Source: Oscillibacter sp. (GTDB lineage: Bacteria; Bacillota; Clostridia; Oscillospirales; Oscillospiraceae). Taken from it: DNA of 39,522 nt. The position numbers and the translations under genes were made by a program. Below, in pieces: positions 1 to 39,522 of this stretch. The stretch covers positions 1-39,522 of the forward strand of contig JAAWTB010000003.1 of the NCBI GenBank assembly GCA_022801815.1. Direction: 5' to 3'. The notes below the pieces were generated by a model that did no database searches, was not told the origin of the DNA, and saw only the letters and a program-made list of their open reading frames with translations. Numbering within the stretch: the first letter of the stretch is position 1; each line of letters opens with the position of its first letter.

Positions 1-165
1 TAGGGCTTGTTTGATAATTGGCGATATGCCCAACAGCGAGGAATTTTTTTGCCAGACAAGGCAAATTTTCGCAGGCATTCTGACGGATGGCAAGAAAATT
101 TAACGATGAATGGCAGAAAAAGGCCCGCTGTTTGGGCGTGTTGACAATTTTCAAACAAGCCCTAA
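1..165. mobile_element. MITE-like element with ~20-bp terminal inverted repeats and an internal imperfect long hairpin; no ORF
   Basis: TAGGGCTTGTTTGATAATTG at 1-20 pairs with CAATTTTCAAACAAGCCCTA at 145-164 (one mismatch). Internal arms also pair imperfectly (TGCCCAACAGCG near the left end with CGCTGTTTGGGCG near the right end). Confidence 0.7.
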
Positions 166-387
166 GCGGCCCTTCCTAATTTGGACAAATTGTGGAATTG
201 GAATTTCTGGTTTCATTTTCCATGGAAAATTGCAAGGATCGTGTATTTTTTATTTGTATACAATTATCAAAAGCTATGCAGACAAGTAAAAGAGATTCAT
301 CAAATTATTAAAGAAAAAACGCACTACCGATGGCGGCTCTTTTACCCAAATATTGAGTTATGCTTGTCCACTGTCCTTTTGACACAC

Positions 388-670
388 TCCCGTGGGGCGA
401 CGTACCGTCCGCTATGGCGCAGCGGAGCTCCGGGAGCACCACACCATCCAGGGAATCCGGGTCGCCGGAACACCACAGGTACTCTACCGCTGTTCCCGCC
501 GCCTCCATTGTCCGGCCAATCTCCCGCATAAACGTATTTTTCCCTACGCCGGGGCCTCCTTTCAGTACCATAAAATCATATGTATCCTCAATATCCACCA
601 TCTCGGAAAAGAGGTTCCGGAAGCCCTCGCCGCTGTTGGCGCCGACAAAAAAGTTGGTTACTTGTGCCAT
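388..670 (-). pseudogene. Truncated P-loop ATPase (PRK06851-like family), N-terminal ~95 aa only
   Basis: MAQVTNFFVGANSGEGFRNLF...MVLKGGPGVGKNTFMREIG...DGTSPHG resembles the family N-terminus, then collinearity appears to end. The ORF runs on to 308 with unrelated residues. Confidence 0.6.
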
Positions 671-814
671 AGGTTTGCCCTCCCAAAGGTTTTTTACATG
701 TTCAGAGTATGCCGGGAGGCCTTGGCCTGACAGTGGTCTTCCTGAAAAATCTCCTTTTTCCCGGAAAACGTCCCCGAAAAAGAAAAAGCCCTCCCCTTGA
801 AAGGCTCTTTCGCT

Positions 815-1141
815 TTACAGCTCGTCAATCTTCATTTTGTCCAGCTGGTCCCGCACCCGCCGCTTATCCCGGACCGCCCAGTAGGTGGCCAACAGCACCA
901 GTGTTGGGATATTTCCTGCCAGCAGAGTCACCAGCACCATCAGGATGTTCTGGGACACGCTGCCGCTGTCCAGAAGGTTCAGCGGCAGCAGCAGGGACTG
1001 CAAAAACGCCAGCAGCGGCAGGACCAGCCCCGGCCAGCGGCTCTCCCGCTTCGAGAGGAAAATTTGCAGAAAAATGCCCCCCACCAGAAATACCAGCAGG
1101 AACACCAAAAAGCCAATCATGATTTTGCCTGCAAAAACCAT
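815..1141 (-). CDS. Small membrane protein (hypothetical)
   Basis: MVFAGKIMIGFLVFLLVFLVGGIFLQIF... has several hydrophobic segments. RBS-like GGAG precedes the ATG at 1141; it directly follows the DUF2089 gene. Confidence 0.65.
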   Translation of the reverse strand: MVFAGKIMIGFLVFLLVFLVGGIFLQIFLSKRESRWPGLVLPLLAFLQSLLLPLNLLDSGSVSQNILMVLVTLLAGNIPTLVLLATYWAVRDKRRVRDQLDKMKIDEL

Positions 1142-1142
1142 C

Positions 1143-1448
1143 TCATTCTCCTTTCTCTTTCCGGGTCTCCCGATAAGCGGCAATCAGGATTTTCGCCGTG
1201 TCAAAATCCAGCTTGTCGTCCACCGCCAGGCGCTTTACCAGGGAAACGTAGGGGTCCGCCTCTGCTGTGTCTCTGAGCCTGATTTTTTGTATCAGGCGGT
1301 CTAGGCGCAGCCGAACCGTGGGATAGCTGACGCCGTACTGGGCGGCCACCTCCTTTAAGGAGCCGGAGGCCAGCAGAAATCGCTTGACAAAGATCAAATC
1401 CTGTTCATCCAGATCCGCCATCCAAGGGGGCAGGGTGGCCATAGGCAC
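1143..1448 (-). CDS. DUF2089 family protein (HTH-like)
   Basis: LPPWMADLDEQDLIFVKRFLLASGSLKEVAAQYGVSYPTVRLRLDRLIQKI matches the DUF2089 signature as recalled. Confidence 0.75.
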   Translation of the reverse strand: MPMATLPPWMADLDEQDLIFVKRFLLASGSLKEVAAQYGVSYPTVRLRLDRLIQKIRLRDTAEADPYVSLVKRLAVDDKLDFDTAKILIAAYRETRKEKGE

Positions 1449-1468
1449 AGCCTCCTTTCATAATATTT

Positions 1469-1497
1469 ATTATAAATCTTAATTTTATGAAAGTCAA
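1469..1497 (-). promoter_or_regulatory. Sigma-A-type promoter for the DUF2089/membrane-protein pair
   Basis: On the minus strand: TTGACT-17 nt-TATAAT. Confidence 0.65.
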
Positions 1498-1741
1498 GAT
1501 TTATTTTTTATTAAAAAAAATCTATATCTCACCACATGAAAAGAGACTGCCGCTTCCCAGGGTCCGTCCATATAGGCCCAAACCCAAGTCTTTCCGGAAG
1601 AAAAAAGGGGCCCTTAACACTCCTGCTTCTCCAACTTTGGATTCTCCGGCTGCCCGCCCTGCGCCGCCGTTTTGCGTCCCCTCTCCCGCAGCTGTGGTTT
1701 GGATACTCATCCTCCCCCGCCGCGTATCGTTCCCTATGCCG

Positions 1742-3517
1742 TTATTCCGCCGTCCGATTCACCTGCCCGGCAATCTCCAGCAGCACCTCTCCGCTCAGGG
1801 GACCGGAGAGCCAGTAGACCTCCTCCGTCCCCTCAGGCCCCCAAACCAGATGGTTCATCCCGCCGGCGTCCGCATACAGTCTCCCGGGACAGCCGTCCAC
1901 TGAAACCTCCTGTCCCTCCAGGCTTCCCACAGCCTTCCGGATGTCCTCCAGACATTCCTCCAAGGAGTCTTTCACGGGACCGCGCCGGGCAAAACGGAAC
2001 GAAAACCGCTCCCCGGCCTCGTTTTCATACTTGGCTTCCACGGACCACACGCCGCCGTGCGCACTGGTATTTCGATAGCCCAGCGGGATCCAAACGGGAA
2101 TGTGCGTCGCCGGAAGGGGCGGCATGTCCCGCACGCTCTCCGCCATGTTCAGCATCTCTTCATCCGATATGTTCCCCGACAGGAAATAGAGGGCCTCCCC
2201 ATCGGACCAGCACATCTCACTGCGGCTCCCCGGCTCTGCGGCGGAATACAGGTCCGCCGGGTATCCGTCCACAAAAACGCGCTTTTCCACACTTCCCTCG
2301 TTGGGAATCAGGCAGAGGCGTCCGGTATCGCCGTTGGGCTGACAGCGGAAAAGGATGGTTTCACCCTCTGGGTTCTCATACATCGTGACGGCGCAGACGG
2401 CGGAATTGAGGAAGGACCGCTCGTAGAGGGCGTAGCCCTCCGGCGCCCAGGCAGGGCGGCGGTCCGGCAAAATCACCTCCTGGCTCTCCGCCATGGCCAC
2501 CAGCTCCTCCCTGGAGCCATACGCCAGAATGGAAAACAGCAGTCCATCCTCCGCCCAGACCAGGGCGCTGGCCTCGCCCTCATCCAAATAGAAGTCCGCC
2601 GGATGTCCATGCACAAGCGCCGTCTGGGGCTTCAGTTCTCCGCCGCTTGATGGAACAATTTGCAGGCTGATCGCTTCCTCTCCGCGGCGGTATCCCAATG
2701 TTATGAGATTCCCTTCCTCATTTTGATATTGCACGTGGCCCTGGTTCCTCATCATAACGCGGCTCGACTCCTGATATCCCGCCGGGACCCAGGACAGCCG
2801 CCGTTCCTCCAGGGGCGGTAATTCCTCATACGCCTCCAGGCTCTCCGCGACTTGCGTCAGCTCCTCTCCGGAAGGGGAGCCGGAAATCCGGAAGAAGACG
2901 CCTCCATCCTCCCAGATCAGGTTATTGGCATTGCCCGGCGTCCGGTCCACATACAGGTCCGCCGGGGCCTCTCCAACAAATACCCTGAACACGTCCGCCT
3001 CGTCCCCATCCAGGGGCAAAGCGTTGCCGTCAAAATCATGGGCATAGAAAATGGTCAGCCGTCCGCCCTTCCTATTTTCATAACAGACAATGCCCTGCTC
3101 AGCCTCCATGCCATGGCCGGAGGTTTCGTAGTACCCCTCCGGCACCCAGGACGGGCGGTAAATGACGTTCGGCTTCGCCGCCTCCATGCTCTTCGTTTGT
3201 ACCGGGCCGGTATATCGATATACAAAGGCGGTTTCATATACCTCCCGCACCCAGCCCGCAAAGGCCTCCCGGGCCTCCGTGCTGACCGCCAGCACCGTAC
3301 AGCCGCTGAGAATCAACACCAGCAGAAGGCACGCCGCCGCGTGAAGAATTTGATACCGCAGGGGATGGTTTCCCCGCCGGAGCAGCCTTTTCATTCTCCC
3401 CTCAAAGGCCGGGGAAAAGGTGTGCTCCGGCCGTTCTTCTGCGAGGCCGCCGTATTCCAGCCGGGCCGCGTCCAGCATCACCTGCCGGGCCAGTTGATTC
3501 AATGCCTGTTCCGTCAT
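1742..3517 (-). CDS. Anti-sigma-factor-like membrane protein with four tandem DUF4367-type repeats
   Basis: Cytoplasmic N-terminus, one TM segment (ILHAAACLLLVLILSGCTVLAVS), then four repeats beginning PSWVPEGY / LSWVPAGY / PAWAPEGY / PVWIPLGY. Start chosen at ATG 3517 behind a GGAGG-like RBS. Confidence 0.8.
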   Translation of the reverse strand: MTEQALNQLARQVMLDAARLEYGGLAEERPEHTFSPAFEGRMKRLLRRGNHPLRYQILHAAACLLLVLILSGCTVLAVSTEAREAFAGWVREVYETAFVYRYTGPVQTKSMEAAKPNVIYRPSWVPEGYYETSGHGMEAEQGIVCYENRKGGRLTIFYAHDFDGNALPLDGDEADVFRVFVGEAPADLYVDRTPGNANNLIWEDGGVFFRISGSPSGEELTQVAESLEAYEELPPLEERRLSWVPAGYQESSRVMMRNQGHVQYQNEEGNLITLGYRRGEEAISLQIVPSSGGELKPQTALVHGHPADFYLDEGEASALVWAEDGLLFSILAYGSREELVAMAESQEVILPDRRPAWAPEGYALYERSFLNSAVCAVTMYENPEGETILFRCQPNGDTGRLCLIPNEGSVEKRVFVDGYPADLYSAAEPGSRSEMCWSDGEALYFLSGNISDEEMLNMAESVRDMPPLPATHIPVWIPLGYRNTSAHGGVWSVEAKYENEAGERFSFRFARRGPVKDSLEECLEDIRKAVGSLEGQEVSVDGCPGRLYADAGGMNHLVWGPEGTEEVYWLSGPLSGEVLLEIAGQVNRTAE

Positions 3518-3632
3518 AGCCGCTCCCTCCTCCTCATATTCGCGCCTGTCCTCACGCCTGTTTGTCCGCCCGTCCATCGTTTGGCCTCCAAACATACCGG
3601 ATTCTCATACATCCGGCAAACTGCTCTCTTAC

Positions 3633-3654
3633 TATGTTTAACGCAGCGAGGGGC
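3633..3654. repeat. Short imperfect direct repeat, copy A
   Basis: TATGTTTAACGCAGCGAGGGGC versus copy B TATGTTTTACACAGCGAGAGGC (3 mismatches in 22 nt). Confidence 0.45.
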
Positions 3655-3884
3655 CGGGTTCTCACAGGATTTTTCAAATTTTACGAAAAAACTTTCCCGG
3701 ACTTCCAACAGATCTTCATGCTCGTTCATGGTCCCCTCCTGACATTTCCGTTCCGATTTCAGATTCAGATGAAGCCGGTGGATCCGCTGAACGCCGTATG
3801 GAACAGGTCCGGATCATCGGGAGGAGGCATTTCATGGCATTGGGAGACCTGCCCATCCAGGCGGAAGAAAATCCGCCCCTTCCC

Positions 3885-3906
3885 TATGTTTTACACAGCG
3901 AGAGGC
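3885..3906. repeat. Short imperfect direct repeat, copy B
   Basis: See copy A at 3633-3654. Confidence 0.45.
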
Positions 3907-3957
3907 GGATTTACATATCATGTTTAAGAAAAGACTGAGACATGTCGCCACAAGGTT

Positions 3958-4479
3958 TTATGCGTTCTTCAAGAAGCCTTCCTGTTCCACAATGCTCCGC
4001 AAGAGCTGACGGCCCCGGCTGATTCGGGTGCTGACCGCCGTTTTACTCAAACCCAGCTTCGAGGCAATTTCTCCGTCGGAGTACCCCAGCAGCTTCATTT
4101 CCAGAGCAGAGCGGTACGTCTGAGGCAGACGGGTAAACATCTCCACCAAAGCGTGGTAATCGCTGACAGACTCCATCGTCTCAGCGAAGCTGTCCCAATC
4201 CTCCAGGGGGACGTCCTTCTTCTTCCGCTGGAGAGAAATGGCCTCGTTCCTGGCGATGACAGTCACCAGCGGGGCTAGATCCTTTACCGGTATTTTCTGA
4301 AACCTGGAAAACCTCTTGATAATCCGCAGAAAGGCATTGTGAACCGCGTCCTCTGCATCCTGGTCATTATGTAGGATACCCTCCGCCGCACGGAACATGG
4401 CGCTGCGGTATTTCAGGTAAATTTCCTCAAACTGGACCTTTTCCTCCGGCGTTTCCAGCATTTGCAGATAGAGCATCAT
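3958..4479 (-). CDS. ECF-type RNA polymerase sigma factor
   Basis: Sigma70 region 2 (FEEIYLKYRSAMFRAAEGILHNDQDAEDAVHNAFLRIIK) and region 4 (LPQTYRSALEMKLLGYSDGEIASKLGLSKTAVSTRISRGRQLLR). Start at ATG 4479 behind AGGAGG. Confidence 0.88.
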   Translation of the reverse strand: MMLYLQMLETPEEKVQFEEIYLKYRSAMFRAAEGILHNDQDAEDAVHNAFLRIIKRFSRFQKIPVKDLAPLVTVIARNEAISLQRKKKDVPLEDWDSFAETMESVSDYHALVEMFTRLPQTYRSALEMKLLGYSDGEIASKLGLSKTAVSTRISRGRQLLRSIVEQEGFLKNA

Positions 4480-4553
4480 AAGAGCCGCCTCCTGACAGGT
4501 GTTTGACAAACCATTTCTTTTTACTTTTTATCAACATACCGGTATCCGCTTTT

Positions 4554-4582
4554 ATCATATCGGGAATTTGGTTAAAAGTCAA
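4554..4582 (-). promoter_or_regulatory. Sigma-A-type promoter upstream of the ECF sigma gene
   Basis: On the minus strand: TTGACT-17 nt-TATGAT. Confidence 0.6.
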
Positions 4583-4619
4583 GATTGGCAAACGAAGGCT
4601 GTGCGCCTCCTCACAAAGA

Positions 4620-4653
4620 GCAGGGGAACTGTCCTTGCGGACAGTCCCCCTGC
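4620..4653 (-). terminator. Strong hairpin downstream of nifJ; possible terminator without a clean U-tract
   Basis: GCAGGGGAACTGTCC-TTGC-GGACAGTCCCCCTGC, a 15-bp stem with one mismatch. Confidence 0.5.
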
Positions 4654-4704
4654 TGATCGTCTCTTCCCGCATTCCAGGCCCAAGGCGCTCCGCGTTCTCC
4701 GCAA

Positions 4705-7700
4705 TTAGCCCTCAGCCAGCTTCTTATAGCGGGCGTAGCGGCTCTTGACGTCGGCCATGGCCTTCTGATACAACGCCTCCGCCCGATCCGGGAAATTGTT
4801 CTTCAAGGACGCGAAGCGATTCTCACCCATCAGGAAATCCATCAGCTTCCCGGCGTCCGGCTCGGCAGAATCCAGCTGGAAGGGATTCTTGCCCTCTGCC
4901 GCACGGCGGGGGTCAAAGCGGTACAGATGCCAATAGCCGCACTCCACCGCCTTTTTCATCTCGTCCTGGGAACAGCCCATGCCCGCCTTGATATGCTGCT
5001 CCAGGCAGGGGCAGTATGCAATTACAATGGAGGGGCCGGGATATTCCTCCGCCTCCCGAAGGGCCTTGAGGGTCTGGGCCTGGTCCGCGCCCATGGCCAC
5101 CTGGGCCACATACACATAACCGTACTGCATCAGGATGCCGCCCAGGTCCTTCTTCGCCACCTGCTTGCCGCCGGCGGCAAACTTCGCCACGGCAGAGGTG
5201 GGGGTCGCCTTGGAGGACTGCCCGCCGGTGTTGGAATACACTTCGGTGTCCAAAACCAGCAGGTTTACATCCCGGTTCTGGGCCATGACGTGATCGATGC
5301 CGCCAAAGCCGATGTCGTAAGCCCAGCCGTCGCCTCCGATGGCCCAGACGGACTTCTTGGCCAGGAATTCCTGGTTCTCCAGAATGTAGCCCACATCCTC
5401 CGTCTGCTCCGCTGCCTTCAGGGCGGAAATCAGCCCGTCGGACACGGCCCGGGACTTCTCGCTGTTGTTCCAGTCCCGCTGATATGCGGCAATAGCCTCC
5501 ACGGCCACCCCGGCTTCCTTCAGTGTCTCCAGACGGTTCAGCAGCTCCTTGCGGATGGCGTCCTGGGCGTGGAAGTAGCCGTATGCAAATTCGGCGTTGT
5601 CCTCAAACAGCGAGTGTTCCCAGGCGGGACCCCAGCCCCGGCTGTCCTTGCAGTAGGGCAGAATGGGCGCACCGCCGCTGATGGCGGAGGAACAGCCCGC
5701 AGCGTTGCCTGCGTACATCCGGTCTCCCACCAGCTGGCTGAGAAGCTTGATATAGGTTGTCTCCGCGCAACCCGCACAGGCGGCGGAGAATTGGAAATAC
5801 GGCTTGGCAAACTGAATGTTCTTTACGGATTTGCTGTTGATGACGTCCTTTTTCAAATATGCGTCGTTCATGGCCACCTGGTCGAAGAGAGCCTGCTCCG
5901 GCTTCATCTCCTCGAAGGGAGTCATGACCAAGGCGTCCGCGCTCTTCTCGCTTGCGTTGGCAGGGCAGGCTGTCAGGCACACGCCGCAGCCCAGGCAGTC
6001 GTAGGGACTGACCTGCATCCGGAAAGAATACGCCGGTGCGTCCTTCCCCAAACCCTTGGCAGGGACGGTTTCAAAGCCAGCGGGGACCCCGGCCTTCTCC
6101 TCCTCCGTCAGCAGCACCGGCCGGATGGCTGCGTGGGGGCAGCACATGGCGCAGCGGTTGCACTGGATGCAGCTTTCCGCGTTCCACTTGGGCACCTTCA
6201 CGGCGACGCCTCGCTTGGAATACGCGGACGTCCCGTTCTCCCAGGTACCGTCTAAAACGCCGTGCTTCTGGAAGACAGACACCGGCAGCTTGTCGCCCTT
6301 CTGACGGTCCATGGGCAGGACGATTTCCTTGACAAAGGGCGTGGCGTTGATTTCCGCCGCGGGCACATCCGGGGCCTCTGCCCAGCTCGCCGGGATTTCC
6401 ACCTTCACCGCAGCACTGACGCCCAGGTCCACGGCGGCGTTGTTCATGTCCACAATTTTCTGCCCGGCCTTTTTGAAGTAGGAGTTGTAGTTGTTCTGCT
6501 TCATGTCCTCCACGGCCATATCCAGGGGAATAACCTTGGTCAGGGAAAAGAAGGCGGCCTGCAAAATGCTGTTAATCCGGTTGGCCCCCAGGCCCACCTG
6601 CACCGCCAGCTTGGCGGCGTCAATGATATAGAACTGCGCGTGCTTGCGGCAGAGGTCCCGCTTCATTTTCCCGGGCAGGCGGGTCTCCAGTTCCTCTGCA
6701 CTCCAGGGGCAGTTCAGCAGGAAGGTCCCCCCTTCCTTCAAATCCTCCGTGGTGTCGTACTTGTTGACATAGGTGGGGGCGTGGACGGCCACGAAGTCTG
6801 CGGAGGAAACGTTATATGTAGAGCGGATTGGATGATCGCCAAAGCGCAGGTGGCTTTGGGTCAGACCGCCGGATTTCATGGAATCGTAGGAGAAGTACGC
6901 CTGGGCGTATTTGTTGGCCACCAGGCCGATGGTGCTGATGGCGTTTTTGTTGGCGCCCACAGTGCCGTCGCCTCCCAGTCCCCACAGCTTGCAGGAAACC
7001 TCGCCGGGATGGGACAGCTCTACCTCCTGATAGTCCAGGGAGGTATGGGTCACGTCGTCCACGATGCCGATAGTAAAGTTGTTTTTCGGCTGATCCTGTT
7101 TCAGGTTGTCATAAACCGCAATCAGCTGCCCCGGAGTGGTGTCCTTGGAGCTCAGGCCATAGCGGCCCCCTACAACCCGGATATTGCCCCGACCCGCCTG
7201 ATTCAGCGCGGTCACCACGTCCAGGTAGACAGGCTCGCCCACCGAGCCGGTCTCTTTGGAGCGGTCCAATACGGCGATTTTCTTGCAGGTGGCCGGAACG
7301 GCGGCAGCAAAGTGCTCTACGGAGAAGGGGCGGTAGAGATGAATCTGAACCAGGCCCACCTTCCGGCCCTGGGCGTTGAGATAGTCCACCGTTTCCTTCA
7401 CCGCCTCCGAGGCGGAGCACATGACCACGATGACTTCCTCGGCGTCCGGCGCGCCGTAGTAGTTGAACAGCTTATAATCCCGCCCTGTCAGCTTGTTGAT
7501 TTCATCCATATAGCCCTGGACGGTATCGGGAATTCCGGCAGCCTTGATATTGGCGCCTTCCTTGCACTGGAAATACACGTCTGGGTTGACGTTGTTGCCC
7601 CGGTTGGTGGGGTGCTCCGGGTTCAGCGCCTGACGGCGGAACGCCTTCAGCGCCTCATAGTCGATGAGTCCCCGCAGGTCCTCATAATCCAGCGCCTCAA

Positions 7701-8247
7701 TGCGCTGCATCTCATGGGAGGTGCGAAAGCCGTCAAAGCAGTGCATAAAGGCATAGCGGGAATGGATGGCGCTGAGGTGCGCCACCGCCGCCAAGTCCAT
7801 AGCCTCCTGGGGGGAGGAGGACATCAGCATGGCGTAGCCGGTCATGCGGCAGGTCATGAAGTCCGTGTGGTCGCCGAAGATGGAGTGGTGGTTGCTGGTC
7901 ACCACCCGGGAGGCGATGTGCATGACGTTGGGGAGAAACTGGCCGCCCATGGCATACATAGCGGGAATCATCAGCATCAGGCCCTGGGAGGAGGTGAAGG
8001 TGGTGGTCAGGGCACCCGCCTGGGCCGCACCGTGGCAGGTCCCCGCCGCGCCGGCCTCCGACTGCATCTGAATCACGTCCACCGTGGACCCAAATAGGTT
8101 CTTCCGCCCCTTGGCGGACCACTCGTCCACCTTCTCCGCCATGGGAGACGAGGGCGTAATGGGGTAGATGGCCGCTACCTCTGTGAAGGCGTAGGCGGTA
8201 TGAGCCGCAGCCATATTGCCGTCCATGACGGCGTACTTCTTCTTCAT
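4705..8247 (-). CDS. nifJ: Pyruvate:ferredoxin (flavodoxin) oxidoreductase
   Basis: 1180 aa, MKKKYAVMDGNMAAAHTAYAFTEVAAIYPITPSSPMAEKVDEW...; two ferredoxin-like CxxCxxC motifs (CIQCNRCAMCCPHAAIRP, CLGCGVCLTACPA); ThDP-binding GGDGWAYDIGFGGIDHV. Confidence 0.97.
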   Translation of the reverse strand: MKKKYAVMDGNMAAAHTAYAFTEVAAIYPITPSSPMAEKVDEWSAKGRKNLFGSTVDVIQMQSEAGAAGTCHGAAQAGALTTTFTSSQGLMLMIPAMYAMGGQFLPNVMHIASRVVTSNHHSIFGDHTDFMTCRMTGYAMLMSSSPQEAMDLAAVAHLSAIHSRYAFMHCFDGFRTSHEMQRIEALDYEDLRGLIDYEALKAFRRQALNPEHPTNRGNNVNPDVYFQCKEGANIKAAGIPDTVQGYMDEINKLTGRDYKLFNYYGAPDAEEVIVVMCSASEAVKETVDYLNAQGRKVGLVQIHLYRPFSVEHFAAAVPATCKKIAVLDRSKETGSVGEPVYLDVVTALNQAGRGNIRVVGGRYGLSSKDTTPGQLIAVYDNLKQDQPKNNFTIGIVDDVTHTSLDYQEVELSHPGEVSCKLWGLGGDGTVGANKNAISTIGLVANKYAQAYFSYDSMKSGGLTQSHLRFGDHPIRSTYNVSSADFVAVHAPTYVNKYDTTEDLKEGGTFLLNCPWSAEELETRLPGKMKRDLCRKHAQFYIIDAAKLAVQVGLGANRINSILQAAFFSLTKVIPLDMAVEDMKQNNYNSYFKKAGQKIVDMNNAAVDLGVSAAVKVEIPASWAEAPDVPAAEINATPFVKEIVLPMDRQKGDKLPVSVFQKHGVLDGTWENGTSAYSKRGVAVKVPKWNAESCIQCNRCAMCCPHAAIRPVLLTEEEKAGVPAGFETVPAKGLGKDAPAYSFRMQVSPYDCLGCGVCLTACPANASEKSADALVMTPFEEMKPEQALFDQVAMNDAYLKKDVINSKSVKNIQFAKPYFQFSAACAGCAETTYIKLLSQLVGDRMYAGNAAGCSSAISGGAPILPYCKDSRGWGPAWEHSLFEDNAEFAYGYFHAQDAIRKELLNRLETLKEAGVAVEAIAAYQRDWNNSEKSRAVSDGLISALKAAEQTEDVGYILENQEFLAKKSVWAIGGDGWAYDIGFGGIDHVMAQNRDVNLLVLDTEVYSNTGGQSSKATPTSAVAKFAAGGKQVAKKDLGGILMQYGYVYVAQVAMGADQAQTLKALREAEEYPGPSIVIAYCPCLEQHIKAGMGCSQDEMKKAVECGYWHLYRFDPRRAAEGKNPFQLDSAEPDAGKLMDFLMGENRFASLKNNFPDRAEALYQKAMADVKSRYARYKKLAEG

Positions 8248-8336
8248 AACTGACGTTCCTTTCTCGCTTTAATGTCCCGTGGCGCTGTCCGGTCAGGGCG
8301 TTAGGCAGAACGCCGCCGGCATGTGATTCCGTGTGA

Positions 8337-8351
8337 CGGAATTGAATTCCG
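8337..8351. promoter_or_regulatory. Palindrome CGGAATTGAATTCCG in the nifJ leader; candidate regulator site
   Basis: Perfect 7-bp arms around one central base. Confidence 0.4.
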
Positions 8352-8403
8352 AAAACGAAAAATAAAAAGATACACAAACCAGCGGTTTTGTGCTATAGTT
8401 CAT

Positions 8404-8432
8404 ATCATAAGCATTTTGGACCAAGTTGTCAA
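8404..8432 (-). promoter_or_regulatory. nifJ promoter
   Basis: On the minus strand: TTGACA-17 nt-TATGAT. Confidence 0.7.
8407..8424. repeat. Direct repeat ATAAGCATTTTGGACCAA overlapping the nifJ core promoter
   Basis: Second copy ATAAGCGTTTTGTACGAA at 8457-8474 (3 mismatches in 18 nt, 50 bp apart). Confidence 0.45.
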
Positions 8433-8456
8433 GAATTTGAGGGACCAACGAAAAAA

Positions 8457-8474
8457 ATAAGCGTTTTGTACGAA
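8457..8474. repeat. Second copy of the 8407-8424 repeat, upstream of the IclR gene
   Basis: ATAAGCGTTTTGTACGAA. Confidence 0.45.
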
Positions 8475-8542
8475 AGGAACCGGGTTTTTTCGATGGTCAA
8501 ACCAAAAGCGTCCGAATAATTGGAAAGGAATTGGAAAGCGCT

Positions 8543-9325
8543 ATGGCGAAAGAACAGGTTTCCAGCATACTTCGAGCAATGCAGATTTTAGAATGTTTTA
8601 TGGACAGTGAGACGGAATGGACGCTGAAAGCCCTGGCGGAACGGCTGGACCTGCCCACCACCACAGTGTTTCGGCAGGTCTCCACCCTGGCCGGCCGGCA
8701 GTATTTGGTGCAGGACCCTATCCGCAAAAGCTATCAGGCGGGCCCGTGGCTGGTAATGCTGGCCAGCTCTATTCTGAGCCAATCGGATTTGCGCCGCCTG
8801 GCCCGGCCGGAATTGGAGCGCCTCAGCGACGCCGTACAGGAAACCATCAATCTCAGCATTCTGCTGGACCACGACATCTTCTATCTGGACAAGGTGGAAA
8901 CCCACCGGTCCGTTGTCTGCAATACCCGCATCGGCAGCCGGGCTCCCGCCTACGCTACCAGCTGCGGCAAGGTGATTCTGGCCAATTTAGGCGAGGCGGA
9001 GACCGCCCGATTCTTCCGCTGGATGGAGGAGCGGGCCAAACCCCTGACCCAGCGCACCATTACAGACCCGGCAAAGCTGCTGGAGGAGCTGGAGACAGCA
9101 CGAACCCAGGGCTTTGCCATGGACTACGGCGAAATTGAAGCGGGCTTAGTCTGCTATGGAGCGCCGGTTTACAATATGGACGGGAAGATCGCGGCGGCGG
9201 TCAGCATATCCGGTCCGGAGTACCGCATGCTGGAGGAACAGCCGTTCATGATTCAGGAGCTGCGCAAAACGGCAGCCAACGTCTCCAGGCTGTTAGGATA
9301 CGCGTCCCCCGCACCTGGGCTGTGA
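8543..9325 (+). CDS. IclR family transcriptional regulator
   Basis: wHTH (SSILRAMQILECFMDSETEWTLKALAERLDLPTTTVFRQVSTL) plus IclR effector domain (RIGSRAPAYATSCGKVILANL...GLVCYGAPVYNMDGKIAAAVSISGP). Confidence 0.92.
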   Translation: MAKEQVSSILRAMQILECFMDSETEWTLKALAERLDLPTTTVFRQVSTLAGRQYLVQDPIRKSYQAGPWLVMLASSILSQSDLRRLARPELERLSDAVQETINLSILLDHDIFYLDKVETHRSVVCNTRIGSRAPAYATSCGKVILANLGEAETARFFRWMEERAKPLTQRTITDPAKLLEELETARTQGFAMDYGEIEAGLVCYGAPVYNMDGKIAAAVSISGPEYRMLEEQPFMIQELRKTAANVSRLLGYASPAPGL

Positions 9326-9449
9326 TATTTCCCGATCCCACCTATTCACGGCGAATTGCCAGTCAGCGTCCAACTTCCCCGCAGGGACTGCCGCCCTCAG
9401 CGGCCGCCCCCGGGACTTCACGTCTTGGAACAAACAGAAAGGAGTCATC

Positions 9450-10256
9450 ATGGAACAACACTATTTGCAGTCTCTCTTTAGTCTGGAGGGGAAAACCATT
9501 CTCATCACCGGCGCCGCAGGGGGCATCGGCGCCGCCATCAGCCGGGGCCTGGCCCAGGCTGGGGGCGAGGTGGCTCTCTGCGGCCGGACACTGGAAACCT
9601 GCCAGGCAATGGCGGAGGACATCCGGGCCGGTGGCGGGACGGCCGACGCCTTCCGTCTGGACGTGGCCGACATGGAGAGCATCCAGCCCTGCATAGACGA
9701 GGTTGTCCGCCGGTTCGGCAAGATCGACGCCCTCTTTAATGTGGCAGGCATCAACCGGAGGGAGGGTCTGCTGGATGTGGAGGAAGAGACCTATGACCGC
9801 ATTATGGACACCAATTTGAAAGGCCTGTTTTTTGTCAGCCAGCGAGTCGCCCGGGAAATGTACAAGCGCAGGTGCGGCAGCATCGTCAACATTGGCTCCC
9901 ACAACGACGAGGGGATGCTGGGGGGCTGCTCTGTATACGGCGCTGCCAAAAGCGGCGTGATTGCCCTCACCCGCTCCATGGCGGTGGAGTTCGCCCAGTA
10001 CGGCATCCGCTGCAACGCCATCAGCCCCGGACATATTTTGACGGACCTGACCAAAGTGACCTGGGAGCACCCCACCCGCGCGCCATGGCTCCGCCAGCGC
10101 ATCGCCATGGAGCGCCCCGGCACGCCAGAGGAACTGGTAGGCATGGCCATCTTGCTGGCGTCGGACGCCTCGTCCTACATGACCGGACAAGCCTATCACA
10201 TCGACGGCGGCTGCCTTTGCGGCGGTGCGCCCTGGGACTATGACACCAAGTATTAG
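9450..10256 (+). CDS. SDR family NAD(P)-dependent oxidoreductase
   Basis: TGAAGGIGAAISRGLAQAGGEVALCGR, NVAGIN, YGAAKSGVIALTRSMAVE (YxxxK), CNAISPG. Confidence 0.92.
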   Translation: MEQHYLQSLFSLEGKTILITGAAGGIGAAISRGLAQAGGEVALCGRTLETCQAMAEDIRAGGGTADAFRLDVADMESIQPCIDEVVRRFGKIDALFNVAGINRREGLLDVEEETYDRIMDTNLKGLFFVSQRVAREMYKRRCGSIVNIGSHNDEGMLGGCSVYGAAKSGVIALTRSMAVEFAQYGIRCNAISPGHILTDLTKVTWEHPTRAPWLRQRIAMERPGTPEELVGMAILLASDASSYMTGQAYHIDGGCLCGGAPWDYDTKY

Positions 10257-10341
10257 TCCCATACATTGTGTATATTTTCACGATTTGTTGAGAATAAATT
10301 CGTTTAAACACACAAAAAATCTTCCGGAAAATGATTAATGC

Positions 10342-10370
10342 TTGACAGAATGAGCGTATGGCGGTATTGT
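10342..10370 (+). promoter_or_regulatory. Promoter for the gntP-ilvD-aldolase operon (long ~280-nt leader)
   Basis: TTGACA-17 nt-TATTGT. Confidence 0.65.
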
Positions 10371-10420
10371 GAAATTAAAATCCCGGTAATGGGAAGGTTT
10401 TTGCCCGCAAGCTGGAATCC

Positions 10421-10439
10421 AATTCCGCTCTACGGAATT
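10421..10439. promoter_or_regulatory. Inverted repeat AATTCCG-CTCTA-CGGAATT; candidate operator sharing half-sites with 8337-8351
   Basis: Perfect 7-bp arms. The same CGGAATT heptamer occurs at 8337-8351 and again near 10517-10523. Confidence 0.4.
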
Positions 10440-10650
10440 ACAAAACCTTCTTTTGCCGGCGCACAGGATAAAACGTTCGCCTTCTGCGAAAATTGGGGAG
10501 CTGCGTCCCGCGCCGTAAGACGCGGAATTTTGGGAACATGGGAGGGTTCCGTCCGAACGCAGCAGACGCATTCTGCCGTGCCTTCGCCGGGAGAACCGCA
10601 CAGTTTTGAATTGTGCATAATTGTGCATTTAGGAAGGAGCATTCGAAATT

Positions 10651-12084
10651 ATGTCTGCAATCGGATTCCTGATTCTTCTGATTCTCGCCATCGCACTGCT
10701 GATGGTGTTGATTATGAAGCTGAAGCTGCACCCCACCTTCTCGCTCTTTTTCACGGCCCTGGTGATGGGCGTGGTAATGGGCTTTTTTGAACCGGAAGGC
10801 TTTTCCCTTACAGAAGTCCTGTCCCTCATCAGCAACGGCTTTGGCAGCACCTTGGGCAGCATGGGCATTCCCATCATGCTGGGCGCGATTCTGGCCATGG
10901 GCGTGCAGGATACCGGCGCGGCGAAGTCCATTGCCAATTTCTTTATCCGTCTCTTCCGGGGCAAGAATCTGGAACTTGCTCCCGCGCTGACGGCCTACAT
11001 CGTCTCCATCCCCGTCTTTGGCGATATCACCACAATTTTGACCTCGAATATCGCCAACGTCCTGTCAAAGCGCAAGCATATTTCCATGGGCAAAATGGCC
11101 GCTTTCACCCAGACCGGCCTGAACCTGACCCACGCCATGGTTCCCCCTACCCCGGGCATTCTGGCTGTCAGCATTCTGCTGGGCGCGGACTTGGGCCTGG
11201 TCATCGGCTGGGGCGTGACGGTTTCCATCATCGGGTTCCTGCTGACCTGGCTGGTTCTGCGGAAGTGGACCGACAAGGAGTGGATTGAGCCCCTGCCCGA
11301 GGTAGCCGGAGAGATTCAGGAAACCAAGTCCAACGACGTTAAGGATATCCTCATCACCGGAGACGACCTGCCCGGCACTCTCCCCGCCTTCCTGACTATC
11401 CTGATTCCGGTGGTGCTCATCGCCGGCAGCTCCTTTTTGAAGATGGGCGTGGCCGAGGGTTCTGCGCTGTATAACCTGGCCAACATTTTCGGCGACAAGG
11501 TGGTGGCCCTGGGTCTTGGCGTGATCTACACGATGTTCCTGGCCTTCTTCCACCAGAATTCCGTCCGAAAGAGCAACCGGGACTCCACCGGCAAAGACCC
11601 TCAGAACTTCCGGGAAATCGTTTTGAACAGCTGGATTGCCCGGGGCCTGGAGGTGGCCCTGTCCGCCCTGCTCATCACCGGCATGGGCGGCGCCTTGGCC
11701 AACGTCATCAAGGCCGCCCCCGCCATCAACAGCCTGGCCGGCCTCATTGAAAACTCCGGCGTTCCCGGCCTGCTGATTCCGTTCCTGATTGGCGGCATCA
11801 TGTTCACCGCAGTGGGCTCCATGACCACAGGCGGCATGACCGCCGCCGGCGTGGTGGGTCCCATGATGGGCATCCTGGGCCTGACCCCCGTGTCCACCGT
11901 CTTGGCCATCGGCGCGGGCACCATGATTTTCAACCATGTCAACAACTCCGGTTTCTGGGTGATCAGCCGCTTCTTCAACCTGGACCTGAAGCAGGGCCTG
12001 AAGTATATCACCATCCCCGATCTGGTGGCCGGCGTGTTCTGCTTTATTCTGGTGGCGCTGGGCGCCGCGGTGCATCTGTTCTAA
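10651..12084 (+). CDS. GntP family (gluconate/sugar-acid:H+ symporter) permease
   Basis: 477-aa multi-TM protein; GIPIMLGAILAMGVQDTGAAKSIANFF, NLTHAMVPPTPGILAVSILLGADLG, MIFNHVNNSGFWVISRFF. Confidence 0.9.
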   Translation: MSAIGFLILLILAIALLMVLIMKLKLHPTFSLFFTALVMGVVMGFFEPEGFSLTEVLSLISNGFGSTLGSMGIPIMLGAILAMGVQDTGAAKSIANFFIRLFRGKNLELAPALTAYIVSIPVFGDITTILTSNIANVLSKRKHISMGKMAAFTQTGLNLTHAMVPPTPGILAVSILLGADLGLVIGWGVTVSIIGFLLTWLVLRKWTDKEWIEPLPEVAGEIQETKSNDVKDILITGDDLPGTLPAFLTILIPVVLIAGSSFLKMGVAEGSALYNLANIFGDKVVALGLGVIYTMFLAFFHQNSVRKSNRDSTGKDPQNFREIVLNSWIARGLEVALSALLITGMGGALANVIKAAPAINSLAGLIENSGVPGLLIPFLIGGIMFTAVGSMTTGGMTAAGVVGPMMGILGLTPVSTVLAIGAGTMIFNHVNNSGFWVISRFFNLDLKQGLKYITIPDLVAGVFCFILVALGAAVHLF

Positions 12085-12196
12085 AGAATCAGGCGGCGTC
12101 TTCGCCTGTAAGAAGGGCCTGCTGCTTGCTGCTGTGGCAGGCGGCGGGCTCTTCCGCCCTTTTATCCCGGTTATTTTGGTAAGGAGGAAGCGTATT

Positions 12197-13918
12197 ATGA
12201 AGCAAAGAAGCGAAAAAGAACGTCTGCTCTGGGCTCAGTTTGACGCCCTGGAAATGGGCACCGGCTGGGACGACCAGGACATTACCCGTCCTCAGATTAT
12301 GGTGGAGAGCGTGTATGGCGACTCCCATCCCGGAAGCTATCACCTCAACCAGATGGCCGAGCAGGCGGTCTACGGCGTGTACGAGCGGGGCGGAAAGCCG
12401 GCCAAATACTACGCCACCGATATCTGCGACGGCTGCGCCCAGGGGCACGACGGCATGAACGTGGTCCTGGCCTCCCGGGAGGCCATTGCCAACATGGTGG
12501 AAGTACACGCCTCCGCAGTGCCCTGGGACGGCATCATCCTGTCTTCCAGCTGCGACAAGTCCATTCCCGCCCATCTGAAGGCCGCCGCCCGGATGGATAT
12601 TCCCACCATTTTCATGCCCGGCGGCTCCATGCGGCCCGGCCCCAACCAGACCACCTCCCTGGTAGCCGGGGACATCTCCCTGCGTCAGAAGCGCAAGGAT
12701 GCCATCACCGACCAGGAGGTCCGGGATTATAAGCTGACCGGCTGCCCCTCTGTGGGAGCCTGCACCTTCCTGGGCACCGCCTCCACCATGCAGTGCGTGG
12801 CCGAGGCCCTGGGCATGACCCTGCCCGGCGCGGCCCTGGTGCCCGCCACCATGCGGGATATCCTTCAGTACGCCCGATATGCCGGACGCAAAATCATGGA
12901 GCTGGCGGAAAAAGGCATCACCCCCAGCCAAATCATGACCCCCGCCGCCTTCCGCAACGCCATTATCGTCCACAGCGCCATCGGCGGGTCTACCAACGCC
13001 ACCATTCACCTCCCCTCCATCGCTCGGGAACTGGGCTATGACCTGCCCATCGACCTTTTTGACGAAATCAATCACCAGGTCCCCCATCTGGGCAACATCA
13101 ATCCCTCCGGCCAGCACCTGACGGAATCCTTCTGGTTTGCCGGCGGCGTGCCTATGGTGCAGTGGCTGCTGCGGAATATGCTGGACTTGAACGTCATGAC
13201 CGTCACAGGCAAAACTCTGGGCGAAAATCTGGAGGACCTGCAAAAAGACAACTGGTTTGACCGGAACCTTGGGTATCTGGCCAACTACGGCCTGACCCGC
13301 GAACAGGTGATCTTCCCGGTGGAAAAGGCCCCGGAAAAGGGGTCCGTCGCCATTTTGAAGGGCAATATTGCCCCTGAGGGCAGCGTGTTGAAGTACTCCG
13401 CCTGCGCCATGGACCAGCGTGAGGTAGTCAACGCCCGGGCCCGGGTCTTCAATCACGAGGAAGCCGCCCACGCCGCCGTGGTCAACAACGAAATCGCTCC
13501 CGGCGAGGTCATCATCATCCGCTACGAGGGCCCCCGGGGCTGCGGCATGCCGGAGATGCTGATGACCACCGAGGCCATCGTCTGCGACGAGCGCATCAAC
13601 GGCTCCGTGGCCCTGATTACGGATGGACGGTTTTCCGGTGCCACCCGGGGCGCGGCCATTGGACATGTCAGTCCCGAGGCAGCTGTGGGCGGTCCCATCG
13701 CCTTTATCGAAGACGGTGATCTCATTTCCTACAGCGTGGAAAACCGCACCATCAACATGACCGGCGTCCACGGCACACCCTGCACTGCGGAGGAGGCCGC
13801 GCGGGTTTTGGAAGAGCGTTCCAAGGCGGGCATCCAGCCCAAGGAGAAGCGGAAAGGCTTCTATAAAATGTACACCGACCATGCCCTGTCCGCCATGAAG
13901 GGCGCGGGCTTGGAGTAA
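12197..13918 (+). CDS. IlvD/Edd family dehydratase, resembling the YjhG/YagF sugar-acid (xylonate) branch
   Basis: CDGCAQGHDGM, SSCDKSIPAHLKAAARMDIPT, CPSVGACTFLGTASTMQCVAEALG, ITDGRFSGATRG. ATG 12197 behind AAGGAGGAAG. Confidence 0.88.
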   Translation: MKQRSEKERLLWAQFDALEMGTGWDDQDITRPQIMVESVYGDSHPGSYHLNQMAEQAVYGVYERGGKPAKYYATDICDGCAQGHDGMNVVLASREAIANMVEVHASAVPWDGIILSSSCDKSIPAHLKAAARMDIPTIFMPGGSMRPGPNQTTSLVAGDISLRQKRKDAITDQEVRDYKLTGCPSVGACTFLGTASTMQCVAEALGMTLPGAALVPATMRDILQYARYAGRKIMELAEKGITPSQIMTPAAFRNAIIVHSAIGGSTNATIHLPSIARELGYDLPIDLFDEINHQVPHLGNINPSGQHLTESFWFAGGVPMVQWLLRNMLDLNVMTVTGKTLGENLEDLQKDNWFDRNLGYLANYGLTREQVIFPVEKAPEKGSVAILKGNIAPEGSVLKYSACAMDQREVVNARARVFNHEEAAHAAVVNNEIAPGEVIIIRYEGPRGCGMPEMLMTTEAIVCDERINGSVALITDGRFSGATRGAAIGHVSPEAAVGGPIAFIEDGDLISYSVENRTINMTGVHGTPCTAEEAARVLEERSKAGIQPKEKRKGFYKMYTDHALSAMKGAGLE

Positions 13919-13951
13919 CCAGTTATTTGGGAAAGGAGAAATGAGGCTGCT

Positions 13952-14740
13952 ATGTATTCACCAACTATGCCGACCATGGACAGCGTGGCGAAATTTAAAG
14001 CCGCGCTGAACTCTGAGCGGGGCGCCCTGGGCCCCTTTATGATCACCTCTGACCCCGCCTTTGTGGAGGCTGCCGGTCACGCCGGATACGATTTCGCGCT
14101 GCTGGACATGGAGCACGGCCCCGGAAGTTTCCAAAACCTGCAAAACCTGATCCGCGCCGCCAACGTGGCGGGGGTCTGTCCCGTTGTCCGGGTTCCCCGG
14201 GGGACGGATATCTGGATTGACCGGGCGCTGGACGTGGGCGCAGGCGCAGTCCTGATTCCCCAGATTGACACCGCCGAACAGGCCAGGGCGGTGGTCTCCG
14301 CCGCCAAGTTCTCCCCCGTGGGCAGCCGGGGCACCTGCCGCTTCGTGCGCTCTGCGGGTTATGGCGCAATTCCCGGAAACGAATATTTTTCGAAGGCCCA
14401 GGAGACCGTGGTCATCATCCAGGCAGAGGGCCGGAAGGCTGTCGAAAATCTGGATGAGATTTTGGATGTTCCCGGCATTGACGTGATTTTTGTGGGCCCC
14501 TATGACCTGTCCAGCTCCCTGGGCCACGTAGGTGAAATTGACCACCCGGAGGTCACTGCGTGTATCAAGGAAATCATTGCCAAAGCCAATTCCAAGGGCG
14601 TGAAGCTGGGCTGCTTTGCCGACACGGTGGAAGGCGGCAAAAAATGGCGGGATTTGGGCGTGAAGTTTATCGGCTATTCCTGCGACACGTATCTGTTCTA
14701 TCAAAAAGCCAAAATGGACGTAGAATCTTTTTCCCGGTAA
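13952..14740 (+). CDS. HpcH/HpaI family aldolase (2-keto-3-deoxy acid / 4-hydroxy-2-oxo acid aldolase type)
   Basis: HAGYDFALLDMEHGPGSFQNLQNLIRAA, VRVPRGTDIWIDRALDVGAGAVLIPQIDTAEQA, DVIFVGPYDLSSSLG. Confidence 0.92.
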   Translation: MYSPTMPTMDSVAKFKAALNSERGALGPFMITSDPAFVEAAGHAGYDFALLDMEHGPGSFQNLQNLIRAANVAGVCPVVRVPRGTDIWIDRALDVGAGAVLIPQIDTAEQARAVVSAAKFSPVGSRGTCRFVRSAGYGAIPGNEYFSKAQETVVIIQAEGRKAVENLDEILDVPGIDVIFVGPYDLSSSLGHVGEIDHPEVTACIKEIIAKANSKGVKLGCFADTVEGGKKWRDLGVKFIGYSCDTYLFYQKAKMDVESFSR

Positions 14741-14802
14741 GGCCGGATTCCAGCCCCTCCGCCATGGGGAAGCTCTCATAGTTCTAAACTGGTACAACAA
14801 AA

Positions 14803-14872
14803 CCCCCGAAGGGTCTCCGGAAGGTTTGCTGAACGCATTCCTTTCCGCGCCCCCTCGGGGGATTTCCTTTTT
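14803..14872 (+). terminator. Extended hairpin and T-rich tail after the aldolase gene
   Basis: CCCCCGAAGGG ... CCCCCTCGGGGG followed by ATTTCCTTTTT; inner GGAAGG/CCTTTCC pairing. Confidence 0.5.
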
Positions 14873-14965
14873 GCCGCCCTCCGGCGCCTGAACCGGTCTC
14901 CCTGCCGGCTCGGGCGGTCGGAGTAGAATGATCGGCCGCCACAGCCTGCAAAATAGTTAAACTGC

Positions 14966-14994
14966 TTGACAATCGCGGCAGGACCGTGTATAAT
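14966..14994 (+). promoter_or_regulatory. Perfect consensus promoter upstream of the DMT transporter
   Basis: TTGACA-17 nt-TATAAT. Confidence 0.8.
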
Positions 14995-15006
14995 TCTCTC
15001 GAAAGG

Positions 15007-15019
15007 TTAAGGTGCTTAA
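15007..15019. promoter_or_regulatory. Palindrome TTAAG-GTG-CTTAA just downstream of the -10
   Basis: Same TTAAG-N3-CTTAA architecture at 25160-25172 and 30049-30061. Confidence 0.5.
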
Positions 15020-15135
15020 TCTTTTGGGGCGAACTCTTCCTATCCCTTTTTTGAAAGGGCGGCGTTCCCCTGTTCACTGGGAGAGGCGGGATTTTACTGA
15101 AACGGACATACTTCTCACTGATTCTGGCTTACATC

Positions 15136-16002
15136 ATGTGGATGTTTGCCATTCCATTCTGGAAACTGTTCACGGACTATCCCAGTTTTTACATTCTTAA
15201 TATCCGGTTTATCAGCAGCAGCCTGTTCATGCTGGCACTTTTGGCAGTTCACGGGGAATTAGGGGAGTTTTTCCGCCTTTTTCAAACCAAGAAAAACCGG
15301 CTCCTCTTTCTTTCCGCCGGTATGGCCCTTTATGGAAACTGGCTTTGCAACACCGTTGCTCCCATGATCGACCAGCTGCTGGAGGTGAGCATCGGCCAGT
15401 ACCTCAGCCCCATCTTGCTGATCTTCCTGGGGAGCCTGCTCTTCCGGGAAAAGCTGAGTCCCATTCAATGGGTTTCGTCCCTTCTGGCGCTTTCGGGCCT
15501 GCTGGTAATTTTAATCTCCTATGGCTCCATTCCCTGGATTATCCTGCTGGTGTCCTCCACCTTTTTCGTGCTGACAATGCTTTTAAAGGGCACAACCGTA
15601 TCGGCGGTTCAAATGACGGCGGCGCAGCTGCTGGCCCTTGACCCGCTGGCGATCTGCCTGGCGCTGCGCTATGAGGCGGCGGGCCAAGGGTTTTACAGCC
15701 CGGGCTCCGGTCCGGCACAGTGGTTTTCTCCCATTGCCATTGCCTGCGTCAGTATCCTGCCGATGCTTCTGTTTAACAAAGCCGTCAAACAGCTTCCCTC
15801 CATCACCCTGGGCTTTTTCCAATACCTGGGTCCCACGCTCTCCATGGTCATGGGCGTGTTTGTTTACCAGGAAGAGCTGGATATCAGCAAGCTCCTTGCC
15901 CTTGCGCTGATATGGCTTGGGATTGCAATTTATATTGTCTCCCAGGTTCAGGAGGAACGAATGTCTGCCCCGTCCAAAGCGGCGAACCGCTGCGGAAAAT
16001 AA
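15136..16002 (+). CDS. EamA/DMT superfamily transporter (probable N-terminal extension upstream of this ATG)
   Basis: Multi-TM DMT protein; IGQYLSPILLIFLGSLLFREKLSPIQWVSSLLALSGLLVI. The reading frame is open upstream to 15055. Confidence 0.85.
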   Translation: MWMFAIPFWKLFTDYPSFYILNIRFISSSLFMLALLAVHGELGEFFRLFQTKKNRLLFLSAGMALYGNWLCNTVAPMIDQLLEVSIGQYLSPILLIFLGSLLFREKLSPIQWVSSLLALSGLLVILISYGSIPWIILLVSSTFFVLTMLLKGTTVSAVQMTAAQLLALDPLAICLALRYEAAGQGFYSPGSGPAQWFSPIAIACVSILPMLLFNKAVKQLPSITLGFFQYLGPTLSMVMGVFVYQEELDISKLLALALIWLGIAIYIVSQVQEERMSAPSKAANRCGK

Positions 16003-16032
16003 AACGGCCTATCCCCTAAGAGACAGGCCGTT
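16003..16032. terminator. Bidirectional terminator hairpin between convergent DMT and MarR genes
   Basis: AACGGCCT...AGGCCGTT. Confidence 0.55.
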
Positions 16033-16043
16033 GTCCTGCGACG

Positions 16044-16511
16044 TCAGAAACGCGCCTCGTAACTCTCCCGAAGGGCCTGCAAAAGCAACGAAGATCCCTC
16101 CAGCCGCTGCTGTTCCGGGGCGGAACCCATCCGTTCCCAAATCTCGGTGAACAGCTGCTTTTCCACCTCTTTGTGATAGTCTGTGATTTTCTTACCCTCT
16201 TCGGTCAGCTTCAAGACGATTTCCCTGCGGCTGACCTCGCCGGGTGTCTTCTCCACCAGGCCCTTCTTGTGGATGCGAGTGACAATCTGGCTGATGGCGC
16301 TCTTGGTTTTCCGCTCATAGTTTGCCAGCTCTGTGACCCCTGTGATTCCCTCTTCGATATGACACATCAGATGCACCTCCGCCGGAAAAAGGGGTACGTT
16401 GCCTGCATAATAGCGGGACCTTCCCTGATAGAGCGATATTAGTTCTAAAAGCTCGCGAAGGTCGCTGGCGAATTTCTGGAATTCGGGGCTGTCGTTTTTT
16501 GTCTGGTCCAT
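16044..16511 (-). CDS. MarR family winged-helix transcriptional regulator
   Basis: GITGVTELANYERKTKSAISQIVTRIHKKGLVEKTPGEVSRREIVLKLTEEGKKI. Confidence 0.88.
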   Translation of the reverse strand: MDQTKNDSPEFQKFASDLRELLELISLYQGRSRYYAGNVPLFPAEVHLMCHIEEGITGVTELANYERKTKSAISQIVTRIHKKGLVEKTPGEVSRREIVLKLTEEGKKITDYHKEVEKQLFTEIWERMGSAPEQQRLEGSSLLLQALRESYEARF

Positions 16512-16713
16512 AGTTTTCTCCTGTCATTTTTATAGTTTTAATAGCAGTATACGGAAAAAACCGGGAAAAATCAAGAGAAACTTTAGCACTGCGGGCAGCG
16601 AACCGCCGGCGGACAGCGCCGGGAACGTCCCGCCCGCATGACTGCCGGAATGTGAGCCCCTGCCGGAAACGCCGGCTGTTCCATATATATTAAAATGTTT
16701 AGGAGGGTTACCC

Positions 16714-17820
16714 ATGGCAAAAGTTACGATTTTAGGTTCTGGAAACGCAGCGTGCGCCTACTCGGCCTATCTGGGAAAGCGCGGACATGAGGTTCGTCTT
16801 TATGACGCTCCCCGGTTTGAATCCAACCTCACTCCCATCCGGGAGTATGGCGGAATGGACATGGAGGGAGCCGACACCGGCTTCGGTCCCATCTCCATGG
16901 TGACGACGGATATCCAGCAGGCCGTTAAGGGCGTCAAGGTTTTGATGGTGGTCCTCCCTGCTTTTGGTCACAAGCCCATGGCAGAACAGCTGGCCCCTTA
17001 TCTGGAGGACGGACAGATCATCGTGCTCAATCCCGGCGCGGTCTTTGGCGCACTGGAGTTTTTAAACACTCTCCGCAGATGCGGCTGTCAAAAAAATATC
17101 CTGATGGGAGAACTGGCTTCCAACATCTTTGCCTGCCGCCGGGTGGGCCCTACCCGGGTAAACATTTTCGGTAAAAAGGCCGTTATGGAGACCGCCTGCA
17201 TCCCAGCCTCCCGAACGGAGGAGATGATTCAGGAGCTGAGCGTCTTCTTCCCTGACACCTACGTGCCGGTCCCCAACGTCATCCACACCAGCCTGAGCTA
17301 TACCAATCTGGTCATCCACCCTGCCGGTTCTATTTTGAACATGGGACGCATTGAGTGGACCCACGGCCACTACCGTTTTTATTGGGAGGGCCTGACCCCC
17401 GGCGTATGCCGCAACATTGAGCGCGTGGACGCCGAGCGGGTGGCCGTGGGCGCGGCTCTGGGGGCCAAGTTGGATACCGGCATGGATATTTTCCACCGCT
17501 ACTACGGACATCCCGAGCGGAAGACCTTTTATGACTTTTTCTCCAAGAGCGAAGTGAACGACAGCGTGGACAATCCCGCCTCCGCCCCCACGGACCTGAA
17601 AAGCCGTTACATAACGGAGGATTTCCCCTACGCCCTGGTGCCCCTGATGGCTGTGGGCAAGGCGGCGGGCGTCGAAACTCCAGTGATGGATTCCCTGACC
17701 ACCCTGGCCAGCGTGGCCAACGAAGAGGACTATCGTGCCACCGGCCGGACGCTGGAAAGTCTTGGTCTGGATGGTCTCAGCCCTGCGCAGATTGTGGACC
17801 GCTTTGTAAACGGTATCTAA
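16714..17820 (+). CDS. NAD/NADP octopine/nopaline dehydrogenase family protein (paralogue 1)
   Basis: VTILGSGNAACAYSAYLGKRGHEVRLYD Rossmann motif; C-terminal opine-DH-type domain (VIHPAGSILNMGRIEWTHGHYRFYWEGLTPGVCRNIERVDAER). Confidence 0.88.
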   Translation: MAKVTILGSGNAACAYSAYLGKRGHEVRLYDAPRFESNLTPIREYGGMDMEGADTGFGPISMVTTDIQQAVKGVKVLMVVLPAFGHKPMAEQLAPYLEDGQIIVLNPGAVFGALEFLNTLRRCGCQKNILMGELASNIFACRRVGPTRVNIFGKKAVMETACIPASRTEEMIQELSVFFPDTYVPVPNVIHTSLSYTNLVIHPAGSILNMGRIEWTHGHYRFYWEGLTPGVCRNIERVDAERVAVGAALGAKLDTGMDIFHRYYGHPERKTFYDFFSKSEVNDSVDNPASAPTDLKSRYITEDFPYALVPLMAVGKAAGVETPVMDSLTTLASVANEEDYRATGRTLESLGLDGLSPAQIVDRFVNGI

Positions 17821-17873
17821 GTACGCTCTCCAATTGAACTGCTCTCTCTTTGAAAACCCTCTCTTTATACTGC

Positions 17874-17905
17874 GGCGGGAGTCCGGCATCAGCCGGGCTC
17901 CCGCC
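17874..17905. terminator. Hairpin 1 of a tandem terminator
   Basis: GGCGGGAGTCCGGC-ATCA-GCCGGGCTCCCGCC, then CTTTCT. Confidence 0.6.
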
Positions 17906-17922
17906 CTTTCTCCCGCTTTTCG

Positions 17923-17964
17923 AAAACATGGAGGTCCCGGCGGGAGCCGGGACCTCCATGTTTT
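17923..17964. terminator. Hairpin 2 of a tandem terminator: perfect 19-bp stem with A-tract/T-tract flanks (bidirectional)
   Basis: AAAACATGGAGGTCCCGGC-GGGA-GCCGGGACCTCCATGTTTT. Confidence 0.85.
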
Positions 17965-17970
17965 GTCTGC

Positions 17971-18369
17971 TCAGTTCTCTTCATCCCGAACTCCGGCTAC
18001 AGCCTGGAGCTCGAACAGAAATTTCGGTGCGGTGAAGGTAACCTCCGTCACGCTGCGGGTCGTAGGAACGCCCTGACCCAGGAAATACTCGTCAAAGATC
18101 TGATTCATCAGGGCAAAGTCCTCCCGGTGGGCCAGGAAGCAGTCCACGTGAAGCACCATATCCATGCCGCTGCCGCCGGATTCCAGCGTGTTTTTCAGAC
18201 TCTCGAAGCAGCCGCGAATCTGCTCCTCCGCAGTTGTGGGCATCGTGCCGTCCGGACGCGTGGCGGAGTGCGCGGTGGTGAAAATCAGATCTCCATAGCG
18301 AATGGCTCTGGACCACTTGGTTTGCAGCGCGTCTCCCTTGGGAACAATTTGAATCTTTTTCGGCGCCAT
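17971..18369 (-). CDS. RidA family protein (enamine/imine deaminase type)
   Basis: LQTKWSRAIRYGDLIFTTAHSATRPDGTMPTTAEEQIRGCFESLKNTLESGGSGMDMVLHVDCFL; RidA-like length and motifs. Confidence 0.85.
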   Translation of the reverse strand: MAPKKIQIVPKGDALQTKWSRAIRYGDLIFTTAHSATRPDGTMPTTAEEQIRGCFESLKNTLESGGSGMDMVLHVDCFLAHREDFALMNQIFDEYFLGQGVPTTRSVTEVTFTAPKFLFELQAVAGVRDEEN

Positions 18370-18422
18370 AATTCGATTCCTTTCTGTTATTGATTTTATA
18401 ACACCCGGTACGATACCGGGCA

Positions 18423-19769
18423 CTATACACGAATGGCTTTCCACTCCCCCCTCCGGTAGTGGGAACGGATTGCGTACCAGCGCAGAATATGAGCGGCCAG
18501 ATAGCCGGCCCAGATGCCCATATGCCGCAGTCCCAGGGGATAGCACAGCCCCCAGGACAGGGCGGGCCGGATGAGGGCCACAATGATCAGCGTCACCCGC
18601 GCCACCGATTTGGTGTCTCCCGCGCCCCGCAGAGCGCCGAAGTACACCACCGCTCCGCAACAGGGCAGACTACCCGCCTCCACAAGCAAAAGCAGACGGC
18701 TTCCCGCCGCGGCCACATCGGCCTCCTTCACAAACAACCCCAAAAGCTCCTGGCGAAACAGCACGATGCCCACCCCAATGACAGCGGCGATTCCATAGCC
18801 AATTCCCAGGGAAATCCGGTTGTACCGCTCCGCCAGCTCCTCTTTCCCCGCCCCCAGGCTTTGCCCGGTCAGGGCGGTGGCGGCGGTGGCCACGCCGTCG
18901 TAGGTATAGCCCTGAAGATTGGCGATGTTCATCACAATCTGATAAAGGGCAAATTCCACCATTCCCAAAGACGCCGCCAGCCGGGTAAAGAGAAACAGGC
19001 CGATTCGCTGGCAGAGCTGCTCGTAAAATGCGCTGAAAACTATCCCCCGGACGGCCAGGAGCTTTTGCGGCTCTATGCGCCATGCGGCGGGTGCAAGGGG
19101 CAAAAACAGGACGCCCCCGGCCCCTCGCCGCACGGACCAGAGGGAGATAAGCAGAGCGCTGAGACTCCCCAGCGCAGTGGCTGCGGCGGCTCCGGCGACC
19201 TCCCAGCGGGGAAAGCCTAAATTTCCGAAAATAAAGAGATAATTACATACCACGTTCATCAGATTTGCGGCCAAATTAGTGGTCATAGACACCCGGGTCT
19301 TCCCCGCCGCCCGGAGGCAGGCGTTAACCGTCAGGCTGACGGATTGAAGCAGCTGCCCGGCCATCAGGATGCGAAAGTAGACCACGGAATCCCGCAGCGT
19401 GTCCGCGTCCGCGCCGGAAAACCGCATGAAGGGACGGGCCAGGCAGAATCCGCCTCCGTAAACCAGGGCCGATACCACCACGCAGAGAAGGACAAACTGC
19501 CGCATACAGCGGTTGGCATCCTCCGGACAGCCCTCTCCCATGCGGCGGCTCACCAGGACCGAGGCCCCGGTATTCAGGGCCAGCACCGGCATCAGCAATA
19601 TCCGCCGGGGCTGAATCGTAAGGCCCACCGCCGCCACGGCGGACAGTCCCAGCCGGGAAATCATGGCCATATCCACCAGTTCCACAATATTGACCAGCAG
19701 CGCCTCTACGGCAGCAGGCCACGCAATGGAGCAGGTAACCCGGAAAAGCTCACGCTCTCGCTGTTCCAT
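18423..19769 (-). CDS. MATE family efflux transporter
   Basis: 448 aa; MISRLGLSAVAAVGLTIQPRRILLMPVLALNTGASVLVSRRMGEG; TALTGQSLGAGKEELAERYNR. Confidence 0.92.
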   Translation of the reverse strand: MEQRERELFRVTCSIAWPAAVEALLVNIVELVDMAMISRLGLSAVAAVGLTIQPRRILLMPVLALNTGASVLVSRRMGEGCPEDANRCMRQFVLLCVVVSALVYGGGFCLARPFMRFSGADADTLRDSVVYFRILMAGQLLQSVSLTVNACLRAAGKTRVSMTTNLAANLMNVVCNYLFIFGNLGFPRWEVAGAAAATALGSLSALLISLWSVRRGAGGVLFLPLAPAAWRIEPQKLLAVRGIVFSAFYEQLCQRIGLFLFTRLAASLGMVEFALYQIVMNIANLQGYTYDGVATAATALTGQSLGAGKEELAERYNRISLGIGYGIAAVIGVGIVLFRQELLGLFVKEADVAAAGSRLLLLVEAGSLPCCGAVVYFGALRGAGDTKSVARVTLIIVALIRPALSWGLCYPLGLRHMGIWAGYLAAHILRWYAIRSHYRRGEWKAIRV

Positions 19770-19775
19770 ACACGC

Positions 19776-20636
19776 TTATGCGCCGGTTTTCCGCCGGCCG
19801 CTGCGATAGGACAGCACCCCGGCGGCCGTAATCAGAAGGGCCCCTATGACGGTGCTGGCTGACAAACGCTCATGCAACAGCAGCGTCCCAATCAGCGCAG
19901 AGAAAATGATGCCGGAGTAATCGTAGATGCTGACCTCCGCCGCCGGAGCCTTTTGATAGGCGTTAGTGATGAAGATTTGTCCCAGGGAGCCAAAGAGCCC
20001 AATGAGAATCAGCATAAACCACTGCTTGGGCGTGGGGAAAACCCAGCTTGGTATCATAAGTATACCCGCGCCCACCGTGCTGAACAGGGAAAAGTAGAAC
20101 ACCACGGTCATAGAGGGCACATGCCCTTTGCAATAGGATATCATGACATAGGCCACGCCGCAGCAAAGGGCGGAGAGCTCCGCCGACAGAAGCGGCAAAA
20201 TGCTGGAATCAAAGGTGGGACGCAGGGCCACCACCGTCCCCACCAGACACAGGGCGATCATGGGAATCTGCTCTTTGGAAATCCGTTCTTTTAAAATGAG
20301 GGCGGCAAACAGACACACCCACAAAATATTGGTCCGGTTCAGCACCGACACATCCCCTTGGGACGCGTGGGCGGAGGCATAGAAGAGAAGAATCATCCCC
20401 AAAAATCCAAACAGGGATCGGGCAAGCAGGGCGGGCTGATACTCTTTGGGCCCAAAGAAACGCAGCCCCTCCTTTTTAATAAGGTATGCCGCAACCAGCA
20501 GGCTGATGGAATTTCGGAAAAAAACCTGCTGCATAGTTCCAATTCCTGACGCGGAAAGCCGTACCATTGCCTGCATAAGGGAAAAAGAGAAGGCTGAGAG
20601 AATGATAAACAGGACTGCCTGGGTCTTTTCTTTCAT
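19776..20636 (-). CDS. EamA/DMT family transporter
   Basis: MKEKTQAVLFIILSAFSFSLMQAMVRLSASGIGTMQQVFFRNSISLLVAAYLIKKEG; ATG 20636 behind GGAG. Confidence 0.9.
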   Translation of the reverse strand: MKEKTQAVLFIILSAFSFSLMQAMVRLSASGIGTMQQVFFRNSISLLVAAYLIKKEGLRFFGPKEYQPALLARSLFGFLGMILLFYASAHASQGDVSVLNRTNILWVCLFAALILKERISKEQIPMIALCLVGTVVALRPTFDSSILPLLSAELSALCCGVAYVMISYCKGHVPSMTVVFYFSLFSTVGAGILMIPSWVFPTPKQWFMLILIGLFGSLGQIFITNAYQKAPAAEVSIYDYSGIIFSALIGTLLLHERLSASTVIGALLITAAGVLSYRSGRRKTGA

Positions 20637-20729
20637 GAAAGGAGTCTCCTTTTTGTCCGAGAGTCCATGACGACGGCTCATCGTCACGGCTCGGGAGCTC
20701 TCCCCGATAACGGAGAGAGCTCCCAGACA

Positions 20730-22751
20730 TTATTCTGCGGACGCTCCCTGCCCGCCGGCAGAGGCAGCCGCCTTCTTAATGGCCGACTTTTCACTGATAT
20801 AGAGGTATATCAGCACGATAAAGCCAATCAAATCCGTGATGTGCTCCGGGACAATGCACAGCAAGCCGCCCACCAGCGCGATGATCTGCTTCCATTTCAC
20901 CAGATTCCGCAGCAGGTAACCCTCCATTCCGATGGCCACCAGGTAAACGCCGATGATGGCGGTGCAGATGCATAAAACCACGTCCAGGATCGTCCCGCCG
21001 CCGCCGTTCAGGAGCATGCCGGGCTCATAGACGAAGACGAAGGGAACCAGGAAGGCAGGCATCGCCATTTTAAACGCCTGCCAGCCGCATTTCCCCGGAT
21101 TGCACCCCGCGATAGCCGCCGCAGCGTAGGAAGGCACCGCCACAGGAGGCGTGATGCAGGCAATGATGCCGAAGTAGAAGCAGAAGAAGTGCGCCGTCAG
21201 CATGGGGATGCCCAGCTTCATCAGCACAGGAGCCGTAACGGCGGCCTGGACGATATACACCGCCACCGTGGGCATGCCCATACCCATGATGATGGACATG
21301 ACCATCACCAGCAGCAAGGTGATGAACAGGTTGCCCTGAGAGATTTGCAGTACGGCGTTGCCCAGTACCGTGCCCACGTTGGTCAGGGTCACCACGCCGA
21401 TGATAAGACCCACGCAGGCGCAGGAGACGCCGAAGGAGACCGTTTTCCGCCCGCTGATCACCAGGGCGTTGAACATCTGCTTAAAGCTCATGCGGGTGGA
21501 CTTCTTGATGGGAGCCAGCAGCACGGTGAGAATCAAGCCGATCAGGGCCGCCCGGGAGATGGTGTACTGACGGATAATCATATACACCACCGCCAGGAAG
21601 GGAATCAGCAGATGGCCCCGCTCCCGCATGGCGTCTTTCAATTTGGGCAGCTGGTCCTTGGGAATTCCGGTAAGCCCCAGCTTCTTGCTGCGCACGTCCA
21701 CCGTCAGGAAAACGCTCAGGTAATAAAGGAAGCCGGGTATGAGGCCCGCCAGCATTACATTGGAATACGGAACGCCGATATACTCCGCCATGATGAAGCA
21801 GGCGGCGCCCATAACCGGGGGAATCAACTGTCCGCCGGTGGAGGCGCAGGCCTCCACAGCTCCGGCAAACTCCGGCGGGTAGCCCACGTTTTTCATCAGC
21901 GGGATGGTGAAGGTGCCCGTGCCCACCACGTTGGCGGCGGCGGCGCCGGAGATGGTGCCGAAGGCCGCCGAGGAGACCACCGCCACCTTGGCGGGACCGC
22001 CGGTCTTGTGGCCGGTGAGGGACAGCGCCACGTCTCGGATGAAATCGCCCATGCCGCACTCATTGAGGAATTGGCTGAAGAGAACGAACAAGGAAACGTA
22101 GGTGGCTGCAGTGCCCAGGGGGCTGCCGAAAATACCCTCGGGAATCATGAGCATGTAGTCGGTCATGCGGGCGATGCCGCCGGCCCTGGTACGAAACATG
22201 CCGGGCATATAATTGCCGAAGTAAGCATATACCAGGAAGACCAACGCCACCAGCGCCAATGCGCCGCTGACCAGCCGCCGGGTGCCTTCCAAAATCAGGA
22301 CTGTCAGGATGACGAAGACCAGCTGGTCCGTTCGATTGGAGATGCCCATGCGGGCAAGAATGGGCACGTAATTGATAAAGACATAGCCGCAGGTTATAAA
22401 AGAGGCCAGGGAAAACAGGTAATCATACCAAGGGACTTTGTTTTTCTTGGTCTTGGTGAAAGCAGGGTATACCAAGAAAAGAATGGTCATGGCCGCCAGC
22501 AGGTAGATGGAACGCTGGCGCAGAGCGTCAAAAGCGCCGAAAACCGCCGTGTAGATTAAGAAGAGGGAGATGAACAGGGAAAATCCGTTTACGATCAGAG
22601 CCGTGACCTTGTTCAGCTGCCGCTCGTTGTCCTCCGCGGAAACCTCCCGCAGAATTTCCTCCGCTTTTTCCGCGTCGAATTCGGCGTCAAGGGGCGCGGC
22701 GGAAGCCGTAGTCATATCCTCTGGTGACATATTCTTTTTGCTTTCTTCCAT
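20730..22751 (-). CDS. TRAP transporter fused (4TM/12TM) permease, TAXI type
   Basis: 673-aa multi-TM protein; GSPLGTAATYVSLFVLFSQFLNECGMGDFIRDVALSLTGHKTGGPAKVAVVSSAAFGTISGAAAANVVGTGTFTIPLMK. Confidence 0.94.
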   Translation of the reverse strand: MEESKKNMSPEDMTTASAAPLDAEFDAEKAEEILREVSAEDNERQLNKVTALIVNGFSLFISLFLIYTAVFGAFDALRQRSIYLLAAMTILFLVYPAFTKTKKNKVPWYDYLFSLASFITCGYVFINYVPILARMGISNRTDQLVFVILTVLILEGTRRLVSGALALVALVFLVYAYFGNYMPGMFRTRAGGIARMTDYMLMIPEGIFGSPLGTAATYVSLFVLFSQFLNECGMGDFIRDVALSLTGHKTGGPAKVAVVSSAAFGTISGAAAANVVGTGTFTIPLMKNVGYPPEFAGAVEACASTGGQLIPPVMGAACFIMAEYIGVPYSNVMLAGLIPGFLYYLSVFLTVDVRSKKLGLTGIPKDQLPKLKDAMRERGHLLIPFLAVVYMIIRQYTISRAALIGLILTVLLAPIKKSTRMSFKQMFNALVISGRKTVSFGVSCACVGLIIGVVTLTNVGTVLGNAVLQISQGNLFITLLLVMVMSIIMGMGMPTVAVYIVQAAVTAPVLMKLGIPMLTAHFFCFYFGIIACITPPVAVPSYAAAAIAGCNPGKCGWQAFKMAMPAFLVPFVFVYEPGMLLNGGGGTILDVVLCICTAIIGVYLVAIGMEGYLLRNLVKWKQIIALVGGLLCIVPEHITDLIGFIVLIYLYISEKSAIKKAAASAGGQGASAE

Positions 22752-22785
22752 GCAAGAACTCCTTTTACCGGATTTTGAGAGGAAA

Positions 22786-22821
22786 AGGCTGCCGGCCGGA
22801 CAAAGGTCGGGCCGGCAGCCT
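22786..22821 (-). terminator. Intra-operon attenuating hairpin between TAXI binding protein and permease genes
   Basis: AGGCTGCCGGCC ... GGCCGGCAGCCT, 12-bp perfect stem; on the minus strand followed by TTTTCC. Confidence 0.65.
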
Positions 22822-22858
22822 CCTTAGCTTTTAAGAGCGAACGGGGTTCAGGCGCGCA

Positions 22859-23926
22859 TTACAGAACGCCGACCTCCTGGTAATAGCGCATCGCGCCAGG
22901 ATGAATGGGCAGATCGGTGATGGACTTCACGTCGTCGATCTTCATGCCGGCCAGAGCAGCATGGAGCGGAGTCAGCTCGTCCACGTTCTCCCAGAGGTAC
23001 TTGGTAACTTCATAGACCAGCTCCTCGTCCACCTGCTTGGAAACGCCCAGCAGAGTGGGAGAGGAGAAACTGGGGAGCTCCTCGGTCTGATCCTTGAAGG
23101 TGTTGGCGGGAATGACATCGGGAACATAAGAGGCATACGGATCGTCGCCCTTGTCGCATACACCGTCAATGTAAGCCTGGGGTACGCCCACCACGTGAGC
23201 CTTGCCGGCATTGACCACTTCGATCATGATGGAGAAGGGAGCCTGGGCCAGAACCACCATGCCCTGAATGTGGCCGTCCTTCATGGCGTCGGCCGCCTCG
23301 GAAGAACCGAGATAAGCGGGGGTGAAGTCCTTGTCAAATTCCCAGCCGCAAACGCCCTCATAGAAGACATGGGCGAAGGCCTCGTCACCGGAGCCAGGGC
23401 CGCCGACACCGATGGATTTGCCCTTGAGGTCATCAAACTCCGCGACATCCGGAGAAACGAACTGCTGGAAAATAGCGGAGTACAACGGAGCCACGGCCAT
23501 AAGGTCGTCGCTGGGACCGGTAGACTCGAAAGTGTTGCGGCCGGTGCTGGATTCCACGAAGCAGGAACGGCCCACCATTCCGAAGTCACAAGTTCCGTTG
23601 CGCATGAACAGGGTGTTCTGCACGCCGCCGGTGGTGGCGGTGGCGGAGAACTGGCCAAAGCCCTTGTCGTTGAAAAACTGGGCCATCAGGGCGCCCACGG
23701 CGTTGTAGGTTCCGCCGGTGCCGCCGGTTCCCACAACATACTGCGCTGTGTTATCCAAATTTGAGGCGGGGGCGGTATCATTGGTGCTGCCGGTATCAGA
23801 CGGAGTGGAATCGGAACTGCCGCTGGGTGGCGGGGTGGTACTGGAAGAAGAATCGCCGCTTCCTCCGCAAGCGGCCAGAGCGAACACCATGCACATGGCC
23901 AGGACCAGAGATAATACCTTTTTCAT
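22859..23926 (-). CDS. TAXI family TRAP transporter solute-binding lipoprotein
   Basis: Lipobox LALAACGG; YVVGTGGTGGTYNAVGALMAQFFNDKG; GKSIGVGGPGSGDEAFAHVFYEGV. Confidence 0.93.
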   Translation of the reverse strand: MKKVLSLVLAMCMVFALAACGGSGDSSSSTTPPPSGSSDSTPSDTGSTNDTAPASNLDNTAQYVVGTGGTGGTYNAVGALMAQFFNDKGFGQFSATATTGGVQNTLFMRNGTCDFGMVGRSCFVESSTGRNTFESTGPSDDLMAVAPLYSAIFQQFVSPDVAEFDDLKGKSIGVGGPGSGDEAFAHVFYEGVCGWEFDKDFTPAYLGSSEAADAMKDGHIQGMVVLAQAPFSIMIEVVNAGKAHVVGVPQAYIDGVCDKGDDPYASYVPDVIPANTFKDQTEELPSFSSPTLLGVSKQVDEELVYEVTKYLWENVDELTPLHAALAGMKIDDVKSITDLPIHPGAMRYYQEVGVL

Positions 23927-24011
23927 TTTCAACCTCCATGTTTTACTTTTGTAAATTTCCCCTTGCTATCTTGCACGGGGGGCACAGCGTACCCCGCCGG
24001 ACAATTCTCAA

Positions 24012-25088
24012 TCAAAGCATCGCGTAAATTTCCTCCCGCGTCTTGCCGGCAAGGCCGAGTTTTTCCGCCGTGCGGCCTTCAGCGGCAAAGTCCCGCCCGC
24101 AGATTACGCTGGCAATCAAGATGTAAGCGTCCATTATAGGAGTCTTCACGCCCAGCATATGCCCGACGGAGGCCAGCGGGACGATGCCGCTGAGGGTATC
24201 CTCCACAATAAAGCGGTGCTGGAGATTCATGGGACTCTTCAGCCCCTTATAGGCCGCGTTATGCTGAAGCAGGTCGTAGAGATCCTCCTGGGTCAGGCCG
24301 TACATTTCCTGGAGGCTCTTCACCAGAGAAGGAACCTCCAGCCCCAGGGCCTTGCACACCGCCAGACGCTCGGCGTCGCAGGCGGAAACCAGCTTGGCAA
24401 TGCTGGGGGTGATCCCCTCCATGTAATAATCATAGCCCTGCTGCAAATCTGTGTGGTTGATGTTCATCAGGCTGGGAATCGGGTGGAGCATCGCGCCGCC
24501 GCCCTCAAAACCGGTTTCCAAAATATTCTCAGCTGCCGTCAGGTTGGGGAAGATGCCGCCGATTTTCTCCATCAGGCGGGACACATCCGAGGCGGGAAGC
24601 GTTGCAACCAGGACGCCCTTCTTAATACCGGACTGGAAGGTTTCCCCAATTTCAGAGGTGCGGCAGGCATACATCAAATCTCCGGCCTCCGCAATAATCA
24701 CATCCGCTTTGCAGCCGTGGATGTTGCGGATAATATTGCTGACCTCCAGGGCGCCGCCTACGTGACCCGGATTCAGCATGAAAATTTCGCCGTCGTGGAG
24801 ATAAGGCGCACAGAGGTCCGCGATTTCCGCGTGGGCGTCTGTGGTTGTGGTCACCATAATGACGTCTACGCCCTCCACCGCCGGCCCGATTTCCGTGGTG
24901 GCCAGAGCCGGGAAGCCTTCACACTCCATTTTCCCTGTTACACGAATGTTTCCCAACTCGTTGAGGCGGGCAATTTTTGCCTTGTCATTGTCGTAAAGGC
25001 GGACCTCATATCCCTGGCTGCTCAAAATCGCAGCCATGCTCTGCCCGCCGGCGCCAGCGCCCAAAACAGCGAATTTCAATGTGCCCAT
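24012..25088 (-). CDS. NAD/NADP octopine/nopaline dehydrogenase family protein (paralogue 2)
   Basis: LKFAVLGAGAGGQSMAAILSSQGYEVRLYDND; GGAMLHPIPSLMNINHTDLQQGYDYYMEGITPSIAKLVSACDAERLAVCKALG. Confidence 0.88.
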   Translation of the reverse strand: MGTLKFAVLGAGAGGQSMAAILSSQGYEVRLYDNDKAKIARLNELGNIRVTGKMECEGFPALATTEIGPAVEGVDVIMVTTTTDAHAEIADLCAPYLHDGEIFMLNPGHVGGALEVSNIIRNIHGCKADVIIAEAGDLMYACRTSEIGETFQSGIKKGVLVATLPASDVSRLMEKIGGIFPNLTAAENILETGFEGGGAMLHPIPSLMNINHTDLQQGYDYYMEGITPSIAKLVSACDAERLAVCKALGLEVPSLVKSLQEMYGLTQEDLYDLLQHNAAYKGLKSPMNLQHRFIVEDTLSGIVPLASVGHMLGVKTPIMDAYILIASVICGRDFAAEGRTAEKLGLAGKTREEIYAML

Positions 25089-25159
25089 TTCCAATTCCTC
25101 CTATCCAGCGTGTTCCGTATTCCGTCCTTTGCTGTTCGCATTTAAGAACAAATGCATAT

Positions 25160-25172
25160 TTAAGAACCTTAA
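25160..25172. promoter_or_regulatory. Palindrome TTAAG-AAC-CTTAA immediately downstream of the -10 of the opine-DH/TRAP operon
   Basis: Second site of the shared motif. Overlaps one of two ATTTAAGAAC direct repeats (25140-25149, 25158-25167). Confidence 0.5.
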
Positions 25173-25175
25173 CTT

Positions 25176-25204
25176 ATCATAAACGACGATTCACTTTTTG
25201 TCAA
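25176..25204 (-). promoter_or_regulatory. Promoter of the opine-DH/TAXI-TRAP/DMT/MATE/RidA operon
   Basis: On the minus strand: TTGACA-17 nt-TATGAT. Confidence 0.7.
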
Positions 25205-25421
25205 CTGTTTTTTCCTTGTGCAAAATCACTGTTTTTTCCATTTTTTTCTGTACTGTACATTTTTTGAATAAATGATAGAATATAGGAAAGCATTTGTCAG
25301 AATCATCCAAAATTTAGAAAGGAATTGTCAAAAAGAGAATTTGAACGATTTTTCCCCAATCGTCTTCCCTTTATCCGCAAAGGCAGAAGGGTAAAAACAT
25401 AAAGAAACGGAGGATCCTTTC

Positions 25422-26213
25422 ATGCCCCAAACCTCTCACCGTTCCACTTCGCGTGTCCTGGACGTCTTTGACCTCCTGGCCAATGCGCCGGGAGGATATA
25501 CGCTTACTGAAATTGCCCGGATTCTCGCCTCTCCCAAAAGCAGCATGCTGCCTATTTTACAGACGCTGGCGGCCCGAAATTACATCCAACTGAAAAACGG
25601 CCGCTATTATATCGGTCCAAGCCTGTACTTTGCCGCGTCGGTCTACCGCAAGCAGATATCCGTCAATAAGTTCATCGACATGGAGATGAAACGGCTGGCC
25701 ACCGCCATCGAAGAATCCTCCATTCTGGCCGTGCGGGAAGGAAGCAAGGCCCTGTTTATCCACATGTCGGCCTGTCAGGATCCAGTACACTGCCAAAAAT
25801 CCGTGGGACTGCGAGAGGACGGTCCCCGTGGCGCGATGGGAAAGGCCCTGCTCTGTGATTTTAAGCTGGACGAGCTGGCTCATCTGGTGGCGAAGGACGG
25901 CGTCCGCCTGCCGGACCCCTTAAACCTTTACCAAGCCCATGTGCAGATGGAGGAAGCCCGCGTCGTGAACATCGCCTATGAATCCGGAGAAATTGAATAC
26001 GCCATCCACTGCATGGCGTCCCCCATTCGCCATGGGGGGAAAATAGCCGCCGCCCTTGGAATTATCCTGCCCACCTTCCGCCTGACGCCCAAAAAATCCG
26101 CAGACGCCGAGATCAATCTGCGACTGGCGGTGCAAAAAATCGAAAACGTAATCGCCTCCTCCGACGAAAGTGTTCAGGAAATTTTTTCGGTTAATGGCTT
26201 TCGAAACCTGTAG
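25422..26213 (+). CDS. IclR family transcriptional regulator
   Basis: RVLDVFDLLANAPGGYTLTEIARILASPKSSMLPILQTLAARNYIQLKNGRYYIGPSLYF; C-terminal IclR effector domain. Confidence 0.9.
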   Translation: MPQTSHRSTSRVLDVFDLLANAPGGYTLTEIARILASPKSSMLPILQTLAARNYIQLKNGRYYIGPSLYFAASVYRKQISVNKFIDMEMKRLATAIEESSILAVREGSKALFIHMSACQDPVHCQKSVGLREDGPRGAMGKALLCDFKLDELAHLVAKDGVRLPDPLNLYQAHVQMEEARVVNIAYESGEIEYAIHCMASPIRHGGKIAAALGIILPTFRLTPKKSADAEINLRLAVQKIENVIASSDESVQEIFSVNGFRNL

Positions 26214-26310
26214 TCTGCCCTGCGGCTGTGCAGACAACATGCCCTTCCTTGGGTCCGGCAATCCTGAAACGCCGACGGGGCACTGGGATTGTATGGAAAT
26301 TTTTCACGTT

Positions 26311-26359
26311 AAAAAAGGCAGCAGGAAAACCGTTTTTCCGGTTTTTCTGCTGCCTTTTT
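26311..26359 (+). terminator. Rho-independent terminator after the IclR gene
   Basis: AAAAAAGGCAGCAGGAAAACCG...CCGGTTTTTCTGCTGCCTTTTT. Confidence 0.8.
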
Positions 26360-26405
26360 CGAAAGCACAGGGGTTTTTTCTGCGTTTTGCACCATGAGAT
26401 AGAGA

Positions 26406-26434
26406 TTGACAAAAATATACGTTTGTGTTATGCT
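26406..26434 (+). promoter_or_regulatory. Promoter of the ilvD-ilvD(-panB) operon
   Basis: TTGACA-17 nt-TATGCT. Confidence 0.7.
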
Positions 26435-26443
26435 CATGCTAGT

Positions 26444-26459
26444 TTAGTTGCTGAACTAA
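26444..26459. promoter_or_regulatory. Palindrome TTAGTT-GCTG-AACTAA downstream of the -10; candidate operator
   Basis: Perfect 6-bp arms positioned around the expected transcription start. Confidence 0.45.
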
Positions 26460-26548
26460 TCATCATGTCCTATGGCTTCTTCCCCCCTTGCGGTCATACG
26501 TGACAGACTGAGACCATTCGGCAAATAACACAGAAAGGGTGCAAAAAT

Positions 26549-28228
26549 ATGACGCAAAAGGAACCTGCCATTCGAAGTTATGATGATGACATCCGGCATT
26601 CCAGCCCCCATGCGCTGCTGCGCGGTCTTGGACTGGCCAAAGAGGATTTGAAAAAGCCTCGTGTTGCCATCATCAACACCTGGAATTCCATCAATCCCGG
26701 TCATGTCCACCTGGACACGCTGGCGGAGTTTGTCAAGGAGGGAATCCTGGAAGCCGGCGGCCTTCCCTTTAATTTCAATATTACCAATATTTGTGACGGC
26801 ATCGGCGCCGGGCCCTACATTCTGGCGTCCCGTGACCTGATGTGCAACGAAATCGAGACGATTATGGACGGCTGCCAGCTGGACGCCATGGTGCTGCTGG
26901 CAACCTGCGACAAAAACGTCCCCGGCATTTTGATGGGCGCCGCCCGGATGGACCTGCCCGCGGTCATCGTTACCGGAGGATATATGCAGACCTCCTACGA
27001 AATCGACGGCAGCATTGTAGACGGCATCACCATTGGAAACTCCTGCGGCGCGGTGACCGAGGGCTGCATGACCATGGAGCAGCTGGAGCACCAGATGGAT
27101 ATTGCCTGTCCCGCTCCTGGTGCCTGCGGCTTTATGGGTACCGCCAATACCATGTGTACGCTGACGGAGGCCATGGGCATGAGCCTTCCCGGCAACGCCA
27201 CCCTGCCCGCCATCTCCACCCACCTGAAAATCACCGCCCGGGAGGCGGGACGCCGGGTCATGGAGCTGTGGAGAAAGGGAATTACCGCCCGACAGATTAT
27301 CACCAAGGAATCCGTGACCAATGCCATCAAGGTCTGCATGGCAATCGGCGGATCCACCAACACCATGATGCACATTCCTGCCGTGGCCGCAGAGGCGGGA
27401 CTGGATATGGACTGCTGGGACGTCTACGACCAGGCTTCCCACGAGATTCCCCTGCTGATGAACGTCCGGCCCACCGGCGCTTACACCATGTTCGACTTCG
27501 ACCAGGCCGGAGGCCTCCGGGCGCTGATGCATGAGATTCAGGACCACCTGAATCTGGACTGCGTGGGCGTCAACGGAAAGACGGTGAAGGAAAACATTGC
27601 CGGGCACAAGACGCCTTATCCCGAAACTATCCGTCCCATGGATAACCCCTTTACCAAAGACGGCGGCATCTGCATTCTCAAGGGCAACATCGCTCCGGAC
27701 GGCTGCGCCGCCAAACAGTCCACCTTCCCCCGGAACATGCTGAAATTCCGGGGCCCCGCCAAGGTGTTCTTCAGCAATCAGGAGGCCTGCGAGGCCCTGC
27801 GGGCCGGAAAAATTCAGGCTGGTGACGCGGTGGTCATCATGATGATGGGCGCCAAGGCCGGTCCCGGCATGCTCAGCGCCTACGGCTTTACCTCGGAGCT
27901 GGCGGGCACCAGCCTGTGGGACAAGGTCTGCCTCATCACCGATGGGCGTTTCTCCGGCGCGGCCAAGGGCGCCATTACCGGCTACTGCTCGCCGGAGGCG
28001 GGTCTCAAAGGACCCATCTGCGCCGTTCGGGACGGGGACATCATCACTTACGACGTGGAGGCCCGGACCATCAACGTGGAACTCTCCGACCAGGAGATTG
28101 CCCAGCGGGTGAAGGAGTTTGACCGGGAGGTCGTTTATTACGACGGCTTCATCGGCATGTATCAAAAGACCGTAACCTCTTTGAAAACCGGCGCTGTCCT
28201 GCGGCCCACCGGTCCCCGGAAATCATAA
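26549..28228 (+). CDS. IlvD/Edd family dehydratase, tandem copy 1
   Basis: NTWNSINPGHVHLDTLAEFVKEG, NICDGIGAGPYILASRD, LLATCDKNVPGILMGAARMDLPAV, CPAPGACGFMGTANTM, ITDGRFSGAAKG. Confidence 0.9.
   Translation: MTQKEPAIRSYDDDIRHSSPHALLRGLGLAKEDLKKPRVAIINTWNSINPGHVHLDTLAEFVKEGILEAGGLPFNFNITNICDGIGAGPYILASRDLMCNEIETIMDGCQLDAMVLLATCDKNVPGILMGAARMDLPAVIVTGGYMQTSYEIDGSIVDGITIGNSCGAVTEGCMTMEQLEHQMDIACPAPGACGFMGTANTMCTLTEAMGMSLPGNATLPAISTHLKITAREAGRRVMELWRKGITARQIITKESVTNAIKVCMAIGGSTNTMMHIPAVAAEAGLDMDCWDVYDQASHEIPLLMNVRPTGAYTMFDFDQAGGLRALMHEIQDHLNLDCVGVNGKTVKENIAGHKTPYPETIRPMDNPFTKDGGICILKGNIAPDGCAAKQSTFPRNMLKFRGPAKVFFSNQEACEALRAGKIQAGDAVVIMMMGAKAGPGMLSAYGFTSELAGTSLWDKVCLITDGRFSGAAKGAITGYCSPEAGLKGPICAVRDGDIITYDVEARTINVELSDQEIAQRVKEFDREVVYYDGFIGMYQKTVTSLKTGAVLRPTGPRKS
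27701..27773 (+). repeat. 73-nt near-identical block, copy 1 (inside dehydratase 1)
   Basis: Differs from 29401-29473 at only 2 positions, both synonymous. Confidence 0.8.
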
Positions 28229-28248
28229 AGAAAGAAGGGTAAACAATT

Positions 28249-29916
28249 ATGGAAGAGAAAAGGCACCTGAATAGTGTACGGCCCTTCGGCACCAGTGCGG
28301 TCAACGGCAAAGCCCTGATGCTGGGCCTTGGATATACCCGTGAAGATTTGCAAAAGCCCAGAATCGGCATCATCAATACCTGGAGCGACTACAATCCCGG
28401 CCATCTGCACCTGCGGGACCTGGCTCGCGCCGTCACTGACGGCGTCTGCGAGGCCGGCGGCCTTCCCTGCAACTTCAACGTCATGAACTTCTGCGACGGT
28501 CTTCAGCCCAAGGGCCCCTATGCGCTTGTCTCCCGGGACATGATTACCAACTCTGTGGAGGTTATGGCCCGCTCTCAGGACCTGGACGCCATGGTGCTGA
28601 TTGCCACCTGCGACAAAAATGTCCCTGCCATGGTCATGGCTGCAGCCCGGGTTAACATCCCCGCCATTGTACTTACCGGCGGACATATGAAATCCAATAT
28701 CTACCAGGGCAAACTGGTGGATTTCATCGACATCAACAAGACCGTTTCCGCCGTGGAGGAGGGCCGCTGCTCCATGGAGTACCTGGACGGTCTGGTGGAC
28801 TGCGCCTGCCCGGGCGTAGGCGCCTGCAACATGATGGGCACTGCCAATACCATGCAGATTGTCACCGAGACCTTGGGCATGAGCCTGCCGGGCAACGCCA
28901 CTGTCTCCGCTGCCGGGAAGACGCTGATCCGCTACGCCCGGGAGGCGGGACGTCAGGTGATCCGTCTGTGGGAGAAGAATATCCGCCCCAGGGACATCAT
29001 CACCGAAAAATCCGTGAACAACGCCGTCCGGATGGTCATGGCCGTGGGCGGCTCTACCAATACCATGTACCACGTGCCCGCTATCGCCAGTGAGGCCGGG
29101 CTTAGCTGCTCTGTTTGGGACATCTACGACGCGGCTTCTCACGAGGTACCGCTGCTGATGACCATCCGTCCTGTGGGCCCCTATACCATCGACGACTTTG
29201 AGCGGGCCGGCGGCGTCCGGGCCATGTGCACGAATATCAAGAAAACCCTGCACTTGGACTGCCTGACAGTCAACGGCAAAACCCTGGGTGAGAACATTGA
29301 AGGCCATGAGGTTCTGGACCGGGAGGTCATCCACCCCATGGATCAGCCCTACAGCGACGACGGCGGCATCTGCATCCTCAAGGGCAATATCGCCCCCGAA
29401 GGCTGCGCCGCCAAGCAGTCCACCTTCCCCCGGAACATGCTGAAATTCCGGGGCCCCGCCAAGGTTTTCTTCACTACGGAGGACGCTATCAACGGCCTGT
29501 ATGACGGGCGCATTGTGGAAGGCGACTTCGTCGTCATCCTCCACCAGGGCGCCAAGGGCGGCCCCGGCATGACCAGCGTTTACGGCTTCACCTCCGCCCT
29601 GGCCGGCTCTTCCCTGGCAGGCAAGTGCGCCATGGTCTCCGACGGACGCTTCTCCGGCGCGGCGGCAGGCGCCATCATTGGCTACGCCTCTCCCGAGGCC
29701 GCCCTGCGGGGCCCCATCTGCGCGGTGCAGGATGGGGATATGATCAGCTATGATATCGAGACCCGCACCATCCACGCCGAGCTCTCCGACGAGGAAATCG
29801 CCAAGCGGATTGAAGCCTTTGACAAGGAAGTGGATTGGCAGACCGGCTGTCTGGGCATGTACCAGAGCTGGGTGGGCTCCCTGGCCAGGGGTGCAGTGCT
29901 CTCCGGCAAAAATTAA
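28249..29916 (+). CDS. IlvD/Edd family dehydratase, tandem copy 2
   Basis: NTWSDYNPGHLHLRDLARAVTDG, NFCDGLQPKGPYALVSRD, LIATCDKNVPAMVMAAARVNIPAI, CPGVGACNMMGTANTM, VSDGRFSGAAAG. Confidence 0.9.
   Translation: MEEKRHLNSVRPFGTSAVNGKALMLGLGYTREDLQKPRIGIINTWSDYNPGHLHLRDLARAVTDGVCEAGGLPCNFNVMNFCDGLQPKGPYALVSRDMITNSVEVMARSQDLDAMVLIATCDKNVPAMVMAAARVNIPAIVLTGGHMKSNIYQGKLVDFIDINKTVSAVEEGRCSMEYLDGLVDCACPGVGACNMMGTANTMQIVTETLGMSLPGNATVSAAGKTLIRYAREAGRQVIRLWEKNIRPRDIITEKSVNNAVRMVMAVGGSTNTMYHVPAIASEAGLSCSVWDIYDAASHEVPLLMTIRPVGPYTIDDFERAGGVRAMCTNIKKTLHLDCLTVNGKTLGENIEGHEVLDREVIHPMDQPYSDDGGICILKGNIAPEGCAAKQSTFPRNMLKFRGPAKVFFTTEDAINGLYDGRIVEGDFVVILHQGAKGGPGMTSVYGFTSALAGSSLAGKCAMVSDGRFSGAAAGAIIGYASPEAALRGPICAVQDGDMISYDIETRTIHAELSDEEIAKRIEAFDKEVDWQTGCLGMYQSWVGSLARGAVLSGKN
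29401..29473 (+). repeat. 73-nt near-identical block, copy 2 (inside dehydratase 2)
   Basis: GGCTGCGCCGCCAAGCAGTCCACCTTCCCCCGGAACATGCTGAAATTCCGGGGCCCCGCCAAGGTTTTCTTCA; see 27701-27773. Confidence 0.8.
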
Positions 29917-29945
29917 CCCTTCTTTCCCAAAGGGCAAACCGGCTT

Positions 29946-29978
29946 CCCGCGCCGCCTGATTCCTTCCGGCGGCGCGGG
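29946..29978 (+). other. Strong intercistronic hairpin between dehydratase 2 and panB-like gene; lacks a T-tract
   Basis: CCCGCGCCGCC ... GGCGGCGCGGG. Confidence 0.5.
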
Positions 29979-30048
29979 GAAACCGGCACAGTTCCACGGG
30001 ATTGAACCAACACCTCTCGCCAAGGAGGTGGTTGTTTCCCCCATAAAG

Positions 30049-30061
30049 TTAAGCAGCTTAA
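30049..30061. promoter_or_regulatory. Palindrome TTAAG-CAG-CTTAA upstream of the panB-like gene
   Basis: Third site of the shared TTAAG-N3-CTTAA motif; here the symmetry extends to TTAAGC-A-GCTTAA. Confidence 0.5.
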
Positions 30062-30089
30062 TTATTTAACGGAAAAGGAGCCGTGCATT

Positions 30090-30953
30090 ATGAAAAAGAA
30101 GTCTGTAATTGATCTCTACAACATGAAGAAAAACGGAGAACTGGCGTCCTGGATTACGGCCTATGACTTCCCCTTTGCCTCTTTTACCGAGCAGGCGGGG
30201 ATTGACATGATCCTGGTGGGGGACTCTATGGGCATGGTCGTGGAAGGCTACGACAGCACCATTCCCGTCACAATGGACACCTGCATTGAGCACTGCCAGG
30301 CCGTCCGCCGGGGTGCGCCGAATACCTTTGTGGTAGGCGACATGCCCTTTGGCTCTTATCAGGTCTCCGACGAGGACGCCGCCGCCAACGCCATCCGCTT
30401 TTTGAAAGAAGGCGGCGTGGACGCCATAAAGCTGGAGGGCGGACGCTCCGTCGTCAGCCGGATCAAGGCGATTCGGAACTGCGGCATTCTGGTGTTCGGT
30501 CACATTGGCCTGACGCCCCAGTCCTCCGGCGTGCTGGGCGGGCACAAGGCCCAGGGCCGGACGGTGGAAAGCGCCCGCAGCGTGATTGAAGACGCCCTGG
30601 CCGTGGAGGCGGCGGGGGCCAACTTCCTTTTGGTAGAGGCCGTTCCCCCCGAGGTGACCCAGGAGATTCACAAACTGCTGAGCATTCCCGTGTACTCCAT
30701 CGGCGCGGGTCCCTTCTGCGACGGCCAGCTGACCATCTTCGCCGATACCATCGGCATGTTCCAGGCCTTTACCCCGAAATTTATCAAGAAGTACGCGGAG
30801 ATTGCCCCTATTGTCATTGAGGCGTATAAGCAGTATAATGAAGAAATCAAGTCCCGCCAGTTCCCCACAGACGATTATGTCTATCATGTCATCGGCGATA
30901 TCGCTCCCTTCCAGGAGCTCTTTGCCGAATACGACGCCAAGCTTGACAAATGA
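30090..30953 (+). CDS. panB: 3-methyl-2-oxobutanoate hydroxymethyltransferase (PanB) family protein
   Basis: ITAYDFPFASFTEQAGIDMILVGDSMGMVVEGYDSTIPVT, VGDMPFGSY, IKLEGG, GHIGLTPQSSGVLGGHKAQGR, SIGAGPFCDGQ. Confidence 0.9.
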   Translation: MKKKSVIDLYNMKKNGELASWITAYDFPFASFTEQAGIDMILVGDSMGMVVEGYDSTIPVTMDTCIEHCQAVRRGAPNTFVVGDMPFGSYQVSDEDAAANAIRFLKEGGVDAIKLEGGRSVVSRIKAIRNCGILVFGHIGLTPQSSGVLGGHKAQGRTVESARSVIEDALAVEAAGANFLLVEAVPPEVTQEIHKLLSIPVYSIGAGPFCDGQLTIFADTIGMFQAFTPKFIKKYAEIAPIVIEAYKQYNEEIKSRQFPTDDYVYHVIGDIAPFQELFAEYDAKLDK

Positions 30954-30973
30954 ACCTTTGTTAAGGAGTGCAT

Positions 30974-32650
30974 ATGGAACATCGAACGGATATTGAAATC
31001 GCCCAGAGCGCCAAGGCACGTCCGATTACTGAGATTGCCGCTTCCTGCGGCATTAAAGCGGATTCCCTTGAGCAATACGGAACCTGCAAAGCGAAGGTGG
31101 ACTGCCGCCTTCTGCGGGAACTGGAGAACCGTCCCGACGGCAAGCTGATTCTGGTCACCGCCATTACCCCCACTCCCGCAGGAGAAGGAAAGACCACCAC
31201 CTCCGTGGGACTGGCCGACGCTCTCCGCCGCCTGGGAAAGAACGCCTTGGTGGCCCTGCGGGAGCCCTCCCTGGGACCGGTCTTCGGCGTAAAGGGCGGC
31301 GCGGCCGGGGGTGGATACGCCCAGGTCATTCCCATGGAGGACATCAATCTCCACTTCACCGGGGATTTCCACGCCATTGGAGCGGCCAACAATCTCCTGG
31401 CCGCTATGCTGGACAATCATATTCAGCAGGGCAACGCCCTGGGAATCGACGGAAAGAAAATTGTCTGGAAACGCTGCGTGGATATGAACGACCGCCAGCT
31501 CCGCAACATCGTGGACGGCCTGGGAGGACGGATGCAGGGCGTCCCCCGTGAAGACGGCTTTGAAATCACCGTGGCCTCTGAGGTTATGGCGGTTCTCTGC
31601 CTGGCTGACGGTATCTCCGACCTGAAGGAACGCCTTGGCCGAATCATTGTGGCCTACACCTATGACAACCGGCCTGTCACCGCCCATGACCTCAAGGCCG
31701 AAGGAGCCATGGCGGCCCTGCTGAAAGACGCCTTGAAGCCCAATCTGGTGCAGACCCTGGAGGGAACTCCCGCCTTCATTCATGGAGGGCCCTTCGCCAA
31801 CATCGCCCATGGCTGCAACTCGGTCACTGCAACCCGTATGGCGCTGAAACTGGGGGATTACGTCGTGACGGAGGCGGGCTTCGCCGCAGACCTGGGGGCG
31901 GAAAAATTCTTTGACATTAAGTGCCGCATGGCGGGACTTACCCCCGCCGCCGCCGTGGTAGTGGCCACGGTGCGGGCCCTGAAATACCACGGCGGCGTGA
32001 AGAAGGACGCCCTGAACCAGGAAAATCTGACGGCGCTGGAGCAGGGCCTCCCCAACCTCCTGCAGCACGTTCGGAATATCCGGGAGGTCTTCGGGCTTCC
32101 CTGCGTGGTGGCAATCAACGCCTTCCCTACGGACACGGAGCGGGAACTGGCGCTGGTAAAGGAGAAATGCGGCGAATTGGGCGTCCCCACGGCCCTCAGC
32201 GAAGTCTGGGCCAAGGGCGGCGCAGGCGGCGAGGCCCTGGCGGAGGAGGTGCTCCGCCAGACCGGGGAGCCCAACGACTTCCGGCAGTCCTATGATCTGT
32301 CCCTCTCCATCCGGGAAAAGCTGGAGGCCATCGCCGTCAACATCTATCACGCCGACGGTGTGGACCTGGCGGGCAACGCGGTAAAGCAGCTGGATGAAAT
32401 TGCCGCCCTGGGCCTTGACAAGCTTCCCATCTGCATGGCAAAAACCCAATACTCCTTCTCCGACGACCCGGCAAAGCTGGGCGCTCCCAGAAATTTCCGC
32501 ATCACGGTGAGGAACCTCAAGGTCTGCGCCGGAGCGGGCTTCATCGTGGCTCTGACCGGCGATATCATGACCATGCCGGGACTTCCCAAAGTACCCGCCG
32601 CCGAAAAAATTGACGTTGACGAAAACGGCCGCATCTCCGGCCTGTTTTAA
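30974..32650 (+). CDS. fhs: Formate--tetrahydrofolate ligase
   Basis: [83 protein letters not shown]. Confidence 0.97.
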
Positions 32651-32660
32651 GGAGCAGGAT

Positions 32661-33281
32661 ATGGAGTTTTTAAACAGCAGCATTCTGGAATTCTCCCAAC
32701 AGCTTGCCTCCTCCGCCCCGGTTCCCGGGGGCGGAGGAGCCAGCGCCCTGGCGGGCGCCCTGGGCGTCGCCTTGGGCAATATGGTGGGGGAACTCACGGT
32801 GGGAAAACCCCGTTATGCCTCCGTGGAAGCGGAAATGAAATCGCTGATGGCCAAGGCCCAGGACCTGCGGGGCCGCCTTCTCGCCTGTGTGGAGCGCGAC
32901 GCGGCAGCATTTGAACCCCTCTCCAGGGCCTATGGAATTCCCAAGGACGACCCCAGCCGGGAAGCGGTGATGGAGCAGTGCCTGCGGGACGCCGCCGCCG
33001 TGCCTCTGGAAATCCTGGAGCTCTGCGGTCAGGCCCTGGAACTCCAGCGGGAATTTTCCGCAAAGGGCAGCCGGCTGGTCGCCTCCGATGCAGCCACCGG
33101 CGCGGCTTTGTGCTGGGGCGCTATGCAGGGGGCCGCCATCAATGTCCGGGTAAATACCAGGCTGATGCGGGAACGGCCCTACGCGAAGGAAATCGAAGAC
33201 CGCGTAGACGCGCAGCTGAACACATACGGAGAGCTTGCCCGGCAAATCATTGCGGGCGGCAAGGAGGATGCGGATGGCTAA
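32661..33281 (+). CDS. fchA: Cyclodeaminase/cyclohydrolase family protein (methenyl-THF cyclohydrolase, FchA type)
   Basis: SSILEFSQQLASSAPVPGGGGASALAGALGVALGNMVGELTVGKPRYASVEAEM; FTCD-C type. Confidence 0.88.
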   Translation: MEFLNSSILEFSQQLASSAPVPGGGGASALAGALGVALGNMVGELTVGKPRYASVEAEMKSLMAKAQDLRGRLLACVERDAAAFEPLSRAYGIPKDDPSREAVMEQCLRDAAAVPLEILELCGQALELQREFSAKGSRLVASDAATGAALCWGAMQGAAINVRVNTRLMRERPYAKEIEDRVDAQLNTYGELARQIIAGGKEDADG

Positions 33282-34128
33282 ACTGTTGAAGGGCGCGCCT
33301 GTATCTGCCGCTCTGGACCAAAAAACGGCGGAGCGCGCCGCCGCTTTGCGGGCGCGGGGCGTCATCCCCACCCTGGCCATCCTTCGCTTGGGCGAGCGAA
33401 GTGACGACCTGTCCTACGAAAGAGGAGCCGCCAAACGCTGTGGTCAAACGGGAATCGAGGTCAAGCACATCGTTCTTCCCTCCGATGTGGACAGCGGCGT
33501 TTTTTTTCAGACTCTGGACCAGCTGAACGAGGACCCGGCGATTCACGGCATCCTGATGTTCCGGCCTCTGCCCCCCCATTTGGACGAAGACACGGCCCGG
33601 CGGCGTCTGCGCCCGGAAAAGGATGTGGACGGCTGTACGGACGGCTCCCTGGCCGGTGTATTTACCAATACGAAGCGGGGCTTTCCGCCCTGCACGGCCC
33701 GGGCCGCTATGGAAATCCTGCGTTACTACGGCATTGACCCTGCCGGGAAACGGGCGGTTGTCATCGGGCGGTCTCTCGTGGTGGGCCGTCCCGCCGCCAT
33801 GATGCTGATGCACGGCGGGGCCACCGTCACCATCTGCCACACGAAGACGCCGGACGTTCCCCAAATCGCCCGGGAGGCAGAGATTCTGCTGGCGGCCTCC
33901 GGACAGATGGAGAGCGTTGGAGCGGCCTATCTCCAAGCGGGGCAGACCGTGATCGACGTGGGCATCGCCTGGAATCCTTCCAAGGAAAAGCTCTGCGGAG
34001 ATGTGCGCTTTGAGGAAGCGGAGCCAATGGTGGACGCTATAACCCCTGTTCCCGGCGGAGTGGGCAGCGTAACTACCAGCGTGCTGGCCGCCCATGTGGC
34101 GGAGGCCGCAGAACGGGCGGCGGAATGA
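33274..34128 (+). CDS. folD: Bifunctional methylene-THF dehydrogenase/methenyl-THF cyclohydrolase
   Basis: GILMFRPLPPHLDEDTARRRLRPEKDVDGCTDGSLAGVFT, PCTARAAMEILRYYGIDPAGKRAVVIGRSLVVGRPAAMMLMHGGATVTICHTKT, VGSVTTSVLAAHVAEAAE. Confidence 0.95.
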   Translation: MAKLLKGAPVSAALDQKTAERAAALRARGVIPTLAILRLGERSDDLSYERGAAKRCGQTGIEVKHIVLPSDVDSGVFFQTLDQLNEDPAIHGILMFRPLPPHLDEDTARRRLRPEKDVDGCTDGSLAGVFTNTKRGFPPCTARAAMEILRYYGIDPAGKRAVVIGRSLVVGRPAAMMLMHGGATVTICHTKTPDVPQIAREAEILLAASGQMESVGAAYLQAGQTVIDVGIAWNPSKEKLCGDVRFEEAEPMVDAITPVPGGVGSVTTSVLAAHVAEAAERAAE

Positions 34129-34745
34129 CCGGGCCGCAGGAACAGTGGGCGGCCTTTCGCGCGGAGAAAGAGCGGCTGCGAAAAGAAATCCGGGGGCGGC
34201 TGCGGGCTATCCCTCCCGCCGAGGCCAAACAATCAAACGCCCTTATCTGCAGGCGTCTGCTTCAGCTGCCGGAATACAACAGGGCCAGGATGATTTTGGG
34301 CTTTGCCGGAATCAACTGGGAAATCCGGCTGACGGCTTTTTTTGCCCAGGCTCTGGCGGACGGAAAGCGGATTGCCCTGCCCCGCGTCACCGGACCGGGA
34401 CAGATGGAGATTCGGACGGTTTCCAGTCTGCGGGACCTGGTCCCCGGCGCTTATGGCATTCCCGCGCCCTCCGGAGACGAAGCCATCTGCGCCCCGGCGG
34501 ATATCGACCTTGCCGTTGTGCCCTGTGTCTCCTGTGACAAAAGCTGCCGGCGGCTGGGCCAGGGCGGAGGGTTTTACGACCGATTTTTAACGGCCGCCGG
34601 GTTCCCTTCCGCTGCGGTGTGCCGGGATGCGGGAATGGCGGAGGAGATCCCCGCCGCGCCCTGGGACCAGCCGGTGGACCTGGTCGTAACGGAGACCCAG
34701 GTTTACCGCCGGTCTCTTGAAACCGGAGAAGCCCAAAAGCGCTGA
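34125..34745 (+). CDS. 5-formyltetrahydrofolate cyclo-ligase
   Basis: ERLRKEIRGRLRAIPPAEAK...LPRVTGPGQMEIRTV...CDKSCRRLGQGGGFYDRFL; ATGA overlap with folD. Confidence 0.92.
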   Translation: MTGPQEQWAAFRAEKERLRKEIRGRLRAIPPAEAKQSNALICRRLLQLPEYNRARMILGFAGINWEIRLTAFFAQALADGKRIALPRVTGPGQMEIRTVSSLRDLVPGAYGIPAPSGDEAICAPADIDLAVVPCVSCDKSCRRLGQGGGFYDRFLTAAGFPSAAVCRDAGMAEEIPAAPWDQPVDLVVTETQVYRRSLETGEAQKR

Positions 34746-34854
34746 CGGGCCCCCTCCGGCGGCACTCCTTGTCCCCCAAGGGAATCCCCGTTTCCGCCAT
34801 TTGTCAAGCCATGATTTTCACGAATATCCCTCTCTTTTTTCTCCACTCCCGCCA

Positions 34855-34883
34855 TTGCTTTCGCCGGAGGAGTCGGCTACAAT
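34855..34883 (+). promoter_or_regulatory. Putative promoter for the 81-aa ORF
   Basis: TTGCTT-17 nt-TACAAT. Confidence 0.4.
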
Positions 34884-34926
34884 ATGTAGCGGTTGTTTTT
34901 ATTTCAGAATGGAGGATACAGCAGAT

Positions 34927-35172
34927 ATGGAATTGGGTTACGATCCGCTTTGGGACGAGCAGGGACGGCTGCGGCAAGGCTGCACGGTCCGTGAGGCGCT
35001 GGCCTGGATGACGAAATTCGGCGGGCGCACCGCCGGGGAGTCCGTGTGCATCAACGGCGTGGGCTATAAAATCGGCCGCCTGCTCTATGGGCCGGAGAGG
35101 CCCGCCGTGGCGGATAAACCCATCTCCCGGGTTTATGACGGCTATTACCGCCAGCTGAATTTCAGCGTATAA
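34927..35172 (+). CDS. Hypothetical 81-aa protein
   Basis: MELGYDPLWDEQGRLRQGCTVREALAWMTKFGGRTAGESVCINGVGYKIGRLLYGPERPAVADKPISRVYDGYYRQLNFSV; GGAGG RBS, own promoter and terminator. Confidence 0.7.
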   Translation: MELGYDPLWDEQGRLRQGCTVREALAWMTKFGGRTAGESVCINGVGYKIGRLLYGPERPAVADKPISRVYDGYYRQLNFSV

Positions 35173-35200
35173 GTTCCCCAGAGACATGAGAATTGCCAGG

Positions 35201-35235
35201 GGCGCACAGTTCAAAATACTGTGCGCCTCGTTTTG
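35201..35235 (+). terminator. Rho-independent terminator after the 81-aa ORF
   Basis: GGCGCACAGT-TCAAAAT-ACTGTGCGCC then TCGTTTTG. Confidence 0.8.
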
Positions 35236-35281
35236 CTTATGGAAAAAGTCCCCCTCCGGCCGTTTCGAGGCCTATCTATGG

Positions 35282-35310
35282 TTGACACCGGCCGCTTTTC
35301 CCGTTAAAAT
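35282..35310 (+). promoter_or_regulatory. Promoter of the hybrid histidine kinase gene (~170-nt leader)
   Basis: TTGACA-17 nt-TAAAAT. Confidence 0.65.
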
Positions 35311-35486
35311 AAATCCATGCTATGGGCAAAGCGCGGTTTTGCCTGTGAAGTTCTACGTAGGCCGTGGCGCGAGTGCGCCGCCGGTTTCAATCAATTCTTT
35401 TGAAGCGCGGTAACCGATCATATTGGCGGGACATCCCTTCCCCTCAGTCCCGCCAGGAACCCGCATCCATATGGAGGAGAACGCCT

Positions 35487-38400
35487 ATGTATCATTGTCA
35501 TCTGCGTCTCTACTGCGTCGGGCGCCGGAAGGAGCTTTTCACCCCCTTCCAGGAGGCTGTTCCTCTGGAGTCCTTTACCCATACCTTTCTGGAGAGCGAG
35601 GAGCCGGATCCCGCCCTGGCCGCCCAGGCCGACGTAATTTTTGCCGACCTCACAGACCTGGATGCTGCCGGAGCCCTTCGCACCCTGTCCCAGAGCGGGG
35701 TGGAGCTTGTGGCGCTGGGAACGCGGGATCAGCTGTCCCAGCTGACGGACCTTCTTCCCGCACTGACCGACTTGTGGCCCCTGCCCATGAGCCAGGCGGA
35801 GCTGTGCTTCCGTTTCCAAAAGTGGCAGCGGACCTGCTGTCAGGAGAAGGAGCTCTGGGAATCCCGCCAGTACCTAGAGGCCGCCATAAACAGCGTTCCC
35901 AACCTGGTCTGGTACAAAACCCGGGACGGCGTGCACGAGAAGGTAAACGACAGCTTCTGCCAAACCGTGAACAAGACCAAAGAACAGGTCCAGGGCCAGC
36001 GGCACGCCTATATCTGGGACGTGGAGCAGGACGACCCTGCCTGCATTGAGTCCGAGCGGATTGTCATGGAGGTCAAAAAGACCTGCGTGGCGGAGGAGAC
36101 CATCCAGACCGGCGAGGGGACCCGGCTGCTGACCACCTACAAGTCTCCCCTGTACGATTTGGACGGCAGCGTCATGGGCACCGTGGGCGTGGCCATCGAC
36201 GTGACGAAGGAGCGGGCCTATGAAGAGGAGCTGCGCCGGGAAAACCAGGCCCTGGAGACTCTTTTTACCACGATGGACTGCGGCGTGCTGTGTCACAGCT
36301 TGGATGGGTCCCGTATTCTCAGCGTTAACCGGGCCGCCCTGGAAATTCTGGGCTATCCGTCCCAGGCGGAACTTTTCCAAGACGGCTTTGACACCATCGC
36401 CACCTCTGTCGTCGATGAGGACCGGGACAGGCTGCTGTCCTCCATTAAATCTTTGAAAAACGCGGGAGACAGCGTCAGCGTGGAGTACCGGGTCCGGCAT
36501 ACCAACGGGCATGTTCTCCATGTGATGGGCAACGTGAAACTGATTGAGGAAAGCGGCGAACTGTTTTACCAGCGTTTCCTGTTGGACTGTACCGCACAAA
36601 AGCAAAAGGAGCGCGAGGAGCAGCTGCGCACGGAGCGGCGCCACCAAGAGCTGGTTCAGGCTTTGAGCACGGATTATAATCTGGTCTGCTTCTTTGACCT
36701 GGAAACTCGCAAGGGCAATACCCTGCGGACCTACGATTGTCCCGCCGGTCTCCTGGAGCAGCTGTTCGCCGGCGATTTATCCCTGGACGTCCATATGGAA
36801 AACTACATACAGACCTGCGTATATGTGGACGACCGGGACATGCTCCGCCAGGTCTTCGCCGGGAACACCCTGCTCCGGGAGCTTCGGGACCGGGGCATTT
36901 ACTACCTCAACTACCGGACCGTCTGCATGGGCGAGATCCGCTATTTCCAGATGAAGGCCGTGCCCATTGGAGATTTGGCTTCCAGCCGGGGCGTGGTTAT
37001 TGGCTTTCGCAGCGTGGATGAGGAAACCCGGTCGGAGATGGAAAAGAAGAATCTGCTGGAGGATGCCCTGGCCCAGGCCAACCGGGCCAGCAAGGCAAAG
37101 AGCGTCTTCCTCTCCAACATGTCCCACGACATCCGCACCCCCATGAACGCCATCATTGGCTTTACCGCCTTAGCCACCACGCATCTGGACAACCGGGAAC
37201 GGGTGGAGGAGTACCTGAAAAAAATTATGATCTCCGGCAACCATCTCCTCAGCCTCATCAACGACGTACTGGACATGAGCCGCATTGAAAGCGGCAAGAT
37301 GTACCTGGACGAGAAACCCTGTACCCTGCCGGACATTCTCCACGGCCTGCGGAACATTGTTCAGGCGGATGTCCACGCCAAGCAGCTGGAGCTGTATATG
37401 GACGCCGTGGACGTGATCCACGAGGACATCCTCTGCGACCGGCTGCGGCTGAACCAGGTTCTTTTGAACCTTTTAAGCAACTCCATCAAATACACTCCCG
37501 CCGGGGGCATCGTCAGCATCCGGGTGATGGAAAAGCCTTCCGCCCCGGCAGGCTGCGCCTCTTACGAATTCAGCGTTCGAGACACCGGCATCGGTATGAG
37601 CGAGGAATTTGTCGCCCATATTTTCGAACCCTTCGAACGGGAGCGGAATTCTACCACCAGCGGCATCCAGGGCACCGGTCTGGGCATGGCCATTACCCGG
37701 AATATTGTGGAGATGATGAACGGTTCCATCCAGGTCAAGAGCCGCCAGGGCACAGGGACGGAGTTTACCGTGGACCTCACGTTCCGCCTCAGCTCCGACG
37801 AAAAGCAGCCCATCGCCATCCCGGAGCTCACCGGCTGCCGCGCCCTGGTGGTGGACGATGACTTCAACACCTGCGACAGCGTCTCCTGCATGCTCCAGCA
37901 AATCGGCATGCGGGCGGAGTGGACCCTCTCCGGCAAGGAGGCGGTGCTCCGCACCCGCCAGGCCATTATGCGGCGGGACCATTACAGCGTCTATATCATC
38001 GACTGGCTGCTGCCGGATATGAACGGCGTCGAGGTCACCCGGCGCATCCGCAAGGAGTGCGGCGAAAATGTGCCTATCATTGTCCTCACCGCCTACGACT
38101 GGTCCGATATTGAAGAGGAGGCCAAGGAAGCCGGGGTCACCGCCTTCTGCGGAAAGCCCCTGTTCCTCTCCGAGCTTCAGGACTGTCTGCTCTCCATCGT
38201 GAATACGGATGAGTCCCCCAAAGAAGCCGGGGCGGCCCTTGCCCAGCCCCTGAACCTGGGACGCATACTGCTGGCGGAGGACAACGAGTTAAACCAGGAA
38301 ATCGCCCAGGCCATTTTGGAGGAAGCGGGATTCACTGTAGAAATTGCAGAAAACGGGCAAATCGCCCTGGATATGTTGACGCGCGCAGAGCCGGATTACT

Positions 38401-38639
38401 ACCAGCTGGTACTGATGGATGTCCAGATGCCCGTCATGACCGGCTACGAGGCCACCCGGGCCATTCGTTCCCTGGAGAACCCGGCCCTCGCCAGCGTTCC
38501 CATCCTAGCCATGACGGCCAACGCCTTTGAGGAGGACAAACAAGCGGCCCTCAAATGCGGCATGAACGGGCACATTTCCAAGCCCATTGACATTTCCAAG
38601 CTCATGGAATCCCTGGAACATGTCCTGCGGAAGCGATAA
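35487..38639 (+). CDS. Hybrid sensor histidine kinase: N-terminal receiver-like region, PAS domains, HisKA, HATPase, two C-terminal receivers
   Basis: HisKA MSHDIRTPMNAIIGFTALATTHL; HATPase GIQGTGLGMAITRNIVEMMNGSI; receivers ALVVDDDFNTCDSV...YIIDWLLPDMNG and ILLAEDNELNQEIAQ...LVLMDVQMPVMTG. ATG 35487 behind GGAGGAG. Confidence 0.92.
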   Translation: MYHCHLRLYCVGRRKELFTPFQEAVPLESFTHTFLESEEPDPALAAQADVIFADLTDLDAAGALRTLSQSGVELVALGTRDQLSQLTDLLPALTDLWPLPMSQAELCFRFQKWQRTCCQEKELWESRQYLEAAINSVPNLVWYKTRDGVHEKVNDSFCQTVNKTKEQVQGQRHAYIWDVEQDDPACIESERIVMEVKKTCVAEETIQTGEGTRLLTTYKSPLYDLDGSVMGTVGVAIDVTKERAYEEELRRENQALETLFTTMDCGVLCHSLDGSRILSVNRAALEILGYPSQAELFQDGFDTIATSVVDEDRDRLLSSIKSLKNAGDSVSVEYRVRHTNGHVLHVMGNVKLIEESGELFYQRFLLDCTAQKQKEREEQLRTERRHQELVQALSTDYNLVCFFDLETRKGNTLRTYDCPAGLLEQLFAGDLSLDVHMENYIQTCVYVDDRDMLRQVFAGNTLLRELRDRGIYYLNYRTVCMGEIRYFQMKAVPIGDLASSRGVVIGFRSVDEETRSEMEKKNLLEDALAQANRASKAKSVFLSNMSHDIRTPMNAIIGFTALATTHLDNRERVEEYLKKIMISGNHLLSLINDVLDMSRIESGKMYLDEKPCTLPDILHGLRNIVQADVHAKQLELYMDAVDVIHEDILCDRLRLNQVLLNLLSNSIKYTPAGGIVSIRVMEKPSAPAGCASYEFSVRDTGIGMSEEFVAHIFEPFERERNSTTSGIQGTGLGMAITRNIVEMMNGSIQVKSRQGTGTEFTVDLTFRLSSDEKQPIAIPELTGCRALVVDDDFNTCDSVSCMLQQIGMRAEWTLSGKEAVLRTRQAIMRRDHYSVYIIDWLLPDMNGVEVTRRIRKECGENVPIIVLTAYDWSDIEEEAKEAGVTAFCGKPLFLSELQDCLLSIVNTDESPKEAGAALAQPLNLGRILLAEDNELNQEIAQAILEEAGFTVEIAENGQIALDMLTRAEPDYYQLVLMDVQMPVMTGYEATRAIRSLENPALASVPILAMTANAFEEDKQAALKCGMNGHISKPIDISKLMESLEHVLRKR

Positions 38640-38650
38640 GAAGAAGCTAA

Positions 38651-38689
38651 AAACCCGGGAGGGAGGCCAAAGGCCCCCCTCCCGGGTTT
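38651..38689. terminator. Bidirectional terminator between convergent kinase and rsfS genes
   Basis: AAACCCGGGAGGG...CCCTCCCGGGTTT. Confidence 0.85.
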
Positions 38690-38696
38690 CCATTTG

Positions 38697-39065
38697 TTAG
38701 TTTGCGGTCAGCACGCTTCCCAGGTCCAGGGGCTTCCCATCGGACCAAAGGCGTTCCAGGTCGTAAAACTCCCGGGCCTCCTGAGAGAACACATGGACTG
38801 CCACACAGCCATAGTCCAGCAGCACCCAAGTTCCATCCCGGTGCCCCTCCCGGTGGAGGGGAGTCTCTCCGGCCTGTTCCTTCATGGCCTTTTCCACCGC
38901 GTCGCACAGGGCGTTGATCTGGGTGTTGGACCCGCCGGTGGCGATGACAAAATAGTCCGCCAGGGTGGTCAGGTCCGTAATCTCAATGGCGCTGATTTCC
39001 TTGCCCTTCTTCTCGTCCAGGGCCTTGGCCGCAATAATGGCCAGTTCTTTCGGTGTCATAGACAT
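38697..39065 (-). CDS. rsfS: Ribosome silencing factor (RsfS/YbeB/Iojap)
   Basis: IIAAKALDEKKGKEISAIEITDLTTLADYFVIATGGSNTQINALCDAVEKAMKEQ...DGTWVLLDYGCVAVHVFSQEAREFYDLERLW. Confidence 0.96.
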   Translation of the reverse strand: MSMTPKELAIIAAKALDEKKGKEISAIEITDLTTLADYFVIATGGSNTQINALCDAVEKAMKEQAGETPLHREGHRDGTWVLLDYGCVAVHVFSQEAREFYDLERLWSDGKPLDLGSVLTAN

Positions 39066-39106
39066 GCCTCTCTTTCCAGAAAATATGTGAAGGGTGGTTT
39101 CCTCGT

Positions 39107-39522
39107 TTAAGCGGCGGGGTCCGGCCCGATGAGGGCAAAACCCGGGTCCTCCGGGATCTGGGGGGCCTCCGGGACCTCCGGCACAGGGGCGGGCTCCGCA
39201 GGGGCTGAAGGCGCGTTCGGGTCCGGCGCCTCGGGCGTTGTGGGACTGGAGGTTTCAGGAGTGGAGGGCTGCGCGTTGTCCGGCGGATTGGAGGGAACCG
39301 TACCGCCGGGCTGGGCGGTTCCGCCGTTGGGCGCTGCGGGTTCCCCTCCGCTTCCATTGGACCCGGGGACCGTGTCCGGCGGCACCAGCGGTTCCCCGGT
39401 CTCCGGGTCCACGGCCGTAATGGCCGTCCGGTGCCGATATTTACACCTGTTGGTCAGGATATGATGCTCAGACGCATGGAAAATGACGGCGATTATCAGT
39501 GTATCAACATGGGATTGTCTCT
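39107..39522 (-). CDS. Partial CDS (5' end outside the window) with a Pro/Gly/Ala-rich C-terminal tail; identity uncertain, possibly a cell-envelope (LCP/LytR-like) protein by neighbourhood
   Basis: Open frame from the window end: RQSHVDTLIIAVIFHASEHHILTNRCKYRHRTAITAVDPETGEPLVPPDTVPGSNGSGGEPAAPNGG...GFALIGPDPAA, stop at 39107. Confidence 0.4.
   Translation of the reverse strand, partial: RQSHVDTLIIAVIFHASEHHILTNRCKYRHRTAITAVDPETGEPLVPPDTVPGSNGSGGEPAAPNGGTAQPGGTVPSNPPDNAQPSTPETSSPTTPEAPDPNAPSAPAEPAPVPEVPEAPQIPEDPGFALIGPDPAA

Follow-up and report, generated by a model that had tools for sequence, protein, structure and literature searches.

To our knowledge, little has been established about what NAD-linked opine dehydrogenases do physiologically beyond animals and crown gall. 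The same has been stated for bacteria other than Agrobacterium (PMC4575208). Arthrobacter sp. 1C grows on an opine and possesses an NAD-linked enzyme (PMC4575208), the opine dehydrogenase of PDB entry 1BG6; the excerpts of the literature searched describe no operon for this enzyme like the one reported here. An active-site tryptophan is reported to be conserved in opine dehydrogenases, and in Pecten this residue (Trp278) binds the amino-acid partner (PMC10787698, PMC2924402).

Several described gene clusters resemble the present one in part. The P. putida dbuABC genes, which encode a D-branched-chain amino acid oxidase, a Rid2 protein and a transporter, combine import with imine formation by C–N oxidation, hydrolysis of the imine through a Rid protein, and a divergent regulator, but their enzyme is a D-amino acid oxidase rather than an NAD-linked protein of the opine-dehydrogenase type, and they comprise no TRAP transporter, dehydratase or exporter (PMC12724383). 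The octopine and nopaline regions of Ti plasmids (occ, noc) likewise couple an importer to the oxidation and cleavage of a secondary amine dicarboxylic acid, yet use Oox/Nox oxidases and ABC permeases instead of a PF02317 enzyme and a TAXI-TRAP system (PMC4575208). On the transport side, VcGluP-type TAXI-TRAP importers of glutamate (PMC11574862) likewise combine a TAXI binding protein with a TRAP membrane component, although the alignment between the two binding proteins is too remote for a safe transfer of ligand residues.

Here, we analysed a 39,522-nucleotide stretch of an Oscillibacter sp. genome (hereafter the window), in which the initial annotation had proposed a six-gene unit for the import of an opine-like or imino compound, its oxidative cleavage via an imine, hydrolysis by RidA and export of a product. 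The literature searched contained neither a pathway combining an opine dehydrogenase, a TRAP transporter and RidA, nor a link between such a dehydrogenase and a dehydratase.

Organization of the unit

Six co-directional genes occupy the minus strand from position 25088 to 17971, just as initially annotated, and all of their products score above the curated cut-offs of the families assigned to them (PF02317, TAXI, TRAP_fused, EamA, MATE and PF01042). The first gene encodes ODH1 (24012..25088), a 358-aa NAD(P)-dependent oxidoreductase of the opine-dehydrogenase family (PF02317, 142 bits, 1.9e-41), and begins with an ATG at 25088 that has an AGGAGG ribosome-binding site just upstream. It is followed by the gene of a TAXI-family TRAP solute-binding lipoprotein (22859..23932; TIGR02122, 207.9 bits, cut-off 84.35; lipobox LAAC read from the sequence), which adjoins that of a TRAP transporter fused permease (20730..22751; TIGR02123, 656.3 bits, cut-off 320.65), as in TAXI-TRAP transporters. 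Next come genes for an EamA/DMT-family transporter, probably an exporter (19776..20645; PF00892, 110 bits, 9.9e-32), a MATE-family exporter (18423..19769; TIGR00797, 211.2 bits, cut-off 147.4) and a RidA/YjgF-family imine/enamine deaminase (17971..18375; PF01042, 63.6 bits, 2.3e-17, cut-off 27.3). From ODH1 to RidA, the intergenic gaps measure 79, 107, 84, 6 and 47 bp. The EamA open frame reaches 20687 if a GTG start is used.

The consensus promoter initially placed ahead of the unit (TTGACA-17-TATGAT, minus strand, 25204-25176, an 11/12 match upstream of ODH1) is indeed the region's best match to a sigma-70-like promoter; however, the number of such matches there is near the level of shuffled sequences (7 versus 5.3 ± 2.3), and its role as the promoter of the six genes is plausible only. 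Divergently from the unit, a plus-strand gene (25422..26213) encodes an IclR-family regulator (PF01614/PF09339), which is likely to control the unit.

The opine dehydrogenase-family enzyme

ODH1 is homologous to 1bg6 over its full length (phmmer, 7.9e-76), and its AlphaFold-predicted structure (pLDDT 93.5) has the two-domain opine-dehydrogenase fold with an Octopine_DH domain, matching 1BG6 in a Foldseek search with a TM of 0.92 and an rmsd of 1.6 Å. The catalytic His-Asp dyad and the accompanying Arg are retained (H202, D297 and R292); they show no variation across two alignments, of 14 and 24 sequences, and line up with their counterparts in the Arthrobacter 1C enzyme.

An ordinary ketopantoate reductase, or a chance grouping of unrelated genes, is a very improbable alternative, even though weak ApbA and glycerol-3-phosphate dehydrogenase matches cover the N-terminal Rossmann part of ODH1 and a PanB gene lies 5 kb away; PanC was not found in the incomplete genome. 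ODH1 lacks the PanE C-terminal domain, its PanE model score (31.8 bits) stays far under the cut-off of 141 and comes from the N-terminal 100 aa only, and its structural similarity to PanE is much lower (TM ~0.62) than to 1BG6. Because it combines the opine-dehydrogenase fold with the His-Asp dyad, ODH1 is not a ketopantoate reductase, and because the grouping recurs in other genomes (see below), the arrangement is not due to chance; we reject both proposals.

The substrate pocket, in contrast, is altered. Tryptophan is absent from the entire 358-aa protein, the substrate-domain tryptophan of the Arthrobacter 1C enzyme being replaced by serine, and VPxxxH has become TTTDAH. In the alignment, the tryptophan column contains S/T in type C (the window and its three sister loci, below); type A has S/A/R in most sequences and type B usually H, whereas W is retained by many other PF02317 homologues. 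Residues A111/N198 of the Arthrobacter 1C enzyme, which select Phe over Asp, correspond to His109/Gly198. Hot-spring metagenomic enzymes (mODHs) likewise place Gly198 opposite a basic or polar residue (Arg in the mODHs, His in ODH1), but, unlike ODH1, keep both the dyad and the tryptophan and prefer L-Asp (PMC10787698). Since the conserved substrate-binding tryptophan is missing, a classical opine is less likely to be the substrate of ODH1 than the initial annotation assumed. In the sequence alignment, the Pecten and Arthrobacter tryptophans themselves are offset by one helical turn.

A second PF02317 dehydrogenase, ODH2 (16714..17820, plus strand; 3e-41), is encoded convergently with the unit. 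It shares about 35% identity with ODH1 and sits on a separate tree branch; given this orientation and placement, it is probably not part of the unit. Neither ODH2 nor the divergent IclR gene (25422), nor a pair of IlvD genes (26549, 28249), appeared in the initial annotation.

Conservation and enzymatic partners

Searching genome contigs with a single-sequence query gave no match, whereas an alignment query returned 24 loci, 14 of them with an ODH; a plasmid search yielded one distant Arthrobacter match only. The arrangement extends beyond this strain: three other Oscillibacter-like genomes (L033, L034 and L035, which together with the window constitute the type-C loci) carry a divergent IclR orthologue beside ODH, followed by EamA and RidA. 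TAXI and TRAP genes are also present in two of these three genomes, an EamA orthologue in all four type-C loci, and MATE in the window only. The window TAXI protein is only 52–53% identical even to its counterparts in the sister units.

All three relatives additionally harbour an IlvD-type dehydratase inside the unit, whereas the window unit has none. Instead, an adjacent plus-strand operon encodes two IlvD/Edd-family dehydratases (26549..28228, PF00920, 7.2e-106; 28249..29916, PF00920, 3.4e-109) that are 59% identical to each other. Neither is an orthologue of the in-unit IlvD: identity is 53% between the first of them and the IlvD of the relatives, as against 90–92% among the other type-C loci.

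The Rid protein of the window keeps the Arg105 equivalent (TTRS, the TRS motif aligning with ARS in 1xrg) and the Glu. By its sequence it is a Rid protein, but its score of 48.1 bits, below the TIGR00004 cut-off of 106 bits, does not support membership in the archetypal RidA subfamily. This subtype occurs in 4 of 86 genomes of the genus, always at this locus and exactly in those genomes that carry this ODH lineage, which bears out its initial placement in the unit. Along with IlvD, it is the best conserved component of the type-C copies (88–92%, versus 68–77% for ODH and 52–81% for TAXI); the window's Rid protein itself shares 89–92% identity with its type-C counterparts. This co-occurrence and conservation would fit the release of an imine by ODH.

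In the wider ODH1 clade, an Fe-S dehydratase or ammonia-lyase gene neighbours ODH in all 19 loci, its type (IlvD, GarD/UxaA or serine dehydratase) changing along the ODH phylogeny. Judged by gene neighbourhood, no other enzyme accompanies this lineage as consistently as an Fe-S dehydratase. Most of the 19 loci also contain importers (TRAP or SBP5/Dpp) and regulators of the IclR, LysR or GntR families, which are typical of catabolic operons, and EamA is frequent; SBP5 and DctP binding proteins occur in the type-A and type-B loci.

The combination of ODH with EamA, and with SBP5-type importers in relatives, resembles cnt-type loci in outline, yet a role in making or recycling an opine-type metallophore is highly improbable. 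The dehydrogenase belongs to PF02317 and not to the staphylopine type, which appears in the fold search only at rank 5 and below, the regulators are not of metal-responsive families, and nothing resembling a nicotianamine synthase turned up in the window genes covered by the Pfam scan. We therefore reject a cnt locus.

The dehydratase partners could also point to a reductive role. A dehydratase would turn an imported dihydroxy acid (serine in relatives) into a 2-oxo-3-deoxy acid, which ODH1 would reductively condense with an amine, thereby regenerating NAD(P)+, before export of the product by EamA. IlvD, GarD/UxaA and serine dehydratase belong to different families but all yield 2-oxo-3-deoxy acids, the class of keto substrates used by opine dehydrogenases, so that a swap of dehydratase would be a swap of keto acid. 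EamA is frequent in the clade, and separate related loci place SdaA together with ODH and an OCD/alanine-dehydrogenase-like gene. Anaerobic invertebrates make octopine or alanopine reductively, and opines such as pseudopaline are exported by EamA-type transporters, which offers a lead only. On the other hand, condensation needs an imine that RidA would destroy, ODH1 lacks the tryptophan by which the amino-acid partner is bound, and importers and regulators look catabolic. We regard this reductive role as unlikely, and its fuller form, in which interchangeable Fe-S dehydratases feed various 2-oxo-3-deoxy acids to a derived ODH lineage devoid of tryptophan and the product is excreted, as rather more doubtful. 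If true, it would represent a fermentation route of gut Clostridia not found in the literature searched, with opine-like metabolites released into the gut.

Equally unlikely in our estimation is sugar-acid catabolism, in which ODH1, devoid of opine specificity, would interconvert a 2-oxo(-3-deoxy) acid and its 2-hydroxy counterpart, either ahead of the Fe-S dehydratase step or following it, and HpcH/HpaI aldolases would finish the pathway. The dehydratases are of the sugar-acid type, in L086 and L087 the ODH operon is flanked by HpcH/HpaI genes 69–70% identical to those of the window, hydroxy-acid chemistry would also suit the His-Asp dyad in the altered pocket (tryptophan lost, TTTDAH), and TRAP systems often carry organic acids. 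Nevertheless, this reading leaves RidA and the serine-dehydratase-linked members unexplained, and the nearest fold is that of an opine dehydrogenase rather than a 2-hydroxy-acid dehydrogenase.

A tentative model of uptake and oxidation

We favour, at somewhat less than an even chance for the model as a whole, a catabolic-type unit for uptake and oxidation, comprising the NAD(P)-linked ODH1, RidA, exporters, an Fe-S dehydratase and IclR. The TAXI-TRAP system would import an organic acid, probably amino-acid-like or N-substituted amino-acid-like; ODH1 would oxidise the C–N bond next to the carboxylate with NAD(P)+ to a 2-imino acid, whose hydrolysis to the 2-oxo acid RidA would accelerate; and EamA, plus MATE in this strain, may export the product or surplus substrate. 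In the same pathway, the Fe-S dehydratase (the in-unit IlvD in relatives, probably the adjacent IlvD pair in the window) would work on a beta-hydroxylated acid, and IclR would sense the substrate or an intermediate. Gene content, conservation, fold, catalytic dyad, and dehydratase and RidA linkage are observed, whereas the substrate class, the direction of the reaction and the order of steps are inferred, as are import, imine formation and export.

This model draws on the gene families, on the three further genomes with the unit and its divergent IclR gene, on the confinement of RidA to genomes with the ODH lineage (4/86), on the 19/19 association with a dehydratase or ammonia-lyase, mostly alongside importers and catabolic-type regulators, and on the retained fold and dyad with Arg; dbuABC of P. 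putida (PMC12724383) and NAD-linked opine catabolism in Arthrobacter 1C (PMC4575208) provide precedents. Several points weigh against it: with the opine-dehydrogenase tryptophan missing, ODH1 may use something other than a classical opine; the substrates of IlvD and GarD are hydroxy acids, whose origin from an opine-type cleavage is unexplained; GarD- and serine-dehydratase-type loci have no RidA within 10 kb; the ODH reaction is reversible, either direction being compatible with the gene data; and the window unit lacks a dehydratase, its nearby IlvDs not being orthologous to the in-unit one. Relative to the initial interpretation, the synteny and the non-ketopantoate nature of the dehydrogenase hold, while the Fe-S dehydratase partner and the tryptophan loss had been missed.

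The cluster is conserved in gut Oscillospiraceae and probably handles an amino-acid-like nutrient, and this small gene set could lead to a nutrient, or an excreted metabolite, not previously recognised in common gut bacteria. The link to importers and swappable dehydratases across the clade, the lost tryptophan and the co-inherited Rid protein make the role of NAD-linked opine dehydrogenases testable.

As a further parallel to the occ and noc regions, ornithine cyclodeaminase-family genes adjoin some distant ODH homologues.

A conserved gene unit without prior characterization

The six minus-strand genes running from 25088 to 17971 encode, in order, ODH1 (opine-dehydrogenase family, PF02317), a TAXI binding protein, a fused TRAP permease, EamA, MATE and a RidA-type protein. 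The initial annotation holds for these genes: all are real, point in the same direction, are tightly packed (gaps of 79, 107, 84, 6 and 47 bp) and pass the curated cut-offs of their claimed families. A good ribosome-binding site precedes the ODH1 start codon, the ATG at 25088. The proposed consensus promoter indeed matches at 11 of 12 positions, but such matches are no more numerous in the region than expected by chance. An IclR gene diverges from ODH1, with two IlvD/Edd dehydratase genes (26549 and 28249, +) on its far side, and a second PF02317 gene, ODH2 (16714–17820, +), lies convergently downstream of the unit.

The window is one entire contig (39,522 bases) of a genome that is 65% complete. 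When 86 genomes of the genus were searched at the protein level, and the window proteins then run by tblastn against the retrieved neighbourhoods, synteny beyond one strain was confirmed: the unit recurs in three further genomes, its named near relatives being Oscillibacter-like or other Oscillospiraceae. Behind a divergent IclR gene, two of them (G040/L033 and G054/L035) carry ODH-TAXI-TRAP-IlvD-nitroreductase-EamA-RidA and the third (G011/L034) ODH-EamA-IlvD-RidA; among the four units, the window's alone has MATE. This RidA subtype (E < 1e-30) is found in 4 of the 86 genomes, exactly the four unit carriers, and always at the unit locus. Pairwise identities among the units are 88–92% for RidA, 90–92% for in-unit IlvD, 68–77% for ODH, 72–86% for TRAP, 57–75% for EamA, 52–81% for TAXI and 56–85% for IclR; on sequence identity, the transporters and regulator of the window unit have diverged and its RidA has not. 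The window IlvD pair shares only 53% identity with the relatives' in-unit IlvD, and none closer to that type was found in the window's own 65% complete genome.

No description of this gene combination was found in the open-licence literature searched. The logic resembles that of Pseudomonas putida dbuABC and of Ti-plasmid opine catabolism, although in both the enzymes and transporters are not alike. The unit is real, conserved and without prior characterization.

ODH1 retains an opine-dehydrogenase scaffold with an altered pocket

ODH1 and the NAD-dependent opine dehydrogenase of Arthrobacter sp. 1C can be aligned over their full lengths (7.9e-76), and the AlphaFold model of ODH1 (pLDDT 93.5) matches the structure of that enzyme, 1BG6, at TM 0.92 and 1.6 Å. 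A ketopantoate reductase was rejected, the fold reaching only TM ~0.62 to that class. His202, Asp297 and Arg292 are invariant in the ODH1 alignments. Two reports (PMC10787698, PMC2924402) describe a key tryptophan that opine dehydrogenases share and that, in the Pecten enzyme, binds the partner amino acid. ODH1 lacks this defining feature, having no tryptophan in the entire protein; the residue is missing from nearly all of the dehydratase-linked ODH group and kept in the key column by the basal members L041 and L107. At the position selecting Phe or Asp, characterized enzymes have A111/N198 or R111/G198, whereas ODH1 has His109/Gly198. With these changes and the catalytic residues kept, ODH1 is therefore an opine-dehydrogenase scaffold whose chemistry residues are intact and whose substrate pocket is altered.

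Dehydratase partners track the ODH tree

Profile searches of a genome collection, and of samples drawn at family and class level, supplied the ODH1 homologues. A maximum-likelihood tree built from 59 sequences (by quick search, with SH-aLRT support only) places ODH1 in a 19-member group, whose 18-member core has 98% support and the branch adding L041 86%. An Fe-S dehydratase or ammonia-lyase lies near ODH in all 19 members, which include two near-identical ones and one on a 4-kb contig (L094); since these rows are not independent of one another, the association is given as counts and not as a formal probability. Outside the group, such dehydratases are seldom seen in equal-sized neighbourhoods, the exceptions being L046, L052 and the SdaA+OCD loci L149–L151. 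Dehydratase type tracks the tree: four members with IlvD partners cluster together (type C, 99%), seven have UxaA/GarD-type dehydratases alongside, in most cases with SBP5/Dpp importers (type A), and others have serine dehydratases, usually accompanied by DctP-type TRAP genes (type B). The link is weaker in the window than in its relatives, since the window dehydratases sit across the IclR gene.

A small nitroreductase-family gene (~165 aa), missing from the window unit, is repeated across loci of all three types (L033, L035, L040, L086, L087, L090). At L040 (G085), the ODH1 orthologue is in two pieces (9504–10570, −), possibly a pseudogene or an assembly error; its neighbours still include nitroreductase, SBP5, Dpp and GarD genes. 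In a separate set (L148, L155, L158), TAXI, DUF1850, fused TRAP permease, ODH and an ornithine-cyclodeaminase/mu-crystallin gene have been combined independently. A distant PF02317 branch (L142–L147, L152–L154, L159–L160) adjoins the gene of a conserved protein of ~550 aa whose N-terminal domain is of the B12-binding kind; in L146 and L147 a D-Ala-D-Ala-ligase-like ATP-grasp gene adjoins too, with a homologue in L145.

Possible function

We tentatively favour a catabolic role, at slightly less than an even chance: TAXI-TRAP would import the substrate, ODH1 would oxidize its C–N bond to an imine in an NAD(P)-linked reaction, RidA would aid imine hydrolysis, EamA/MATE would export a product, and the dehydratase would participate in the ODH1 pathway. 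What speaks most strongly for release of an imine is that RidA is strictly co-inherited and highly conserved. The main point against catabolism is that IlvD and GarD take hydroxy acids as substrates, and that 2-oxo-3-deoxy acids are the products of each of the three dehydratase types. This would fit equally well an ODH1 working reductively, which we consider unlikely, or an ODH1 acting as a sugar-acid oxidoreductase, an equally improbable reading.

Neighbouring putative operons

The genes at 8531–14740 (+) encode IclR, an SDR dehydrogenase, a GntP permease, an IlvD/Edd dehydratase and an HpcH/HpaI aldolase, probably a sugar-acid catabolic operon. In L086 and L087, the ODH operon is flanked by near relatives (69–70%) of this HpcH.

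The IlvD pair heads an operon-like run (26549–34745, +) of IlvDa, IlvDb, PanB, formate-THF ligase, FchA-type methenyl-THF cyclohydrolase, FolD and 5-formyl-THF cyclo-ligase. Starting from a sugar acid, this run could form a 4-hydroxy-2-oxo acid, which PanB would split by retro-aldol cleavage into a 2-oxo acid and methylene-THF, the latter yielding formate and ATP. PanB (30090–30950, +) scores above the NCBIfam panB equivalog cut-off; PanC (PF02569) was not found in the window's 65% complete genome and is missing in 83 of the 86 genus genomes, including the near-complete PanB carriers G082 and G005. The window PanB may have a role other than pantothenate synthesis. In its nearest relatives (L112, L113 and L114; 86, 86 and 59% identity), a class I/II aminotransferase-family gene comes next (called by Pfam in L112 and L114, by homology in L113), which suggests a transamination/hydroxymethyl-transfer pair. 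In a second PanB group (L116, L117, L118; 43–46% identity), formate-THF ligase is also close by, after a GntR-like gene, and in L116 FolD and the cyclohydrolase are near PanB as well.
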